A stretch of DNA of 64,000 bases from Corallococcus soli (GTDB lineage Bacteria > Myxococcota > Myxococcia > Myxococcales > Myxococcaceae): assembly GCF_014930455.1 (NCBI RefSeq), contig NZ_JAAIYO010000002.1:682001-746000 (forward strand). Reading direction: 5' to 3'. The notes beneath the pieces are model-generated. The model saw nothing but the letters and a program-made list of their open reading frames with translations, did no database searches and was not told where the DNA came from. Of the stretch, positions 1-64,000 are shown one piece after another. How positions within the stretch are numbered: the stretch's first letter is position 1; every line of letters starts with the position of its first letter. The position numbers and the translations under genes were made by a program.

Positions 1-82
1 TCTTCAGCTCCACGTGGCGGGACACCAGCGTCACGATGTCCACGCGGTCGAGGACCTCCTGGATCTTGTGTTCCGGAATCAC
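1..82 (-). CDS. dnaG: DNA primase, N-terminal fragment (runs off window)
   Basis: Only the first 27 codons are present, read on the minus strand from a GTG at 82-80. The visible peptide opens IPEHKIQEVLDRVDIVTLVS and continues RHVELK, which is the usual opening of DnaG just before its CHC2 zinc-binding domain. Primase makes the RNA primers for replication. The preceding genes rpsU and yqeY in the same orientation match the classic macromolecular-synthesis arrangement, in which rpoD would follow outside the window. No catalytic domain can be checked. Confidence 0.85.
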   Translation of the reverse strand, partial: MIPEHKIQEVLDRVDIVTLVSRHVELK

Positions 83-271
83 GACGCCCCTCCCTGCATC
101 CGCATGAGCGCGGCCATCCGCCTGCCATCCTGACGGCAGGGCCTGACACGTCCGGACCGGTGGCCTCCCTGCCGGGTTGCCCTCCTGGGGAGAGGGTCTG
201 GGGCGGGGAAGCGGCACCGGAAGCGGACGACCTTCACGGATCAGCAGTTAGCGGCGAGCGGGCGAGGGATC

Positions 272-333
272 AAAAAATCCGCTCCAGAGCCCGGTGGATT
301 GGGAGGGCGCCTGGAGGAAATCCTCCGGCGCCC
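272..333 (-). terminator. Terminator between yqeY and dnaG
   Basis: Downstream of the yqeY stop, the minus strand can form a strong hairpin. Its arms are 305-318 (one bulged base) and 321-333, closed by a two-base loop at 319-320. A second imperfect hairpin follows and runs into a T tract on the minus strand (complement of 272-277). This would separate or attenuate transcription before dnaG. The roughly 190 bases from 83 to 271 contain no gene I can support. Confidence 0.55.
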
Positions 334-355
334 GCTCCCGGGGTGTGGCCGTGCT

Positions 356-814
356 TCAGGACATCTTGGAAAGCTGGGACTTCACTTCGTCGGAGACGGC
401 CCGGCCTTCCGCGCGCCCCTGGATCTTGGGGTTCACGTTCTTCATGACCGCGCCCATGTCCTTGGGGCCCTGGGCGCCGGACTCGGAGATGGCGGCCGTC
501 ACGAGGGCGGAGAGCTCCTCGGCGGAGAGCTGCTGGGGCAGGTACTTCTGCAGGACGGCGATCTCCTGCTCTTCCTTCTCCGCGAGCTCGGGGCGGCCTC
601 CGGACTTGAACTGGTCGACGGATTCGCGGCGCTGCTTGATGAGCGTGTTGATGACCTTCTGCACGGCCTCGTCGTCCAGGGCGGAGGCGCCCGGCTCGAC
701 TTCCTTGTACTTCACGGCGCTCTTGAGCATCCGCAGCACGCTCAGGGACAGCTCGTTCTTGGACCGCATCGCGTCCTTCAGGTCCGCGTCGATGCGCTCT
801 TTCAGGGTGGCCAT
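356..814 (-). CDS. yqeY: GatB/YqeY domain protein
   Basis: This 152-residue protein begins MATLKERIDADLKDAMRSK and has the full YqeY profile: an N-terminal helical bundle, then a Lys/Glu-rich linker and the PQQLSAEEL region. YqeY is a stand-alone version of the tail domain of the amidotransferase subunit GatB and is thought to contact tRNA; its cellular role is not settled. I chose the ATG at 814 because the family motif starts there; the frame stays open a further 14 codons. It lies 110 bases after rpsU and before dnaG, all on the minus strand, a conserved neighbourhood that suggests cotranscription. Confidence 0.9.
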   Translation of the reverse strand: MATLKERIDADLKDAMRSKNELSLSVLRMLKSAVKYKEVEPGASALDDEAVQKVINTLIKQRRESVDQFKSGGRPELAEKEEQEIAVLQKYLPQQLSAEELSALVTAAISESGAQGPKDMGAVMKNVNPKIQGRAEGRAVSDEVKSQLSKMS

Positions 815-924
815 GTCGGGATTCCTCACAGGCGGCGAAGGGGTTCGCCAAGCCAAGGGGATGGGACGGCGGGAGCCAGGGCACCTGACTTTCAGGGGCG
901 CCCCGGCTCCTCACAGCGGGCCTG

Positions 925-1119
925 CTAGTACGACTTGCGGGCCTTCTTCACAGCGCGCTTCTTGGCGGCGAGGGCCTTCTTCTTCCGCTTCACGGAAGGC
1001 TTCTCGTAGTGCTCGCGCTTGCGGATCTCGGAAAGGATTCCGGCCTTCTCGGTGGCCTTCTTGAAGCGCTTGAGGGCGCTCTCGATGGACTCACCTTCCT
1101 TCACTCGAATACCGGGCAT
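925..1119 (-). CDS. rpsU: 30S ribosomal protein S21
   Basis: This 64-residue basic protein starts [20 protein letters not shown] and ends in a Lys/Arg-rich tail, the standard length and pattern of S21. It binds the 3' domain of 16S rRNA near the platform and helps translation initiation. A near-perfect ribosome-binding site (GGAGGTGA) stands a few bases before the ATG, as expected for a highly expressed gene. It heads the rpsU-yqeY-dnaG run. A weak promoter-like pair can be imagined in 1120-1234, but it is too poor to call. Confidence 0.97.
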
Positions 1120-1234
1120 GCAGTCACCTCCTTCCGCCTAGCTGATTGCGATCTGAAAAGTCTCAAAGGGCCGGGGGTATGGCCCAGCAGGACGCAAAAG
1201 GCAAGGAGACCCGTACGGAAAGGATGGGGGGCGG

Positions 1235-2848
1235 GTGCGCTACAATGTCCTCCGCGTGCGTTGCCTCCTCCTCCTGGTGCTCCTGCTGGCGGCCAGTCCC
1301 TCCCAGGCCGGGACGGTGGCCTCCGAGTGCTGGTCCTCCTGTCGCCGTCACGTCACCGACCCCTCCCTGCGGGCCCGGACCTGCCCCGTCTGCGTCACGG
1401 GGGGCCGGGTGGACAGCTGGGTGGCGGCCCTGGGGGCGGGGGGAGCGGAGGCCCAGGTCGCGCTGGCGTCGGCGCTCCAGGACCCCAACTGGCGGGTGCG
1501 CTGGGCGGCGGTGCGTGCGGGCGCCCGGAGCCGGGGGCTCACGGACCGGCGGGCCCTGGCGGACTGGATCATGGAGACGCCACCGGACGCGGACCTGGGG
1601 GCGTGCCTCACCGCCGTTCGCGCCGCGGCGGACACCGGGAAGTCCACGGCGGACTTCCTGCGGGACGCCGGGGCCCGGGGGCCCTCCGCCGCCGCGCGGG
1701 TGTGGGCACGGCGGGACGCCATCCGGCAGTCGCTCTTCCTGGAGATGTTCGCGCAGGAGCCCCTGGTGCGGATGCCCGCGCTCCTGCACCTGGCCACCTT
1801 CCAGGGGCGGACGGCGACGCGGGTGGTGCTGGACGCGGTGGCGTCGCGGCCCGTCGCGGGGGATGAGGTCATGGCGGCGCTGCTGGCCGCCGTCGCCGAC
1901 CGTCAGCGTGCCTCCACGGGGCGGCTGCTGCTCGCGGAGGCGAAGCCCGCGGACGAGGCGGCCGTCAACCGCCTCTTCGCCGTGTACTCGCGGGAGATCG
2001 ACGCGCTCCGGCCGGAGCTGGCGTCGGGGGACGTGCAGCGCCGGCGCACGGTGGCGGCGGCCCTGCGCCGCTACGGACCGCTGGCGAGCCGCGAGCTGGA
2101 GGGGGCGCTGGGGGATGGGGATGCCCGCGTGCGCGAGCATGCCGCGCGGGGCCTGGCGGAAGCGGGTGGACGGCCCCTGCGCGAGGCCGCGCTCCAGGGG
2201 GTGAAGGGGGCGGAGACGGTGGAGGCCGCCCGGCCGTGGCTGGAGGCGATGGCCCGCGAGAAGGGGTGCGCGGCCTTCCTCCGGGACGTGGCGGACGGGC
2301 GCAACGCGCGGACGCCGGAGATCCAGGGCGAGGCGGTGGCGGTGATGGGGGACTGCTCGGAAGGGGGAAGTCCCATGCGCCGGCTCGCGCCCTATGTGTC
2401 CGCGAAGGTGCCGGCGGTGCGCGCGGGGGCGGTTCGCGCGCTGGGGTCGCTGCCCCGCAACCCGGAGGCGCTGGAGCTGGCGGCGCAGGCGCTGGAGGAC
2501 GGGGAGCCGGAGGTGGTGGCCGCCGCGCTGGACGTGCTGGCCGCCTACCGGCAGCCGTCGCGCGGGGATGCCGTCGCGGGGCTGCTGGGGTCGGATCATC
2601 CGGTGGTGCGCGCAGCGGCGGCCCGGGCGCTGGAGTTCCTGGGCCGTGCTCCGCACGTGCGGGTGCTGGCCGAGCGCCTGCTCACGGATCCGGTGGCGGA
2701 CGTGCGTGTCGCCGCGGCGCGGACGCTGACGGTGCTGGGAGGGCCGCAAGCGGTGGCGGCGCTGAGTGAAGCGGTGGCCCGCGACGCGGACGCGCACGTG
2801 AAGCACGTGTCGCGGGAAGGGCTTCGGCGGCTGGGCTTCGGCCGCTGA
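1235..2848 (+). CDS. Exported HEAT-repeat protein
   Basis: The 537-residue product begins with a Sec signal (MRYNVLRVRCLLLLVLLLAA, likely cut after Ala25). A short cysteine cluster follows (residues about 32-52, containing CWSSC and CPVC). The rest is a series of roughly 30-residue helical repeats of HEAT/PBS-lyase type, such as VRAGAVRALGSL and VRVAAARTLTVLGG. Such arrays are protein-protein scaffolds; no enzyme motif is visible. The GTG at 1235 is the most upstream sensible start; another GTG seven codons in would still give a signal peptide. The N-terminal CxxC pairs might bind metal or form disulfides. Confidence 0.75.
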   Translation: MRYNVLRVRCLLLLVLLLAASPSQAGTVASECWSSCRRHVTDPSLRARTCPVCVTGGRVDSWVAALGAGGAEAQVALASALQDPNWRVRWAAVRAGARSRGLTDRRALADWIMETPPDADLGACLTAVRAAADTGKSTADFLRDAGARGPSAAARVWARRDAIRQSLFLEMFAQEPLVRMPALLHLATFQGRTATRVVLDAVASRPVAGDEVMAALLAAVADRQRASTGRLLLAEAKPADEAAVNRLFAVYSREIDALRPELASGDVQRRRTVAAALRRYGPLASRELEGALGDGDARVREHAARGLAEAGGRPLREAALQGVKGAETVEAARPWLEAMAREKGCAAFLRDVADGRNARTPEIQGEAVAVMGDCSEGGSPMRRLAPYVSAKVPAVRAGAVRALGSLPRNPEALELAAQALEDGEPEVVAAALDVLAAYRQPSRGDAVAGLLGSDHPVVRAAAARALEFLGRAPHVRVLAERLLTDPVADVRVAAARTLTVLGGPQAVAALSEAVARDADAHVKHVSREGLRRLGFGR

Positions 2849-3017
2849 CGCCTCCGGGCAAGGCTCCGACGCGATGGCCCGGGCCCCGGCCGCGCGCCTC
2901 GCGCCTCGCATCCAGGGCGAGGCCCGCGTGTCTGGAGTCAGGAGCGCGGCGCGACGCGCACGGCCGCGAACCCCGGCGCCGTGAGGCCCGCTGTTCCGGG
3001 CCCCGGCGTGGAGCTGC

Positions 3018-3929
3018 TCACGGACCGCTGACGGCCTTGGCGTCCACGCGGTTCCGGCCCGCGTGCTTGGCGCGGTACAGGTACTTGTCCGCGGCGGAGA
3101 TGAGGTCCTCCGGCTGGGAGAAGTCCGAGTCCAGCAGCGTCGCCACGCCCAGGCTGATGGTCACCTTGATGGGCGTGCCGCTGAAGATGAAGTCGGCGCG
3201 GTCCACCGCCACGCGGCAGCGCTCCGCGCACGCCAGGGCCGCGTCCTCGGCGGACTCGCGCAGCATCAGCGCGAACTCCTCGCCGCCGTAGCGCGCGAGC
3301 AGGTCCTCGGTGCGCACCGTGTCCGCCACCCGCTGCGCGATGCGCGTCAGCACGAAGTCACCGGCCGGGTGGCCGTACACGTCGTTGATGCGCTTGAAGT
3401 GGTCCACGTCGAAGAGCACCAGCGACAGGGGCACGCGATGGCGCAGGCAGTACGCGAACTCCTTGCGCACCGTCTCCATGAAGTACTTCTTGTTGTAGAC
3501 GCGGGTGAGGCCGTCGCGCGTGGCGGACTCGTAGATGCTGCGCTGGTACTGCTCCTCCAGCGCGTCCTGGATGCTGAACTTCAGCACCGTGTTGGAGCCG
3601 ATTTGAATCTTGTCGCCGTCGTACAGCGGCGCCGCGCTCACCTTCAGGCCGTTCAGGTACGTGCCGTTGGTGCTGCCCAGGTCCACCAACTGGAAGCGGC
3701 CGTCACCGATGGCCACCACCTTGGCGTGCTTCCGGGAGATGCCGTCGTCCTCCACCTGGAACTGGGCCTCGGAGCTGCGGCCCAGCACCACCTCCGAGCG
3801 GTCCAGCTTGAACATCCGCCCGATGCCGGCGGCGGACTTCGCGCTGATGACGATCAGGTACGCGCTCTGCTGCTGGGCACTGCCCAGCAGGTCCGAAATG
3901 GAATGGACGGAAGTTTTCTCCTCGGACAT
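3018..3929 (-). CDS. FHA-GGDEF diguanylate cyclase
   Basis: The protein has 303 residues. An FHA domain occupies about residues 45-118 (LGRSSEAQF, SRKHAKV, DLGSTNGTYLNG), giving phosphothreonine-dependent docking. A GGDEF domain spans about 135-300. The active-site signature reads GGEEF at 215-219, and the product-inhibition site RTED lies exactly five residues before it, so this should be an active, feedback-inhibited cyclic-di-GMP synthase. No membrane segment is seen, so it is probably cytosolic and recruited by a Ser/Thr-kinase substrate. The ATG at 3929 has GGGAGG just upstream and is preferred to the ATG four codons earlier. Confidence 0.9.
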   Translation of the reverse strand: MSEEKTSVHSISDLLGSAQQQSAYLIVISAKSAAGIGRMFKLDRSEVVLGRSSEAQFQVEDDGISRKHAKVVAIGDGRFQLVDLGSTNGTYLNGLKVSAAPLYDGDKIQIGSNTVLKFSIQDALEEQYQRSIYESATRDGLTRVYNKKYFMETVRKEFAYCLRHRVPLSLVLFDVDHFKRINDVYGHPAGDFVLTRIAQRVADTVRTEDLLARYGGEEFALMLRESAEDAALACAERCRVAVDRADFIFSGTPIKVTISLGVATLLDSDFSQPEDLISAADKYLYRAKHAGRNRVDAKAVSGP

Positions 3930-4000
3930 CGCGCCTCCCATCTTACGGGCCGCCTTTTCACGGCGGCAAGCACACCCACGCGCCTTTCACACACCCGGTG

Positions 4001-5062
4001 TCAGCCGACCCGCCCCACCCGGGCCGGCCGGCGCCGTTTCTTGACGGGCCGGGGGACTGTCGGGCGCTCGACGGACAGCTCTCCGGCCACCGGCGTCCGG
4101 AGGAAGCGCGCCAGCGCCTTGCCCCCCCGGGGGTGCTCCGACAGCCCCTGCATCAGCTTCACCAGCGCCGCCGACGGGGTCATGTCCGCACCGCCCACCG
4201 CGCCCTGCTCCAGGGCCATGGCCCCGGACTCATAGAGCGTGAGGTCCACGCCATTGCGGGACGACTGGCTCACCACCAGCACCGGGATGCCCCGCGCCCG
4301 GGCCTGCACGAAGAGCGGCTGGAGGGACCGGCCCAGCTCCGGCGCGATGGGCACGTTGCCCGCGCCGTACGCCTCCAGCACCAGCCCCTTCACGTGGGGG
4401 AGCAGTTGCAGGGGCAGGGCGGGATCCAGCCCCGGGTACACCTTCAGGAGGAAGACGCGCGGATCCAGGCCGGCGTGGAGGCGGAAGGGGCCCCGGGCCT
4501 TCAGCCCCTCCTCGAAGGTGGCGTCCACGCCCAGGGTGCCCAGCACGGGGAAGTTGGGGCTCTCGAAGGCGTCGTACTCGGCCACCTTCACCTTGCGCGT
4601 GCGGTTGCCGCGGTACAGGTGCGAATCGAAGCAGATGGTGACCTCGCGCGGCCCCTGGAGCGCGGAGAGCACCGCGTCGATGAGGTTGAGCCGGGCGTCC
4701 GAGCGGATCTCCCCCAGCGGCCGCTGCGAACCGGTCAGCACCACGGGGCAGGGCGGGTTGCGCAACATGAAGGACAGCGCACTCGCCGTGTAGGCGAGCG
4801 TGTCCGTGCCATGGGTCACGACCGCCCCGTCGAAGTCGGGAAGGCGACGGTGGAGGTGGGTGGCCATCCGGCTCCAGAGCTCGGGCTGCATCTCGGAGCT
4901 GTCGAGGTTGCAGAACAGCTCCAGCTCGATGTCCGCGAGCTGGAACAGCTCCGGGGCGCGCTTGCGGAGGGTCTGGAAGAAGGCCGCCGGGCGGAGGGCG
5001 GAGGGGCGGCCGCCGGCCATTCCGAGCGTGCCTCCGGTGTGCAGCAGCAGGACTCTGGGCAT
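4001..5062 (-). CDS. ansA: Type I L-asparaginase
   Basis: The product has 353 residues and hydrolyses asparagine to aspartate and ammonia. Both catalytic threonine motifs of the family are present: HTGGTLGM at residues 8-15 and VVTHGTDTLAYTA near residue 83. Downstream are the LTGSQRPLGEIRSDARLNL and LEAYGAGNVP segments. There is no signal peptide, which fits the cytoplasmic type I enzyme. The tail is short and very basic (RPVKKRRRPARVGRVG), which is unusual and might be a lineage-specific extension. It stands alone, divergent from the DsbA-like gene. Confidence 0.92.
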   Translation of the reverse strand: MPRVLLLHTGGTLGMAGGRPSALRPAAFFQTLRKRAPELFQLADIELELFCNLDSSEMQPELWSRMATHLHRRLPDFDGAVVTHGTDTLAYTASALSFMLRNPPCPVVLTGSQRPLGEIRSDARLNLIDAVLSALQGPREVTICFDSHLYRGNRTRKVKVAEYDAFESPNFPVLGTLGVDATFEEGLKARGPFRLHAGLDPRVFLLKVYPGLDPALPLQLLPHVKGLVLEAYGAGNVPIAPELGRSLQPLFVQARARGIPVLVVSQSSRNGVDLTLYESGAMALEQGAVGGADMTPSAALVKLMQGLSEHPRGGKALARFLRTPVAGELSVERPTVPRPVKKRRRPARVGRVG

Positions 5063-5133
5063 GGTCGAAGGGCCTCCCTGCCAAAGGCCGCCTTGCTTTA
5101 CAAGCCCGGCGCGCGTGGCTAAGACCCGCGGCC

Positions 5134-6120
5134 GTGCTCCTCCCTTGTTGGAAGCGTGTCGCTCCCGTGCTGGCCGCGGTGACCCTGCTGGGCTCCGGCT
5201 GTACCAAGAGCGCTGAGATTCCGGCCGCCCCCGCCCCCAAGGCGGCCCCGGCCCCGACCCCGGCGCCCACTCCGGCCGCGAGCCCCGTCGCGGCGGCGCC
5301 CTCCGCGGATCCGTCCCAGGTGCTCACCGGCATCCCCGGCATGGACTTCTCCGCGCTGCCGCCGGCCGCCAGGCGCGAGCTGGCCACGGTGTTCACCGAC
5401 GAGTTCTGCTACTGCGGCTGCCCCCACGCGCTGGGCGCGTGCCTCAAGCAGCACACGGGCTGCAAGCACGCCAAGCGCATGGCCCGGCTGTCCGCGCGCC
5501 TGGTGTCCGAGGGCGGCCCCGCGAGCGAGGTCATCGTCACGCTCTCCAAGTACTACACGTCCTTCCGTGAGCCCCGCACGGCGCTCAAGGTGGACCCGCG
5601 CATGTGCCAGGGCGACGCGAACGCGCCCGTGACGGTGACGGAGTTCTCCGACTTCGAGTGCCCCTTCTGCGGCAAGGCCCGCCCCATCCTGGAGGGCTTC
5701 GCCAGGAAGCACCCCACCCAGGTGCGCTTCTGCTTCCTGCCGTTCCCGCTCTCCATCCACCCCAACGCCGTCCCCGCCGCGCAGGCGGTGCTGTGGGCGC
5801 GCGACCAGGGGAAGTTCTGGCAGATGCACGACGCGCTCTTCGGCCAGCAGGAGAACCTCAAGCCGGAGGCGCTGCCCGCGCTGGCGAAGTCGGTGGGCCT
5901 GGACGGGGACAAGCTGGCGGCGGTCCTGAAGACGGAGAAGTACAAGGACGAGATCGAAGGCTTCCGCTCCCAGGGGCGCATGGCGGCCATCACTGGCACC
6001 CCGGCGGTGTTCTTCAACGGGCGGGCGTACGACCTGGGCTACCAGGAAGGGCTGCTCGAGCACAGCATGGAGGACGAAGTGGAGTGGCGCGCGAACAACA
6101 ACGCGTGGGCCGCCGACTGA
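5134..6120 (+). CDS. DsbA-family thiol oxidoreductase lipoprotein with N-terminal Cys-cluster domain
   Basis: The protein has 328 residues. A lipoprotein signal ends at Cys23 (LLGSGC), followed by an Ala/Pro-rich tether to about residue 60. A small domain with FCYCGCPH and further cysteines spaced along about residues 90-110 comes next. A DsbA/thioredoxin fold then carries the active site CPFC (Cys176-Cys179) and the cis-proline loop GTPAVFFNG. It probably exchanges disulfides of envelope proteins from the outer membrane. The start is a GTG. It ends seven bases before the DUF4388 gene, so the two are likely cotranscribed with truD. Confidence 0.85.
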   Translation: MLLPCWKRVAPVLAAVTLLGSGCTKSAEIPAAPAPKAAPAPTPAPTPAASPVAAAPSADPSQVLTGIPGMDFSALPPAARRELATVFTDEFCYCGCPHALGACLKQHTGCKHAKRMARLSARLVSEGGPASEVIVTLSKYYTSFREPRTALKVDPRMCQGDANAPVTVTEFSDFECPFCGKARPILEGFARKHPTQVRFCFLPFPLSIHPNAVPAAQAVLWARDQGKFWQMHDALFGQQENLKPEALPALAKSVGLDGDKLAAVLKTEKYKDEIEGFRSQGRMAAITGTPAVFFNGRAYDLGYQEGLLEHSMEDEVEWRANNNAWAAD

Positions 6121-6127
6121 CACCGGG

Positions 6128-7444
6128 ATGAGCCAACGCTTCCGCATCGATGGCGCCGCGCAGCTGGTCCCCGAGGACCGCACCGGCATCCCCGCGCTCG
6201 CGGGACGCTCGGGCACGTACGCGCTGATGCCCACGGCGCCCGACCTGCTCGTCTTCTCCCGCCAGCCGCCGGAAGGGGGCTCCATCCCCACGCCCCGCGT
6301 GGTGCTGGCCGGTGACGCGGGGGGCTTCCCGCTGTCGGACCTCATCGCGTTCCTGAGCCAGTCGCGCTGGAGCGGCGTCGTGCGGGTGCACACGCCGGGC
6401 GGCGAGCGCTCGCTGATGATCCGCGAGGGCGAGGTGCGCGGCGCCACGTCCGAGGAGCCCGCGGACCGGCTGGGCGAGGTGCTGGTGCGGCTGGGCTACG
6501 TGGACCGGGCCCAGGTGGAGGCCGTGCTGCGCGAGCAGTCCGCTTCGAAGGTGGGCCGGGCCCTGGTGGAGAAGGGCCTGCTGCAGGCGCATGACTTGTT
6601 CAAGTGCGTCACCCACCAGGTGAGCGAGATCTTCCACGCGATCGTGCTGTGCCGCGAGGGGGCCTTCTTCCTCATCGACCAGCCCCTGGACGAGAAGACG
6701 GGGCACTCCATCCAGCTGTCCACGCAGAGCCTGCTGATGGACAGCATCCGGAAGATCGACGAGCTGGCGCACTTCCGCAAGCGCATCCCCCACGGCCGCA
6801 TGTACGTGGCGCGCAAGCGTCCGTCCGACGGCAAGCTGGAGGAGGACGAGGATCGCGTGCTGGCGATGCTGGACGGGCGGCGCACGGTGCTGGAGCTGGG
6901 GCACGCGGCGCGGCTGTCCGAGTTCGACATCACCAAGGTCGTCTTCCGGCTGCTCGAAGGGGGCTTCGCCGGGCTGACGGACAAGCCCGTGGGCGCGCCG
7001 GCCGTCGCGGCGCCGGAGAAGGCGGCCACGCAGCGAGCGCGCCCCGCGGTGCGCACCGCGCCGCCGGTGGATGCCCGTCCGGTGGCGCGCGTCTTCAACT
7101 TCATCTTCCGGGAGATCCGCGACGAGGTGTCGCGCCAGGGCATGGACCACGAGTTCATCGCCGCGGCGAACGCGGCGCTGTCCGGGCAGGCGCTGTCGTC
7201 GTCGCCGGTGCTGGAGGGGCTCGCGTTCGCGGCGGACGGCAGCCTCCCCGAGGGCCGGCTGATGGAGGCCTTCGACAAGCACCGGGCCCAGCTGGGCAGC
7301 GAGCCCCTGGCCTCCTTCCGGCAGGCGCTGAGCGACGTGATGTTCTTCCTGCTGTTCCAGGCGGGAGAGCTGCTGGAGTCGCGCGCGGACGAGGACCTGG
7401 CCCGGCGCGTGAAGGAACTCCTGGCCACGCTCGAGGCACCGTGA
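6128..7444 (+). CDS. DUF4388 (PATAN-type) protein
   Basis: This 438-residue cytosolic protein has a DUF4388-like region at about 62-130 (DLIAFLSQSRWSGVVRVHTPGGERSL as two adjoining pieces). Such regions occur in myxobacterial and cyanobacterial signalling proteins. A second helical region at about 130-300 reads like the GspE-N/winged-helix segments that accompany it, and the C-terminal 90 residues are helical without a recognised motif. The function is unknown; a regulatory or adaptor role is an inference. Its last bases overlap the GTG of truD (GTGA), implying translational coupling. Confidence 0.75.
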   Translation: MSQRFRIDGAAQLVPEDRTGIPALAGRSGTYALMPTAPDLLVFSRQPPEGGSIPTPRVVLAGDAGGFPLSDLIAFLSQSRWSGVVRVHTPGGERSLMIREGEVRGATSEEPADRLGEVLVRLGYVDRAQVEAVLREQSASKVGRALVEKGLLQAHDLFKCVTHQVSEIFHAIVLCREGAFFLIDQPLDEKTGHSIQLSTQSLLMDSIRKIDELAHFRKRIPHGRMYVARKRPSDGKLEEDEDRVLAMLDGRRTVLELGHAARLSEFDITKVVFRLLEGGFAGLTDKPVGAPAVAAPEKAATQRARPAVRTAPPVDARPVARVFNFIFREIRDEVSRQGMDHEFIAAANAALSGQALSSSPVLEGLAFAADGSLPEGRLMEAFDKHRAQLGSEPLASFRQALSDVMFFLLFQAGELLESRADEDLARRVKELLATLEAP

Positions 7445-8469
7445 CGGACGCTGGCTTTGGATTTCCCCGGCTGACGGCGGACGTCCCCGGGTGCGGGGGC
7501 GCCTTCAAGCTCACGCCCGACGACTTCGAGGTGGAGGAGCTGCCCGCGTACCTGCCGTCCGGCGAGGGCACGCACCTGTACCTCTGGGTGGAGAAGCGCG
7601 GCCGGGACACGCGCGAGGTGGTGCGCGCGCTGGCCGCCGCCATGGGCGTGCGCGAGGACGACATCGGCGTGGCGGGGATGAAGGACCGGCAGGCGGTGAC
7701 GCGGCAGTGGCTGTCCGTGCCCGCGATCGCCGAGCCGCGCCTGCCCGAGTTCGCGCTCGACGGGGTGCGCGTGCTGGAGTCGAAGCGGCACGGCAACAAG
7801 CTGCGCACCGGGCACCTGAAGGGAAACCGCTTCCGGCTGCGGCTGCGCGGCATCCAGGACGTGGGCGCGGCGCGCGAGTCCTTCGCCCGGCTGTCCGCGC
7901 AGGGCGTGCCCAACTACTTCGGGGAGCAGCGCTTCGGCCGGGCCGGGGACAACGCGGACCTGGGCCGGCTGCTGCTCCTGGGGCAGCGCCTGCCGAAGCG
8001 GCCGGATCGCTTCCAGCGCAAGCTGTACCTGTCCGCCTTCCAGTCCCGGCTCTTCAACCAGGCGCTGGTGCAGCGGCTGGAGGCGGGGACGTTCGCCACG
8101 GCGCTCCTGGGCGACGTGCTGCGCAAGGAGGAGACGGGCGGCCTCTTCGTGTGCGAGGCGCCGGAGGTGGACAACCCCCGCGTCGCCGCGTTCGAGGTGA
8201 GCCCGGCGGGTCCGATGTTCGGCCCGAAGATGACCGCCTCCCGGGGCGAGGTGGCGGAGGCCGAGGCGAAGCTGCTCGTGGACGCGGGCGTCACGGCGAG
8301 CGACTTCGTGCGGGGAGGGGACGAGACGGAAGGCACGCGCCGCCCCTATCGCGTGCGGCTGGGCGCGCCGGACCTCACCGTGGAAGGGGAGGACGCGATG
8401 CTCACGTTCGAGCTGCCTCGCGGCGCCTACGCCACCGAAGTGCTGCACGAGCTGCTGAAGGACGGCTGA
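7441..8469 (+). CDS. truD: tRNA pseudouridine(13) synthase TruD
   Basis: The 342-residue protein converts U13 of certain tRNAs to pseudouridine. The family's catalytic aspartate lies in GVAGMKDRQAVTRQ (Asp82). The other TruD signatures are present: the N-terminal FEVEELPAYLPSGEGTHLYL region (read as DDFEVEELP then GEGTHLYL), and GVPNYFGEQRFG followed by the inserted TRUD domain. The GTG at 7441 overlaps the preceding stop by four bases and places the normal N-terminus correctly; longer upstream extensions of this frame are not coding. Confidence 0.93.
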   Translation: MTDAGFGFPRLTADVPGCGGAFKLTPDDFEVEELPAYLPSGEGTHLYLWVEKRGRDTREVVRALAAAMGVREDDIGVAGMKDRQAVTRQWLSVPAIAEPRLPEFALDGVRVLESKRHGNKLRTGHLKGNRFRLRLRGIQDVGAARESFARLSAQGVPNYFGEQRFGRAGDNADLGRLLLLGQRLPKRPDRFQRKLYLSAFQSRLFNQALVQRLEAGTFATALLGDVLRKEETGGLFVCEAPEVDNPRVAAFEVSPAGPMFGPKMTASRGEVAEAEAKLLVDAGVTASDFVRGGDETEGTRRPYRVRLGAPDLTVEGEDAMLTFELPRGAYATEVLHELLKDG

Positions 8470-8573
8470 CGCCCGGGCCTCCGCGCCGCTCCTTGCCGGG
8501 CCCTGTCACACGGACGCCTGAAACGACCACGCCTCCCAGGGCGTGAGGCCCGGGGAGGCGCGGGGTGCTTCAG

Positions 8574-8599
8574 CGCCGCTCCGTCGAGGCGGAGCGGCG
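8574..8599 (-). terminator. Hairpin after the OmpA/TSP3 gene
   Basis: A perfect 10-bp stem (8574-8583 with 8590-8599) closes a six-base loop, 12 bases beyond the stop of the minus-strand OmpA-like gene and in the convergent space with truD. There is no T tract, so it may stop transcription only weakly or with Rho. Confidence 0.5.
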
Positions 8600-8610
8600 T
8601 GGGGCGGGCA

Positions 8611-10035
8611 CTACTGCCGGACGACGTTGAACTCCGTGCGGCGGTTGAGCGCGCGGCCGGCCTTGGTGGTGTTGGGCGCCACCGGCTGCGCCTCACCGAA
8701 GCCCACGGCCTCCAGGCGACCCGGGTCGATGCCCCGCTTCAGCAGCTGCGCCAGCACCGCGTCGGCGCGCTTCTGCGACAGCTTCAGGTTGGACGTGTCG
8801 TTGCCCAGCGAGTCGGTGTGACCCTCGATGCGCACCTTGCGGATCCACGCCGCGTCCTTCAGGGCCTGGGCCACGTCGTCCAGGACGGTCGTGCTCTGCT
8901 TGCCGATGATCTTCGCCGAGCCGGACCCGAAGAGGATCTGCTTCTTGATCTCGATCCGGTCCTTCTTGACGATGACCATCTTGTACTGCTTGGCGCAGCC
9001 GCGCTCCTCCTTCACGCCCGGGTCGTCGGGGCACGCGTCCAGCCGGTCCACGATGCCGTCGCCGTCCTTGTCCGGATCCGGGCAGCCACCGTTCTCCACG
9101 GCACCGGACTCCAGCGGGCACCGATCCTGCGCGTCCGGCACGCCGTCGCTGTCGTTGTCCAGGTCCGGGCAGCCGTCCTCGTCCTGGAAGCCGTCCTTGT
9201 CCTCCGGCTCGTCCGGGCACTTGTCCTTGTCGTCGTTGATGCCGTCCCCGTCCTTGTCGACGATGGGGCAGCCCAGGTTCTGCAGCGGGCCCGCCTCGTT
9301 GGGGCACTTGTCCGTGCCATCCACGATGCCGTCCAGGTCGTTGTCCAGCTCCGGGCAGCCGTCCTCATCCTCGAAGCCGTCCTTGTCCTCCGGCTGCTCC
9401 GGGCACTTGTCCACGTTGTCCAGGACGCCGTCGCCGTCCTTGTCCTTGGGCGCCTCCGCCGGGCAGCCGTTGTTCTCCGCCACGCCGGGGATGAGCGGGC
9501 ACTTGTCCTGGACGTCCAGCACGCCGTCGCCGTCGTTGTCCGTGTCCGGGCAGCCGTCCTGGTCCTGGAAGCCGTCCACGTCCTCGGCCTGGTCGGGGCA
9601 GGGGTCGTCCTTGTCCAGGACGCCGTCGCCGTCGCCGTCCGTCTCCTCGATGCTCACCACCACCTGCTGCTGGGGCTGCTGCGGCTGCTGGGGCTGGTCC
9701 GGCGTCTGCGGCGCCTCCGGACGGTCGCGCACCAGCACCTGGCGGGGGGCGCAGTTCTTGGACAGCTCCAGGGCGCGCTTCACGGCGCTGTCGGCGCTGC
9801 GCACGTGCTGGGCGGCGCGGGTGCTGTTGCCCTGGCTCAGCTCTCCCCGGGCGAAGTCCAGGTTGGCCTCCGCGGCGGCCAGCTCGGCGGGGGCGCAACG
9901 CAGGGCGCCGCCCCGGCGGGCGCGCTCCACGTCGGCGGTGAGGACCTCGGTGTCAGCGCGGATCTTGTTGCCGCTGACGCAGGCGGTGGTGGCCAACAAC
10001 AGGGTGAGCAGCGCGGACTGGGACAGACGCTTCAT
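8611..10035 (-). CDS. OmpA-family lipoprotein with thrombospondin type 3 repeats
   Basis: The product has 474 residues. A lipoprotein signal is followed by Cys19 and a helical DUF4398-like stretch (about 30-115). A Pro/Gln linker leads to at least nine Asp-rich calcium-binding TSP3 repeats (DGDGVLD, DNDGDGVLD, DKCP and similar, about 140-345). It ends in an OmpA peptidoglycan-binding domain (EGHTDSLGNDTSNLKLSQKR, C-terminal about 110 residues). It should anchor the outer membrane to the wall, with a calcium-stiffened spacer between. The ATG at 10035 starts the signal peptide; the frame extends upstream without coding features. The DUF4398 lipoprotein gene is 17 bases upstream. Confidence 0.9.
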   Translation of the reverse strand: MKRLSQSALLTLLLATTACVSGNKIRADTEVLTADVERARRGGALRCAPAELAAAEANLDFARGELSQGNSTRAAQHVRSADSAVKRALELSKNCAPRQVLVRDRPEAPQTPDQPQQPQQPQQQVVVSIEETDGDGDGVLDKDDPCPDQAEDVDGFQDQDGCPDTDNDGDGVLDVQDKCPLIPGVAENNGCPAEAPKDKDGDGVLDNVDKCPEQPEDKDGFEDEDGCPELDNDLDGIVDGTDKCPNEAGPLQNLGCPIVDKDGDGINDDKDKCPDEPEDKDGFQDEDGCPDLDNDSDGVPDAQDRCPLESGAVENGGCPDPDKDGDGIVDRLDACPDDPGVKEERGCAKQYKMVIVKKDRIEIKKQILFGSGSAKIIGKQSTTVLDDVAQALKDAAWIRKVRIEGHTDSLGNDTSNLKLSQKRADAVLAQLLKRGIDPGRLEAVGFGEAQPVAPNTTKAGRALNRRTEFNVVRQ

Positions 10036-10052
10036 CGGGGAGCGCTCGGGCG

Positions 10053-10367
10053 TCACGGGTTCTGGGGGCGACCCTGGGAGTCGGCGTTGGCGGCGGACAT
10101 GGACTTCTCGCGCGCCTCGTTGGCGAAGCGGGACGCCTTCACCGCGAAGTCCACGCCGGCCTGGTAGTTCGAATAGCCGACCTCCTCGCGGGCCTTCTGG
10201 AGGTAGAAGTTGGCGGCCGTCCACTCGTACGGGGCTTCCTTCTCCGCGCCGGCCGTACGCGCGGCCTGGATCTGCACCTCCGCGTCGAGGATGTTGGAGG
10301 TCGATTTCACGGGGCCACATGCGGTCAGCACGCCCGCAACCGCCATCAGGAGCGACTGCTTCGTCAT
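10053..10367 (-). CDS. DUF4398 lipoprotein
   Basis: This short lipoprotein has 104 residues from the ATG at 10367 (MTKQSLLMAVAGVLTACGPV, lipobox LTAC, lipidated Cys17). A helical domain of about 80 residues follows, with the DUF4398 pattern (YEWTAANFYLQKAREEVGYS). The same helical module begins the adjacent OmpA/TSP3 lipoprotein, so the two probably interact or arose by duplication. It is the first gene of a two-gene minus-strand operon. Function is unknown; a periplasmic partner role in envelope anchoring is an inference. Confidence 0.8.
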   Translation of the reverse strand: MTKQSLLMAVAGVLTACGPVKSTSNILDAEVQIQAARTAGAEKEAPYEWTAANFYLQKAREEVGYSNYQAGVDFAVKASRFANEAREKSMSAANADSQGRPQNP

Positions 10368-10485
10368 CACGTGGGCCTCGGTCTTCCAGAGCGAAGGGAC
10401 TGGGGTCGGTCGTATCAATCGCCCTCGGGGGGGTCAAGAATCGGGCGGTTGGCGTGAAGCAGGGAGCCGGGCGGAAGGGGGGACT

Positions 10486-11511
10486 TTGACGGCGGACGCT
10501 GCGCTTGCCATCGTTCTGCCCCCTGTGCCTTCCCCGTTCCCGCGCCTGTTGCTCCTCGTGGTCCTGTTACCCCTGACCGGCCTCGCCGCCGGCTCCGCGT
10601 CCGCGTCCAAGCGGGCCCAGAGCCGGGCGGAGGCGGACGCCGTGCTCACCCAGGTGTCCCGGGGCGGGCCCGTGCCGTCCGCTTCGGCGCGCCTGCGCTA
10701 CCTGCGAGAGGAGTCCTACGCGGCCGAGCAGATTGGCCCGCTGCTGCGCAACACCTTCGAGGAGCGCACCCGCCGCAACCTGGCCTCGCTCCTGGCGTCC
10801 CTGGGGGCTCGCCAGGGGGAGGCCACGCTCGTGAGGCTCACGGCGGATGGCGACAGCACCGTGCGCATGTACGCGGCGCAGGGCCTGGCGAAGCTGGGCA
10901 GCCGCAACACGAACGCCGTGCTGCCGCTCCTGAACGACAAGAGCAGCGGCGTGCGCCGCGAGGCCGCGCGGGCCCTGGGCGCGTCGCGCAACCCCAAGGT
11001 GGGCCGGGCGCTGATGGCGGCCGCCAAGGGGGAGGAGGACCTGGAGGTGCGCGCGGCGCTGCTGGAGGCTGCGGGGGCGTGCGGGGACGCGAAGCAGAAG
11101 GCGGGGCTCAAGGCCTACCTGGACAGTGATTCGGAGAGCACGCGCTTCGCCGCGGCCCGGGGGCTGTGCCGGCTGGGGGCCCCGGAGGGCTTCGCCTTCG
11201 CGCAGAAGCTCCTGGGCAGCCCCGACCGGTACGTGCGCCGCCAGGGCCTGGCGCTCTTCGAGGGCGTGCCGGCGAAGAAGGCCAGCCCCGTGCTGTCGCC
11301 GCTGCTGAAGGACGCGGACCGCGCCATCGCCGCCGCCTCCGCGCGGATGCTGCACCAGGGCGGGGACGCGGGCGCGCTGGACTGGCTGGTGCTGGCCTCC
11401 TGGAACGCGAAGGGCGAGGAGAAGCTCACCTACGAGAAGGAGCTGGAGACGCTCCAGCTCGCGGACGACAAGCGCAAGGCCATCCTGCGCAAGGCCGGGG
11501 TGGCGCCGTGA
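10486..11511 (+). CDS. Exported HEAT-repeat protein
   Basis: About 341 residues: a Sec signal (core PRLLLLVVLLPLTGLAAG) and then HEAT-like repeats such as VRMYAAQGLAKLG, VRREAARALGASRN and YVRRQGLALFEG. No catalytic residues are recognised, so it is probably a periplasmic scaffold. The start is uncertain. TTG at 10486 has a strong GGAAGGGG upstream; GTG at 10525 would give a shorter, cleaner signal peptide without a ribosome site. Its stop overlaps the next gene's GTG (GTGA), so it is coupled to the DUF1460 gene. Confidence 0.75.
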   Translation: MTADAALAIVLPPVPSPFPRLLLLVVLLPLTGLAAGSASASKRAQSRAEADAVLTQVSRGGPVPSASARLRYLREESYAAEQIGPLLRNTFEERTRRNLASLLASLGARQGEATLVRLTADGDSTVRMYAAQGLAKLGSRNTNAVLPLLNDKSSGVRREAARALGASRNPKVGRALMAAAKGEEDLEVRAALLEAAGACGDAKQKAGLKAYLDSDSESTRFAAARGLCRLGAPEGFAFAQKLLGSPDRYVRRQGLALFEGVPAKKASPVLSPLLKDADRAIAAASARMLHQGGDAGALDWLVLASWNAKGEEKLTYEKELETLQLADDKRKAILRKAGVAP

Positions 11512-12503
11512 GCCTCGCGGGCGTGTGCGCCCTCGCGCTCCTGTCCCAGGCGCCGGTCGCGCCGCCGTCCCGGGCCCCGGAGGCGCCGGTGCCCGCGGCT
11601 CGCGCGGTGCCCGCGTCGCTCAGCGCGACCTCGCAGCCGGGGACGGCGCCGGTGCCCGCGCCCGTGCGTGAGAATGGCTGGGCGCCGCTGACGCCCGAGC
11701 AGCGCGCGGCCCTCATCGCGGATCAGGCGGAGGCGCCGCTCTCCGTGCGGCTCCTGGGCATGAGCGAGCGCTTCCTCAACACCCCCTATGTCCTGTCGCC
11801 CCTGGGCGAGGGGCAGGGCGTGGATCCGGATCCCACCTTCCGCCTGGACGCGGTGGACTGCCTCACCTTCGTGGAGGAGACGCTGGCGCTGGGCATGGCC
11901 CACGGCGAGCCGGAGGTGCCGGCGCTGCTGGAGCGCATCCGCTACGCGAGCACGCCGGCCTACGAGGACCGCAACCACCTGATGGAAGCGCAGTGGCTGC
12001 CCAACAACATCAAGAAGGGCCTGCTGGTGGACGTGACGCGGCGCTACGCGAAGGACGACGCCGTCGCCGTCACCAAGACGCTCACCGCGCTCACCTGGCA
12101 GTCGAAGTCGTCCCAGGCGCTGCAGCTGCCGCGCGAGCGCCAGCCCGTGGGCACCTTCGGCCTTGAGATGATTCCGTTGGACAAGGTGCTCGCGCACGCG
12201 CGCAACGTGGCGTCCGGCACCATCCTCGTGGTGCTGCGCGAGGACCTGCCCCTGAAGGCCACGCGCATCACCCACCTGGGCTTCGTGGTGCAGAAGAAGA
12301 AGCGCACGTACCTGCGCCACGCGTCCCGGGGCGGCTACAACCGCGTGGTGGACGAGGACCTGGAGACGTTCCTCGCCCGCAACGCGCGCTACGACAAGTG
12401 GAAGGTGACGGGCGTGAGCCTCTTCGAGGCCCGGCGCCCGCCCCCCACGCTCGTCGCGAAGCCCGAGGCCGCCTCCGGCAGCGCGGACGTCGGTACGCCC
12501 TGA
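11508..12503 (+). CDS. DUF1460 (NlpC/P60-like amidase) exported protein
   Basis: The 331-residue protein has a signal region at 1-20 and a Pro/Ala-rich linker to about residue 60. The rest matches DUF1460, with the nucleophile-type motif DAVDCLTFVEETLALG and a conserved THLGFVVQ segment carrying the likely catalytic His. DUF1460 proteins have a papain-like fold related to NlpC/P60, and structures suggest N-acetylmuramoyl-alanine amidase activity on wall fragments. It is translationally coupled to the HEAT-repeat protein upstream, suggesting the pair acts together in the periplasm. Confidence 0.85.
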   Translation: MSLAGVCALALLSQAPVAPPSRAPEAPVPAARAVPASLSATSQPGTAPVPAPVRENGWAPLTPEQRAALIADQAEAPLSVRLLGMSERFLNTPYVLSPLGEGQGVDPDPTFRLDAVDCLTFVEETLALGMAHGEPEVPALLERIRYASTPAYEDRNHLMEAQWLPNNIKKGLLVDVTRRYAKDDAVAVTKTLTALTWQSKSSQALQLPRERQPVGTFGLEMIPLDKVLAHARNVASGTILVVLREDLPLKATRITHLGFVVQKKKRTYLRHASRGGYNRVVDEDLETFLARNARYDKWKVTGVSLFEARRPPPTLVAKPEAASGSADVGTP

Positions 12504-12510
12504 CGGGCGC

Positions 12511-12972
12511 CTAGATGGCGGGGGGCGCGCTGTCCAGCGGTGCGCCGCGCGCCAGCTCTCCCTCGCGCTCCTCCTCCTCGGCGGCGCGACCGGCCTCCTC
12601 CGCCGTGGCCTGCGACTGGAGCTTCACCTGCTCCAGGAGGGACGCGGCGCGCGTCTGGGATGTGTCCGGGACGAGGATCTCCCACCAGGGCAGCAGGTTG
12701 CCGGTGGTCAGCTCGTCCACGATGCCAGAGCGGCCGGGGCGGACAATGAGCGGGATGCCCTGCTCCTCCAGCACGTCCGCGAAGACCTGCGCCGTCACGG
12801 GGTCCTCCGCGATGCCCGCCTTCACGAACCGGTGCTGATCCAGCTCGTGGGGGAGCGGCAGCCCGCGGTCATGCATCTCGTCCGACGAGACGAGCGGCGG
12901 GTGGGTGGGGCAATCCGTGCAGTTTGCGACACTGTCCTGATACTCCGAGCCACACCGTGAGCAGTACCTCAT
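12511..12972 (-). CDS. Zinc-ribbon protein with DUF2007-like domain
   Basis: The 153-residue cytosolic protein starts with a zinc-ribbon (CSRC at residues 4-7, then CTDC about 15 residues later). Residues about 46-115 resemble the DUF2007 putative signal-transducing domain (VKAGIAEDPVTAQVFADVLE, then WEILVPD). The tail is Glu-rich and probably helical. AGGAGG precedes the ATG. Its stop is only seven bases from that of the convergent DUF1460 gene. No function is established for this combination. Confidence 0.75.
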   Translation of the reverse strand: MRYCSRCGSEYQDSVANCTDCPTHPPLVSSDEMHDRGLPLPHELDQHRFVKAGIAEDPVTAQVFADVLEEQGIPLIVRPGRSGIVDELTTGNLLPWWEILVPDTSQTRAASLLEQVKLQSQATAEEAGRAAEEEEREGELARGAPLDSAPPAI

Positions 12973-13051
12973 GAGGCCCTCCTGGGCATGGCTGGAATGT
13001 TAGGAACGCTTCGCGCGGATGGCAGGCGGCACCCCGTGCGAATTCCGTCCT

Positions 13052-13414
13052 TCAGTGTCGTGCGGCGTCCCCCAGCTCGCCCACCATCTTGCTCAGGCGC
13101 TCCACGTCGATGGGCTTGCGCATGACGACGTCGCAGTGCTCCGCGCCGTCCACCTGCGCATAGCCGGACACGAGGACGACCCGGGCGTTGGGCTCGCGCT
13201 CCTTCACCTGCTGCGCCAGCTCCGTGCCGTTCATGCCCGGCAGGGACTCATCCGTCACCACCACGTCGGGGTGGGTGTCCTCGAATGCCTTGAGGCCCGC
13301 CACGCCGTCCGCGGCGGTGGTGACGTCGAAGTCGTCCTCCAGGAGCTCCGCCAGCAGCTCCCGGCTGTCGCCGTCGTCCTCGACCAGCAAGACCTTGATT
13401 CGCTCGCCATCCAT
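13052..13414 (-). CDS. Single-domain response regulator (CheY-like receiver)
   Basis: The 120-residue protein is a bare receiver: acidic pocket EDD at 12-14, phospho-acceptor Asp55 in VVVTDESLPGMNG, and conserved Lys in VMRKPIDVERL. It has no output domain, so it must act by binding a partner or passing phosphate on. It stands alone on the minus strand, divergent from the hibernation-factor gene. The ATG at 13414 lacks a clear ribosome site, but the receiver fold begins right there. Confidence 0.88.
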   Translation of the reverse strand: MDGERIKVLLVEDDGDSRELLAELLEDDFDVTTAADGVAGLKAFEDTHPDVVVTDESLPGMNGTELAQQVKEREPNARVVLVSGYAQVDGAEHCDVVMRKPIDVERLSKMVGELGDAARH

Positions 13415-13577
13415 GCGACTACAGCAACCCGGTGGACCGGCGTATTCATTCGATCCGCCCGTCCCGGACGCGGCGACGGTCGGCCGGCTGCTTCGGGGGA
13501 GGGCAGGCGGGAAGGCTTGCGAAAGCCCCTCACGGAAGGGCCTGGGACTGCCCATGTTTGTTCCCGGAGGTGAATCC

Positions 13578-13940
13578 ATGAAGGTGTTGTTGCGTGGAGT
13601 GCATCTGGGGCTGACGGACAACCTCAAGGCGTATGTGGATGAGCACCTGGTCGCCCACATCGAGCGGTTCGCCGAGGATGAAGCGTCGGAGATCGACATC
13701 TCGCTCGTGGACATCAACGGGCCCAAGGGAGGCGTGGACAAGGAGTGCCGGGTGACGGTGCGCATGCCCGGGATGGAGTCGGTGCACGTGACGGTCACCG
13801 CGGAGACGCTGTTCCAGGCCATCGACGCAACGCGTGACCGGTTGGAGAAGACCCTCAAGCGTGCCTTGGAGCGCCGTCGCAGCGTCGCGACGAACGGCTT
13901 GCCGTACGACCTCAACGCGGACGCGTCGAACAACTACTAG
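13578..13940 (+). CDS. Short ribosome hibernation-promoting factor (HPF/RaiA family)
   Basis: The product has 120 residues. Residues 1-95 match the HPF/RaiA beta-alpha-beta fold that lies across the mRNA/tRNA sites of the 30S subunit (GVHLGLTDNLKAYVDEHL, TVTAETLFQAIDATRDRL). It lacks the C-terminal dimerisation domain of long HPF, so it belongs to the short type. GGAGGTGA precedes the ATG. It is followed by a long hairpin and is probably a single-gene unit induced when growth stops. Confidence 0.88.
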   Translation: MKVLLRGVHLGLTDNLKAYVDEHLVAHIERFAEDEASEIDISLVDINGPKGGVDKECRVTVRMPGMESVHVTVTAETLFQAIDATRDRLEKTLKRALERRRSVATNGLPYDLNADASNNY

Positions 13941-13976
13941 GCGCGTCCCGCCAGTGCGGCGGCGGTCACGGTGGAG

Positions 13977-14030
13977 GAAGGGCCCGGGAATTCCGGATGC
14001 CAGCCAGGCATCCGGCCCCCGGGTTCCTTC
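13977..14030 (+). terminator. Large hairpin after the hibernation-factor gene
   Basis: The core is a perfect 9-bp stem, CCGGATGCC pairing with GGCATCCGG over a five-base loop. It extends outward through an imperfect GC-rich stem to GAAG/CTTC at 13977 and 14030. There is no T tract. Position between two plus-strand genes suggests termination or mRNA 3'-end protection. Confidence 0.55.
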
Positions 14031-14041
14031 GGGCCAGTTCC

Positions 14042-14071
14042 TTGCTGGGGTCGGAAGGTGGACGCTATAAG
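14042..14071 (+). promoter_or_regulatory. Sigma-70-type promoter for the MXAN_5187-like gene
   Basis: TTGCTG at 14042-14047 and TATAAG at 14066-14071 are spaced by 18 bases, 33 bases before the ATG at 14105. The same TATAAG element recurs upstream of rpmE in this window. Confidence 0.5.
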
Positions 14072-14104
14072 CGGATCCCCTCACCCTTGGGCTAAAGGAC
14101 GGCG

Positions 14105-16222
14105 ATGGTCCGCCTCAAGTTCCTGCTGTTCGCACTCCTGGTCCTCGGACTGGGCCTGGCTCACCTCCCGATGCTGTCGGCGCCGCAACGCGCACGCGCG
14201 GTGGAGGGCGCCGCGCTCCAGGCTTCATCGGGCGCGGGCGAAGTGGCGCGTCGCGTGGATGCACGCCGTGCTGAAATCCAATCCCTGGCGCTGAAGCTGG
14301 CCGGCAGCGCCGACGTGGCCGCCGCCGTGCACGCTCTGCGTCCGGCGCCCGTGGTCCGCTCCCCGCGCGATCGCAACGCCGCGAGGGACGCGGAGGACTC
14401 CGGCGCGCTCCCGCCGCTGACGGTCGAGCGCTTCGCGACCCTGCGCGCCGCCGCGGAGGGCGTGCTGCCCAAGGAGGCGCAGGGCGCCGTGGTGGCGGTG
14501 GTGTCCGGTGACGCGAGCTTCCATGCGCGCGCCGGCGCCGAGCCGTCCTCCGACGCCGCGCTCCTGGACGTCCCGGCGCTCGCCAGGGCGGGCACGTCCG
14601 TGGTGGACGCCTTCGGGGCGCCGCACGTCTTCACCGCCGTGCCGCTGCTGTGGAGCGGTGAGGCGACCCAGGTGCCCGCGCTGACGCTGGTGGTGGGCGC
14701 GCCGCTGGTGGCGGACACCACGCTGCAGGGCGCGCTGGACGCGTCGGGCGTGGCCGCGCTGGGGCTCGTGCAGGGTGACAAGGTGGTGGGCGGTGTGGGG
14801 GCGGAGAAGGCGCGGCTGGAGGGCTCGCTGCCCAAGCTGGGCGCGGGCGCGAAGGACACGGTGCTGGAGACCGGGTCGCTCCAGGCGCTGGGCCCCGTGC
14901 AACTGCCCGTGTTCACCCAGGGCGACGCGATGGGCGGACAGGCCCCGTTGTTCGTGGGGGCCCGCCGGGCGCTGGACGGCACGCCGTACGAGGTGGTGGC
15001 CATCGCGAGCACGGCGGCGACGCTGGCCCCGCTGGCCGCGTACCAGCACACCGCGCTGCTGGCCCTCGCGGGGCTCCTGCTGCTGAGCCTGGTGTGGATG
15101 GCGCTGATGGGCGGGGGACGCCGCGCGTCCTCCGACGAGGCCGTCGCGACGGGCAATGGGGACACGCTGGGGTGGTCCGCGGCGATGGCCGCGCAGACCG
15201 CGCCCGCCGCGGCGCCGGTCGCCGTGGCGCCTCCGGTGTCGGCCGTGTCCGCGCCGCAGGCGGATCCCTTCGGTGCTCCGATGTCCGCGGAGCCGGTGTC
15301 GAACCCGTTCGGCGCGGCCATGCCGTCCGAGCCGGTGTCGAATCCGTTCGCTTCGGCGGCGGGCGCGCAGTCCACGGGCCCGGCCGCGGATCCGTTCGGT
15401 GGCGCGGACCCGTTCCCGTTCCCGTCGGCGCCCGCGGATCCGTTCTCCATGCCGCCGGCCCAGGCCTCCGGCTCGCAGGCGGATCCGTTCTCCATGCCGC
15501 CTCCGTCGGCCGCGCCGATGCCGAGCCCGTACAGCGCTCCGCCTCCGGTGGCGGCCGCGCCTCTGGCGGATCCGTTCGCGGGGGTGGAGTCGTTCCCGTT
15601 CCCGTCGCCGCCCGCGGCCTACCCGCCGCCCGCCGCGGAGCCGTTCACGCCGCCCCCGGCGTATGCGCACGGGGCGCCCATGCCCTTCGAGCACTCGGCC
15701 GCGCCGAACGAGCCCATCGCGCAGGCGGCCCCGCGTCACGGCGGCGCGTTCGCCTTCGAGGACCAGCCCACGGCGGCGTACTCGCTCCAGCAGGCGGCCA
15801 ACCCGTTCGCGCTGGCGGCGGCGCAGTCGCCGGATCCGGACTCCAATCCGGAGACGACGCGCGTGGCGGCCATCCCCCGGGAGCTGCTCCAGGCGAGCAC
15901 CCGGCCCACGTCCGAAGCCATCCCGATGCCGCCCCCGCGCAACAGCGGGCTTCAGGCGATTCCGCTGCCGGGCGCGGGCAACACGGCGGCCGCGGCGGCG
16001 TTGCAGGAGGAGCAGCACTTCCAGGACGTCTTCCGCGAGTTCGTCACCACGCGCGAGCGCTGCGGTGAGCTGGCGGACGGCCTGACGTACGACAAGTTCG
16101 TGCAGAAGCTGCGCAAGAACAAGGAGCAGCTCGTCACGAAGTACGCGTGCAAGACGGTGCGCTTCCAGGTCTACGTGAAGGAGGGCAAGGCCGCCCTCAA
16201 GGCCACGCCCGTCAAGGACTGA
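14105..16222 (+). CDS. MXAN_5187-like membrane protein with DPF/NPF-repeat linker
   Basis: The 705-residue protein has an N-terminal membrane helix (about 5-22) and an extracytoplasmic region to about 315. A second helix (about 320-342, LLALAGLLLLSLVWMALMG) follows. A roughly 270-residue Pro/Ala-rich cytoplasmic linker is studded with DPF or NPF motifs. It ends in a conserved domain of about 80 residues (FQDVFREFVTTRERCGE onward). I recognise that last domain as the MXAN_5187 C-terminal family of myxobacteria, whose function is unknown. The topology is that of a receptor without kinase or methylation regions. Confidence 0.75.
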   Translation: MVRLKFLLFALLVLGLGLAHLPMLSAPQRARAVEGAALQASSGAGEVARRVDARRAEIQSLALKLAGSADVAAAVHALRPAPVVRSPRDRNAARDAEDSGALPPLTVERFATLRAAAEGVLPKEAQGAVVAVVSGDASFHARAGAEPSSDAALLDVPALARAGTSVVDAFGAPHVFTAVPLLWSGEATQVPALTLVVGAPLVADTTLQGALDASGVAALGLVQGDKVVGGVGAEKARLEGSLPKLGAGAKDTVLETGSLQALGPVQLPVFTQGDAMGGQAPLFVGARRALDGTPYEVVAIASTAATLAPLAAYQHTALLALAGLLLLSLVWMALMGGGRRASSDEAVATGNGDTLGWSAAMAAQTAPAAAPVAVAPPVSAVSAPQADPFGAPMSAEPVSNPFGAAMPSEPVSNPFASAAGAQSTGPAADPFGGADPFPFPSAPADPFSMPPAQASGSQADPFSMPPPSAAPMPSPYSAPPPVAAAPLADPFAGVESFPFPSPPAAYPPPAAEPFTPPPAYAHGAPMPFEHSAAPNEPIAQAAPRHGGAFAFEDQPTAAYSLQQAANPFALAAAQSPDPDSNPETTRVAAIPRELLQASTRPTSEAIPMPPPRNSGLQAIPLPGAGNTAAAAALQEEQHFQDVFREFVTTRERCGELADGLTYDKFVQKLRKNKEQLVTKYACKTVRFQVYVKEGKAALKATPVKD

Positions 16223-16248
16223 CGTCCGGCGGACACCGCGTCGTGCCC

Positions 16249-16285
16249 GAAGGCCCGGGACCTCTTCGCGAGGTGCCGGGCCTTC
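16249..16285. terminator. Convergent terminator hairpin
   Basis: Arms 16249-16264 and 16270-16285 pair over 16 bp with a single mismatch, around a five-base loop. It lies between the plus-strand MXAN_5187-like gene and the minus-strand kinase, where a shared terminator is expected. The 109 bases from 16286 to the kinase stop hold nothing else I can identify. Confidence 0.6.
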
Positions 16286-16394
16286 TCACTGCGGGGCTCC
16301 AGGGCCTGTTGGGATGCCGCACCCCCGAGCCGCCCGGAGGCCGGGCTTCGTCGCGTGGGGGCGGTGGCGGTGGGTGGTGGGGGCCCGTCCGGTT

Positions 16395-18044
16395 TCAGCT
16401 CGCGCGGGGAAGCACGACGCTGAAGCGGGCACCCTGGCCCGGCTCTCCGCCCACCTCCAGCCGGCCGCCGTGCTCCTGGAGGATGCGCGCGGCGATGGCG
16501 AGGCCCAGGCCGGTGCCGCCGTCCTTGGTCGTGAAGTAGGGCTCGAAGATGCGGGCGCGGTGTTCGGCGGGGATGCCGGGCCCGTCGTCCTCCACCTCGA
16601 TGACGGCGTCCGCGTCCGTGCCCTTCACGCGCACGCGCAGCGAGCCTCCCTTGCCCGTCATCGCCTCCTCGGCGTTCTTCACCAGGTTCACGAGCACCTG
16701 GGTGAGCTGGTCGCGGTCCGCCCGGGCCACCACTCCCGTCTGGAGCGCGGGCAGCAGGTGGATGCCCTCGGGCGGCGCGGCGTAGAGCGACAGCACGCCC
16801 TGGGCCAGCTCTCCCAGGTCCACCGGGGCGAGCTGGGGCTTGGGCAGGCGCGCGAAGCGGCTGAACTCGTCCACGATGCGCCGCAGCCGCTCCACCTCCT
16901 CCAGGATGACGCCCGCGCTCTCCTTGAAGAGGGCGGGGAAGCTGGGGTGGCGGGCCTCGTGCGCGGCCAGCAGCGTCTCCAGCGACATGCGGATGGGGGT
17001 GAGGGGGTTCTTGATTTCGTGCGCCAGCCGCCGCGCGACCTCCTGCCATGCGGCGATGCGCTCGGTGGCCATCAGCCGCTCGGTGGTGGCCTTCAGCTCG
17101 GACGTCATGTGGTTGAACGTCCGGACCAGCTCGCCCACCTCGCCCGAGGCCCGCGCGGCCACCTGGACGTCCAGCGCGCCCTCCGCCACGCGGCGGGCGC
17201 CGGAGGTGAGGGCCTCCACCGGCCGCGTCATCCACCGGGAGACCAGCAGGCCCAGCAGCGCCGCGAAGGCGAGGCCCAGCCCCGCCAGCAGGAGGAACGC
17301 GCGCATGACGCCTTCTTCCGCCTCCCGGGCGGCGGCGCGGCTGAAGGTCAATCGCACGGAGGCCGTGTCGCCCAGGGGTAGCACGCGCTCCACCGTGGGC
17401 GGGGCCGCGCTGCCCGCGTGCGCGACCGTCGCCGCGCCGGACAGCAGCGTCACGTCCGCCTGCGTGAGCCGCGCCAGGTGCTGCGCGAGGCCGTCATCCA
17501 GCACCACGCCGCCCACGGCCCAGAGGCGCACGTCGCCGTAGTCCACGGGCCGCGCGGTGACGAGCGCGGGCACCTGCCTGAGGCCCGCGTTGCCTCGCAC
17601 GTCCACACGCACCGGCACGGGTTTGGGGGACTTCTCCTTCGTCACGGCGAACAGCACGGCGTCCGGGTCGCCGCGCCGGGCGGGCAGGTGGCCAGAAGAG
17701 AGCACCGTGCCGTTGCGATCAAACAGCGTGAGCACCGTGAGGCCGCGGCTCTTCATCAGTCCTTCGGCGGTGCCGGCCTGGATGGCGCGCAGGGGGCGGT
17801 CGCGCGCCTCGCGCACCAGGTCCTCCATGGCGGGGCTCTCCACCAGCTCCTCCACGGCGCGGCGCGCGTTGGAGGCGGAGCGCTCCAGGGACTCCTGCGC
17901 GGAGGCGGTGGCGGCCGTCATGCGCGCGTCCAGCTCACGCGACAGTGTGTCGCGCAGGCGCGTCAGCGTCAGGGGAACCACCACCGCCAACGGCACCAGC
18001 GCGAGCAGGGCGAAGGCGAGCGCGAGCCGGGTCCTCAGGCGCAT
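16395..18044 (-). CDS. crdS: NtrB/NtrY-type sensor histidine kinase, likely CrdS
   Basis: The protein has 549 residues: a membrane helix (about 7-27), an extracytoplasmic sensor (about 28-247) and a second helix (about 248-271). HAMP spans about 272-325, then HisKA with His342 in AHEIKNPLTP, and HATPase (NLVKNAEEA, DDGPGIP, GTGLGLAIA). The HExxN signature of kinases that are also phosphatases is present. In M. xanthus the kinase CrdS, by my recollection near PBP1A and MXAN_5187, phosphorylates CrdA; here the same neighbours surround this gene and a CrdA candidate lies in the window. Last gene of the PBP operon, 28 bases after the preceding one. Orthology is inferred, not proven. Confidence 0.7.
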   Translation of the reverse strand: MRLRTRLALAFALLALVPLAVVVPLTLTRLRDTLSRELDARMTAATASAQESLERSASNARRAVEELVESPAMEDLVREARDRPLRAIQAGTAEGLMKSRGLTVLTLFDRNGTVLSSGHLPARRGDPDAVLFAVTKEKSPKPVPVRVDVRGNAGLRQVPALVTARPVDYGDVRLWAVGGVVLDDGLAQHLARLTQADVTLLSGAATVAHAGSAAPPTVERVLPLGDTASVRLTFSRAAAREAEEGVMRAFLLLAGLGLAFAALLGLLVSRWMTRPVEALTSGARRVAEGALDVQVAARASGEVGELVRTFNHMTSELKATTERLMATERIAAWQEVARRLAHEIKNPLTPIRMSLETLLAAHEARHPSFPALFKESAGVILEEVERLRRIVDEFSRFARLPKPQLAPVDLGELAQGVLSLYAAPPEGIHLLPALQTGVVARADRDQLTQVLVNLVKNAEEAMTGKGGSLRVRVKGTDADAVIEVEDDGPGIPAEHRARIFEPYFTTKDGGTGLGLAIAARILQEHGGRLEVGGEPGQGARFSVVLPRAS

Positions 18045-18072
18045 GCGGCGTCTTCCTTCGTCTCAGCGCGGC

Positions 18073-19437
18073 TCACGGTCGGCCCCCACCACCCGATGCT
18101 TCGACAGGCGACAGCCACGCGCCCTCCAGCACGGGCAGGCCCTGCGCATCCAGCGCGAGCCCCGACACCTCCGGGGCCGCGCGCAGTCCCAGCCCTTGCG
18201 CGTACAGCGGGATGAGCGGCACGGAGGCCGCCAGCGCCAGGGCCCGCTCCCGGCTGCGCGCATCCCGGGCTCCGGCCTCCGCGAGCGCGCCGATGGACGG
18301 CAGCTCCACCCCGAGCAGGTCGCGGCGTCCGCCCGCCTCCAACACCACGGCCAGCGCGGGGCCAGGGATGGGCGGCAGCAGCAAGGCGCTCAGCATCAAC
18401 TCGAAGTCGCCCTTCGCCTGACGGGCGCGCAGGGCCGCGCGCGACTGCGGCTCCAGCGCGACGGTGTAGCCCAGCTCGTGCAGCTTCACCTGGATGCGCT
18501 CGGCCACCGCTCGCTGATCCGCCAGCGCCGCGTCGTACGCGAGCGTCACCTTGCGCGCCGTTCCCGTGGGCGGCGCCGCGGGCCGGGCCCTGGGACCCTG
18601 GGGCAGGAGCGCGGGAGGCAGCAGGTTCGCCATGGGCACGGCGGGGCCCTTCACGAACAGCCGCGTGAGGTCCTCGCGGTCGATGGCGCTCTCGACGGCC
18701 TGGCGGAAGTCGGTGGGCACCTTCCGGGGCGAATACGCCAGGTACGTCGCATACAGCGCCGGGCCCGGGAGGGTGTCGTTGTCCGGGGGCGTGCCCAGCT
18801 CCACCTGCACCTGCCGCGCGGACCACAGCCGCGTCAGGCCGCGCTCATCCGTGGCGGTGAGCGCCAGGCGGTCCAGGTACGGCCGGCCCTCCGGCCACGC
18901 GGGCTGCGCCTCCAGCACGCCCCTGCCCGCGGCGCTGAAGGGACCCGACGCAGGGGACGGCGGCGGCGCGAGCGCCGGATGGCAGAGCGCTCGCTCCAGG
19001 TCGGGCCAGGGGAAGGCCAGCGCCAGCTCCAGCCCGGCGCCGGTGGACGTCACCTGCCGGCCCTCGCCCCTCAGCGGGTACAGCAGCGCCCGGTACGGCG
19101 ACGAAGCGTCGGCGGAGGACAGGCGCGTCCAGGCCCGGGCCACGGCGGTGGCGCTGGCGGAGGAGGGCAGCGCGATGCGGAGGGCCTGCGGCACCGGGCG
19201 CGACAGCTCTCGCGCCAGCGTCGGGTGGACGCGTCCGTCCGCGTCCACGCGGCACACGGGCCGCGTCAGCAGCCCCAGGAGCGCGGCCTCCATCGGCGTG
19301 TCGGCGAGGGAGGGTTCACCAATCTCGGGCGGACCGGCGTGGGCCACGCGCAGCTCGCCGCCATAGCGGGGACGGCTGGCCGCGAGCGTCGGGGCGGACG
19401 CGAGGAGGACGAGGCCCGCGACAACAGGACGGATCAT
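18073..19437 (-). CDS. Exported peptide-binding-like (SBP family 5) protein
   Basis: The 454-residue protein has a Sec signal (MIRPVVAGLVLLASAPTLA) and resembles family 5 extracellular solute-binding proteins. Supporting segments are an RYGGELRVA-type start, an LGLLTRPVCRVDADGRVHPTLA region and DFRQAVESAIDREDLTRLFV further on. No transporter membrane or ATPase genes are adjacent, so it may be a sensor subunit rather than an importer; its position directly before the kinase gene fits that. The ATG at 19437 shares one base with the upstream stop; a GTG one codon earlier would give a GTGA overlap. Confidence 0.75.
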   Translation of the reverse strand: MIRPVVAGLVLLASAPTLAASRPRYGGELRVAHAGPPEIGEPSLADTPMEAALLGLLTRPVCRVDADGRVHPTLARELSRPVPQALRIALPSSASATAVARAWTRLSSADASSPYRALLYPLRGEGRQVTSTGAGLELALAFPWPDLERALCHPALAPPPSPASGPFSAAGRGVLEAQPAWPEGRPYLDRLALTATDERGLTRLWSARQVQVELGTPPDNDTLPGPALYATYLAYSPRKVPTDFRQAVESAIDREDLTRLFVKGPAVPMANLLPPALLPQGPRARPAAPPTGTARKVTLAYDAALADQRAVAERIQVKLHELGYTVALEPQSRAALRARQAKGDFELMLSALLLPPIPGPALAVVLEAGGRRDLLGVELPSIGALAEAGARDARSRERALALAASVPLIPLYAQGLGLRAAPEVSGLALDAQGLPVLEGAWLSPVEASGGGGRP

Positions 19438-20783
19438 CACGGTGCACCCTGGCGCAGGAGGAACAGCTCGCTCGTGCCATCCGGCTTCCACGAACCCACG
19501 ATGACTTCCCGGCGCTTGTCGCCATCCAGGTCCGCCGTCACCACGAACAGCGCGCGGCCCGCGGGCAGGGCCCCCTGCCACAGCGGCTCATGGGCCATGG
19601 GCGCCTCGGGCGCCAGCGACAGCACGCGCAGCGTGTCCGGTGACGGCTGGAGCTGCGGCGACGTGGTGAGCAGCTCCGGTGCCCCGTCGCCGTCCAGGTC
19701 CGCGAGCGCGCTGCCCGCCCCCAGCCCCGACAGCCGCGAGGGCGCGGACGCGGGCCTCGCATAGAGCGACGCCGTGCCATCCGCGTGGACGAACAGCATG
19801 CGCGGGGAGGCGAAGCTCGCGGCCCCGAACGGCGCGGGCACGGTGAGCGACCGCCCATCCGCCAGCCGGACCTCCGGGGCGAACACCGTCTGGCCGGGCA
19901 CGAACGCTCCTCGCTCCGACGTCCCCAGCGGCGCGGCCTCCAGCGTCCCCGCCGCGCGCAGCGTCCCCTTCGCCTTGTCCAGCACGAGCAGCTCACCCCG
20001 CGCGTACCGGGTGCTCCACGCGGCCAGTCGCGGGGGCCCCGCGAGCACCGCCAGCGCTCCGAAGGGCTCACGCGTCGTCGCCGTCGCGGGCGCGCCCTCC
20101 AGCTCCCTGCGCGCCAGCAGCCGTCCATCCGCCGCGAACACGAACACCTCTCGCGCGGTGAGCGCGGCCACCTCGTCGCGACCATCCCCGTCCAGGTCGC
20201 CAGCCGCCAGCGCGGCCAGCGGCGCCTCCACCCGCGCGAACACCGCGCCCAGCAGCCGCGGCGGACGCCGGGGCTGGGGTCCGGGCGTCCCGGAGGAGGG
20301 TGTCCCCATCGCGGCCAGGGCCAGCACGGCGGCATCCGCCTCCACGCCCTCGGCCACGGCGGCGGCGGGCCTGGGCGGACGGGTGGGCGTGCGGCCGGAC
20401 CAGAAGTTCACCCACGTGCCCAGCACGTCCCCTCGCGCCACCAGCTCTCCGCCCTCCACGTCCAGCGTGAGCCGCGCCAGCGAGCGGGCCCCCTGTTCGC
20501 GGGCGGTGGCCTCGGCGCGCTCGGGCGGGACCTCCAGCACCACGGGCCCCAGCTGCTGGGCCGCGAGCCGCGAGGCCAGCAGCGTCCCGAAGGCGCGGCG
20601 CAGCTCGGCGGAGCTTCCGGACAGCGACACCGCGACGGGCGCCTCCGCGTGCGCGGCGCGGATCGCCTCCGCCACGGCCTGGGCCAGCCGGGTCGTGGCG
20701 GGGGACGCGCCCTCCGCCGCGACGGCCCCGGAGGGCAGGGCGAAGGCGAGCGTCAGGAACAGGGGCAGGAGCGAGCGACTCAC
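19437..20783 (-). CDS. Exported FG-GAP/VCBS beta-propeller protein
   Basis: The 448-residue product has a signal peptide (MSRSLLPLFLTLAFALPSG) and an N-terminal domain of about 130 residues. A propeller with calcium-type blades follows: AAGDLDGDGRDEVAAL, ALADLDGDGAPELL and VTADLDGDKRREV. Such propellers usually bind ligands or partner proteins outside the cytoplasm. Its GTG start overlaps the stop of the PBP gene by four bases, and its own stop touches the next gene, so the three are translationally coupled. Function in the operon is unknown. Confidence 0.8.
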   Translation of the reverse strand: MSRSLLPLFLTLAFALPSGAVAAEGASPATTRLAQAVAEAIRAAHAEAPVAVSLSGSSAELRRAFGTLLASRLAAQQLGPVVLEVPPERAEATAREQGARSLARLTLDVEGGELVARGDVLGTWVNFWSGRTPTRPPRPAAAVAEGVEADAAVLALAAMGTPSSGTPGPQPRRPPRLLGAVFARVEAPLAALAAGDLDGDGRDEVAALTAREVFVFAADGRLLARRELEGAPATATTREPFGALAVLAGPPRLAAWSTRYARGELLVLDKAKGTLRAAGTLEAAPLGTSERGAFVPGQTVFAPEVRLADGRSLTVPAPFGAASFASPRMLFVHADGTASLYARPASAPSRLSGLGAGSALADLDGDGAPELLTTSPQLQPSPDTLRVLSLAPEAPMAHEPLWQGALPAGRALFVVTADLDGDKRREVIVGSWKPDGTSELFLLRQGAP

Positions 20784-23410
20784 AGGCCCTTCTTGCCACC
20801 TTCCTCGATGAAGAAGTTGTCCGGCGTCACCTGTCCGGGCGGCGGTGCCTCGGCGGTGGGCTGGGTGCCCTCCAGGAAGGGCTCCAGCCGGCCCGGGACG
20901 GCGCTTCCGGCGAGCAGCCCCGTGGCCGGGTCGATGCGCACCTGCGTGACGCCCGGCGGCACCTCGAAGTCGCGCGCGGGCAGGCCCTCCTCCGCCACGC
21001 GCATGAAGCTGAGCCAGATGGGCAGCGCGGCCCGGCCACCCGTCTCGCTGCTGCCCAGGGGCGAGTTGTCATCGAAGCCCACCCACGCGCTGGCCACCCA
21101 GTCCATCGTGTAGCCGGAGAACCACGTGTCCTTGGACTCGTTGGTGGTGCCCGTCTTGCCCGCGGCCGGCCGGTTCAGCTCGCGCACCGCCCGCGCCGTG
21201 CCCTCCTCCACCACGCTGCGCATGAGCGAGGTGGCCAGGTACGCCACCGCCGGGGGCAGCGTCTCCTCGAAGGCCGGCTGGTGCTCCTCCAGGACGGTGC
21301 CCTGCGCGTCGCGCACGCGCAGCAGCGCCAGCGGCTCCGCGTAGCGGCCATTGGCCTGGAGCGTGGCGTACGCGTTGACGGCCTCCAGCATCGTCACCTC
21401 GCCGGTGCCCAGCGCCAGCGTGAGGTTCTCCGGCAGCGGCGAGCGGATGCCCGCCCTCCGCGCGAAGTCGATGGCGGTCGCCGGGGTGATGGCCTCGATG
21501 AGCCGCACGGACACGGTGTTCTTCGACTTGGTGAGCGCCGTGCGCATGGACATGGGGCCTTCGAACTGTCCGTCGAAGTTCTTCGGCCTCCACGCCTTGC
21601 CCGTGTACGGGTCGCGGATGGTCTCCGGCGCGTCGTTCACCGTGGACAGCGGCGTGAAGCGGCCGGACGCCAGCGCGGCGGCGTAGATGAAGGGCTTGAA
21701 GGAGGACCCCGGCTGGCGCTTCGCCTGCGTGGCGCGGTTGAACGACGAGCGCTCCGCGTCGTAGCCGCCCACCATCGCCACCACGTTGCGGTTGGCCGGG
21801 TTGATGACCACGAGCCCGCCCTGCACCAGCGGCACCTGATCCAACGTGGCCTCCACGAAGGCCGGCGCGGGCGGCGCCTTGAGCACGCGCACGAACACCA
21901 GCTCCCCGGGCGTGAGCACGTCCGCGATGCCCTTGGGGGCCTTCTTGCCCTTCTGCCGCGCCCACCCCACGGACGCGAAGGACACCTCCGCGGTGCGGCC
22001 CACCAGGTCCACGCGCGCCACGTCGCGCTTGGGGTCCACCTCCGTGACGTAGCCCGTCAGGCGCAGGCCCTCCTCCATGGGCTTGAGCAGGACGCGGCCC
22101 GCGCGCTCGCGCTCCGGCGACTGGGGGGCTTCCTCCTCCTCGGCTTCGGCGACCAGCTCCGGCGGGGGCGCCTCCTCCGCGCCGTCGGCCTCGGGCGCGG
22201 TCGCCTTGGTCGGTGGCGTGGGGGCGGTGGGGGCCTGGACGAGCGGCGCCAGGTCCGCGACATAGCCCTGGTCCTTCTGCCGACGGCCGGCCTCCTCGAT
22301 GCGCTGGGTGATGAGCGCGCGGTAGCGGGCCCAGGCGTCCGCTTCCAGCCTGCCCGGGGCGCCCCGGTAGCCCTGGCGCCGGTCCACCGCCTCCAGGCCC
22401 TCGCGCACGGCCTTCTCCGCCACGGCCTGGAGCCGGGGCACCTGCGCGATGTCCACGCGCAGGCCGCCCTCCATGACCTTCTTCTCGCCGTAGCGCTCCA
22501 CGAGCGTGCGGCGGATCTCCTCCGCGTAGTACGCCCCCGCGCTGGGCGCCTTGCGCGGCGCGAGCACAATGGGCTTCTCCTTCTCCGCGTCCACCACCGC
22601 GCGGGCGACGAAGCCCTGGCGGGCCATCTGCTCCAGCACGTAGAGCTGGCGCTGCTTGGCGCGGGTGATGTTCGTCACCGGGTTGATGCGGTGGGGCTGC
22701 TGCACGGTGCCCGCGAGCACCGAGGCCTCGCCCACGGACAGGTCCTTCGCGTGCTTGCCGAAGTAGAAGAGCGCCGCCTCCTCCAGCCCGTAGCGGCGCT
22801 GCCCGAAGTACACGCCGTTGATGTAGAGGCTGAGGATCTGATCCTTGGTGAGGGCCTGCTCCAGGCGCGGGGTGAGGATCCACTCGCGAATCTTGCGGCC
22901 CAGGCTGCGCTCCGGCGTGAGCAGCATGTTCTTCACGACCTGCTGCGTGAGCGTGGACGCGCCGGACTTGCGGCTGCCGGGGATGAGGTTCTTCACGCCC
23001 GCGCGCAGGATGCCGAAGGGGTCCAGGCCCTCGTGCTTGTAGAAGTCCGCGTCCTCGGCGGCCAGGAAGGCGTTGCGCACGTGGACGGGCAGGTCCTCGA
23101 TGCGGATGAGCGTGCGGCGCTCCAGCGCGAACTCGGCGCAGAGCGTGCCGTCCGCGCACGTCACCTTCGTCACCTGCGGCGGCAGGTAGACGCGCAGGGA
23201 CTCCACGGAGGGCAGGTCGCGGCTGAAGTAGGTGTACGTGGCCACGCCCGCGCCAAGGAGGAGCACCAGCCCCACGACGCCCAGCACCAGCAGCCGCTTC
23301 GTCCAGCGCCACAGCGTGGCGCCGACTCCGCGCCTTCGGGGCGGCGGTTCCCCGGTGGGGGCCGGGGGGAGGGGCTCGGGAGGAAGGGGCATCGGTCGGG
23401 CCGGAGTCAT
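20780..23410 (-). CDS. mrcA: Class A penicillin-binding protein (PBP1A)
   Basis: The 876-residue bifunctional enzyme makes peptidoglycan. After a cytoplasmic tail and one membrane helix (about 35-60) comes the GT51 glycosyltransferase, with catalytic glutamate in AAEDADFYKHEG and the STLTQQ motif. The transpeptidase follows, with active serine in PGSSFKPF, SKN as the SxN motif and KTGT near residue 755. Between them is a long Pro/Glu-rich insert (about 395-440) before an OB-like segment. It heads the coupled run of FG-GAP protein, solute-binding-like protein and sensor kinase, suggesting wall synthesis and envelope signalling are linked. Confidence 0.93.
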   Translation of the reverse strand: MTPARPMPLPPEPLPPAPTGEPPPRRRGVGATLWRWTKRLLVLGVVGLVLLLGAGVATYTYFSRDLPSVESLRVYLPPQVTKVTCADGTLCAEFALERRTLIRIEDLPVHVRNAFLAAEDADFYKHEGLDPFGILRAGVKNLIPGSRKSGASTLTQQVVKNMLLTPERSLGRKIREWILTPRLEQALTKDQILSLYINGVYFGQRRYGLEEAALFYFGKHAKDLSVGEASVLAGTVQQPHRINPVTNITRAKQRQLYVLEQMARQGFVARAVVDAEKEKPIVLAPRKAPSAGAYYAEEIRRTLVERYGEKKVMEGGLRVDIAQVPRLQAVAEKAVREGLEAVDRRQGYRGAPGRLEADAWARYRALITQRIEEAGRRQKDQGYVADLAPLVQAPTAPTPPTKATAPEADGAEEAPPPELVAEAEEEEAPQSPERERAGRVLLKPMEEGLRLTGYVTEVDPKRDVARVDLVGRTAEVSFASVGWARQKGKKAPKGIADVLTPGELVFVRVLKAPPAPAFVEATLDQVPLVQGGLVVINPANRNVVAMVGGYDAERSSFNRATQAKRQPGSSFKPFIYAAALASGRFTPLSTVNDAPETIRDPYTGKAWRPKNFDGQFEGPMSMRTALTKSKNTVSVRLIEAITPATAIDFARRAGIRSPLPENLTLALGTGEVTMLEAVNAYATLQANGRYAEPLALLRVRDAQGTVLEEHQPAFEETLPPAVAYLATSLMRSVVEEGTARAVRELNRPAAGKTGTTNESKDTWFSGYTMDWVASAWVGFDDNSPLGSSETGGRAALPIWLSFMRVAEEGLPARDFEVPPGVTQVRIDPATGLLAGSAVPGRLEPFLEGTQPTAEAPPPGQVTPDNFFIEEGGKKGL

Positions 23411-23527
23411 GACGCTCGGAAGAGGGAAGAAGGGTGCACGTTAGACCGGGGGGCGGGCGGGGTGAACCCACGCGGGCGCCCCTCCCGTCGAAGAGGGCTT
23501 CCCGGGTCGGCTTCCTGGTCGCCCGCC

Positions 23528-24580
23528 CTACGGCGCGGCGGGCGGAGGGGCCTGGGGCAGGGCCAGGGCGGGGTCGGCCCGGGCCACGCGCTTGGCGTTG
23601 ACGCGGGCCTGCACGTAGCGGGGCGACAGCCGGGTGGCGGCGGCGTAGGCGGCGCGGGCCTCCTCCAGGCGTCCCAGGCGCTCGCAAGCGACGCCCAGGT
23701 TGTTCTGCACGTAGGCCACGTGGGGCAGCAGGGCCGCGGCCTGGGTGAGGACCTCCACGGCGCGGGCGTTGTCGCTGGCGCGCAGGTAGGCGAAGCCCAG
23801 GTTGTTGAGCGCGTGGCCGTGCTCCGGCGCCAGGTGCACGGCCTGCTGGAAGCGCAGGATGGCGGAGCCAAGCTCGTTGGCGCCCAGGTGGGCGCGGCCG
23901 AGCACCTGGTACACCTCCGCGTCCTCCGGGTTGCGCAGGAGGGCCTCCTCGCCCACCGGCACGGCGTCGGCGAAGCGCCCCTGCGCCACCAGCAGGCGGG
24001 CCTGCTGCACCAGGGCCCCCGCGTCGGAGGGCTCCGCCTGGGCCAGCCGGGCGTAGGCGTCCAGGGCCATGGCCGTGTCCCCGGCGAGCCGGGCGGTGCG
24101 CGCGAGCTGCGCCAGGGTGTCCGTGTCGCCCGGGGCGTCATGGAGCGCGCGGCGCAGCTCCGTCACGGAGCCGGACAGGTCGCCCAGCTCGCGCAGGCCG
24201 TGGGCGCGGGCCCCGTGGTCCACACGGCGGGTGTGCTCGTGGGGCAGCGCGAGGGCGTCCCCCTTCGCTCGGGCCGCCGCTTCCGGCGGGGTGGCCTCCG
24301 GGTGCGCGTCAAGGGGGCGCGGCGCGGTCGCGAGCGAAGGCTCCCCGGCGGACGGCTCCAGCGTCAGGGCGGGCGCGGCGGCGGCCTGGGGCGCGCGGGC
24401 CTCCACGGCGTGGGCGAGCCAGGGCTTGAGCAGGCGGGGCAGGGGGACGTCCTCCCACGCGGCGAGGCCCAGGGCGGCGAGGGCGGCGGGCACGAGCACC
24501 TTGCGAAGCGCGGGCGGAACGGTGAAGTGCCGGGAGGAGGAGGTGGGGCGGCGGGTCCGGGTGCGCGTCTTCGGGTTCAT
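23528..24580 (-). CDS. TPR-repeat protein with N-terminal membrane segment
   Basis: The 350-residue protein has a basic N-terminus rich in Arg/Thr (MNPKTRTRTRRPTSSSRHF), one hydrophobic helix (about 28-45) and an Ala/Pro linker. Six or more tetratricopeptide repeats follow from about 130 to 335 (HALNNLGFAYLRASDNARAVEVL in two pieces, VQNNLGVACERLGRLEEARAAY). TPRs bind other proteins. It lies 117 bases upstream of the PBP gene on the same strand and may be the first gene of that operon, though the gap leaves room for a promoter. Confidence 0.8.
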   Translation of the reverse strand: MNPKTRTRTRRPTSSSRHFTVPPALRKVLVPAALAALGLAAWEDVPLPRLLKPWLAHAVEARAPQAAAAPALTLEPSAGEPSLATAPRPLDAHPEATPPEAAARAKGDALALPHEHTRRVDHGARAHGLRELGDLSGSVTELRRALHDAPGDTDTLAQLARTARLAGDTAMALDAYARLAQAEPSDAGALVQQARLLVAQGRFADAVPVGEEALLRNPEDAEVYQVLGRAHLGANELGSAILRFQQAVHLAPEHGHALNNLGFAYLRASDNARAVEVLTQAAALLPHVAYVQNNLGVACERLGRLEEARAAYAAATRLSPRYVQARVNAKRVARADPALALPQAPPPAAP

Positions 24581-24787
24581 GGCAATCCCCTCGGGGCTGC
24601 TCTGGGCCTGCGACGGGGCGCCTGGAGTGACGCCCCCGGGGCCGCGGAGGGGCGGCCCGACACGGTCTATTGCGACCGGTGTGCCAACGGCTCCTCCCTC
24701 TGGGGGATGGTGGGGGTGTGTCCCTGGGGCCACGGGGCGGGGAAAAGCGTGGCAGGGGGCGTGGGCCGCGTGCGACGGTCGGCGGCG

Positions 24788-25558
24788 ATGCGAATCGCGA
24801 CCTGGAACGTGAACTCGGTGAGGGCCCGGCAGCAGCGGCTGGTTGACTGGTTGAAGAAGCACCAGCCAGACGCGCTCTGCCTTCAGGAACTCAAGTGCAC
24901 CGATACGGACTTCCCCTTCGAGGCGGTGAAGGAGGCGGGCTACTTCGCCGCCGTGCACGGGCAGAAGACGTACAACGGCGTGGCCATCCTGGCGAAGCAG
25001 GAGCCCACGGACGTGGTGAAGGGTTTGTCGGACGGCGTGGACGACACGCACGCGCGCTTCATCGCGGCGACGGTGGGGGGCGTGCGGGTGGTGAGCGCGT
25101 ACGCGCCCAACGGGCAGCAGGTGGACTCGGACGCGTACGTGTACAAGCTGGAGTGGTTCCACCGGCTCAAGCGCTACCTGGACACGCGCCACAAGCCGGA
25201 TGAGCCCATGGTGCTGGGCGGGGACTGGAACATCGCGCCGGACCCCATCGACGTGTACGACCCGGCGCAGTGGGAAGGCCAGACGCTGTTCACGCTGCGC
25301 GAGCGGGACGTGCTCCAGCAGGTGCGCACGTTCGGGCTGACGGACGCGTTCCGGCACCTGCACCCGACGGAGCAGAAGTTCTCCTGGTGGGACTACCGGA
25401 TGCTGGCGTTCCCGAAGAACAAGGGCGTGCGCATCGACCACCTGTTCCTCACGGCGCCGCTGGTGCCCCGGCTGGTGGCCTGCGACGTGGACCGCGAGGA
25501 GCGCAAGGGACAGCAGCCGTCGGACCACGCGCCGGTGTGGCTGGAGTTGAAGGACTGA
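24788..25558 (+). CDS. xthA: Exodeoxyribonuclease III (AP endonuclease)
   Basis: The 256-residue protein has every catalytic motif of the ExoIII/EEP family: TWNVNSVRAR at the N-terminus, LQELK (metal-binding Glu), the YAPNG loop, GGDWNIAPDPIDV, RIDHLFLT and SDHAPVWLEL at the end. It cuts DNA at abasic sites and trims 3' ends during base-excision repair. The ATG at 24788 places the motif at residue 5. The 207 bases between the divergent TPR gene and this start are GC-rich and show no gene. Confidence 0.95.
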   Translation: MRIATWNVNSVRARQQRLVDWLKKHQPDALCLQELKCTDTDFPFEAVKEAGYFAAVHGQKTYNGVAILAKQEPTDVVKGLSDGVDDTHARFIAATVGGVRVVSAYAPNGQQVDSDAYVYKLEWFHRLKRYLDTRHKPDEPMVLGGDWNIAPDPIDVYDPAQWEGQTLFTLRERDVLQQVRTFGLTDAFRHLHPTEQKFSWWDYRMLAFPKNKGVRIDHLFLTAPLVPRLVACDVDREERKGQQPSDHAPVWLELKD

Positions 25559-25573
25559 GTAGAGTCGGGGGCC

Positions 25574-26746
25574 ATGTCCGTCCTCCGATTGGATTGCACG
25601 AAGTGTGACCAGACGTTTGCGCCGGGCACGGTGTGGAACCTGTGCACGGCGTGTCAGGCGCCGCTGTTCGCGCGCTACGACCTGGAGCGCGCGGCCCGCA
25701 CGCTGCGGCCCGAAGCGCTGTCCGGGCGCGAGCGCTCCATGTGGCGCTACCACGAGGTGCTGCCGGTGGAAGACCCGGCGCACCGGCTGAGCCTGGGCGA
25801 GGGCTTCACGCCGCTGCTCTCCGCGCCCCGGCTGGCCGGATGGCTGGGATTGAAGCGCGTGCTGGTGAAGGACGAGAGCGGCAACCCCACGGGGTCCTTC
25901 AAGGCGCGAGGCCTGTCCGCGGCGGTGTCGATGGCGAAGGCGCTGGGGGCGCAGGCGGTGTGCCTGCCGTCAGCGGGCAACGCGGGCAGCGCGCTGGCGG
26001 CCTACGCGGCGCGGGGCGGGATGGAGGCGCACGTCTTCGTGCCGAAGGACATCGCGTCGCTGTTCCTGATGGAGACGCGGGCCTACGGCGCGCACGTGGA
26101 GACGGTGGACGGGCTCATCTCCGACGCGGGCCGGGTGTGCGCGGGGCTCGCGAAGGAGCATGGCTGGTACGAGTGCGCGACGCTGAAGGAGCCCTACCGG
26201 GTCGAGGGCAAGAAGACGATGGGCTACGAGCTGGCGGAGCAGCTCGGGTGGACGCTGCCGGACGTCATCCTGTACCCGACCGGTGGCGGGACGGGGCTCA
26301 TCGGGATGTGGAAGGCCTTCGAGGAGATGGAGGCGATGGGGCTCATTGGCGCGAAGCGGCCCCGGATGGTGGCGGTGCAGGCGCAGGGGTGCGCGCCCAT
26401 CGTGAAGGCCCACGCGGAGGGCAGGGCGGACGCGCCGATGTGGCAGGGGGCGACGACGCACGCGCACGGCCTGCGGGTGCCCAAGGCGCTGGGTGACTTC
26501 CTCATCCTGCGCGCGGTGAAGGACAGCCACGGCACGGCGGTGTCGGTGACGGAGGAGGAGATCGTTCAGGGCACGAAGGACATCGCCTCCGCGGAGGGCC
26601 TGTTCGTGGCGCCGGAGGGCGGCGCGTGCGTGGCGGCGCTCAAGAAGCTGCATGCCGCCGGGGACGTGACGCCGGAGGAGTCCGTGGTCGTGTTCAACAC
26701 GGGCACGGGCTTCAAGTACGTGGAGAACATGGCGCCGCTGTGGTGA
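25574..26746 (+). CDS. thrC: Threonine synthase
   Basis: The 390-residue PLP enzyme converts O-phosphohomoserine to threonine. A small zinc-ribbon-like start (CTKCDQTF, CTAC) is followed by the PLP lysine in NPTGSFKARGLSAAV, the serine/asparagine loop LPSAGNAGSALAA and the phosphate-binding glycine loop PTGGGTGLIGMWKAF. The zinc-ribbon subtype is common in archaea and many bacteria; a cysteate synthase-like activity is possible in this superfamily but less likely. It begins 15 bases after xthA, so the two may share a transcript. Confidence 0.9.
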   Translation: MSVLRLDCTKCDQTFAPGTVWNLCTACQAPLFARYDLERAARTLRPEALSGRERSMWRYHEVLPVEDPAHRLSLGEGFTPLLSAPRLAGWLGLKRVLVKDESGNPTGSFKARGLSAAVSMAKALGAQAVCLPSAGNAGSALAAYAARGGMEAHVFVPKDIASLFLMETRAYGAHVETVDGLISDAGRVCAGLAKEHGWYECATLKEPYRVEGKKTMGYELAEQLGWTLPDVILYPTGGGTGLIGMWKAFEEMEAMGLIGAKRPRMVAVQAQGCAPIVKAHAEGRADAPMWQGATTHAHGLRVPKALGDFLILRAVKDSHGTAVSVTEEEIVQGTKDIASAEGLFVAPEGGACVAALKKLHAAGDVTPEESVVVFNTGTGFKYVENMAPLW

Positions 26747-26786
26747 TGGATGTGTGTCTGGGGTTGCGTGAGAGGGAGCTTCAATC

Positions 26787-27050
26787 ATGAGCCGTGTACC
26801 GGAAAAGCCGTCGCGTCCTCCGGGGATGCCGGAGGAGCCTGAACCCGAACCCGTGGGGTCGGCGCACCTGCGGCTGGATGGGGTGCTGGAGCTCCGGATG
26901 GGCGCTTCTGCTCGGGGGGGAGTCGTTGGAGAGGCCCTGTTCATCATCAAGCCAGGGGATGCGCGCTACGAGTCGGTGCGCGAACACCTGGGCCCGATGG
27001 AACCGGGTGGCTACGCGCCGGTGTTGCCGTTCCCTCCGGGCACGTTCTGA
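26787..27050 (+). CDS. Small hypothetical protein leading the SitAI cassette
   Basis: The 87-residue product has a Pro/Glu-rich first third (RVPEKPSRPPGMPEEPEPEP) and a compact remainder with an FIIKPGDARYESVREHLG segment and a Pro-rich end. It has no signal peptide. A purine-rich ribosome site precedes the ATG. It sits 49 bases before the SitA-like gene in the same direction and is probably cotranscribed. I do not recognise a characterised family. It occupies the place where sitB genes occur in other sit operons, but it is not a lipoprotein, so I do not call it SitB. Confidence 0.6.
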   Translation: MSRVPEKPSRPPGMPEEPEPEPVGSAHLRLDGVLELRMGASARGGVVGEALFIIKPGDARYESVREHLGPMEPGGYAPVLPFPPGTF

Positions 27051-27099
27051 CGTGCGGGTCGTACGCTGATATGGAAGCGGCGTGATGGGAGTCCCGCCC

Positions 27100-27759
27100 A
27101 TGAAGGTTCTCGCGCTGCTCCTGCTTTTGACGACGACTCTGATGGGGTGCGCGTCAAAGCGTCCTACCCTTGATCACTGGGAGGAGGCGGAGTCCGTAGG
27201 GGAGGATGCTTGCGGAGAGGACGACAAGTGCGTGGCGCTCGTCTGTGCCGACGACTTGTGCGGGCTCTACCACTGCGAGGACACCGGAACGTTGTTGGCG
27301 CGGGGAGGCGGGGTCCGGCCTCCAGCGGCGGCATCGGCTCCAGGCTTTGGACCTCGCAGGTATCGGGGCGCTGCTCAGCCCCTGCCGGGTGACCGTGAAG
27401 CCATCTTCGTCATCCGTTGGTACGACCACCCCACACCCCCGGCTCCATCAGATGGGAGGAGACCTTCAGGCTCTGGATGGGTCCGCCACCATCTCTACCC
27501 CCAAGAGGAACGCCTCGTTGAATACTTCAAGCGGCGAGCGAATATTGATGTTCATGCGTTCACGATGGTGATTCCGCGAGCTGAACACGTGAGATTGCAT
27601 GGAGCGGGAGGACGAGGAGGCCCCTGGAATCAAGCGTGGCGCGACTATGCCAGCACCCACCGGAACGCGACCCCGAAGCAGATTCAGGAGCAATTGGGCC
27701 GGATGATCGTTGAGTTCAACATCATGGGGCCCATTGTTCCCTACTACAGGTTTCGATGA
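27100..27759 (+). CDS. SitA-type lipoprotein toxin (DUF2380/TIGR02269 family)
   Basis: The 219-residue protein has a lipoprotein signal (MKVLALLLLLTTTLMGC, lipid on Cys17). A cysteine-rich stretch follows (Cys at 38, 44, 49, 54 and 59, with CVALVCADDLCGLYHC). The C-terminal domain carries His130-His131, His152, His163, His167 and WNQAW (176-180). This is the layout of the DUF2380 lipoproteins known in M. xanthus as SitA toxins, which move between siblings by TraA/TraB outer-membrane exchange. The His-rich end resembles HNH/AHH-type nucleases, but that activity is inferred. The ATG at 27100 has GGGAG upstream. Base composition is less GC-rich than its neighbours. Confidence 0.8.
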   Translation: MKVLALLLLLTTTLMGCASKRPTLDHWEEAESVGEDACGEDDKCVALVCADDLCGLYHCEDTGTLLARGGGVRPPAAASAPGFGPRRYRGAAQPLPGDREAIFVIRWYDHPTPPAPSDGRRPSGSGWVRHHLYPQEERLVEYFKRRANIDVHAFTMVIPRAEHVRLHGAGGRGGPWNQAWRDYASTHRNATPKQIQEQLGRMIVEFNIMGPIVPYYRFR

Positions 27760-27775
27760 TCCTCAGGAGGAATAC

Positions 27776-28489
27776 GTGAAGTTCTTCCAGCTTCTTCCCG
27801 AAGAGGGCCCACGCTTCACCGGCTTCTTGAATGGTGTGCATCAGTGGGGGCTTCCCGGGGGACTCTGTCCCGTATGTGAAGCCAGTCCTGGGGGGCTCGG
27901 TGAGGCCTATCCATCCGTCGACCTCTCCGGCTGGTCACACCGTCATGAACTTGCGGAGGCGAGGCAGGTACCGCTCGAAGAGTACGAGCGGTTGCGAGAT
28001 CTGCTGAGACCACATACGCCCCCAGGCGCTCTTCTTCTTCCTGATTCAGAGTTCGGTCTACTCAGAGCAAAGGCTTCGGGACGGTGGGGGGCGTTGCATC
28101 TGCCTTACGCCTGGCTGCTTGTGATTCAGCGTGAGGCACTCAAGCGTCTTCGCGAAGAAGCGGGCATCGAACTCAGCACGAGCAAGATGGATCTGCTCTT
28201 CAGAGGGAGTTCCCCTCCTGAATTACTGGAAGTCGAGGTTCATCCCTGTGGCCGCCTGCACGACAGTTGTTTCCTGGATGGACGTGAGCGCCCGTGTGAA
28301 CGATGCGGCCGTCAGGGAGACATCCTCCCCGATATTCCCATCCTGGATGGAAGCACGCTGCCAGTGGGACAAGACCTGTTCCGGTTGGTGGACTTCACGA
28401 CCCTCATCATTGCCACCGAGCGCTTCGTCGAAGCCGTCAACCGCCTCGGGCTGGAAGGGGTCGTGTTCAAGGAAGTGCCCGTGACCTGA
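27776..28489 (+). CDS. SitI-type immunity protein (double-CXXCG family)
   Basis: The 237-residue cytosolic protein has two paired-cysteine knuckles: CPVC at 31-34 and CERCG at 174-178. Between them it has the usual double-CXXCG body (for example LRDLLRPHTPPGALLLPDSE). This paralogous myxobacterial family supplies SitI immunity proteins that neutralise the matching SitA. The first knuckle has Glu instead of Gly after the second Cys. AGGAGG stands five bases before the GTG start, 17 bases after the toxin stop, so toxin and immunity are made together. Like the toxin gene, it is poorer in GC than its surroundings. Confidence 0.82.
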   Translation: MKFFQLLPEEGPRFTGFLNGVHQWGLPGGLCPVCEASPGGLGEAYPSVDLSGWSHRHELAEARQVPLEEYERLRDLLRPHTPPGALLLPDSEFGLLRAKASGRWGALHLPYAWLLVIQREALKRLREEAGIELSTSKMDLLFRGSSPPELLEVEVHPCGRLHDSCFLDGRERPCERCGRQGDILPDIPILDGSTLPVGQDLFRLVDFTTLIIATERFVEAVNRLGLEGVVFKEVPVT

Positions 28490-28496
28490 CGCTGCT

Positions 28497-30890
28497 TCAC
28501 GGCTCGACGACCAACCGCGTCCAGCCCGCCTCCACCCGAAGCTCCAGCACCCTGTCCTCGAACCGGTGCGCCAGCGCCCCCGTCACCTGTCGCACGGACC
28601 CCAATCCATACACCCGCACCGTCTCCTCCGTGCGTGCCCGCTCCAGTGCCCCCGCCTCACTCCGCTCCAGCCGCAGCACCCCGTCCGCCAGCCTGCCCCG
28701 CAGCTCCGTGAGCCGTGACGGGCCGTACCCGTCCCCCGCGTCCTCGTAGAGGCGCCCTCGAACCTCCGGCGCCGCGTGCACGTGCCACTCCAGGTGCTTC
28801 CAGTTCGCGTCCGTGGTGTGCATCGCCGGCTGGGTCAGCGCCACCGCGCCCCCGGCCCTCAGCCACACCGGCACCGTGTCCAGGGGGCCGTCCGCGATGA
28901 CGTACTGGCCTCCCTCGCTCACTTGTCCCACCCGCTCCAGGCCGGGCCACTCCAACCACGTCCCCGCCGGCAGCCATGCCAGCCGCTTCGTCTGTCCCGG
29001 CCGCACCACCGGCGCCACCAGCAGGTCCTGCCCGAACAGGAATTGATCGAACGCGCCCGCGGCTTCCGCATCCCCGGGCGCCTCCATCAACAGCGGCCTC
29101 AAGGGCGCGAGCCCCGTCTCTGACGCCTCGTGCATCAGCGTGTACAGCGTGGGCAGCAGCCGGTACCGTCGCTCCAGCGTCGCGCGGGCCAGCGACAGGT
29201 AGGGCTCTCCGTAGCGCCACGGCTCCTGCGGCGGCGTCCCCTTGCCCGCGTGGTTGCGCATCAGCGGATAGAACGTGCCGGTTTGCATCCAGCGCACCAG
29301 CAGCTCACCGTTCGCCCGGCCCACGAAGCCGGGGATGTCCGTCCCCGTGAAGGCCACCGCCGCCAGGCCCAACCCCACCAGCATCGGGATGGACGTCTCC
29401 AACTGCGTCCAGTGGCTGGAGTTGTCCCCGGTCCACACCGCCGCATAGCGCTGGATGCCCGCGCTCCCCGCCCGCGTCAGCAGGAACGGTCGTGCCTTCG
29501 GACGCAGCTCGCGCAGCGCTTCGAAGGCCCCCTTCGCCATGCCCAGCGCGTAGACGTTGTGCACCTCCAGGTGCCGCCTGTCCCCGTGCCGGGCGTCGTA
29601 GGGCAGCGTCTGTCCTTCCACCTTGCCCACGCCCTCCGCGCGCTGGCTCGTCACCGTGAGGATCCCCAGGTCCGGCTGCACCGCGAAGCACGACGGTTCA
29701 TTCATGTCGTTCCAGAACCCCGCGATGCCCAACTCGACGAAGTCGCGGTGCAGGCCGCCCCACCAGCGCTGCACCTCCGGCCGCGTCAGGTCCGGGAACA
29801 CCGCGGGCCTTGGCCACACCTCGCCCACCAGCACGCCGCCCCGGTCGTAGCGCACCAGGTAGTCGTGCTCCCGGGCTTCCTCGTAGGGCGCCCAGCCCGG
29901 CTCCTGCTTCAGCGCTGGATCCACGATGGGCACCAGCCGCACGCCGTCCGCCGCCGCCTCCCGCACCAGCCCCGCAGGGTCCGGGTAGCGCGCCCCATCC
30001 CAGGTCCAGACCTTGTACCCATCCATGTAATCAATATCGAGATACACGACGTCCAGGGGCAGGCGCCGCCGCCGGTATCCCTGGATGACGCCCCGGATGT
30101 CGTTCGCGGTCTCGTAGCCCCAGCGGCTCTGCTGCGCGCCCAGGCTCCACAGCGGGGGCAGGGGAGGGCACCCCGTCAGCTTCGCGTACCCGCTCACCAC
30201 GTCCCGGATGGCCGGCCCGGCGAACAGGTAGCAGTCCAGCTCCGGGCCCCAGGACTCCCACTCCACCCGCGACGCGTCCGTCAGCGCCACGTCCACCTCC
30301 GAGCGCCACGACTCGTCCAGGAAGAACCCCCACGCCACGCCCTCGCGCAGGCCCACGAAGAAGGGGATGGATTGGTAGAGCGGATCCGTGTCCGGGTGGT
30401 GCGGCATCACGTCCGTGTTCCAGAACGTGAAGTGCATCCCCCGCTTGTCCAACGGGCCCACCTTCTCGCCGAAGCCCAGGTAGCGCTCCTCCGGTGGGGC
30501 CCGCAGCGTCAGCCGGGAGCGGTGGTGGCCCATCGGATACGCGGCCCGCACCTCTCCGGACACGCTCACGCTGCGCGCCAGCTCCCGCCCCGCCGCGTCC
30601 CGGAAGCTCCACAGCCCCGACGTGACGTCGATGTCCAGCGACACGCCTCCCGCCGTCACCCGTGTGCGCTCCGGGGTGCGCTGGAGGTCCAGCCGCTGGG
30701 GGGAGCCGGCCGCGACCACCGCCCAGGAGCGCTTGTCGGGCAGCTCGGGATGAAGGAAGCCGACCTCCGAGGACACCGGCGCGTGCCGCACCCGCAGCAC
30801 CCCGGGCAGCGGACTGGACACCTCCAGGACGGCGTGACGCCCGGACAAGCGCAGGCGGTAGGGCTCGACGTGGGCTTCATCGACGTGCAT
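28497..30890 (-). CDS. Glycoside hydrolase family 31 alpha-glucosidase
   Basis: The 797-residue product has an N-terminal beta-sandwich (to about 220). The (beta/alpha)8 barrel follows, with VVYLDIDYMDGYKVWTWD, the nucleophile aspartate in GFWNDMNEPSCF (about residue 390) and the acid/base region WTGDNSSHW (about 490). Beta domains at the C-terminus complete it. GH31 enzymes split alpha-linked glucose from maltose-like oligosaccharides. There is no signal peptide, so it is probably cytosolic. ATG 30890 is preferred; an in-frame GTG seven codons upstream is possible. It converges on the SitAI cassette with only seven bases between stops. Confidence 0.93.
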   Translation of the reverse strand: MHVDEAHVEPYRLRLSGRHAVLEVSSPLPGVLRVRHAPVSSEVGFLHPELPDKRSWAVVAAGSPQRLDLQRTPERTRVTAGGVSLDIDVTSGLWSFRDAAGRELARSVSVSGEVRAAYPMGHHRSRLTLRAPPEERYLGFGEKVGPLDKRGMHFTFWNTDVMPHHPDTDPLYQSIPFFVGLREGVAWGFFLDESWRSEVDVALTDASRVEWESWGPELDCYLFAGPAIRDVVSGYAKLTGCPPLPPLWSLGAQQSRWGYETANDIRGVIQGYRRRRLPLDVVYLDIDYMDGYKVWTWDGARYPDPAGLVREAAADGVRLVPIVDPALKQEPGWAPYEEAREHDYLVRYDRGGVLVGEVWPRPAVFPDLTRPEVQRWWGGLHRDFVELGIAGFWNDMNEPSCFAVQPDLGILTVTSQRAEGVGKVEGQTLPYDARHGDRRHLEVHNVYALGMAKGAFEALRELRPKARPFLLTRAGSAGIQRYAAVWTGDNSSHWTQLETSIPMLVGLGLAAVAFTGTDIPGFVGRANGELLVRWMQTGTFYPLMRNHAGKGTPPQEPWRYGEPYLSLARATLERRYRLLPTLYTLMHEASETGLAPLRPLLMEAPGDAEAAGAFDQFLFGQDLLVAPVVRPGQTKRLAWLPAGTWLEWPGLERVGQVSEGGQYVIADGPLDTVPVWLRAGGAVALTQPAMHTTDANWKHLEWHVHAAPEVRGRLYEDAGDGYGPSRLTELRGRLADGVLRLERSEAGALERARTEETVRVYGLGSVRQVTGALAHRFEDRVLELRVEAGWTRLVVEP

Positions 30891-30964
30891 GGCTTCGAAT
30901 CTAGGAACCACGCCGCGACCCGCACCCGTTTTTCCCCACTCCGCGTGCGATGCTGTCCACCGCC

Positions 30965-31144
30965 ATGAATCCCCCCGAGCCCCTGCCCTTTCCGGACAGC
31001 CTCTGTCACCGCTGCGCCGCGCCCCCCAAGTACGTCCAGACGCGGACCTCCACCTTCATCCTCTGTCCGCTCCTGCCCCAGAAGTACGCGCCCCAGCCGG
31101 TGCGGGCGTGCTCGCTGTTCCGGCCCCTCGCGCCCGCGACGTAG
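30965..31144 (+). CDS. Small conserved cysteine-containing protein
   Basis: The 59-residue protein has CHRC near residue 15 and single cysteines later (about residues 36 and 50). The core LCHRCAAPPKYVQTRTSTFI is, as far as I recall, a widespread small uncharacterised family, so I regard this as a real gene. The cysteines could hold a zinc ion. The ATG at 30965 gives the conserved MNPPEPLPFPDS start. It is divergent from the GH31 gene. No function is known. Confidence 0.65.
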   Translation: MNPPEPLPFPDSLCHRCAAPPKYVQTRTSTFILCPLLPQKYAPQPVRACSLFRPLAPAT

Positions 31145-31240
31145 CCCGGAGCGCGCCCGTCCGCAGGGCAGGCGGCGGGGCGGGGACCTCACCGCGCCGG
31201 TGGCATCCGTACCTTCTGTCCAAGCCCAGGAGGAGGCTCC

Positions 31241-31750
31241 ATGCCCACCCGTCGCAAGGCCAACGCCGCCCCGGCCCGGGGCGCCCGCCGCAAGCACGCC
31301 ACCGCGTCCCCTGCGAAGCGCACCGCGAAGAAGGGCCACGCGTCCGCCAGCGGTCGCTACAGCGACCCCGCGCTTCGCGAGCGCCTCAAGAAGCGCATCA
31401 TGAAGGGCGCCAAGGGCGGCCGGGCCGGGCAGTGGAGCGCCCGCAAGGCCCAGCTGCTCGCCAGCGAATACAAGAAGGCCGGAGGCGGCTACACGGGCGC
31501 GCGCGCGAGCACCCAGCGCCACCTGTCCTCCTGGACGCGGGAGCAGTGGCAGACCCAGGAGGGCGGCACCCGCGCCCGTCATGGCCGCACCACCGCGCGC
31601 TACCTGCCGAAGGACGCCTGGGCCCACCTGAGCCCGGCGCAGAAGAAGGCCACCGAGCGCCGCAAGCGCACGGGCTCCCGCGCGGGCCGGCAGTTCGTCG
31701 CCAACACCCCCGCCGCGCGCCGGGCGAGGAAGCAGGCCTCGAAGCGCTAG
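31241..31750 (+). CDS. Lys/Arg-rich protein of unknown function (DUF5872-like)
   Basis: The 169-residue, very basic protein has an Ala/Lys/Arg-rich head (about 1-40) and then a conserved segment, GRAGQWSARKAQLLASEYKK, followed by SSWTREQWQTQ and TARYLPKDAWAHLSPAQKK. I recall this pattern as DUF5872; the name is from memory. Similar short basic proteins often bind nucleic acid, but nothing here proves it. AGGAGG precedes the ATG. Single gene with about 100-base gaps on both sides. Confidence 0.7.
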   Translation: MPTRRKANAAPARGARRKHATASPAKRTAKKGHASASGRYSDPALRERLKKRIMKGAKGGRAGQWSARKAQLLASEYKKAGGGYTGARASTQRHLSSWTREQWQTQEGGTRARHGRTTARYLPKDAWAHLSPAQKKATERRKRTGSRAGRQFVANTPAARRARKQASKR

Positions 31751-31856
31751 CGCCGCTCCCCGGGGCCGTGCGCCACGTCCCGCCCCGGTCCTCCCGCACC
31801 GTTGGCATACAGTGCGGAGCCCCGGGGCGGGTGACACGCTTCCGGGTGGAGGACCC

Positions 31857-33491
31857 ATGGACTGCGACTGGCTCATCATCGGCTCGGGGTTTGGCGGCAG
31901 CGTCAGCGCGTTGCGGCTCGTCGAGAAGGGCTACCGCGTCGTGATGCTGGAGAAGGGCCAGCGCCTCCAGGGGCAGGACTTCCCCAAGTCCAACTGGAAC
32001 CTGAAGCGCTGGCTGTGGATGCCCCAGCTCGGGTGGCGCGGCCTGTTCAAGATGACCTTCTTCCGCCACGTCACCGTGCTGTCCGGCGTCGGCGTGGGGG
32101 GCGGCTCGCTCGTCTACGCCAACACGCTGCCCGTGCCGAAGGACGACTTCTTCCAGGCCCCTTCCTGGGGCCACCTGGCGCCGTGGAAGGAAGAGCTCGC
32201 GCCGCACTACGTGACGGCCCGGCGCATGCTGGGCGCCACCGTCAACCCGCTGAGCACCTTTCCGGATCAGGTGCTCAAGGAGGTGGGCCAGGACCTGGGC
32301 CGCCCCGACTTCCAGCCCACCACCGTGGCCGTCTACTTCGGCGAGCCCGGCGTCACCGTGAAGGACCCGTACTTCGACGGCGAAGGTCCGGAGCGCACCG
32401 GCTGCAACGCGTGCGGCGGATGCATGCTGGGTTGCCGCAACAACGCGAAGAACACGCTCGACAAGAACTACCTCTACCTGGCGGAGAAGCGCGGCCTCAC
32501 GCTCCACGCCGACACGGAGGTCACCTGGGTGCGCCCCCTGCCCGACGGTGACGGCTACGAAGTCACCGCGAAGGAAGGCACGGGCTTCTTCCGCAAGACG
32601 CGCCGCTTCACCGCGAAGCACGTCATCTTCGCGGGCGGGGTGCTGGGCACCCTGGACCTGTTGCTCAAGCTCAAGGAGCGGCCGGACGGCCTGCCCCTGC
32701 TCTCCCCGCGCGTGGGGGACGGCGTGCGCACCAACTCCGAAGCGCTCATCGGCATCGTGAGCCGACGCAAGGACCACGACCTGTCCCGGGGCATCGCCAT
32801 CGGGTCCATCCTGCACACCGACGCGCACTCGCACCTGGAGCCGGTGCGCTACCCGGCGGGGTCCGGCTTCTTCCGCCTGCTGATGGCGCCCCACGTCCCC
32901 GGGGCCACCCTGGTGAAGCGCCTGGCGCGCCTCGTGGGGATGCTCGCCCGGCACCCCGTGCGCTTCCTCCAGGCGATGTTCGTCCGGGACTTCGCGCGCC
33001 GCACGATGATTTTGCTCTACATGCGCACCATGGAAGGCCACCTGCGCATGCGGCGAGGCCGCGCGCCCGGCACCGGCTTCCGCACCGGCCTCACCACCGG
33101 CCTGCAGGAGGGCCCCGCCCCCACCGTCAACATGCCGGAGGCGTTCGACCTGGCCAGGCGCGTGTCCGACAAGCTGGACGGCTACCCCATGACCATGGTC
33201 AGCGAAACGCTCATGGGCATCCCCACGACCGCGCACATCCTGGGCGGCGCGTGCATGGGCGACTCGCCGGCCACGGGCGCCATTGACTCACGCCACCGCT
33301 TGTATGGCTATGACGGGCTGTATGTGGTGGATGGCGCGGCCATCTCCGCCAACCCTGGCGTCAATCCCTCGCTCACCATCACCGCCCTCGCCGAGCGCGC
33401 CATGGGCTTCCTCCCCGCCACCCGTGAGCTGCCCCGGGGAGACACCGACGCCACGCTCGCGGCGCCCACGCTGCGCGCCGCGGCGTCCTGA
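31857..33491 (+). CDS. GMC-family FAD oxidoreductase (cholesterol oxidase-like)
   Basis: The 544-residue flavoprotein opens with the FAD dinucleotide fold (WLIIGSGFGGSVSALRL). It has the cysteine-rich CNACGGCMLGCRNNAKN segment typical of the GMC group that includes bacterial cholesterol/steroid oxidases and long-chain alcohol oxidases. It ends with the FAD-binding/catalytic block YVVDGAAISANPGVNPSLT. A HILGGACMG motif precedes that block. No export signal is seen. GGAGG lies just before the ATG at 31857. The substrate is not predictable; steroid or alcohol oxidation is an inference from the family. Confidence 0.85.
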   Translation: MDCDWLIIGSGFGGSVSALRLVEKGYRVVMLEKGQRLQGQDFPKSNWNLKRWLWMPQLGWRGLFKMTFFRHVTVLSGVGVGGGSLVYANTLPVPKDDFFQAPSWGHLAPWKEELAPHYVTARRMLGATVNPLSTFPDQVLKEVGQDLGRPDFQPTTVAVYFGEPGVTVKDPYFDGEGPERTGCNACGGCMLGCRNNAKNTLDKNYLYLAEKRGLTLHADTEVTWVRPLPDGDGYEVTAKEGTGFFRKTRRFTAKHVIFAGGVLGTLDLLLKLKERPDGLPLLSPRVGDGVRTNSEALIGIVSRRKDHDLSRGIAIGSILHTDAHSHLEPVRYPAGSGFFRLLMAPHVPGATLVKRLARLVGMLARHPVRFLQAMFVRDFARRTMILLYMRTMEGHLRMRRGRAPGTGFRTGLTTGLQEGPAPTVNMPEAFDLARRVSDKLDGYPMTMVSETLMGIPTTAHILGGACMGDSPATGAIDSRHRLYGYDGLYVVDGAAISANPGVNPSLTITALAERAMGFLPATRELPRGDTDATLAAPTLRAAAS

Positions 33492-33503
33492 AGCCACGTC
33501 ACA

Positions 33504-33527
33504 CCCTGCCCTGAAGGGCTTGCAGGG
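33504..33527 (+). terminator. Weak hairpin after the GMC oxidoreductase gene
   Basis: CCCTGC at 33504-33509 pairs with GCAGGG at 33522-33527, with a small extra pairing inside. It begins 13 bases after the stop codon. It lacks a T tract, so a terminator role is tentative. The space from 33528 to 33786 shows no gene. Confidence 0.35.
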
Positions 33528-33786
33528 AGAGGTGGGCGCCCTCGCGACGTGTGCGCGGCCGCCCCCAGGACCCGGAAGTCCGCCCACCGCCTGTCAGAGC
33601 CGTGAGCCTCGTACTCCGGTCTGGGGTGCCGCCTCACGCGTGGACGTGCGACCAATGGCGGTGTCAAAGTCGCATGCGGGTGAAAGGGATTGGTCTCCGG
33701 TCGAGGCCCCCCTTCACCTCCGGCAGGGGGGCAACAGTGTTCATGCGCGATCACTCCAGGTGCCCTCAAGCAGCATGGTCGCATCA

Positions 33787-33814
33787 TTGAATTCCTTGTA
33801 GTTCTAATTATACC
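33787..33814 (+). promoter_or_regulatory. Sigma-70-type promoter for the membrane histidine kinase
   Basis: In an AT-rich patch that stands out in this GC-rich window, TTGAAT (33787-33792) and TATACC (33809-33814) are spaced by 16 bases. The kinase ATG follows 53 bases downstream. The AT-rich surroundings (33780-33830) support promoter melting here. Confidence 0.55.
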
Positions 33815-33867
33815 TGTTTAATTGCTTCCACCACCTCCAGCCACCGCCTCCGGGCTGGGGTGAAGGG

Positions 33868-35322
33868 ATGTCTTCGTCCATGTCAGCCTTTTCCGCGCAT
33901 GTCCCGATGCATGCCTCGCAGGGCCTGGAAGGGCGTGCCGCGGCGCTGTTGTCATTGCATCTGCGCGACTCCCGCGGGCGGGTGGACGCCCTGTTCACCT
34001 GGCTGATGTTGGGGCAGTGGTTCGCCGCCGTGCTGGTGGCGGTGTTCTTCTCGCCCTACGCGTGGGACGGCAGGGTGCGTGGGCTGCACGTGCACGTGCA
34101 GACGGCGGTGCTGCTGGGGGCGGCCCTGAGCCTGTTCCCGGTGTTGCTCACGCTCCTGCGTCCGGGCGAAGCGGTGACGCGGCACGTGGTGGCGGTGAGC
34201 CAGATGCTCTGGTCCGCGCTGCTCATCCACCTGACGGGGGGGCGCATTGAAACGCACTTCCACATCTTCGGGTCGCTGGCGGTGCTGTCCTTCTACCGGG
34301 ACCCGAAGGTGCTCCTCACCGCCAGCGGCGCCATCGTGGTGGACCACTTCCTGCGGGGCGCGCTGTGGCCGGAGTCCATCTACGGGCAGCCCCACCCGGA
34401 GTGGTGGCGCTTCCTGGAGCACGCCTTCTGGGTGGCGGTCATCGACGCGGTGCTCCTCGTCGCGTGCCGGGACGCGCTGCGCGAGCTGCGTGAGAAGGCC
34501 ACGCATCAGGCGCAGGCGGAACAGACGAGCGAGCTGGAGCTGGCGTCGCGCGCGGGCCAACTGGACGCCGCCGTGCGGGAGGTGCTCGCCTTCCGCGACC
34601 ACGCCTGCCGGCTGGAGCGGCTGGCGTCGCTGGGGCAGCTCACCGCCAGCGTCAGCCACGAGCTGCGCAACCCCCTGGCCGCCGCGCGCACCGCGCACGC
34701 GTTCCTCCTGCGCCGCATGCGCAAGACGGAGGACGGCACCACGGATCCCCGCATCCCGCGCTTCCTGGACATCATCGACCGGGAGCTCCAGGCGTGCTCG
34801 GTCATCATCTCCGACCTGCTGGACTACGCGAAGGGCCGGCCGCCGCGCTTCACGCCGTGCCCGCTGGGGCCGCTGGTGGAGGAGGCCATCAGCGTGGTGC
34901 CGGTGCGCGACGGCGTGCGCGTGAAGAACCTGGTGCCGGACGGGCTGCCGGTGCCGCACCTGGACCGCGAGCAGTTCCGGCAGGTGCTGGTCAACCTCAT
35001 CCAGAACGCGGTGGAGGCCATCCCTCCGGAGCGTGGGGGAGAGGTGTGCGTCCTCGCCGACGCGTGCGGGGACGGCGGCTGGAGCCTGCGGGTGACGGAT
35101 GACGGGCCGGGCATCCCCGCGCCGCTGCTGGAGCGCATCTTCGAGCCCATGTTCACCACGAAGCTGCGCGGCACGGGCCTGGGGCTCGCCATCGTGAAGA
35201 GCCTGGTGCAGGGCCATGGCGCCCGCATCCAGGCGGAGAGTGACTTCGGTCACGGCTCCCGTTTCACCGTCCTGTTTCCCGACGCGCGCGTGCCGGATGT
35301 CGCGGTGCCGCTGCATCCCTAG
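33868..35322 (+). CDS. Membrane sensor histidine kinase
   Basis: The 484-residue kinase has five or six membrane helices in its first 210 residues and no large outside domain. This region contains a histidine-rich loop (GGRIETHFHIFGSLAVLSFYR) that recurs in other multi-pass sensors. A coiled coil (about 205-245) leads to HisKA with His264 in SVSHELRNPLAAART and a HATPase with NLIQNAVEA, DDGPGIPA and GTGLGLAIV. It probably senses something within the membrane. Its cognate regulator is not adjacent; the next gene is a DUF2378 protein. Confidence 0.87.
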   Translation: MSSSMSAFSAHVPMHASQGLEGRAAALLSLHLRDSRGRVDALFTWLMLGQWFAAVLVAVFFSPYAWDGRVRGLHVHVQTAVLLGAALSLFPVLLTLLRPGEAVTRHVVAVSQMLWSALLIHLTGGRIETHFHIFGSLAVLSFYRDPKVLLTASGAIVVDHFLRGALWPESIYGQPHPEWWRFLEHAFWVAVIDAVLLVACRDALRELREKATHQAQAEQTSELELASRAGQLDAAVREVLAFRDHACRLERLASLGQLTASVSHELRNPLAAARTAHAFLLRRMRKTEDGTTDPRIPRFLDIIDRELQACSVIISDLLDYAKGRPPRFTPCPLGPLVEEAISVVPVRDGVRVKNLVPDGLPVPHLDREQFRQVLVNLIQNAVEAIPPERGGEVCVLADACGDGGWSLRVTDDGPGIPAPLLERIFEPMFTTKLRGTGLGLAIVKSLVQGHGARIQAESDFGHGSRFTVLFPDARVPDVAVPLHP

Positions 35323-35386
35323 CGGGCGGGAAGGTCCCTTCAATCAGTGTGGCGGGCAGCTCCACGTACGTGGTCAGGGAGGTGGC

Positions 35387-36055
35387 ATGCAGGCACAGGT
35401 GAAGCCGTCGAGGGAGGCCGGTCACGTGGATGCGGACTGGGCGGTTCGACGCATGGCTGCCACGGAGCAGGACACCGCCCGGGGGATGTTCTTCCTGGGG
35501 GTGCTGGAGACGGTCCGCACCGGCCTGGGGGACGAGGCGGTGGTGACGTGCCGCGGCGCCACGGACGAGCGCCGGTTCGTGGGCTTCTTCAACTATCCCG
35601 TGTCCAGCTTCCTGAAGATGGCGCAGGTGGCGTCGCGCGTGCTGGCGCCCCGGTGGGGCGGGGCGGACGAAGCGCTGCGGCAGATGGGCATGCAGGCCAC
35701 GCGCAGCTTCCTGGAGTCCGCGGTGGGGCGCACGTTCCTGCTGCTGGCCGCGGGCGACACGCGCAAGCTCGTGTCCAACCTGCCCTCCGGCTACCAGATG
35801 GCGGTGAGCTACGGGGAGCGCTCGGTGGAGTGGAAGGGGGAATCCGAGGCGCTGTTCGTCATGCGGCGCGACTTCATGCCGGCGCCCTACCATGAGGGCG
35901 TGCTGCGCGAGGTGCTCACCATGGTGGGCGCCAGGAACCCGCGCATCCAGGGCCGCAAGCTGGGCCTGCTCGACACCGAGTACCACATCACCTGGGACCT
36001 GCCGCTCGCGCTGCGCCCCCCGAGTCCGGCGATGCCCTGGCGCCTGTTCCAGTAG
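35387..36055 (+). CDS. DUF2378 (TIGR02265) myxobacterial paralog-family protein
   Basis: The 222-residue protein matches the paralogous family first listed in M. xanthus as TIGR02265/DUF2378. Supporting segments are RGMFFLGVLETVRTGLGDEA, the FVGFFNYPVSSFLKM block and the end segment VLTMVGARNP. Family members are about this size, have no membrane segment and have no known function. A strong AGGGAGG precedes the ATG at 35387. The gene lies 64 bases after the kinase and may be cotranscribed with it. Confidence 0.8.
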   Translation: MQAQVKPSREAGHVDADWAVRRMAATEQDTARGMFFLGVLETVRTGLGDEAVVTCRGATDERRFVGFFNYPVSSFLKMAQVASRVLAPRWGGADEALRQMGMQATRSFLESAVGRTFLLLAAGDTRKLVSNLPSGYQMAVSYGERSVEWKGESEALFVMRRDFMPAPYHEGVLREVLTMVGARNPRIQGRKLGLLDTEYHITWDLPLALRPPSPAMPWRLFQ

Positions 36056-36129
36056 GAAACCCGGGAACTTGCGTGGACGGTGCGGGGGGGCACGATGGCG
36101 GTGCTTCCTCCGCACCGTGAGGCCCCCTC

Positions 36130-37584
36130 GTGAGCAGCAGCAGCGACAGTCAGGAACGGACAGCCCGTTGGCGGCGGTTCCTGTCGGACACCCGCATCGG
36201 CTCGGCGCCCCGCGCCGGGTCCAACGACGAGGCGGCGACGGCGGACGCGGCGCACCGGCAACTGGACGAACGCACCGACTACAACCGGGACTACGATCGC
36301 ATCGTCTTCTCCAGCGAGTTCCGCTGCCTGCACGACAAGACGCAGGTGTTCCCGCTGTCGACGAGTGACTACACGCGCACGCGGCTCACGCACAGCATCG
36401 AGGCGTCGTGCGTGGGGCGCTCGCTGGGGCACCAGGCCGGACTGGAGCTGCATGCGCAGGGCGTGAAGCTGGTGCCCTCGGACCTGGGCACCGTCGTGGC
36501 GGCGGCGTGCCTGGCGCACGACATCGGCAATCCGCCCTTCGGGCACTCGGGGGAGGACGCCATCCAGCACTGGGTGGAGCAGCGGCTGTCGCCGCCCGGT
36601 GAGGGGGCCCAGAGCCCCTTCGCGACGGAGGCGGAGTGGCGGGACCTGCGCGACTTCGAGGGCAACGCGCAAGGCTTCCGCATCCTCAACCGCCTCCAGT
36701 CCCGCGAGCGCCGGGGCGGGCTGCGCTACACGGCCGCCACGCTGGGCGCGATGAGCAAGTACCCGCGTCCGTCCGTGCTGCCGGGCGCGCGCGCGAAGGT
36801 GAAGGGCCGCGTGTCGGAGAAGAAGTTCGGTTACTTCCAGGACGACCACGACCTGGCGCTGGAGGCCTACCGCGCCACGGGCCTGCGGGAGCGCGAACCG
36901 GGCGTCTTCTCCCGCCACCCGCTGGCCTTCCTCGTCGAGGCGGCGGACGACATCTGCTACGCGGTCATCGACCTGGAGGACTCCGCGAAGCTGGGGCTCG
37001 TCCCCATGCTGCGCGCCTGTGAGCTGCTGGAGGCCGTGCTGCCGGAGCCCGGGCGCCGCAAGCCGCCCCGGCACCTGGAGACGCGCATGGCCCAGGCGCG
37101 CGCGGGTGCCATCGGCAGGCTCATCCCGCAGTGCGTCCAGGCGTTCATGGACCAGGTGCACGCGCTGGAGGAGGGGACGGCGGAGAAGTCCCTCACGTCC
37201 CTGCGGCCCGACGTGGAGTCCGCGCTGGAGGCCATCACCGACTTCACCAGCGAGTTCGGCTACCGCAGCGAGCGCGTGCTCCAGATTGAGAGCGCGGGCT
37301 TCAAGACGCTGGGCGGCCTGCTGGACATGTTCGCCACGACGGTGGTGACGGACACGCCCAACCGCGAGGAGAAGAAGCTGCGCCAGCTGCTGCCCATGGA
37401 GTGCTTCCAGCGCCCGGAGTACGCGGCCGCGGACGAGGAGAAGCCCCCGAAGCGCGACGAGGCCATCCTGCGCCTCACCCCGTACCAGCGCCTGCTGTGC
37501 GTGACGGACTACATCTCCGGCCTGTCGGACAGCCGCGCCGTGGAGCTCTTCCAGCGCCTGTCCGGCATCAAGCTGCCCACGTAG
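36130..37584 (+). CDS. dgt: Deoxyguanosinetriphosphate triphosphohydrolase-like protein
   Basis: The 484-residue HD-domain enzyme has the metal-binding residues in the expected order: R-TRLTHSIEASCVGRS (first His), then AAACLAHDIGNPPFGHSGEDAI (His-Asp pair) and an EAADDICYAVIDLED block with the last Asp. It hydrolyses dGTP (or other dNTPs) to the nucleoside and triphosphate, controlling dNTP pools. The length and spacing suit the Dgt type 1 subfamily. It starts at a GTG. Confidence 0.92.
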   Translation: MSSSSDSQERTARWRRFLSDTRIGSAPRAGSNDEAATADAAHRQLDERTDYNRDYDRIVFSSEFRCLHDKTQVFPLSTSDYTRTRLTHSIEASCVGRSLGHQAGLELHAQGVKLVPSDLGTVVAAACLAHDIGNPPFGHSGEDAIQHWVEQRLSPPGEGAQSPFATEAEWRDLRDFEGNAQGFRILNRLQSRERRGGLRYTAATLGAMSKYPRPSVLPGARAKVKGRVSEKKFGYFQDDHDLALEAYRATGLREREPGVFSRHPLAFLVEAADDICYAVIDLEDSAKLGLVPMLRACELLEAVLPEPGRRKPPRHLETRMAQARAGAIGRLIPQCVQAFMDQVHALEEGTAEKSLTSLRPDVESALEAITDFTSEFGYRSERVLQIESAGFKTLGGLLDMFATTVVTDTPNREEKKLRQLLPMECFQRPEYAAADEEKPPKRDEAILRLTPYQRLLCVTDYISGLSDSRAVELFQRLSGIKLPT

Positions 37585-37665
37585 TCAGGGCCGCTCTCGC
37601 CGGTCGCTCCCCGGGCGGTCGCCGGGAACGTGCGAGCCCGGCCTCCGGGCGCTACGCTTGCCACC

Positions 37666-38340
37666 ATGTGTGGCCGAGTCACCGTCCGGACCTCTCCCGC
37701 CCAGCTCGTCGCCGAGCTGGAGCTCGCGGGCGCGCGCGCGACGCTTGAGCGCGAGCGCTTCAACCTCTGTCCCACGCAGCTCCTGCCCGTGGTGCCCAAC
37801 GACGGCGCGCGGCTGCTGGACGTGTTCCGCTGGGGGCTCATCCCCTCGTGGGCGAAGGACGCGTCCATTGGCAACAAGCTCATCAACGCGCGCGGCGAGA
37901 CGGTGGCGGAGAAGCCCAGCTTCCGCGCCGCGCTGAAGCGCCGGCGGTGCCTGGTGGTGGTGGACGGCTGGTACGAATGGAAGCAGTCCACGAAGCCCAA
38001 GACGCCCTACCTGTTCCACCACCGCGACGGGAAGCCGCTGGCGCTGGCGGGCCTCTGGGAGGAGTGGACGGCGCCGGACACGGGCGAGGTGCTGCGCACC
38101 TGCACCATCATCACCACCGGCCCCAACGCGCTGATGGCGCCCATCCACGACCGGATGCCCGTCATCCTGTCGCCGCAGGCGCAGGCCGTGTGGCTGCGTC
38201 CGGAGCCGCAGGAGGCGGCGGACCTGCTGCCCCTGCTCGTCCCCGCGCAGGACGCGCCCCTGGAGGCCTACGAGGTGGCGCGCGTGGTGAACTCGCCCGC
38301 CAACGACGGGCCGGAGTGCGTGGCCCGGCTGGCGGCCTGA
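37666..38340 (+). CDS. SRAP/HMCES-type abasic-site protein
   Basis: The 224-residue protein starts MCGRVTVRT, placing the catalytic Cys2 that forms a thiazolidine cross-link with abasic sites in single-stranded DNA. Other family marks are RWGLIPSWAKD, NARGETVAEKPSFR, VVDGWYEWKQ and the HDRMPVIL histidine. It shields abasic sites at replication forks. The ATG at 37666 is set by the need for Cys at position 2. Its stop lies one base from that of the convergent DoxX gene. Confidence 0.93.
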   Translation: MCGRVTVRTSPAQLVAELELAGARATLERERFNLCPTQLLPVVPNDGARLLDVFRWGLIPSWAKDASIGNKLINARGETVAEKPSFRAALKRRRCLVVVDGWYEWKQSTKPKTPYLFHHRDGKPLALAGLWEEWTAPDTGEVLRTCTIITTGPNALMAPIHDRMPVILSPQAQAVWLRPEPQEAADLLPLLVPAQDAPLEAYEVARVVNSPANDGPECVARLAA

Positions 38341-38341
38341 C

Positions 38342-38734
38342 TCAGGACTTCTTGCGGCGCAGCAGCGCGTCCAGGCTGAACGGGCCCCCGCCGATGAGGA
38401 GCACCGCGACCATCACGGTCAGGTAGAGCAGCGACAGCTCCATTCTGCCGAATGGATCCGCGCGGTGCCGGAAGAGGGCCACCAGCATGGTGAACCCGGA
38501 GAACAGCGCCGCGGGCCGCGTCAGCAGCCCCAGCGCCACGGCGATGCCGCCCAGGAACTCCGCGAGCGCCGCGCACCAGGCGAAGAACATGGGGGCGGGG
38601 AAGCCCATCTTCCCCACGCCTTCGGCGAAGCCGGACATGTCCCCCGTCACCTTGCCCAGGCCGTGCCCGAAGGCCAGCGTCAACCCGAACACCACCCGCA
38701 CCAGCGTCCAGCCCACCGCGCTTCGTCCCGTCAT
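38342..38734 (-). CDS. DoxX-family membrane protein
   Basis: The 130-residue protein has four hydrophobic helices and the DoxX pattern (RVVFGLTLAFGHGLGKV, AALAEFLGGIAVALGL, and a C-terminal TVMVAVLLIGGGP). DoxX-type proteins sit in the inner membrane and are variously linked to quinone or thiosulfate oxidation and redox stress; the specific role is open. It ends in a basic RRKK tail. A single gene, with no clear operon partner. Confidence 0.85.
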   Translation of the reverse strand: MTGRSAVGWTLVRVVFGLTLAFGHGLGKVTGDMSGFAEGVGKMGFPAPMFFAWCAALAEFLGGIAVALGLLTRPAALFSGFTMLVALFRHRADPFGRMELSLLYLTVMVAVLLIGGGPFSLDALLRRKKS

Positions 38735-38800
38735 GAACCGTGCCCTTCCAGGGATGCGTCTTCGCGGCGCATCCTGGCACGGGCAATGGCGGGGGGCGCC

Positions 38801-41272
38801 CTATTGTGGTGCCCCCGCGTAGAAGCGGAGGCCCTCGTCCGTCCAGCCGCTGGCGACGAGCGAGGCCCGCTCCGCCTGCGACGTCGTGAAGGTGTGCCGG
38901 GACGCGGCCGCGTGCACCAGCCGGTACACCGGCACCCGGCAGGGCCCGGGCGCGGTGGCCGCGTAGAACCCGATGCCCTCATCCGTGGTGTAGCCGTAGG
39001 TGGACTGCGCGCCCTGCTTCTCCGCCGCGTCGATGGTCCAGAAGTGCTCCAACACGGTCGGGTTGTAGAGCCGGTACACCGGCGACAGTCCCGTCGCGGC
39101 GGTGGTGGACGCCCGGAACGCGATGCCCAGGTCGTCCGTGTAGCCCCAGTCCCGGCCCGCGCTCTCCGCCTCCGACAGCATCGTCGTGAAGAGGTGGTCG
39201 CCCGACGTGGGGTTGCGGCGGTGGTGGACCGGCGCGCTCACGTCGCAAGGCGCGGCCACGGCCTTGTCCCGCCACTCGATGGCGCCGATGCGGGCAGGGG
39301 GCTGCGCGGGGGACGCCTGGGGCCAGTACACCGCCTTGAGCACCTCCGACGGCAGGGCCTGGCCCCGACCCCAGACGTCCGGGCTGGCGGGGTCCTGGGT
39401 GAAGTCCTTCGCCGCGGCGTTGATGAAGAAGGGATGCCGGGTGCCGCCGGAGCGCTCCACGGACTGGGGTTCGCGGCCCGGGTTCGCGGCGCGGAACGCG
39501 GCGAGGCTCGCGTAGGACGCGGCGGAGGTGTTGGCCGCGCGCTGGAAGCGGATCAACGTGGCGGGCGCGCTGGTGCTGGCGCGGTAGTAGGCCTGGAAGT
39601 CGTGGGCCTGGAGGATGGCCGGGGCGCCATAGGCCGTCGCCGGGTTCGGGTCGTCCACGTTCAACAGGGGCCGGGCCGACAGCGAACCGGACAGCACGTT
39701 GTTCATCAGCACCACCGCCTCCGCGTTGCAGGTGTTCGCCAGCGGCCCCACCGACGAGGGCTCGCAGTGGTCGTAGTTGCCCTCCACCTGCGGGTCGCAC
39801 CCGTTGGCGGTGGTGCAGGCCTTGCCGCCCGGCAGCACGTCGTTCGTGAAGCACCGCTTGTCGTCCACGATGCTGACGTTGGCGGAGTACCCGTCGCTGG
39901 ACGCGTCGTTGTCCACGGCGGTGTTGTTCCACAGCTGCACGTCGCGCGAGCCGAACACGGCGATGCCCGTCTTGCCGTTGTCATGCACGACGTTGGAGGC
40001 GAGGACGCCGTGGTGGGACACCTCGTAGAAGAGGCCCTTGTCGTCGTTGTAGCGGGCCACGTTGCGCGCCAGGATGAACCAGCGGTTGCCCGGGTTCGTG
40101 GCGCCGCAGCCCTGGTCGCACCAGAAGCCGTTCGCGGCGTTGTGTTCAAACAGGTTGTTGAACACGACGCCGTCGCGGATGAACGTCACCTTCATCCCGG
40201 CCTCCACCGTGTTCGCCCACCGGCGCACGTTGTTGTAGGACATGACGTTGCCCTCGACGATGAGCCGCTGCGCGTTGCTCGCCTGCGCGCCCGTCCACCC
40301 GTTGTTGACGAGCACGTTGCCCGACAGGCGGATGTCCCGGCCGTGCGCCACGGCCACGCCGTTGGCGGCGTTGTTGGCGACGGTGGAGTTCTCCAGCACC
40401 GCGCCGGAGTCCGACTCGGTGTCCCGGTACAGCAGCACCGCGCCCTTGTAGTAGGTGAGCCCGTTGACGGTCCGGCTCCAGTTCACCGTGCACGTCGCGT
40501 AGTTCTGCACGTCCAGCCCGGCGAACTTCACGAGCGGCGCGTTCGTCCTCAGCGCCCAGCGCTTCAGCGCCACCTCCACCTCGGTGGGGCTGTCCGCCAG
40601 GGTCAGCACGTTCGTCGCGGCGTCATAGCGGTACTGCCCGCTGGACAGCGGCGCGCCCGGCGCCACCCGCCGGAGCGGAATGCCCGCGCGCGTGACGGCG
40701 AAGGGCGTCTCCGACCCGTAGTCCCGGCCCGCCTGGCCCAGCAGCACCGCGTCCGCGCAGTCCACCTCCACCGGCGTGGGGTCGAACCCCGACAGCGTCT
40801 TCGTATAGGGCCCGCTGCCGCTGAACCCCGTCACCGCCACGCTGCCCCGGAGCGACACGACGTCGCCCTTGTAGCGCTGCACCGTCACGCGCGCCCGGCT
40901 CACGGTGAGCTCGCCCTCGCGGTAGGTGCCCGCCTTGAGCACCACCGTCCACGTCGTCGCGTCCGCGGGCTTCGCGTTGACGACCTGGAGCGCGCGTCCC
41001 AGCGTCTGGTACGGCTGCGCCTCCGTGCCCGTGCCGGTGCTGTCATTGCCCCCCGGCGCCACGAAGACGGCGTTGGCGGAAGGAGGCTCGTAGAAGGCCG
41101 TGGGCACCGGTGGCCGTGAATACACATGGGCCGCCAGCCCCTGGCTCGCGGTGGTGAGGCTTTCGTCCGGAGACTCCCCTTCCGCCTCCAGGGGCGTGAA
41201 ACACGCATGTATCAAGGGAAGGGCACAGAGGAAGGCCAGGGTCCTAGCTTTGATGGGAATTCTTGTCTTCAT
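38801..41272 (-). CDS. Lipoprotein with parallel beta-helix and DUF5648-like repeats
   Basis: The 823-residue protein has a lipoprotein signal (lipid on Cys24, IHAC). A right-handed parallel beta-helix spans about 65-640, with the Asn-rich coils typical of pectate lyase-like repeats (GVVFNNLFEHNAANGFWC, NVVHDNGKTGIAVFGS, VQLWNNTAVDNDAS). Three C-terminal repeats of about 45 residues (about 680-823; GDHLFTTMLSEAE, LEHFWTIDAAEK, SRHTFTTSQAERA) follow the DUF5648 pattern. Probably a surface carbohydrate-binding or polysaccharide lyase-like protein; no catalytic residue is assigned. Its start lies inside the end of the upstream response-regulator gene (29-base overlap). Confidence 0.8.
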   Translation of the reverse strand: MKTRIPIKARTLAFLCALPLIHACFTPLEAEGESPDESLTTASQGLAAHVYSRPPVPTAFYEPPSANAVFVAPGGNDSTGTGTEAQPYQTLGRALQVVNAKPADATTWTVVLKAGTYREGELTVSRARVTVQRYKGDVVSLRGSVAVTGFSGSGPYTKTLSGFDPTPVEVDCADAVLLGQAGRDYGSETPFAVTRAGIPLRRVAPGAPLSSGQYRYDAATNVLTLADSPTEVEVALKRWALRTNAPLVKFAGLDVQNYATCTVNWSRTVNGLTYYKGAVLLYRDTESDSGAVLENSTVANNAANGVAVAHGRDIRLSGNVLVNNGWTGAQASNAQRLIVEGNVMSYNNVRRWANTVEAGMKVTFIRDGVVFNNLFEHNAANGFWCDQGCGATNPGNRWFILARNVARYNDDKGLFYEVSHHGVLASNVVHDNGKTGIAVFGSRDVQLWNNTAVDNDASSDGYSANVSIVDDKRCFTNDVLPGGKACTTANGCDPQVEGNYDHCEPSSVGPLANTCNAEAVVLMNNVLSGSLSARPLLNVDDPNPATAYGAPAILQAHDFQAYYRASTSAPATLIRFQRAANTSAASYASLAAFRAANPGREPQSVERSGGTRHPFFINAAAKDFTQDPASPDVWGRGQALPSEVLKAVYWPQASPAQPPARIGAIEWRDKAVAAPCDVSAPVHHRRNPTSGDHLFTTMLSEAESAGRDWGYTDDLGIAFRASTTAATGLSPVYRLYNPTVLEHFWTIDAAEKQGAQSTYGYTTDEGIGFYAATAPGPCRVPVYRLVHAAASRHTFTTSQAERASLVASGWTDEGLRFYAGAPQ

Positions 41273-41642
41273 TGGGAGGCGGACAATACGGTGCTACAGC
41301 CTCCAGCAGTACCTCCATGTGCAGGGGTTTCTGGAGCAGGCCCACCGCGCCCGCCATCAGCTCCGTGTTGAAGCTGGCGGTGAGCACGAAGACCGGCAGT
41401 CCGCAGAGGGTCGCATCCTCGTGCAGCCGTTTCAGGAAGCCGTAGCCGTCCATCACCGGCATCATCAGGTCGAGCAGGACGATGCAGGGCTTGCGACAGG
41501 ACGCGAGCGCCAGCAGGCCTTCCTCGCCGTTGCTCGCCGTCAGGACGGAATAGCCCTCGAGTTCAAGGTAGCGGGCCAGCACTTCCAGCTCCGGCTCGTC
41601 ATCGATGAGGAGAATGAGCGGGGTCGCGTTCGCGTCGGGCAC
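41244..41642 (-). CDS. Single-domain response regulator
   Basis: The 132-residue receiver has an acidic pair IDDEPE at 13-18, acceptor Asp58 in VLLDLMMPVMDG and the conserved Lys in LLQKPLHMEVL. No output domain. It starts at a GTG behind GGAAGAGAGAG. Its last 29 bases overlap the start of the beta-helix lipoprotein gene. It is divergent from the hybrid kinase, 369 bases away, which could be its phosphate donor. Confidence 0.88.
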   Translation of the reverse strand: MPDANATPLILLIDDEPELEVLARYLELEGYSVLTASNGEEGLLALASCRKPCIVLLDLMMPVMDGYGFLKRLHEDATLCGLPVFVLTASFNTELMAGAVGLLQKPLHMEVLLEAVAPYCPPPNEDKNSHQS

Positions 41643-41808
41643 GACTCTCTCTTCCGTGGGGTTAGTTGGAAGCTAGGTCGCCCGAGCGCCGCACTGCCCA
41701 GGGTGGGCTGATCATTCCGGGCAGTCCGCAAGGGGCGCGGGCGGTAGGGCGGGGGCCCGGCTGGCCGTCTGCCCGTGAACAGCCGTGTGGCGACACTTCC
41801 GCACCGCG

Positions 41809-41827
41809 GGTGGGGGTGGCCCCCACC
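41809..41827. other. Hairpin in the 369-base divergent intergenic region
   Basis: Between the response-regulator gene (minus) and the hybrid kinase (plus), 41643-42011 holds no gene. It contains a perfect 8-bp GC hairpin (41809-41816 with 41820-41827, loop TGG). Only weak promoter-like boxes are visible before the kinase start, so I make no promoter call. The hairpin could be a regulator site or simply GC-rich sequence. Confidence 0.35.
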
Positions 41828-42011
41828 GCCAGATGACGCCCACCGGTCATCCGTCTCCATCCAACGGGAGGGGCCGGCGCGCTAACCCCCTGATGCCCCA
41901 CGTCTCCCGGCGAACGGAAGCATCCCGGCGCCTGCCCACCTCCACGGTTTTCATGGTTGGCGTGGAACTGGCGCCTCGACTGACCTACAGTTCTTGAACG
42001 GAGGGGGAAGG

Positions 42012-44753
42012 TTGCCCGAACTGCCACCCAGCGCGTATCCGGCCTTGTTCGAGCACATGCGCGACGGTGCGCTCGTGCTCGACCCGACCCTGCGGGTCGT
42101 GGCCGTGAACCGCGCCGCGGAGGGGCTCCTGGGCCCCCGCGACGTGCTGGTGGGCCTGCCCGTGGATCGCGTGCTGCCGGGCTGGACGCCTCCCGCGCTC
42201 CCGCCGGGAGGAGGCACGCCTCCGGAGACGGAATGGCAGCTGGGCCCGGCGCGCGCGGTGCGGGTGCTTGCCCTGCCGCAGCCGGGCGACGGTGGCTGGG
42301 TGCTGATGCTGCGGGGCCTGGACGGCACGCTGGAGGCGGAGTCCATCCTCCGGCAGCAGAAGGAGTTCTTCGAGGCGGTGGTGGACCACAGTCCGGTGGC
42401 CATCGTGACCATCAGCCGCGCCTTCGAGGTGCTCACCTGGAACCCGGCCGCGGAGCGGCTCTTCGGCTACACGCTCGAGGAGGCGCTGGGGCGTAACATC
42501 CTCAAGCTCGTGGCCAACGTGGACGACATCCGTCCGGAGGCGGAGGAGACGTCGCGCGAGGCGCTGCGCATGGACCGGGTGCACGTCGTCACCCGGCGGG
42601 TGCGCAAGGACGGCACGGTGGTGGACGTGGAGCTGCGCGCCCTGCCAGTGATGGTGGCGGGCCAGTCGCTGGGCTTCATCGCCATCTACCACGACGTCAC
42701 CGACCTCCAGCGGGCGCGCCAGGCCGCCGAGGACGCCAACCAGGCCAAGAGCCTGTTCCTGGCCACCGTGAGCCATGAGATCCGCACGCCGATGAACGCC
42801 ATCATCGGCATGGCGGGGCTGCTGATGGACACGGCGCTGACGCCCGAGCAGCGCGACTTCGCGTCCACCATCCGCCAGAGCGGCGACGGGCTGCTGGGGC
42901 TGCTCAACGACATGCTGGACTTCTCCAAGATTGAAGCCGGCCGGGTGGAGCTGGAGGAGAAGCCCTTCAACCTGCGCCAGTGCGTGGAGTCCGTGTTGGA
43001 CCTGCTGGCCATGCGCGCCAGCGAGAAGTCCCTGGACCTGGGCTACCACGTCACGGACGAGACGCCGGTCAACGTGGTGGGCGACGGCGCGCGGCTGCGG
43101 CAGGTGCTGCTCAACCTGGTGGGCAACGCGGTGAAGTTCACCGAGCGCGGCGGCGTGTCCATCTCCGTGGACGCGCCCCGCCAGCCCCTGGCCCCGGGCG
43201 GGGCGTTCGAGCTGCACTTCGCGGTGCAGGACACCGGCCTGGGCATCGCAGAGTCCGCGCGCGGCGGCCTGTTCGAGCCCTTCAACCAGCTGAACGAGTC
43301 GGTATCCCGGCGCTACGGCGGCACGGGCCTGGGGCTCGCCATCAGCAAGCGGCTGGTGGAGGCGATGGGCGGGCGGCTGTGGATGGAGAGCGAGGGCGTG
43401 CCCGGCAGGGGCGCCACGTTCCACTTCACCTTCCAGGCGCGCGAGGCCCCGCGCAGCGGCAACGCCCCGCGCCCGGATCCGCTGAAGCTCCAGGGCCGGC
43501 GCGTGCTGGTGGTGGACGACAACGCCATCAACCGCAAGCTGCTGGGCCGGCAGCTGTCCGCCTGGGGCATGGACCTGGTGGAGGTGGGCTCTGGCTCGGA
43601 GGCGCTCGCCCGCCTGGAGTCCGGGGCCCGGTTCGACCTGGCCATCCTGGACCACCGCATGCCGCTGATGGACGGCCCCACGCTCGCGGGGCACATCCGC
43701 CAGCAGCGCGACGCGCGCGAGCTGCCGCTGCTGCTGCTCACGTCGTTCGACCAGCGCGACGCGCAGCCCCCGGGGCTGTTCACCGCGGTGCTGCCCCGGC
43801 CGGTGAAGGCGTCGCAGCTGCACGACGCGCTGATGACGTGTCTGGCGCAGGACCTCATCTCCGCGAAGCCGCCCGCTCCGGTGCCCGCGCTCGCCACCCG
43901 CGAGCGCTCGGTGTTCAACGCGCGCCCCGGTGACCAGATGCCGCTGCGCATCCTGCTGGTGGAGGACAACCCCACCAACCAGAAGCTGGCGCTGCTGGTG
44001 TTGGATCGCCTGGGCTATCCGGCGGACACGGCCTCCAACGGCCGCGAGGGCCTGCACGCCCTGGCGCGCACGAAGTACGACGTCGTGCTGATGGACGTGC
44101 AGATGCCGGAGATGGACGGCCTGGAGACCACGCGCCACCTGCGCACGGAGGTGCCGCCCAGCGAGCAGCCCTGGGTCATCGCCATGACGGCCAACGCGAT
44201 GACGGCGGACCGGCGCGAGTGCCTGGACGCGGGCATGGACGACTTCCTCAGCAAGCCCATCCGCGTGGAGGAGCTCATCTCCGCGCTGCGCCGCGCCTGG
44301 GAGCGGCTGCCGCGCGGGCCCGAAGCCCTGCCCGTCGCGCACGCGCGCCCCACGGAGCTGCCCCGCGTGGGCACCCCGCGCATCCGGGGGCTGGAGACCT
44401 CCGCGCTGGAACGGCTGTGGCAGTCGCTGGACGGGCAGGTGGAGCGGATGCTCCCGGAGCTCATCGACACCGCGCTGGACAGCATGCCCCGGCTGATGGA
44501 CGACGCGCGGACGGCGCTGGCCCTGGGCGAGCTGGAGAACCTGGCCCGCGCGGCCCACACGCTCAAGTCCAACGCGGCCTACTTCGGCGCGGCCACCCTG
44601 GAGTCGCTGTGCTGGGACATCGAGCAGCGCGCGGACGCCCGGGTGCTGGAGGGCCTGGCGCCGCTGGTGGCCCACTGCCAGGAGGCGCTGGAGGAGTGCC
44701 GCCAGCTCCTGGAGCAGCTCAAGGGCTCCATCGCGTCCCGGGCCACGGGCTGA
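42012..44753 (+). CDS. PAS-PAS hybrid histidine kinase with two receivers and HPt
   Basis: The 913-residue soluble kinase has a PAS-like region (about 10-110), then PAS (about 115-235) and HisKA with His255 (ATVSHEIRTPMNAI). HATPase (NLVGNAVKF, GGTGLGLAIS) ends near 475. A first receiver has Asp547, a second Asp695, and an HPt domain has His849 (AAHTLKSNAAYFG). All phosphorelay residues appear intact. In the first receiver, His follows the acceptor Asp, a mild departure. TTG at 42012 is chosen because GGAGGGGGAAGG lies directly before it; a TTG six codons upstream is the alternative. The neighbouring single receiver may be its target. Confidence 0.88.
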   Translation: MPELPPSAYPALFEHMRDGALVLDPTLRVVAVNRAAEGLLGPRDVLVGLPVDRVLPGWTPPALPPGGGTPPETEWQLGPARAVRVLALPQPGDGGWVLMLRGLDGTLEAESILRQQKEFFEAVVDHSPVAIVTISRAFEVLTWNPAAERLFGYTLEEALGRNILKLVANVDDIRPEAEETSREALRMDRVHVVTRRVRKDGTVVDVELRALPVMVAGQSLGFIAIYHDVTDLQRARQAAEDANQAKSLFLATVSHEIRTPMNAIIGMAGLLMDTALTPEQRDFASTIRQSGDGLLGLLNDMLDFSKIEAGRVELEEKPFNLRQCVESVLDLLAMRASEKSLDLGYHVTDETPVNVVGDGARLRQVLLNLVGNAVKFTERGGVSISVDAPRQPLAPGGAFELHFAVQDTGLGIAESARGGLFEPFNQLNESVSRRYGGTGLGLAISKRLVEAMGGRLWMESEGVPGRGATFHFTFQAREAPRSGNAPRPDPLKLQGRRVLVVDDNAINRKLLGRQLSAWGMDLVEVGSGSEALARLESGARFDLAILDHRMPLMDGPTLAGHIRQQRDARELPLLLLTSFDQRDAQPPGLFTAVLPRPVKASQLHDALMTCLAQDLISAKPPAPVPALATRERSVFNARPGDQMPLRILLVEDNPTNQKLALLVLDRLGYPADTASNGREGLHALARTKYDVVLMDVQMPEMDGLETTRHLRTEVPPSEQPWVIAMTANAMTADRRECLDAGMDDFLSKPIRVEELISALRRAWERLPRGPEALPVAHARPTELPRVGTPRIRGLETSALERLWQSLDGQVERMLPELIDTALDSMPRLMDDARTALALGELENLARAAHTLKSNAAYFGAATLESLCWDIEQRADARVLEGLAPLVAHCQEALEECRQLLEQLKGSIASRATG

Positions 44754-44771
44754 AGCCCCGGGGGCCGCCCG

Positions 44772-46289
44772 TCAGAGCCGCTGGGGCGCGTTCGGGTCGG
44801 TGATGGTCAGCGGCTGACGCTGGCCGTCCGGCGCGACGAGCTGGGCGGTGAGGGAGAAGTCCGGCCCCATGCGCAGCTCCAGCGTGGTGGGCCCGGGGTG
44901 GGCCAGGCGCCAGTCCGGTTCGATGCGCACGGTGCCCAGCAGCTCGCGCTCCACGGTGGTGCGATCCAACGCCTCGAAGAGGGCCACCGGCACGGGGCCG
45001 GCCCACTGCGGCAGCTCCAGCACCACGGAGCGGGTGCCGGGCACGGGCGTGTTGGCGGGGAGCACTTCGTGCTGGCCTCCGCCGGGCACCATGGCGCCAA
45101 TGGGCATGGGCACCACGTCCGACAGGCCGCTGATGCCGCGCGCCAGGTTGCGGCCCAGGATGGCCGCGCCCACGGCCACGCCCAGCTCCGGGTGCACCTC
45201 CTTGTCCGACGACAGCTTGCGGAAGTGGGACAGGCGCTTGCGGATGGCGGGCATGCGCGTCTGGCCGCCCACCATCACCAGCTCGTCGATGGCCTCCGCC
45301 TTCATCCCCGCCTTCTCCAGCACGTCGTCGCACGCGGCGGCGGTGCGCTCGATGAGCTGGAAGACGATGGCCTCCACCTGCTCCCGGGTGAGCGTGTAGT
45401 TGAAGTCCACGAAGGCGCCGTCCTTCTGGGTGATGCACGGCACGCGCAGGGGGACGGACGTGGCGTTGCTGAGCGCCATCTTCGCGGACTCGGCGGCGAA
45501 GACCAGCCGCTGCATGACGACCTTGTTGCCGCGCAGGTCGATGCCGTGCTTCTTGCGGAAGTCCTCCACCAGCGCCTCGACGATCTGCTCGTCGAAGTTG
45601 GCGCCGCCCAGGAACGCGTCGCCGCCGGTGGCCAGCACCTTCACCACGCGGTTGTGCACCGCCATGAGGGTGACGTCGAAGGTGCCGCCGCCCAGGTCGA
45701 ACACCATCACCGTCTGCTCGGGGTTGCGCAGGTTGGCGTAGTAGAGCGCCGCGGCGGTGGGCTCGTTGACGATGGCGCGCACGCGCAGGCCCGCCTTCTC
45801 CGCCGCGTGGCGGATGGCCTCGCGCTGGCGGATGTTGGCGTGCGCCGGCACCGTGAGCACGCACTCCTCGAAGCGCGCCCCGGCCGCGTGCGTGGCCAGG
45901 GTGTTGATGTGCTTGAGGATGTGGTGCGCCACGTCGATGAGCGGCGTCACCTTGCCGTACACCTCCACGGCGGTGTAGCCGTCCGGGCCCTCCACCAGCT
46001 CGAAGGCGAAGCGGCCCCGGTGGCGCGCCACGTATTCGGACTGGAAGCGGCGGCCCAGGAAGCGCTTGGCGCCGAAGATGGTGTGGCGCGGGTCGTCGAT
46101 GATCTGCCGGCGGGCCGCCGGGCCGACGATGGCCTTGTCGCCCGCGTGGAACCACGCGATGGAGGGCAGGGTGAGGCTCTTCTCCGCGATGGGCACCACC
46201 CGCAGCTTTCCTGCCTTGTCGAAGAAGGCCGCCGCGGTGTTGGTGGTCCCGAAGTCGATGCCGAGGATGGGGGCGGCGCTCGTGCTCAT
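44772..46289 (-). CDS. DnaK/Hsp70-like ATPase
   Basis: The 505-residue protein has a complete Hsp70 actin-like ATPase domain (about 8-385): phosphate 1 motif LGIDFGTTNTAAAFF, phosphate 2 MVFDLGGGTFDVTL and adenosine motif VMVGGQTRMPAIRKRL. It has only a short substrate-binding region of about 110 residues, without the usual helical lid, so it is shorter than housekeeping DnaK (about 610-640). Myxobacteria carry several such paralogs, some with regulatory roles. No dnaJ or grpE is adjacent. The ATG at 46289 begins MSTSAAPILGIDFG. Confidence 0.88.
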   Translation of the reverse strand: MSTSAAPILGIDFGTTNTAAAFFDKAGKLRVVPIAEKSLTLPSIAWFHAGDKAIVGPAARRQIIDDPRHTIFGAKRFLGRRFQSEYVARHRGRFAFELVEGPDGYTAVEVYGKVTPLIDVAHHILKHINTLATHAAGARFEECVLTVPAHANIRQREAIRHAAEKAGLRVRAIVNEPTAAALYYANLRNPEQTVMVFDLGGGTFDVTLMAVHNRVVKVLATGGDAFLGGANFDEQIVEALVEDFRKKHGIDLRGNKVVMQRLVFAAESAKMALSNATSVPLRVPCITQKDGAFVDFNYTLTREQVEAIVFQLIERTAAACDDVLEKAGMKAEAIDELVMVGGQTRMPAIRKRLSHFRKLSSDKEVHPELGVAVGAAILGRNLARGISGLSDVVPMPIGAMVPGGGQHEVLPANTPVPGTRSVVLELPQWAGPVPVALFEALDRTTVERELLGTVRIEPDWRLAHPGPTTLELRMGPDFSLTAQLVAPDGQRQPLTITDPNAPQRL

Positions 46290-46405
46290 GAGGTGGCCCA
46301 TCCTCGCACGTCTCGGCGCGTCGCGGCACCCGTCCTCCCCGGGGATGTCAACGCCCTGGGGAGCCCCTTCCCGGGGGCGGATGGCGCACGCCGCGGGCCG
46401 CGCGC

Positions 46406-46789
46406 TCAGGGCCCGGGGGGCGTGTTGTAGCCGGCGTCGCCGTAGGGCTTCAGGCGCTCCAGCCACATCTGCTCCAGCACCTTCAGCTCCTCCACGGGCG
46501 GCGTGGGGCCGGGCTCGTCCAGGGGCTCGAGCTGATCCAACACCTCGAAGGAGAAGGCCGCCTCCCCATGCTGTTCCCAGTCCGCCTGGAGCTCGGGGAC
46601 GCGGTGCATGCGCTGGGCGAACTCGAAGCGGATGCGATTGAACATCGCGGGCAGGTTGAGGCTGTGGCCCACGAACACCTTGCCGTTGACGCGGTTGCGG
46701 ATGGCGTAGATGCCCATGGGGACGGCGGCCTCCTTGTAGGCGCGCTTGCGCTCGGCGCGGGACGCGCGCGAGTCCTCAACCGGCGACAT
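46406..46789 (-). CDS. GIY-YIG nuclease-family protein
   Basis: The 127-residue protein has the GIY-YIG core, here GIYAIRNRVNGKVFVGHSLN at 26-45, with the second Tyr-Ile-Gly written Phe-Val-Gly, followed by Arg about ten residues later (NRIRFEF). A Glu near residue 97 (KVLEQMW) could be the metal ligand. The family cuts DNA in repair, restriction or mobile elements; small stand-alone members like this one are mostly uncharacterised. It overlaps the upstream gene by 14 bases, so the two are coupled. Confidence 0.78.
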   Translation of the reverse strand: MSPVEDSRASRAERKRAYKEAAVPMGIYAIRNRVNGKVFVGHSLNLPAMFNRIRFEFAQRMHRVPELQADWEQHGEAAFSFEVLDQLEPLDEPGPTPPVEELKVLEQMWLERLKPYGDAGYNTPPGP

Positions 46790-47351
46790 GGCGGCCTCCG
46801 TACCCGAGCGCCACGAGCTTCCCTTCCAGGCGCTCCTTCGCGGCGGGGTCTCGGGGGCGCACCCAGTCGTGGCCCAGCCGCGCCCAGTCCGCCTCCGTCG
46901 CGTCGATGCCCAGCGTCCGCAGGAAGTCGGCCTCGCAGACGAAGTACTGGTGGCGGAAGGGAAAGAGGAACCCGCCCTGCGCCGCGAGCGACGTCGCCGC
47001 CTCCTCGTAGGTGGCGAACCAGCGGTTGAGGAAGGAGCCCCGCTGCTTTTGGAAGAACACGCCCGTGTCCAGGCCCGGCGCGGGCACGGCCTGCAGCGCC
47101 TGCTTCAGCTGCGTCCAGGTGGCATGGCCCGCTTCGCGCGCGATGACCGTGAGCCCGTGCTTGTGTTTCACGGTGTCGCGGCGCGCGAGCACTTCGCCCA
47201 GTGACAGGCCGGCGAAGAAGGGCAGGGCGCGCATGCGCTCGGCGGCGCGCGTGGCGCGGGGGGCGTCGGAGGAGTCCAGGTCCTTGAGCAGGAGCGACGC
47301 CCGGACCTTGCATTCATGAAGCGTGAGCGTGGAGGTGCTGCCGGTTCCCAT
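46776..47351 (-). CDS. Unknown protein coupled to the GIY-YIG gene
   Basis: The 191-residue, probably soluble protein begins MGTGSTSTLTLHECKVRASL. An HECKVRASLLLKDL segment leads into a helical region rich in Arg. A second half holds an FFQKQRGSFLNRWFATYEEA segment and an FPFRHQYFVCEADFL segment. I do not recognise the family. It has its own promoter candidate about 130 bases upstream and ends 14 bases inside the GIY-YIG gene. The pairing with a small nuclease suggests DNA handling, but that is only context. Confidence 0.7.
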   Translation of the reverse strand: MGTGSTSTLTLHECKVRASLLLKDLDSSDAPRATRAAERMRALPFFAGLSLGEVLARRDTVKHKHGLTVIAREAGHATWTQLKQALQAVPAPGLDTGVFFQKQRGSFLNRWFATYEEAATSLAAQGGFLFPFRHQYFVCEADFLRTLGIDATEADWARLGHDWVRPRDPAAKERLEGKLVALGYGGRHVAG

Positions 47352-47484
47352 GACGATTCCTTCGGTGGCGGCCCTCACCCGCTGGTGGACCGTGGAAGGA
47401 CTTCATCGGGAGCATGTCGGCTGCGGGTGAAGCGAGGGTGACGTCGTCTTTTCGGGCACAGGCGCCCCTCGGCGCCCATGGACC

Positions 47485-47514
47485 AATAAACCAGACGCCG
47501 CGCGGAGACGTCAA
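47485..47514 (-). promoter_or_regulatory. Promoter for the unknown/GIY-YIG gene pair
   Basis: On the minus strand, TTGACG (complement of 47509-47514) and TTTATT (complement of 47485-47490) are 18 bases apart. This lies just past the stop of the candidate immunity gene and about 130 bases before the next minus-strand start at 47351, leaving a long leader. Confidence 0.5.
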
Positions 47515-47516
47515 TG

Positions 47517-47954
47517 CTAGAGGGGGCGGAGGGATGCGCGGTCGATGTCGACGGAGTCCTCGTCAGCGCCTGGCGAGGCTTCGCTGGCCCGGAAGCGCTG
47601 GCCGTCGGGTGTGACGAGGAGCCATGTGGCGGCGACAGCAGGGTCGTCCGCTGGAGGCGAGCTGAGGACCTCTTCGCGAAGCAGGGCCGCGACCCGGGTG
47701 GCCACCTCTAACGAGGTGAGCACGGAGACTCCGCGGGTGCGGGAGGCATCGGCGTAGAGGGTCACATCCGTGCGGAAGCCAGACGGCCGGAGCGTGGTCT
47801 CGACGAGCACGGTCGCCTCGGCGGGCCCGTCAGCGTCGAAGCGTGCCGCCTCGCCGGGAGGAAGGCCGAGCGCCCGGGTGATGCTGTCGATGAGGCGCTC
47901 ATCGCTCACGGCACCACGGACGAGAAATCCGAGGACCTGTCTTTCGGACGGCAT
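47517..47954 (-). CDS. Candidate immunity protein for the adjacent secreted protein
   Basis: The 145-residue protein is acidic, soluble and without signal or membrane segment. It opens MPSERQVLGFLVRGAVSDER and continues with a mixed alpha/beta pattern (VLVETTLRPSGFRTDVTLYA in its middle). I do not recognise a named family. Its start follows the upstream gene's stop by ten bases with GAGAGGG as ribosome site, so the two are made together. A small cytosolic protein directly behind a small secreted toxin-like gene is the usual position of an immunity gene; this is inference from layout. Confidence 0.6.
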   Translation of the reverse strand: MPSERQVLGFLVRGAVSDERLIDSITRALGLPPGEAARFDADGPAEATVLVETTLRPSGFRTDVTLYADASRTRGVSVLTSLEVATRVAALLREEVLSSPPADDPAVAATWLLVTPDGQRFRASEASPGADEDSVDIDRASLRPL

Positions 47955-47964
47955 GGTTTCCCTC

Positions 47965-48459
47965 TCAACCTGCTTTGTGGGCCTTGAGCGCGGCATTCCT
48001 GTCACCTGACGAGGTGCCCATCTTGTCCAGGATCTCCTTGGCGCGCGGGGTGTCGCTGAACTTGTTGTACACACCCAGCGCCTTGAAGGCCGAGCGGTTC
48101 AGCTCGTGCAACCCGGAGCCTCGGATGGGGAAGAGCGTACCATTCGTATGGGCACCGTAGGTCCGCCCGTTGATGGCCCAGGTCACGGTTCCGGACTCGC
48201 TGCCCTTCTTGGCCTTGCCATCGTTGATCTCCCGCACATCCCGGCCGACATCGACCCGGGACTCGATGACGGTGTTCTTGTCCTTGGCGACGGAGGACTG
48301 ATCGACCTTGCGGATGAAGTGCCGGTCGGCGGGTCGGGTCGTGGGCTTGGCCGGCTTGTCCGCCCAGGCGGGCGGCGCGATGAGCAGGACACCGAGCGCC
48401 ATCAGCACGGTGGCCAGGGTCAGCGGGAGGGACGGCCTTGGAGCAGCGTGGCGATGCAT
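47965..48459 (-). CDS. Small exported protein with a toxin-like C-terminal domain
   Basis: The 164-residue protein has a Sec signal (cut likely after AWA, residue 33), a basic polar middle (34-88) and a C-terminal domain of about 70 residues. That domain begins VTWAINGRTYGAHTNGTLFP and continues with ALGVYNKFSDTPRAKEILDKM. From memory, INGRTYG...LGVYNKF-type ends occur on polymorphic toxins of Rhs type; I cannot verify this here. AAGGAG precedes the ATG. It starts only 37 bases after the stop of crdA with no visible promoter between, so it may depend on read-through. No activity is assigned. Confidence 0.6.
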   Translation of the reverse strand: MHRHAAPRPSLPLTLATVLMALGVLLIAPPAWADKPAKPTTRPADRHFIRKVDQSSVAKDKNTVIESRVDVGRDVREINDGKAKKGSESGTVTWAINGRTYGAHTNGTLFPIRGSGLHELNRSAFKALGVYNKFSDTPRAKEILDKMGTSSGDRNAALKAHKAG

Positions 48460-48496
48460 CGTGTTTTCTCCTTGGCGGCGGCTCGCGAACCCGGGT

Positions 48497-49948
<1,452 letters not shown>

Positions 49949-50033
49949 GGGCAAACCGGTCACACTCTCACGGAAATAATCGGGGCATCAAGCGACTCGT
50001 ACGGCCCTGAAGGAGCAGGAGGGGACAAACCTT

Positions 50034-50063
50034 TTGACTCTCCCCTGGGTGTCCGACTACACG
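50034..50063 (+). promoter_or_regulatory. Possible promoter for the Che3-like operon
   Basis: TTGACT at 50034-50039 and TACACG at 50058-50063, 18 bases apart, precede the crdB-like start by about 60 bases. The first box is near consensus, the second poor. No convincing sigma-54 (-24/-12) site is seen in the divergent space 49949-50124. Confidence 0.35.
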
Positions 50064-50124
50064 CGACAGGCTTGGTCCGCGCGCTCGCGGGCCACCTTTC
50101 CCGTGAATGATGTACGGAGGAATG

Positions 50125-50874
50125 ATGCATCGGATTTCGCTTTGGGCGGGGTTGGCCCTCGCCGTGGCCGTGCTGACCGGGTGCCCGCCCACCTACCCCA
50201 AGTGCAACGACGACGAGACCTGCAAGGAGAAGGGCGAAGTCTGCGTCCAGGGTCAGTGTCAGGAGTGCGCCACGGACGACAACTGCCGTGAGGGCTTCAC
50301 CTGCCAGGCGAACAAGTGCGTCCCCAAGCCTCCCGAGTGCACCACGGACGCGGCCTGCGGCTCCGGCCGCATCTGCGAGGCCGGCAAGTGCGCCGAGGCC
50401 CAGTGCAAGGACGACTCCGCGTGCAACGGTGGCAAGTGCGAGGGCGGCCGCTGCCAGGCCCCCAAGGACACCTGCACCGCCGCCACCGACTGCGGTGAGG
50501 GCCAGGACTGCCAGGCCGGCCGCTGCGTGACGGCCTCCGCCGACTCGCGCTGCGACTACGCGCCCGTGCGCTTCGGCTTCAACGAGTCCACCCTGGACTC
50601 CAGCGCGCAGTCCCGCCTGGGCGACCTGGCGGCCTGCATCAAGGCGGCCACGGGGAAGATCACCCTGGGCGGCCACGCGGACGAGCGCGGCACGGAGGAG
50701 TACAACCTCCAGCTGTCCAACCGCCGCGCCGCGGCGGTCAAGCGCTACCTGACCGACCTGGGCGTGCCGTCCAACCGTCTGACGACGGTGGGCTACGGCG
50801 AGACGCGCCCTGTCGCCAATGGCGCCAGCGAGGAAGCGTGGGCGGAGAACCGCCGCGTGGAGTTCCAGCGCTAG
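50125..50874 (+). CDS. crdB: Pal/OmpA-like lipoprotein with Cys-rich repeats, CrdB-like
   Basis: The 249-residue protein has a lipoprotein signal (lipid on Cys20, LTGC). Cys-rich repeats of the CxxDxxCxxGxxCxxGxC kind follow (about 25-140; for example CATDDNCREGFTCQANKC). It ends in an OmpA/Pal peptidoglycan-binding domain with GHADERGTEEYNLQLSNRRA. It should tie the outer membrane to the wall while exposing a disulfide-rich module. GGAGG is four bases before the ATG chosen. First gene of the chemosensory run, as crdB is in M. xanthus; a sensory or regulatory link to the receptors is an inference. Confidence 0.82.
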   Translation: MHRISLWAGLALAVAVLTGCPPTYPKCNDDETCKEKGEVCVQGQCQECATDDNCREGFTCQANKCVPKPPECTTDAACGSGRICEAGKCAEAQCKDDSACNGGKCEGGRCQAPKDTCTAATDCGEGQDCQAGRCVTASADSRCDYAPVRFGFNESTLDSSAQSRLGDLAACIKAATGKITLGGHADERGTEEYNLQLSNRRAAAVKRYLTDLGVPSNRLTTVGYGETRPVANGASEEAWAENRRVEFQR

Positions 50875-50898
50875 TTCTGGGGTAGGCTCTGGCGCGAC

Positions 50899-51333
50899 AT
50901 GGCCGCCCTCGAGTCGGAAACGCGTCAGTCCTACCTGGTCTTCGCCTGTGGAAGCAGTTGGTACGCGGTGCCCGCGGAAGCCGCGGCGGAGGTGGTCACC
51001 TTCCCCGAGCTGACGCGGGTACCGGGTTCCCCGCCCCACCTGCTGGGCGTGTTCGCGCACCGGGGTGAAGTCATCCCGGTCGTGGACATGAGCCTGCTGG
51101 TGGGAGGGGTGACCGCCGGCTCCCGCCGCGCGGTGCTGGTGCGGCTGCCGCGCGGAACGCTCGCCCTCACCGCCAGCAGCGTCGCCGGGGTGTCCCCCGT
51201 GACGGGCGCGCTGGAGCCCCTGGGCCCCACGGGCGTGCACGTCCACCTGCGCGGCCCCGGCAAGAGCGGCGCGCGCGACGTGGCCGTCATCGACCCCGAA
51301 GGCCTCTTCGACCACCTCAGCCAGGGCGGCTAG
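50899..51333 (+). CDS. cheW3: CheW adaptor
   Basis: The 144-residue protein matches CheW: SYLVFACGSSWYAVPAEAAA at the first subdomain, the VTFPELTRVPGSPPHLLGVF receptor/kinase-docking region, then RGEVIPVVDMSLLVG. CheW couples chemoreceptors to the kinase CheA in arrays. It is 24 bases after the CrdB-like gene and four bases before the next, so within one operon. Confidence 0.9.
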   Translation: MAALESETRQSYLVFACGSSWYAVPAEAAAEVVTFPELTRVPGSPPHLLGVFAHRGEVIPVVDMSLLVGGVTAGSRRAVLVRLPRGTLALTASSVAGVSPVTGALEPLGPTGVHVHLRGPGKSGARDVAVIDPEGLFDHLSQGG

Positions 51334-51337
51334 CGCC

Positions 51338-51706
51338 ATGCCCCGCGCTGCCCGGGTCGAGGGGACGCTCCTGTGCCACGTGGGCCTCCACCGCCTCGCG
51401 TTCGAGGCGAACGAGGTGGCCTCCATCGCCGCGCCGGGCGACGATTGGGTGTCCGCCCGCCGGGCCTTCCGGGAGTCCGCGGGCGCCCAGCGCGTGCTCG
51501 TCACCCTCACGGGTGAGGCCGTGGGCGTGGACGGGCTGGAGATCGACGCGGAGGCGCTGTCGGTGCTGCCGCCCTCGCCGGTGGTGGCGGGCGCCTCCGG
51601 GGGAAGCCTGCGCGGCTTCGTGCTGACGCGCGGGGTGCTGTGGCCGCTGGTGCACCTGGACGGCTTCGAGCGCTACCTGCGCGGCCTGGGCCCGGAGGCC
51701 GCATGA
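51338..51706 (+). CDS. Degenerate CheW-like protein
   Basis: The 122-residue protein looks like a shortened or worn-down CheW: a start of GTLLCHVGLHRLAFEANEVA, then RRAFRESAGAQRVLVTLTGE, and an end segment LTRGVLWPLVHLDGFERYLR. The usual VPGSPxxLLG-type loop is missing. It stops by overlapping the first receptor gene (ATGA), so it belongs to the same operon. The M. xanthus Che3 cluster has an extra small gene called crdC; this could be it, but I cannot confirm the match. Confidence 0.6.
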   Translation: MPRAARVEGTLLCHVGLHRLAFEANEVASIAAPGDDWVSARRAFRESAGAQRVLVTLTGEAVGVDGLEIDAEALSVLPPSPVVAGASGGSLRGFVLTRGVLWPLVHLDGFERYLRGLGPEAA

Positions 51707-53499
51707 CGCCGCCCCGGGAGCTGCGCGGCCTGGCCCGCTGGACGACGCGCCCCCGCGTGCTGGGCAGCTGCGTGGGCGTGGTGCTCGCGCTCGTGCACAT
51801 CCACCTGTCCCACACGTTGCCGAAGGAGGGCCGGCTTCCGCTGTCCATCCTGGGGGTGTGCGCGCTCGCGCTGTTCCTGGGCCTGGGCGGGCTGCGCGAC
51901 GGCCGCGCCCTGCGCACGTTGATCGCGCTGGGCGAGGGCCGGCTTCCCTCCACGCCCGAGCACCTGCGCCGCGCGCTCCAGGAGGTCGCGGCCATGCCGG
52001 GCGTGGGCTTCTGGTTCGCGCTGCAGGGGTGGCTGGGCGGGACGGTGCTGGTGGCGGTGTCCTTCCCGCTGCTGGCGCACGTGCCGTGGACCGAAGGGCT
52101 GCGCGTGGTGCTGATGGGCCTGTCCCTGGGCCCGCTCAGCTCCATGCTCGTCTACCTCATGCTGGTGCGCCGCTCGCGCGTCACGCTGGAGCGGCTGGTG
52201 GCGGAGGGGCTGTCGCCGCTGGAGGTGCTGGCCGCGCTGCCGCCCCGGCGCATGCACATCCGCCGTCGCCTGGTGGTGTTCACCGCCGTCGCGGTGTTGA
52301 GCCCGTCGCTCTTCATCCTGGACGTGGCCTTCACGCGCACGGTGGCGGTGGTGGACGCGTGGGCGCAGGCCACCACGCCCCAGGAGCGCGAGGCCATCCT
52401 CGTGCGGGCCCGCGAGGGCGAGGGCGCGCCGCTGGGGTTGCTGGCGGGGCTCGTCACGGTGCTCATCCTGGGCACCGCGGCGCTCGGGGGCACGGCGCTC
52501 TCCGAACCCCTGCGCGCCATCACCGAGGACGCGACCCGCATCGCGCGCGGCGAAGTGCGCCCTCCGCGCGTCATCCTCGCGGAGGACGAGGTGTGGGCCA
52601 CCTCCGCGGCCTTCACCCAGATGCAGGTGCAGCTCGTGCAGGCGCTCTCCCAGCTTCGCAAGGCGGGCATCCAGATCTCCGCCACCACGGAGCAGTTGGT
52701 GGCCACCAGCACGGAGCAGGAGGTGGGCGCGGACGAGCAGGCCGGGGCGCTCAACGCGACCAGCGCCACCACGGAGCAACTGGCCCGGTCCGCGCAGCAG
52801 ATCGCCGACAACGCGGAGTCCGTGTCCGCCATCGCGGAGACGACGTTCGGCGCGGCGCAGGCCGGCCAGCGCGGCGCCACCGCCTTCCTGGGCGCCATGC
52901 AGCGCATGAAGCACGACAACGAGGCCATCGCGGACGCGGTGGTGCGCCTCAACAAGCGCGTGCAGCAGATTGGCAAGGTGGTGGAGTTCATCAACGAGAT
53001 CGCCGACAAGTCGGACCTGCTGGCGCTCAACGCGGAGCTGGAGGGTACGAAGGCGGGCGAGGTGGGCCGGGGCTTCTCGCTGGTGGCCGCGGAGATGCGC
53101 AGGCTCGCGGAGAACGTCATCCGCTCCACCAAGGAGATCGAGGGCCTCATCGGGGAGATCCGCGACGCGACGAACGCGGCGGTGATGGCCACGGAGGCGG
53201 GCCTGAAGACGACGGAGCTGGGCACGCTGCTGGCGGCGCAGGTGGACGACAGCCTGGGCCTCATCCTGGAGCTGGCGCGGCAGACGTCGCACGCGGTGCG
53301 CAGCATCTCGCTGGCCACCTTGCAGCAGCAGACGGGCACCGACCAATTGGCCGCGGCCATGGGCGACATCCTGCGCGTCACCGAACAGAACGCCGCGGCC
53401 ACCAAGCAGATGGTGGCGGCCAACGCGGACCTGTCCACGCTGGCGCACGACCTGCAACACGTCGTCGAGCGCTTCCACGTCGAAGCCGGGGAAGGGTAG
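51703..53499 (+). CDS. mcp3A: Methyl-accepting chemotaxis protein (first of a tandem pair)
   Basis: The 598-residue receptor has about six membrane helices in residues 1-262 and short loops instead of a large ligand-binding domain. HAMP (about 262-315) and a helical signalling domain follow, with hairpin tip IADKSDLLALNAELEGTKAG and RGFSLVAAEMRRLAE. The tip differs from the common NLLALNAAIEAARAGE by the ELEGTK stretch. It ends without a CheR-binding pentapeptide. ATG overlaps the previous stop (ATGA). Sensing is probably within or near the membrane. Confidence 0.88.
   Translation: MTPPRELRGLARWTTRPRVLGSCVGVVLALVHIHLSHTLPKEGRLPLSILGVCALALFLGLGGLRDGRALRTLIALGEGRLPSTPEHLRRALQEVAAMPGVGFWFALQGWLGGTVLVAVSFPLLAHVPWTEGLRVVLMGLSLGPLSSMLVYLMLVRRSRVTLERLVAEGLSPLEVLAALPPRRMHIRRRLVVFTAVAVLSPSLFILDVAFTRTVAVVDAWAQATTPQEREAILVRAREGEGAPLGLLAGLVTVLILGTAALGGTALSEPLRAITEDATRIARGEVRPPRVILAEDEVWATSAAFTQMQVQLVQALSQLRKAGIQISATTEQLVATSTEQEVGADEQAGALNATSATTEQLARSAQQIADNAESVSAIAETTFGAAQAGQRGATAFLGAMQRMKHDNEAIADAVVRLNKRVQQIGKVVEFINEIADKSDLLALNAELEGTKAGEVGRGFSLVAAEMRRLAENVIRSTKEIEGLIGEIRDATNAAVMATEAGLKTTELGTLLAAQVDDSLGLILELARQTSHAVRSISLATLQQQTGTDQLAAAMGDILRVTEQNAAATKQMVAANADLSTLAHDLQHVVERFHVEAGEG
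53014..53117 (+). repeat. 104-bp near-identical block shared by the two receptors (copy 1)
   Basis: These bases encode the receptor tip and match copy 2 at 54824-54927 with one visible difference (T here, C there, at 53046). Third-codon positions are almost all identical, which is more than protein constraint needs. Confidence 0.85.
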
Positions 53500-53506
53500 G
53501 GCGGCC

Positions 53507-55327
53507 ATGGGCGTGCGCATCGGCCCCCGGCGGGCCTCCTTCAGCCGGCACCTGGCGCTGCCCGTCCCGCTGGCGAACCTGGTGGGCTCCACGCTGGGTC
53601 TGCACTTCGCGTCGCTCGTGATTGGCGGCCCGCTGACGGCGCACCTGGGCTCGCTCGTCGTCCTGGTGGTGGGCGTGAGCGCGCTGCACATGCTCCTGGG
53701 CGTGGGCGTGTCCCTGCGCCGCTTCCCCACGGTGCGGGCCCTGGAGCGAGGGGACGTGGCGCCCACGGCCGAGCACCTGTCGGAGGCCGTGGGGGAGATG
53801 TCTCGCGCCCCGGGCGAGGCGTTCATCCGGTCGCTGGGGCTGTGGGTGCTGACGACAGGGGTGGTGGCGGTGGTGCTCTGGTCGGTGATGGGGCTGCCGG
53901 GGGCGCTCACCCTGCGGGTCTCGGGGCTGGGGGCGCTGTTCGGGCCGCTCACGTCGCTGCTCGTGTACGGGCTGGTCACGCTTCGGGCGCGCCGGGGCGT
54001 GCTGTGGGTGGCGGACCAGGGGCTGACGCACGCGCAGGTCATCGCCGCGCTGCCCCGGCGCTCGCGCATCCGCGCGCGGCTGGTGGCGTTCACCGCCATC
54101 TGCGTGGTGACGCCCGCGGTGCTGTGCGCCCAGGTCGTCATGGCGCTGTCGGAGCGCGTCTTCACGCGGCTTCAGCAGGCGGGCGGTCCGGACGTGCAGG
54201 GCGTGATGGTGGACGCGCTGCACCTGGAGGCCTTCACGTCCAGCGCGGTGCTGTGCGCGGTGGTGTTCGGGCTGGCGCTCGCGACGGCGTACCTGGGCGG
54301 CACGTTGCTGGGCCGGCCGATGCGGGAGCTGTCCGGAGAGGCGCGCCGCATCGCCGCGGGGGACCTGGCGAGCCCCCGGCTCGTGCCGGCGGAGGACGAG
54401 GTGTGGGCGGTGTCCGCGGCCTTCACCACGATGCGCACGCACCTGGCGGACGTGCTCGCGCAGCTGCAGCGCGCGGGCGCCCAGATTTCGGCCACGACGG
54501 AGGAGATGCTCGGCACCTCCGGGCGCTACGAGGCGGGGGCCGCCGAACAGGCCAGCAGCCTGGATGAGACGAGCGCCACCACGGAGGAGCTGGCGCGCTC
54601 GGCGAAGCAGATCGCGGAAAACGCGGGGTCGGTGGCGGAGATCGCCCAGCGCACGCTGGCGGCGGCGCAGGGCGGGCAGGGCAGCGCGGAGTCGTTCCTG
54701 GGCGCCATGTCGCGCATGCGCCAGGACAACCTGGCCATCAGCTCCGCGGTGGCGCGGCTGAACAAGCGCGTGCAGCAGATTGGAAAGATCGTCGAGTTCA
54801 TCAACGGCGTGGCGGACAAGTCCGACCTGCTGGCGCTCAACGCGGAGCTGGAGGGCACGAAGGCGGGCGAGGTGGGCCGGGGCTTCTCGCTGGTGGCCGC
54901 GGAGATGCGCAGGCTCGCGGAGAACGTGCTGGAGTCCACGAAGGAGATCGAGGGCCTCATCGAGGAGGTGCGCGAGGCGAGCGCCGCGGCGGTGGCGGTG
55001 ACGGGCGGAGGGGTGCGCGCGGTGGAGACGGGCACCGCGCTGGCGGAGGAGGTGTCGGAGTCGCTGCGGCAGATCGTCAGCCTCGCGGGGCGCACGTCGG
55101 ACGCGGTGCGGATCATCTCCCGGTCCACGCAGCAGCAGCAGGCGGGCACGGATCAGCTCGCGGACACGATGGCGGACATCCTGCGCATCACCCAGCAGAG
55201 CCTCAACGCCACGAAGCAGGTGAGCTCGGCCAACGGCGACCTGCTGGGGCTGGCGCAGGACCTGCGTGGGGTGGTGGAGCGCTTCCAGATCCACCAGGCG
55301 ACCCTGCGCAAGGAGGAGGGCGGGTGA
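53507..55327 (+). CDS. mcp3B: Methyl-accepting chemotaxis protein (second of a tandem pair)
   Basis: The 606-residue receptor is built like its neighbour: multiple membrane helices to about residue 275, HAMP, then a methylation-helix region and the tip VADKSDLLALNAELEGTKAG. Its N-terminal half is clearly diverged from the first receptor, while the tip is nearly identical, so the pair arose by duplication and kept a common array contact. It starts eight bases after the first receptor's stop, and its TGA overlaps the GTG of the CheA gene. Confidence 0.88.
   Translation: MGVRIGPRRASFSRHLALPVPLANLVGSTLGLHFASLVIGGPLTAHLGSLVVLVVGVSALHMLLGVGVSLRRFPTVRALERGDVAPTAEHLSEAVGEMSRAPGEAFIRSLGLWVLTTGVVAVVLWSVMGLPGALTLRVSGLGALFGPLTSLLVYGLVTLRARRGVLWVADQGLTHAQVIAALPRRSRIRARLVAFTAICVVTPAVLCAQVVMALSERVFTRLQQAGGPDVQGVMVDALHLEAFTSSAVLCAVVFGLALATAYLGGTLLGRPMRELSGEARRIAAGDLASPRLVPAEDEVWAVSAAFTTMRTHLADVLAQLQRAGAQISATTEEMLGTSGRYEAGAAEQASSLDETSATTEELARSAKQIAENAGSVAEIAQRTLAAAQGGQGSAESFLGAMSRMRQDNLAISSAVARLNKRVQQIGKIVEFINGVADKSDLLALNAELEGTKAGEVGRGFSLVAAEMRRLAENVLESTKEIEGLIEEVREASAAAVAVTGGGVRAVETGTALAEEVSESLRQIVSLAGRTSDAVRIISRSTQQQQAGTDQLADTMADILRITQQSLNATKQVSSANGDLLGLAQDLRGVVERFQIHQATLRKEEGG
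54824..54927 (+). repeat. 104-bp near-identical block shared by the two receptors (copy 2)
   Basis: Partner of 53014-53117, at the same place in the second receptor gene; see that entry for the single difference. Confidence 0.85.
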
Positions 55328-57963
55328 ACCCCAGCGAACGGCTCCTCAAGCAGTTCCGCGACCTGGTCACGGTGCGCCTGGAGCGCATCAACCGCTCCCT
55401 GATGGAGCTGGAGTCCGGGGGCAACCTGGAGGCGGGGCAGCGGGTGCTGCGCGAGCTGCACGGGCTGAAGGGCGAGGCCCGGATGATGGGCTTCGACGAC
55501 ATCAACACGCTCGTGCACCAGATGGAGGAGCTGGTCCGCTGCGCGGAGCCGCACCGGTATCGCCTGTCGTCGGAGTCCACCGACGCGCTGCTCGCCACGG
55601 CGGACACGGTGCTCGCGCTGTCCGGGGCGCTCCAGGCGGGGGAGCCGCCGCTTGCGGTGGCGACGCTGGTGGCGACGCTGCAGGAGCGGACCACGACGGA
55701 GTCCGCGCGTCCTCCGCTTCCGGCGCCCCGTCCCCTGGAGGATGGCGCCCGGGCGCAGGCGTCGCGTGGGCCAGGCGCGCCCGCGAAGGGGGAGGGGACG
55801 CAGGGGGCCGCGTCCCACCTGCTGGCGACGACGCGCGCGGAGTCGGGCACCCCCGTCGTGCCTGCCCACTGGTCGGCGCTGGCGCTCCGTCCGGAGTCCG
55901 CGCCGGGCCCGGCCATGTCCCCGGTCTCGGCCGCGTCGCACCTGCTCATGACGGCCATCCGTTCGGAGCCGCCCGGCGGGGGACAGGGCGCGATGGCCTC
56001 CGCGCCGGCCGCCCCGGTGGCTGCGCACCCCGGGGTCTTCACCTCAGGCGCCCCGGTGGGGACACAGCAGGGGGCTTCGTCCCTGGTGGCCTCGGCGGGT
56101 TCGCATCTCGTGAGCCCGGGGGCCGGAGGTCCGGCGGCGGCCTCCTTCGTGAATCCGGCATCGGCGCCGCTGCCGGGCACCCGGTTGCTCGACACTGCGG
56201 CCTCCTCCCGTCCTTTTTCGGGGGCGGCACCGAAGGTCGGTGGCGGCGCGCCACGCAACCATGAGGCCCGCGTGGACACGGCGGTGCGCATTGGCGTGGC
56301 CAGCCTGGACCTGCTCACCAGCGCGGTGACGAACCTGGGGCAGGTGGCGCGCCGCCGTGAGCTGGCGACCGCGCGGCGGCTGGCGCTGGTGCGGGAGCTG
56401 AGCGAGCTGGCCCGGGCGGCGGAGGACCTGGGCCCCGCGGGCGTCGCGATCGCGGAGCGGCTGGGCCGGGCGAAGGAGCTGGCCGCCACCCTGCACCGGG
56501 AAGCGAAGCTGCTCGCCAACGCGGAGCTGCGCGACCTGGGCCAGGTGTCCGAAGAGGTCCAGACGCTGCGCATGCTGCCCCTGGCCGTCCTCTTCGAACC
56601 CTATCCCCGCATGGTGCGCGACCTCGCGCGGGAGCTTGGCAAGGAGGTGGAGCTCGTCGTGGACGGCGAGGACACCCGCGCGGACCGCTCCGTGGTGGAG
56701 GCGCTGCGCGAACCCCTGATGCACCTGGTGCGCAACGCGCTGGACCACGGCCTGGAGACGCGCGTGGACCGCGTCGGCGCCGGCAAGCACCCCCGGGGCT
56801 GCCTCACCCTGCGCGCCGCGCGCGAGGGCAGCCGCATCGTGCTGCGCGTGGAGGACGACGGCATGGGCATGGATCCCGCCCTGCTGCGGCGGGTGGCCGT
56901 GCGCCGGGGCGTGCTCGACGAAGCCACCGCGAACGCCCTGTCCGACGCCGCCGCGCGCGACCTCATCTTCCTGCCCGGCTTCTCCTCGCGCGAGGTGGTC
57001 ACCGACCTGTCAGGTCGGGGCGTGGGGCTGGACGCCGTGCGCGCGTCCCTCCAGGCGCTGGGCGGCGACGTGGGCGTGGAGTCCGCGCCGGGCTGGGGCA
57101 CCATCTTCACCCTGCGCGTGCCGGTCTCCCTCACCGTCGCGCCCCTGCTCTTCGTCCAGGTGGGCGACGAGACGCTCGCCCTCGGCGCCGTCCACGTCTC
57201 CCGCGCCCTCAAGGTGGAGGCCCCCGACATCGGCGAGGTCGCCGGACGCCCCGTCCTCCGGGCCGAGGGCCGCGTGCTGCCGTTCGCGTCGCTCGCGTCG
57301 GTCCTGGGCCACGACCCGGAGCGCCCCGCCCGGGAGGGCGAGCTGGTGCTGGTGGTGAAGGGGCAGGGCATGGAGGCCGCACTGGCGGTGGACCGGGTGC
57401 TGGAGGAGCGCGTCCAGGCCATCCTGCCGTTGAAGGGCATCCTCGCCCGCTTCACCCACCTGACCGGGGCCACGTCGCTGGCGGACGGACGGCTGGCCAT
57501 GGTCCTGTCGGCGGCGACCCTGGCGGCGGGCGTCCACGGGACGGCGCCCCTGCGGCTGGTGCGTCCCCCGGTGCGGGCGGCCCAGGTGCGCCGCCGCCGC
57601 ATCCTCGTGGTGGACGACTCCCCCCTCACCCGCGAGCTGGTGGCCAACCTGCTGGAGGCGGTGGGGTACGACACGCTCCGGGCGCCGGACGGCCTGGGTG
57701 CGCTCGCACTCCTGGGCGAGGACGGCCCCCCGGTGGAGCTGGTGGTCACCGACCTGGAGATGCCCCAGATGGACGGCGTGGAGCTCACCCGGCGCCTGAA
57801 GACCGACCCCCACCGGAGCGGCATGCCCGTCGTCATCCTCACCACCCGGGGAGGGGAGGCGGACCGGGCGAGGGGGCTGGCGGCCGGAGCGGACGGCTAC
57901 ATCACCAAGGGGGACCTCGTCCGGCAGGACCTGGTGGATGTGGTCGGGCGACTGTTGGCCTGA
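55324..57963 (+). CDS. cheA3: Hybrid CheA kinase with C-terminal receiver
   Basis: The 879-residue kinase has HPt with His46 (VLRELHGLKGEARMMG) and a long Pro/Ala/Ser-rich variable linker (about 120-315). A dimerisation helix pair, HATPase (HLVRNALDHGLETR, DDGMGMD, GRGVGLDAV), CheW-like regulatory domain (about 600-735) and a receiver with Asp810 (VVTDLEMPQMDG) follow. No P2 CheY-binding domain is recognised and no cheY is present in the operon, as in M. xanthus Che3, where CheA3 is reported to modulate CrdA phosphorylation. The GTG overlaps the receptor stop by four bases. Confidence 0.88.
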   Translation: MNPSERLLKQFRDLVTVRLERINRSLMELESGGNLEAGQRVLRELHGLKGEARMMGFDDINTLVHQMEELVRCAEPHRYRLSSESTDALLATADTVLALSGALQAGEPPLAVATLVATLQERTTTESARPPLPAPRPLEDGARAQASRGPGAPAKGEGTQGAASHLLATTRAESGTPVVPAHWSALALRPESAPGPAMSPVSAASHLLMTAIRSEPPGGGQGAMASAPAAPVAAHPGVFTSGAPVGTQQGASSLVASAGSHLVSPGAGGPAAASFVNPASAPLPGTRLLDTAASSRPFSGAAPKVGGGAPRNHEARVDTAVRIGVASLDLLTSAVTNLGQVARRRELATARRLALVRELSELARAAEDLGPAGVAIAERLGRAKELAATLHREAKLLANAELRDLGQVSEEVQTLRMLPLAVLFEPYPRMVRDLARELGKEVELVVDGEDTRADRSVVEALREPLMHLVRNALDHGLETRVDRVGAGKHPRGCLTLRAAREGSRIVLRVEDDGMGMDPALLRRVAVRRGVLDEATANALSDAAARDLIFLPGFSSREVVTDLSGRGVGLDAVRASLQALGGDVGVESAPGWGTIFTLRVPVSLTVAPLLFVQVGDETLALGAVHVSRALKVEAPDIGEVAGRPVLRAEGRVLPFASLASVLGHDPERPAREGELVLVVKGQGMEAALAVDRVLEERVQAILPLKGILARFTHLTGATSLADGRLAMVLSAATLAAGVHGTAPLRLVRPPVRAAQVRRRRILVVDDSPLTRELVANLLEAVGYDTLRAPDGLGALALLGEDGPPVELVVTDLEMPQMDGVELTRRLKTDPHRSGMPVVILTTRGGEADRARGLAAGADGYITKGDLVRQDLVDVVGRLLA

Positions 57964-58035
57964 AGTCGGCGGTGCTCCTGGGGATCTCCGCGCATTGCTA
58001 TACTCCCCGCCGCGCGTACGGGGTATGGAACGTCC

Positions 58036-59091
58036 ATGGGCAAGAAAGTGTCGGTGCTGGTGGTCGATGACTCGCTCATCTGCCGACAGCTCATCAGCGC
58101 GGCGTTGAGCGACGACCCGGATGTCGAGGTCGTCGGCACCGCGGCGAACGGCGCGGAGGCCGTTGCCCTCACGAAGGAGCTTCGCCCCCACGTCATCACC
58201 ATGGACGTGGACATGCCCGTGATGGACGGGCTGACGGCCGTGGAGCACATCATGGCCGAGTGCCCCACGCCCATCCTGGTGCTGACGGGCGACCCGCGCT
58301 CGCAGGCCCCCGCGCTGACGTACCGCGCGCTGGAGCTGGGGGCGCTGGCGCTGCAGATCAAGCCCTCCATCGATGCGGGCGCGGACGCGTGGAACCTCAC
58401 CAAGGAGGTGAAGCTCATCTCCTCGGTGCGCGTCATCCGCCACCTGCGCGGCCCCAAGCGCACGCAGGCGGGCACGCCGCACCCCACGGCCGTGCTGCCC
58501 GCGGTCTCCATGGGCATCGTGGCGGTGGCGGCCAGCACCGGCGGCCCGCAGGTGCTCTACCGGATGCTGGCGGAGCTGCCGGCGGACTTCCCGGCGCCCA
58601 TCGTCATCGTCCAGCACATCAACGCGGCCTTCTCGGAGTCGCTGGCCAGCTGGCTCGCCAACGCGAGCAAGCTCAAGGTGCGGCTGGCGCAGGATGGTGA
58701 CGTGCTGGCGCCCGGGCTGGTGCTGGTGGCGCCGCCGGATCAGCACACGCTGGTGCCGGTGCGCGGCCGCGTGGCGCTCAAGTCCGGCGTGGAGCGCGAC
58801 GGGCACATGCCCAGCGGCACCATGCTGCTGGAGAGCGTGGCGAAGACGTACGGCCGGCGCGCGGTGGGCGTGGTGCTTACGGGCATGGGCGCGGACGGGG
58901 CGGACGGGCTGCTGGCCATCAAGCAGGGCGGCGGGCTGGCGTTGGCGCAGAACGAGGAGTCCTGCGTGGTGTTCGGCATGCCGGGCGCGGCGGTGGAGCG
59001 CAAGGCGGTGGACCACCTCATCCACGGCGATGACGTCGCGGCGACGCTGGCGAAGCTGGCGCGCGGAGAGTCCCTGGCCGCGGGGCGCTGA
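58036..59091 (+). CDS. cheB3: CheB chemoreceptor methylesterase
   Basis: The 351-residue enzyme has a receiver (acceptor Asp57 in [13 protein letters not shown]), a short linker and the methylesterase domain. The catalytic triad elements are Ser in [16 protein letters not shown], His in [16 protein letters not shown] and Asp in [14 protein letters not shown]. It removes methyl groups from receptor glutamates under control of phosphorylation. There is a 72-base gap after cheA with a TATACT element, so it could have a secondary promoter, but no good second box is seen. Confidence 0.92.
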
Positions 59092-59100
59092 GCCGGTGCC

Positions 59101-60657
59101 GTGACGTCCTCCTCCGAGCGCTGGGCGCCCGTGCACGCGTTCATCGCGGCGCACACGGGCATGGCGCTGAGCGCGGCCCAGCGGCGTCGGCTGGACGCGC
59201 GCCTGGAGGGGCTGGGGCGCGAGGGGTCGGCGGCGCAGGTGGTGTCCCATCTGCGTTCGCTGGTGGGCGCGGCGGACCTGGCGCGGCTGGTGGGCGCGGT
59301 GGCGGTGCACACGTCGGAGGTGTTCCGGGACGAGGTGCAGCTGGCCGCGTTCCGGGAGCACGTGCTGTCGCCCCGCGTGCAGCGCTCCCGGCTGCCGCTG
59401 CGGGTGTGGAGCGCGGGGTGCGCCGCGGGCGAGGAGGTGGCCACGCTGCTCGTGATGCTGGCCCAGGAGGGCGCGGATCCCGCCAGCCGGGTGCTGGGCA
59501 CGGACATCTCCGAGCAGGTGCTGGGCAAGGCGCGCGAGTTGAGCTTCCCGGAGGACGCGCTGCGCCGGGTGCCGGACGTCACGCGCGCGCGCTACTTCCA
59601 GCCCCGGGGCGGACGGCAGGTGCTGGTGGCGCCGCTGCGCACGCAGGCCGGGTTCCGACGTCACAACCTGATGGAGCTGCCGTACCCGGAGGCCGGGGGC
59701 GGCGGCGGGTTCGACGTCATCTTCTGCCGCAACGTCCTCATCTACTTCACCCCCGAAGCCTTCCAGCGCACGGTGCGCAACCTGACCGAGAGGCTCGCCC
59801 CCGGCGGCGTGCTGGTGCTGTCCGCCGCGGAGCCCCTGCTCCAGGTCCCGTCCTCGCTGCGGCTGCTGCCCTGTGAGCATGCGTTCTTCTACGTGCGCGT
59901 GGATGAGGCGGAGCAGAAGTCTCCCTCCTCCCGGCACGACTCCGGCCGCTTCCGGACCGTGCCCGTCGCAGGCGTCCCGAAGCGCGACTCGGATCGCTTC
60001 TCGGCCGTGCCTGTCGCAGGCGCCCTGAAGCGCGACTCGGACCGCTTCCCGGCCGTGCCTGTCGCGGGCCCGCCGAAGCGCGACTCGGACCGCTTCCCGG
60101 CCTTGCCTGTCGCGGGCGCGCCGAAGCGCGACTCGGACCGCTTCCCGGCCTTGCCCGTTGAAGGGTCCCCCCGGCGCGACTCGGGCCGCTTCCCGGCCTT
60201 GCCCGCCGCGGGCGTACTGAAGCGCGACTCGGGCCGCTTCCCCTCCGTGCCTCCTGTCGGCGTGCTCGGCCCGGCGGCGGATCCCGACCCCGGGGCGGAC
60301 GACGCCTCGCGGGGGCCCCCATCCCCCGAAGCCCTGGCGTCCACGATGGCGGAGGCGGACTGGCTCTTCTCGTGCGTGCTCGACGGCGCCTCCACGGGCG
60401 TCTCCGACGCGCAGGCGGAGCACGACCTGCGCCGGTGCCTGGACCTGGATCCGGATCACGTCGCCGCGCGCTACCTCCTGGGCCTGCTCCTGGAGCAGTG
60501 CGGCCGGCCGGAGGCCGCGGTGGGCGAATACCGCCGGGCCCGGGACGCGGTGGACTCCGGACGGGCGCGGCCGGTGCCCTTCTTCCTGAACCTGCCCCGG
60601 CTCCGGGTGGCCTGCGCCCGGGCCGTGGAGCGGCTGGAGGCGGAAGGGCCGCACTGA
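59101..60657 (+). CDS. cheR3: CheR methyltransferase with tandem-repeat linker and TPR tail
   Basis: The 518-residue protein begins with the CheR fold (about 1-265): RRRLDARLEGLGREG, TSEVFRDEVQLAAFREHVLS, SAM-binding WSAGCAAGEEVATLLVML and VIFCRNVLIYFTPEAF. A roughly 130-residue linker holds seven tandem 16-residue repeats (about 280-391). The tail (about 420-500) is TPR-like (DLDPDHVAARYLLGLLLEQCG). It adds methyl groups to receptor glutamates. CheR-TPR fusions are common in myxobacteria; the regular repeat linker is not something I have seen described. It starts nine bases after cheB at a GTG. Confidence 0.88.
   Translation: MTSSSERWAPVHAFIAAHTGMALSAAQRRRLDARLEGLGREGSAAQVVSHLRSLVGAADLARLVGAVAVHTSEVFRDEVQLAAFREHVLSPRVQRSRLPLRVWSAGCAAGEEVATLLVMLAQEGADPASRVLGTDISEQVLGKARELSFPEDALRRVPDVTRARYFQPRGGRQVLVAPLRTQAGFRRHNLMELPYPEAGGGGGFDVIFCRNVLIYFTPEAFQRTVRNLTERLAPGGVLVLSAAEPLLQVPSSLRLLPCEHAFFYVRVDEAEQKSPSSRHDSGRFRTVPVAGVPKRDSDRFSAVPVAGALKRDSDRFPAVPVAGPPKRDSDRFPALPVAGAPKRDSDRFPALPVEGSPRRDSGRFPALPAAGVLKRDSGRFPSVPPVGVLGPAADPDPGADDASRGPPSPEALASTMAEADWLFSCVLDGASTGVSDAQAEHDLRRCLDLDPDHVAARYLLGLLLEQCGRPEAAVGEYRRARDAVDSGRARPVPFFLNLPRLRVACARAVERLEAEGPH
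59938..60273 (+). repeat. Seven in-frame 48-bp tandem repeats inside cheR
   Basis: Unit starts are at 59938, 59986, 60034, 60082, 60130, 60178 and 60226. The 16-residue consensus is DSDRFPAVPVAGxPKR. The units diverge mainly at the two positions after AG and at D/G after DS. The array is an exact multiple of three and keeps the gene open, so copy number can vary without breaking CheR. Confidence 0.9.
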
Positions 60658-60746
60658 GGGCAGGGGGCAGCCGGCCTGCCTGGCCGCCCCACGGGGTGGA
60701 AACAGAAGCGGCGCGCGGAGGGCTTTGGACCTAGGATGCCAGCCCC

Positions 60747-61610
60747 ATGCGCAGGCTCGTGCTCGTCGCCTTGTTGACCGCCGCCGTACCCGGATGTTTC
60801 TACCCCGCCGACCGGGGCCGTGCCCTTGAAGCCAAGGTGGACAAGCTCGGGGCGGACAATGCCCGCCTGTCGGTGGAGCTGAAGGAGGCGCGCGACCAGC
60901 TCGCCGCCACCCAGCCGAAGATCGACGAGAAGGTCGCCCAGGTCACCCAGGCCCTGCAGAGCCTGGACACCGCCGCGCGCCGCAAGGACGCGGACATCGG
61001 CGTGCAGTTCCAGAAGACCGTGGAGGACCTGGCGCAGCTGCGCGGCCAGGTGGAGACGTACCTCTACAAGATTGGCGAACTGGAAGCGGCGCTCGGCAAG
61101 AACACCGAGGAGACCAACCAGCGCCTCCTGGCCCTCCAGGGCGCTGAAGCGGTGAAGGAAGCCGAGGCGAAGAAGAAGGCCGAGGAGCTCCAGCGCCCCA
61201 CGGACAAGAAGGAGTTCCTCGCGCTCGCCCAGGGCAAGGCCAAGGGCGGCGACCTGCTCATCGCGCGCCAGCTCTACAACGAGTTCGTGAAGAAGTGGCC
61301 CAAGGACGCGCTCGTCGGCGAGGCGCACTTCGGCCTGGGCGAGACGTACTTCACCGAATCCAAGTGCCGCGAAGCGCTCTTCGAGTACGGCAAGGTGGTG
61401 CAGGACTTCGCGAAGACGGCCTCCGCGCCGGACGCGTACCTGCGCTCCTCCGACTGCTTCCTGAAGCTGAAGATGAAGGAGGAGTCGAAGCTGGCGCTGG
61501 AGGAACTGGTGAAGAGCTACCCCAAGTCGGACGCCGCCAAGACGGCGAAGACGAAGCTGGCGGAGCTGGACAAGAAGGCCGCGCCCGCGCCGAAGAAGGC
61601 GAAGAAGTGA
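60747..61610 (+). CDS. CpoB/YbgF-like coiled-coil TPR lipoprotein
   Basis: The 287-residue protein has a lipoprotein signal (lipid on Cys17, AVPGC), a coiled coil (about 28-150, heptads such as LEAKVDKLGADNARLSVEL) and TPR-like repeats (about 155-270; ARQLYNEFVKKWPKDALVG, GETYFTESKCREALFEY). The tail is Lys/Ala-rich. This is the plan of CpoB (YbgF), which coordinates the Tol-Pal system with peptidoglycan synthesis in enteric bacteria. Its stop overlaps the GTG of the selenoprotein gene by four bases, so the two are translationally coupled. Confidence 0.82.
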   Translation: MRRLVLVALLTAAVPGCFYPADRGRALEAKVDKLGADNARLSVELKEARDQLAATQPKIDEKVAQVTQALQSLDTAARRKDADIGVQFQKTVEDLAQLRGQVETYLYKIGELEAALGKNTEETNQRLLALQGAEAVKEAEAKKKAEELQRPTDKKEFLALAQGKAKGGDLLIARQLYNEFVKKWPKDALVGEAHFGLGETYFTESKCREALFEYGKVVQDFAKTASAPDAYLRSSDCFLKLKMKEESKLALEELVKSYPKSDAAKTAKTKLAELDKKAAPAPKKAKK

Positions 61611-62713
61611 GCCCCCGTCGGCTGGTCGCGCTGGCGCTGCTGCTCCTGCCCCTGGTGGCGGGCGCCGCGCCGAAGAAGCTCGTGCTGCTCTTCACCGGAG
61701 ACAATGGGGGCGAAATCGCCCCCTGTGGTTGACGACACAACCCGTCTGGCGGTCTGGCCAGACGAAAGACGGTCCTGACGCAGGAGCGCTCCAAGGGCGT
61801 GCCGGTGCTCGCGCTGGATGCGGGCAATGCGCTCTTCAAGAGTCTGGCGGACGGCCAGGACCCGAAGGCGAAGCTGCGCGCGGGCCTGCTGCTGGAGCAG
61901 ATGGCCGCGCAGGGTTACACGGCCATGGCCGTGGGCCAGCGCGACCTGGTGCTGGGCGTGGACTTCCTGAAGAAGAAGACGAAGGGAGCGAAGCCCGCGC
62001 TCGTGTCCGTGAACCTCGTGGACGCGAAGGGCCAGCGGCTCTTCCCCGCGTCGGTGGTGACGACCGCGGGCGGCCTGAAGGTGGGCATCATCGGCGCCTC
62101 CCCCGACGGCGCGGCCGTCCTGCCCCCGGGCGTCCAGGGCCAGCCCGTGCAGCCGGCGGTGGCGGCGGAGGTGAAGCGCCTGCGGGAGACGCAGAAGGTG
62201 GACCTGGTGGTGCTGCTGGCGGCGGTGCCCTACGCGGAGGCCGTGAAGCTGGCGCAGGGCGCCGAGGGCGTGGACTTCGTGGTGCAGTCGCACGACGGCC
62301 GGGGCGTGGGCATGGCGCAGCGCCAGGGCGTGTCCACGCTGATTCCCCCCGGCGAGCGCGGCCGGCAGGTCGCGAAGCTGGAGCTGTCCGTGGAGGGCGC
62401 GGGCCCCTTCAGCGACCAGTCCGAGTCCCAGCGCGCCCTGGAGGGCCAGCGCATGGTGGAGGCCAACATCGCGCGGGTGAAGGAGCGCCTCAAGGCGGCG
62501 CAGGACGACGCCACGCGCCGCTCGCTCCAGGAGACGCTGACCTCCTTCGAGGCCCGGCGCGACGCCCTGGGCCGCGACGCCGCCGCTGCCCCGGTGAAGG
62601 GCGGGCGCACGTTCCTGCTGTCGTACGTCCAACTGGGCGCGGACGTGGCCTCCGACAAGGCAGTGCAGCAGCAGGTGGAGCGCGTGGAACCCCCTGGCAC
62701 CGGGGGGCATTGA
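61607..62713 (+). CDS. Exported UshA-like selenoprotein (Sec at codon 42, TGA)
   Basis: The frame runs 369 codons from a GTG at 61607 to a stop at 62713 and is open except for TGA at 61730-61732. A Sec signal ([19 protein letters not shown]) precedes [15 protein letters not shown]; then U42, then [14 protein letters not shown]. The nucleotidase-like fold continues on the far side ([33 protein letters not shown]). Cys-containing relatives, from memory, read EPCGC followed by GGLARR, so TGA stands exactly where they have Cys. I also recall a family named UshA-like (seleno)protein. Usual metallophosphatase His ligands are weak or absent, so a redox or binding role is possible. Conceptual translation must read through TGA. 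Confidence 0.85.
61730..61764 (+). promoter_or_regulatory. Bacterial SECIS element with its UGA
   Basis: UGA (61730-61732) is followed by a hairpin: arm CGTCTGGC (61743-61750), loop GGTCTG (61751-61756) and arm GCCAGACG (61757-61764), eight perfect pairs. The loop begins 18 bases after the UGA, within the distance SelB-dependent recoding needs, and holds the GGUCU loop sequence known from the E. coli fdhF SECIS. The structure lies in coding sequence, as bacterial SECIS elements do. Confidence 0.85.
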
Positions 62714-62823
62714 CCCCCGGCGTGGCGGCCCAACCCCTGGGCGACCGGGGGCCCGTCCCCCCGAAAGCCCCCCGGGCGACCCCGGTTTCCCCAGGGGAGG
62801 GGACCCTGGGACATCACCCGTCC

Positions 62824-62852
62824 TTGAGAAAGGGCGGGTTGGCCGTTATAAG
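62824..62852 (+). promoter_or_regulatory. Sigma-70-type promoter of rpmE with leader hairpin
   Basis: TTGAGA (62824-62829) and TATAAG (62847-62852) are separated by exactly 17 bases, the best promoter match in the window. The leader to the ATG at 62925 is about 65 bases. It contains a perfect 7-bp hairpin, CCCACCC (62880-62886) with GGGTGGG (62892-62898), which could serve translational control of L31. The stretch 62714-62823 has no gene; its inverted repeat 62790-62810 may be a weak terminator for the selenoprotein transcript. Confidence 0.65.
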
Positions 62853-62924
62853 CCCCGACCCAACTACAACGCTGGACCTCCCACCCGTCAGGGGTGGGGG
62901 CAAGGCGCACTGGAGAGAAGCACC

Positions 62925-63185
62925 ATGAAGCCCGACCTGCACCCCGTCTATCCGCCCTCCCGCGTCACCTGCGCCTGCGGCAACGTCATCGAGACGAAGT
63001 CGACCCGCGGCTCGTTCAGCGTGGAAGTGTGCTCGAACTGCCACCCGTTCTTCACCGGCAAGTACAAGCTGATGGACACGGCGGGCCGCATCGACCGCTT
63101 CAAGAAGCGCTACGCGAACAACGCGCCCAGCATCAAGACCGGCGCGAAGACGACCGAAGTCGCCGAGCCCGAGAAGAAGGCGTAG
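62925..63185 (+). CDS. rpmE: 50S ribosomal protein L31 (zinc-binding type)
   Basis: The 86-residue protein has the full zinc set of the C+ form: [18 protein letters not shown] gives the first Cys pair and [16 protein letters not shown] the CxxC pair. The end is a Lys/Glu-rich tail slightly longer than in E. coli. L31 bridges the ribosomal subunits. C+ L31 can be swapped for a zinc-free paralog in zinc starvation, so it also acts as a zinc store. GAGAGAAG precedes the ATG. Confidence 0.96.
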
Positions 63186-63287
63186 AGCCGCTTCCGCTCA
63201 GACATCCGCAGTGCCCACGAGCAGGTCGTGGAGGGCCTCGAAAGACAGAGGCGCTCCCGCCCTGCTCGCGGTGTTTCTGGAGAAGTC

Positions 63288-63333
63288 GCTACGTCAAATT
63301 TCAGGGTGCTACAGGCCAGAAATTCGACGTAGC
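63288..63333. repeat. Near-perfect 15-bp inverted repeat upstream of the methyltransferase gene
   Basis: Left arm GCTACGTCAAATTTC (63288-63302) and right arm GAAATTCGACGTAGC (63319-63333) pair at 14 of 15 positions across a 16-base spacer. It is AT-rich relative to its surroundings. It lies 61 bases before the methyltransferase ATG and about 100 bases past rpmE. With no T tract it is better explained as a protein-binding or regulatory site than a terminator. The rest of 63186-63393 shows no gene. Confidence 0.75.
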
Positions 63334-63393
63334 AGCAGACTGACCGCACAGTCCGCCCCGTCCCGAAGACGTGTGTCCGAAGACGGAGGCGAG

Positions 63394-64000
63394 ATGTTCG
63401 CGGAAGCTGCTGCCCCTAACCTGAAGGTTGTTCGACGCGCTCTCAATGACAGCGTCTACGCGAAGCGCGGGGAGGACTACACGCTCCTCCAGGGGGACAG
63501 CCTGGAGTTGATGGCGCAGCTCCCGGAGCAGTCCTTCGATCTCATCTTCGCGGATCCGCCCTACTTCCTGTCCAATGGCGGCACCACCTGCAAGAACGGC
63601 AAGCGCGTCTCCGTGGCCAAGGGCCAGTGGGACGTCTCCCGTGGGGTGGAGGAGGACCACGCCTTCACCACGAAGTGGCTCGCGGCCTGCCAGCGCCTGC
63701 TGCGCCCCTCCGGCACGCTGTGGGTGAGCGGCACCCAGCACGTCATCTTCAACGCCGGCTTCGCCATGCAGAAGCTGGGCTACAAGCTGCTCAACACCGT
63801 CACCTGGTACAAGCCCAACGCGAGCCCCAACCTGGCGTGCCGCTACTTCACGCACTCCACGGAGCTGCTCATCTGGGCCTCGCCGAAGACGGGCGGCAAG
63901 CTCCAGCACGTCTTCAACTACCAGCGCATGAAGGCGGAGAACGGCGGCAAGCAGATGCGCGACGTGTGGGCCCTGCCGCGCAACGGTGACGAGGAACTCA
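63394..64000 (+). CDS. Adenine-type DNA methyltransferase, 5' part (runs off window)
   Basis: The first 202 codons are present, starting MFAEAAAPNLKVVRRALNDS behind GGAGGCGAG. The catalytic motif IV reads DLIFADPPYFLSNGG (residues about 50-64), followed by RLLRPSGTLWVSGTQHVIF and HSTELLIWASPK. This matches N6-adenine (beta-class, DpnA/M.HinfI-like) site-specific methyltransferases; the later SAM-binding FxGxG part would lie beyond the window. Whether a restriction enzyme accompanies it cannot be seen. The upstream neighbour is rpmE, which hints at an orphan regulatory methylase, but that is only context. Confidence 0.85.
   Translation, partial: MFAEAAAPNLKVVRRALNDSVYAKRGEDYTLLQGDSLELMAQLPEQSFDLIFADPPYFLSNGGTTCKNGKRVSVAKGQWDVSRGVEEDHAFTTKWLAACQRLLRPSGTLWVSGTQHVIFNAGFAMQKLGYKLLNTVTWYKPNASPNLACRYFTHSTELLIWASPKTGGKLQHVFNYQRMKAENGGKQMRDVWALPRNGDEEL

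Follow-up and report, generated by a model that had tools for sequence, protein, structure and literature searches.

The sensor kinase gene crdS lies in a conserved operon with a class A penicillin-binding protein in Myxococcia

Introduction

The sensor kinase CrdS of Myxococcus xanthus both phosphorylates and dephosphorylates the response regulator CrdA, and starvation is the condition that raises its kinase activity (PMC3510030). The cue that CrdS reads and the targets of CrdA matter to myxobacterial development, and both come into question in a stretch of 64,000 nucleotides from Corallococcus soli (herein called the window). An initial annotation of the window pointed to a CrdS candidate whose gene is tightly linked to that of a class A penicillin-binding protein (PBP), and proposed that the status of wall synthesis could be the signal that feeds CrdA. 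Is this kinase indeed CrdS, how old is its linkage to the PBP, and in which direction might information flow between the two?

Identity of the kinase

M. xanthus encodes 118 HisKA kinases, so similar domains by themselves would say little about this assignment. Published CrdS is a protein of 578 aa with H371, E372, I373, K374, N375, P376, L377, I380, and N482 (Willett and Kirby, PMC3510030). The counterpart of the window kinase in M. xanthus AM003 (locus L024, 84% identity) is 549 aa long from its conserved start and has its histidine at position 342. When read from an in-frame ATG located 29 codons upstream, the same protein reaches 578 aa and every published residue number is matched. Because both the residues and the length of the AM003 counterpart agree with published CrdS, the window kinase is the CrdS ortholog, which establishes an identity that the initial annotation had offered as conditional. 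The genome of origin encodes no full-length paralog, its next best match (40%) covering only the kinase core (residues 227-547), and the closest named relatives are Corallococcus proteins (93-98% identity). With exact agreement in length and at nine residues, given the upstream ATG, and with the window kinase as the sole full-length match in its genome, the alternative that the gene encodes a different NtrB-like kinase can be dismissed with near certainty.

The protein has two transmembrane helices, a periplasmic sensor domain (about residues 28-250), a HAMP domain, a HisKA domain in which H342 equals published H371, and a HATPase_c domain. The ATG of the published 578-aa start overlaps the preceding gene for a solute-binding protein (SBP) and is not conserved (L024:9914-10000; window 18045-18070). 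Corallococcus has a stop in frame only a few codons ahead of the conserved start, and the extension thus lacks conservation. The true start is therefore probably that of the 549-aa form, in which case the published numbering is shifted by 29.

Organization of the crdS operon

The kinase gene closes a run of five genes that are transcribed in the order TPR protein, PBP1A, propeller, SBP, and CrdS (Table 1). Thus, the initial description of the kinase as the last of four tightly linked genes holds for its terminal position and the tight coupling, and the count becomes five with the TPR gene, whose leading position is conserved among relatives. The PBP1A and propeller genes overlap by 4 bp, the propeller and SBP genes overlap by 1 bp, and a gap of 28 bp separates the SBP and kinase genes. 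The junctions in relatives are mostly 4-bp overlaps, across genera, which fits a translationally coupled operon. The SBP start lies at 19437, and a listed open reading frame of 502 aa is over-extended. The operon includes no permease gene, and neither sigma-70 promoters nor intrinsic terminators were found in 16000-25200.

Table 1. Coordinates in the window of the crdS operon, its candidate regulatory sites, and the crdA region.
Feature	Position	Strand	Basis or remark
crdS, sensor kinase, 549 aa	16395..18044	-	Pfam, published-residue fingerprint, model, Foldseek
Family-5 solute-binding protein (SBP), secreted, peptide/oligopeptide type, 454 aa	18073..19437	-	Pfam SBP_bac_5, E 5e-11
FG-GAP beta-propeller protein, secreted	19437..20783	-	Pfam, AF2 model, Foldseek
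PBP1A-family class A PBP	20780..23410	-	Pfam, TIGR02074, motifs
TPR protein, first operon gene	23528..24580	-	Pfam; lipoprotein-like N terminus in several relatives
Sigma-54 (-24/-12) promoter, TGGCACACCGGTCGCA	24671..24686	-	Upstream of TPR gene, correct spacing, conserved
Inverted repeat, 18 bp, consensus TGTGKC-N6-GMCACA	24717..24734	.	Candidate sigma-54 activator binding site
crdA ortholog, NtrC-type sigma-54 response regulator	48497..49963	-	30.5 kb upstream of crdS, same strand
crdB ortholog, lipoprotein-like, C-terminal Pal/OmpA peptidoglycan-binding domain	50107..50874	+	Divergent from crdA
Che3 genes (CheW3, two MCPs, CheA3, CheB3, CheR3)	50899..60657	+	Adjoin crdB; identified by comparing their order with the published one; CheB3 tested

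Two other genes flank the operon. An exonuclease III-like gene (24788-25558, forward strand) is divergent from it and is kept across Myxococcaceae and not in Anaeromyxobacter. At the other end, a gene convergent with crdS (14105-16222, forward strand) encodes a proline-rich membrane protein that matches no Pfam family, adjoins crdS in many lineages, and is strongly conserved (about 56-76%) over its C-terminal ~70 aa.

The proposed presence of a class A PBP in the kinase operon is borne out, both by a TIGR02074 score of 564.8 bits against a cut-off of 508.75 and by conservation of the linkage in relatives. The transglycosylase and transpeptidase motifs of the operon PBP1A are intact in the relatives checked. 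M. xanthus has three proteins to consider, namely PBP1a1, PBP1a2 (catalytic E97), and PBP1c, and cells that lose PBP1a1 grow more slowly at first and have altered dimensions (PMC10475089). In the AM003 genome, one member of the PBP1A family (L106) has its glutamate at position 97 when read from a GTG start, and another protein is PBP1c (L108), while the operon PBP has the residue as E117 or E111 and never at position 97. Because PBP1a2 and PBP1c are thereby excluded, the operon PBP is, by exclusion, the predicted ortholog of M. xanthus PBP1a1.

Conservation of the linkage within Myxococcia

Under strict thresholds, crdA is present in 90 of 116 Myxococcia genomes (one match in each at E<=1e-140) and crdS in 87. 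These counts are not a test statistic, because related genomes are not independent; most weight lies with the deep branches. Among the genomes with crdA, 87/90 also have crdS; the three exceptions are assemblies of 320 to 1260 contigs, and crdS occurs alone in no genome. When the two genes share a contig, they lie on the same strand with crdA upstream in every case (54/54), separated by 6-145 kb, and these pairs include all 22 near-complete genomes picked.

The deep branches hold a far more compact arrangement. In complete Anaeromyxobacter genomes (L088-L090) and in L040, the order is crdB/crdA-PBP1A-propeller-SBP-crdS, and in the complete genomes this block spans <10 kb (the genus label is by name for L040 and by similarity for L088-L091). 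A skeleton of crdB/crdA-PBP1A-crdS is found at L091. The class outgroup (L092) has the full block plus the TPR gene, and basal Myxococcaceae (L095, L103, and L104) hold the whole set in 12-14 kb. Some basal Myxococcaceae (flanks of L033/L104 and L102) also have a second sigma-54 activator gene, whose product is 42-46% identical to CrdA, convergent with crdS. The initial annotation had taken the Pal domain of CrdB as a further pointer to the cell wall. This domain is present, and crdB shares the ancestral block with crdA and the PBP1A operon.

CheB3 adjoins crdA in genomes that carry Che3. No Che3 genes lie near the block in complete Anaeromyxobacter genomes, where the best CheB3 match shows 46-47% identity and lies no closer than 140 kb, and genome G102 has no CheB3 at the threshold used. 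The lack of CheB3 beside the Anaeromyxobacter block suggests that the CrdA-PBP1A-CrdS block is older than its association with Che3, which probably joined later.

Arrangements outside the class

Several families beyond Myxococcia carry related gene sets. One (f11) has TPR-PBP1A-propeller-SBP-CrdS with its best CrdA on another contig, and in a second (f17) PBP1A-SBP-CrdS is accompanied by a probable propeller gene. Two others (f24 and f25) have CrdA-TPR-propeller-SBP-CrdS without PBP1A. The loci with this last arrangement (L132 and L133) have no recognizable sigma-54 site, and the SBP of L132 matches no Pfam family.

A separate lineage (L045-L057) joins PBP1A to a CrdS-like kinase with a 4-bp overlap in 13/13 loci, and the propeller, SBP, and crdA genes are absent beside this pair. 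No sigma-54 site was found in three of its loci scanned. A regulator encoded near the kinase was considered as CrdA and rejected, as it adjoins its own PilS-like kinase, is 38% identical, and has a helix-turn-helix (HTH) segment unlike that of CrdA.

Judging from these gene orders, the association of CrdS with PBP1A appears strong and is not obligatory, because f24 and f25 lack PBP1A. Nor do the propeller and SBP appear to be obligatory partners, because the L045-L057 lineage keeps the PBP1A-kinase pair without them. Gene order can persist by descent in close relatives, and one might argue that the neighborhood is incidental and reflects no shared function. However, even where protein identity has fallen to 33-50% the order and the 4-bp overlaps are retained, they recur in several families beyond Myxococcia, and the genes share the predicted sigma-54 promoter described below, such that an incidental neighborhood is very improbable.

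A conserved candidate sigma-54 promoter upstream of the operon

The predicted promoter site upstream of the TPR gene fits GG-N10-GC with TGGCAC as its -24 element and occupies a conserved position. TGGCACACCGGTCGCA is the sole exact match to TGGCACRNNNNTYGCA in the 64 kb. A sigma-54 site that agrees at 10 or more of 12 positions lies upstream of the operon in 27/29 Myxococcia loci and in 4/4 f11 loci scanned. In Anaeromyxobacter this site lies between crdA and PBP1A, and no conserved sigma-54 sites exist between crdA and crdB. The 18-bp inverted repeat is usually present as well, its start lying some 37-136 bp upstream of the -24 element. Its best match exceeds dinucleotide shuffles (p<=0.02) in 25/29 upstream regions, with the caveat that these same sequences supplied the consensus.

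CrdA is composed of REC, sigma-54 AAA, and HTH domains. Its HTH sequence (ERGHFYKKMKALG / ERSHLYKKMRALG) is kept across CrdA lineages and is unlike those of the other sigma-54 activators sampled. The protein was also considered as an NtrX or NtrC equivalog, and its scores fall under both curated cut-offs (402.7 vs 600 for NtrX and 472.5 vs 558.6 for NtrC).

The simplest reading of this arrangement is that CrdA would activate the operon promoter. It is possible, though we think it rather unlikely, that another activator drives the promoter and that CrdA acts elsewhere. The genome (9.4 Mb) encodes about 49 sigma-54 activators, crdA lies 14-145 kb away in most Myxococcaceae, and the f11 operon has no adjacent crdA. 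Against this, the promoter directly follows crdA in Anaeromyxobacter and L092, crdA and crdS are nearly always inherited together, and conservation of the repeat goes along with that of the CrdA HTH. PBP1a1 and CrdS are probably produced together under the control of sigma-54. The conserved promoter points to PBP1A as an output of a sigma-54 activator, for instance CrdA, at least as much as to wall status as the input, and PBP1a1 may thus be an output of the CrdS-CrdA system as much as an input to it.

Candidate sensor partners of CrdS

The initial annotation had named the binding protein and the propeller as candidate sensor subunits. An AF2 model of the CrdS periplasmic domain (pLDDT 91.6) adopts a double Cache fold whose nearest Foldseek matches are LuxQ, with or without LuxP (E 3.7e-07, TMq 0.57-0.59), followed by DctB and KinD; the similarity to LuxQ is moderate (TM about 0.57) and common to KinD and DctB. 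LuxQ reads its ligand via the binding protein LuxP. Since the receptor to which the modeled CrdS domain comes closest works with a binding protein, the SBP becomes a credible partner in sensing, and the model supports a putative contact between the two. As with LuxP and LuxQ, an SBP gene lies just upstream of crdS. However, the operon SBP is of family 5 rather than of the LuxP type, CrdS is not a hybrid kinase, and the output is an NtrC-type regulator.

No useful PDB sequence relatives were found for the SBP or the propeller. In the model of the propeller protein (AF2 pLDDT 86.7), an alpha/beta domain at the N terminus (about residues 29-158) precedes the propeller, and the Foldseek matches are the BBS1 propeller, TolB (second), and BamB. 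With the Pal domain of CrdB, this architecture recalls the TolB-Pal pair. However, the operon propeller carries FG-GAP repeats, and a separate, true TolB is encoded elsewhere in the genome. An assignment as TolB was rejected, as there is no TolB_N Pfam match and the hhalign probability is 3.9%, leaving the Foldseek hint only.

What CrdS might sense

On balance, we favor the hypothesis that the crdS operon is one arm of an ancestral crdB/crdA-PBP1A-propeller-SBP-crdS module, in which a CrdS-CrdA-sigma-54 loop joins signaling to wall synthesis and to which Che3 was added later. A periplasmic cue would reach the double Cache domain of CrdS by way of the secreted SBP, and possibly also of the propeller, in the manner of LuxP and LuxQ. 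CrdS would then phosphorylate or dephosphorylate CrdA, and phosphorylated CrdA bound at the 18-bp inverted repeat would activate the sigma-54 promoter of the operon. The activated promoter would yield more CrdS along with more PBP1A and periplasmic partners, such that signaling and wall synthesis would be set together. In Myxococcaceae, this loop might later have been placed under Che3 and used for developmental timing.

A wall-related cue for CrdS is plausible. If wall status acts on CrdS and sigma-54 controls PBP1a1, both arrows together would form a feedback loop. Drugs that inhibit peptidoglycan synthesis induce sporulation in M. xanthus (PMC8144978), and the related system NtrYX controls peptidoglycan genes in Rhodobacter (PMC7240162); both precedents lend circumstantial backing to the idea of a wall cue. 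Relatives of the CrdS kinase core (38-45%) occur among alphaproteobacteria, and the NtrY-NtrX systems of this group likewise use a sigma-54-type regulator and have a published link to envelope and peptidoglycan genes as well as to autoregulation (PMC7240162). However, CrdA scores under the NtrX and NtrC cut-offs, no PAS domain was detected in the cytoplasmic part of CrdS, and the operon is different.

The most serious competitor to a wall cue, which we rate as less probable than our favored hypothesis, is that CrdS senses nutrients. The SBP would bind peptides or another nutrient, CrdS would read starvation, and PBP1A would be just one of the outputs, adjusting wall synthesis when growth ceases. 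Family-5 SBPs are mostly peptide binders, and the operon protein is of this family (SBP_bac_5). In addition, f24 and f25 retain the SBP and CrdS without PBP1A, and a sigma-54 promoter ahead of PBP1A suggests that it is an output. The published model that starvation raises CrdS kinase activity (PMC3510030) fits nutrient sensing equally well. However, the L045-L057 lineage links a kinase to PBP1A without any SBP, and crdB with its Pal domain belongs to the same block; both observations are compatible with nutrient sensing.

A bolder proposal, which we offer only as speculation and regard as improbable, is that PBP1A, the TPR protein, propeller, SBP, CrdB, and CrdS form one envelope complex. Such a complex would read peptidoglycan fragments or PBP activity and adjust its own PBP1A through CrdA and sigma-54, and Che3 would later have captured this rheostat, such that it times fruiting-body development.

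Relation to known systems and implications

The C. soli genes share with the M. xanthus CrdS-CrdA and Che3 systems the orthologous kinase, an NtrC-type regulator, the divergence of crdB and crdA, and the Che3 neighborhood. Published accounts, however, treat CrdS-CrdA as a developmental two-component system. None of the accounts compared, a set without the 2011 mBio paper on CrdS (where the operon is possibly mentioned), refers to the PBP1A operon, to its sigma-54 promoter, or to the ancestral crdBA-PBP1A-crdS block. We found no papers under the locus tags MXAN_5180-5184.

Because CrdS is encoded by the last gene of an ancient and apparently co-regulated operon that also encodes a cell-wall synthase, our findings suggest that a switch for fruiting-body development began as a system for cell-wall control. 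The locus would then exemplify an older two-component system of the envelope to which a chemosensory system became attached. The linkage of CrdS to PBP1A also offers a possible reason that cell-wall drugs can trigger sporulation. Finally, the conserved sigma-54 promoter and the candidate CrdA site that precede pbp1a1-crdS provide the first specific target at which the action of CrdA may be tested.
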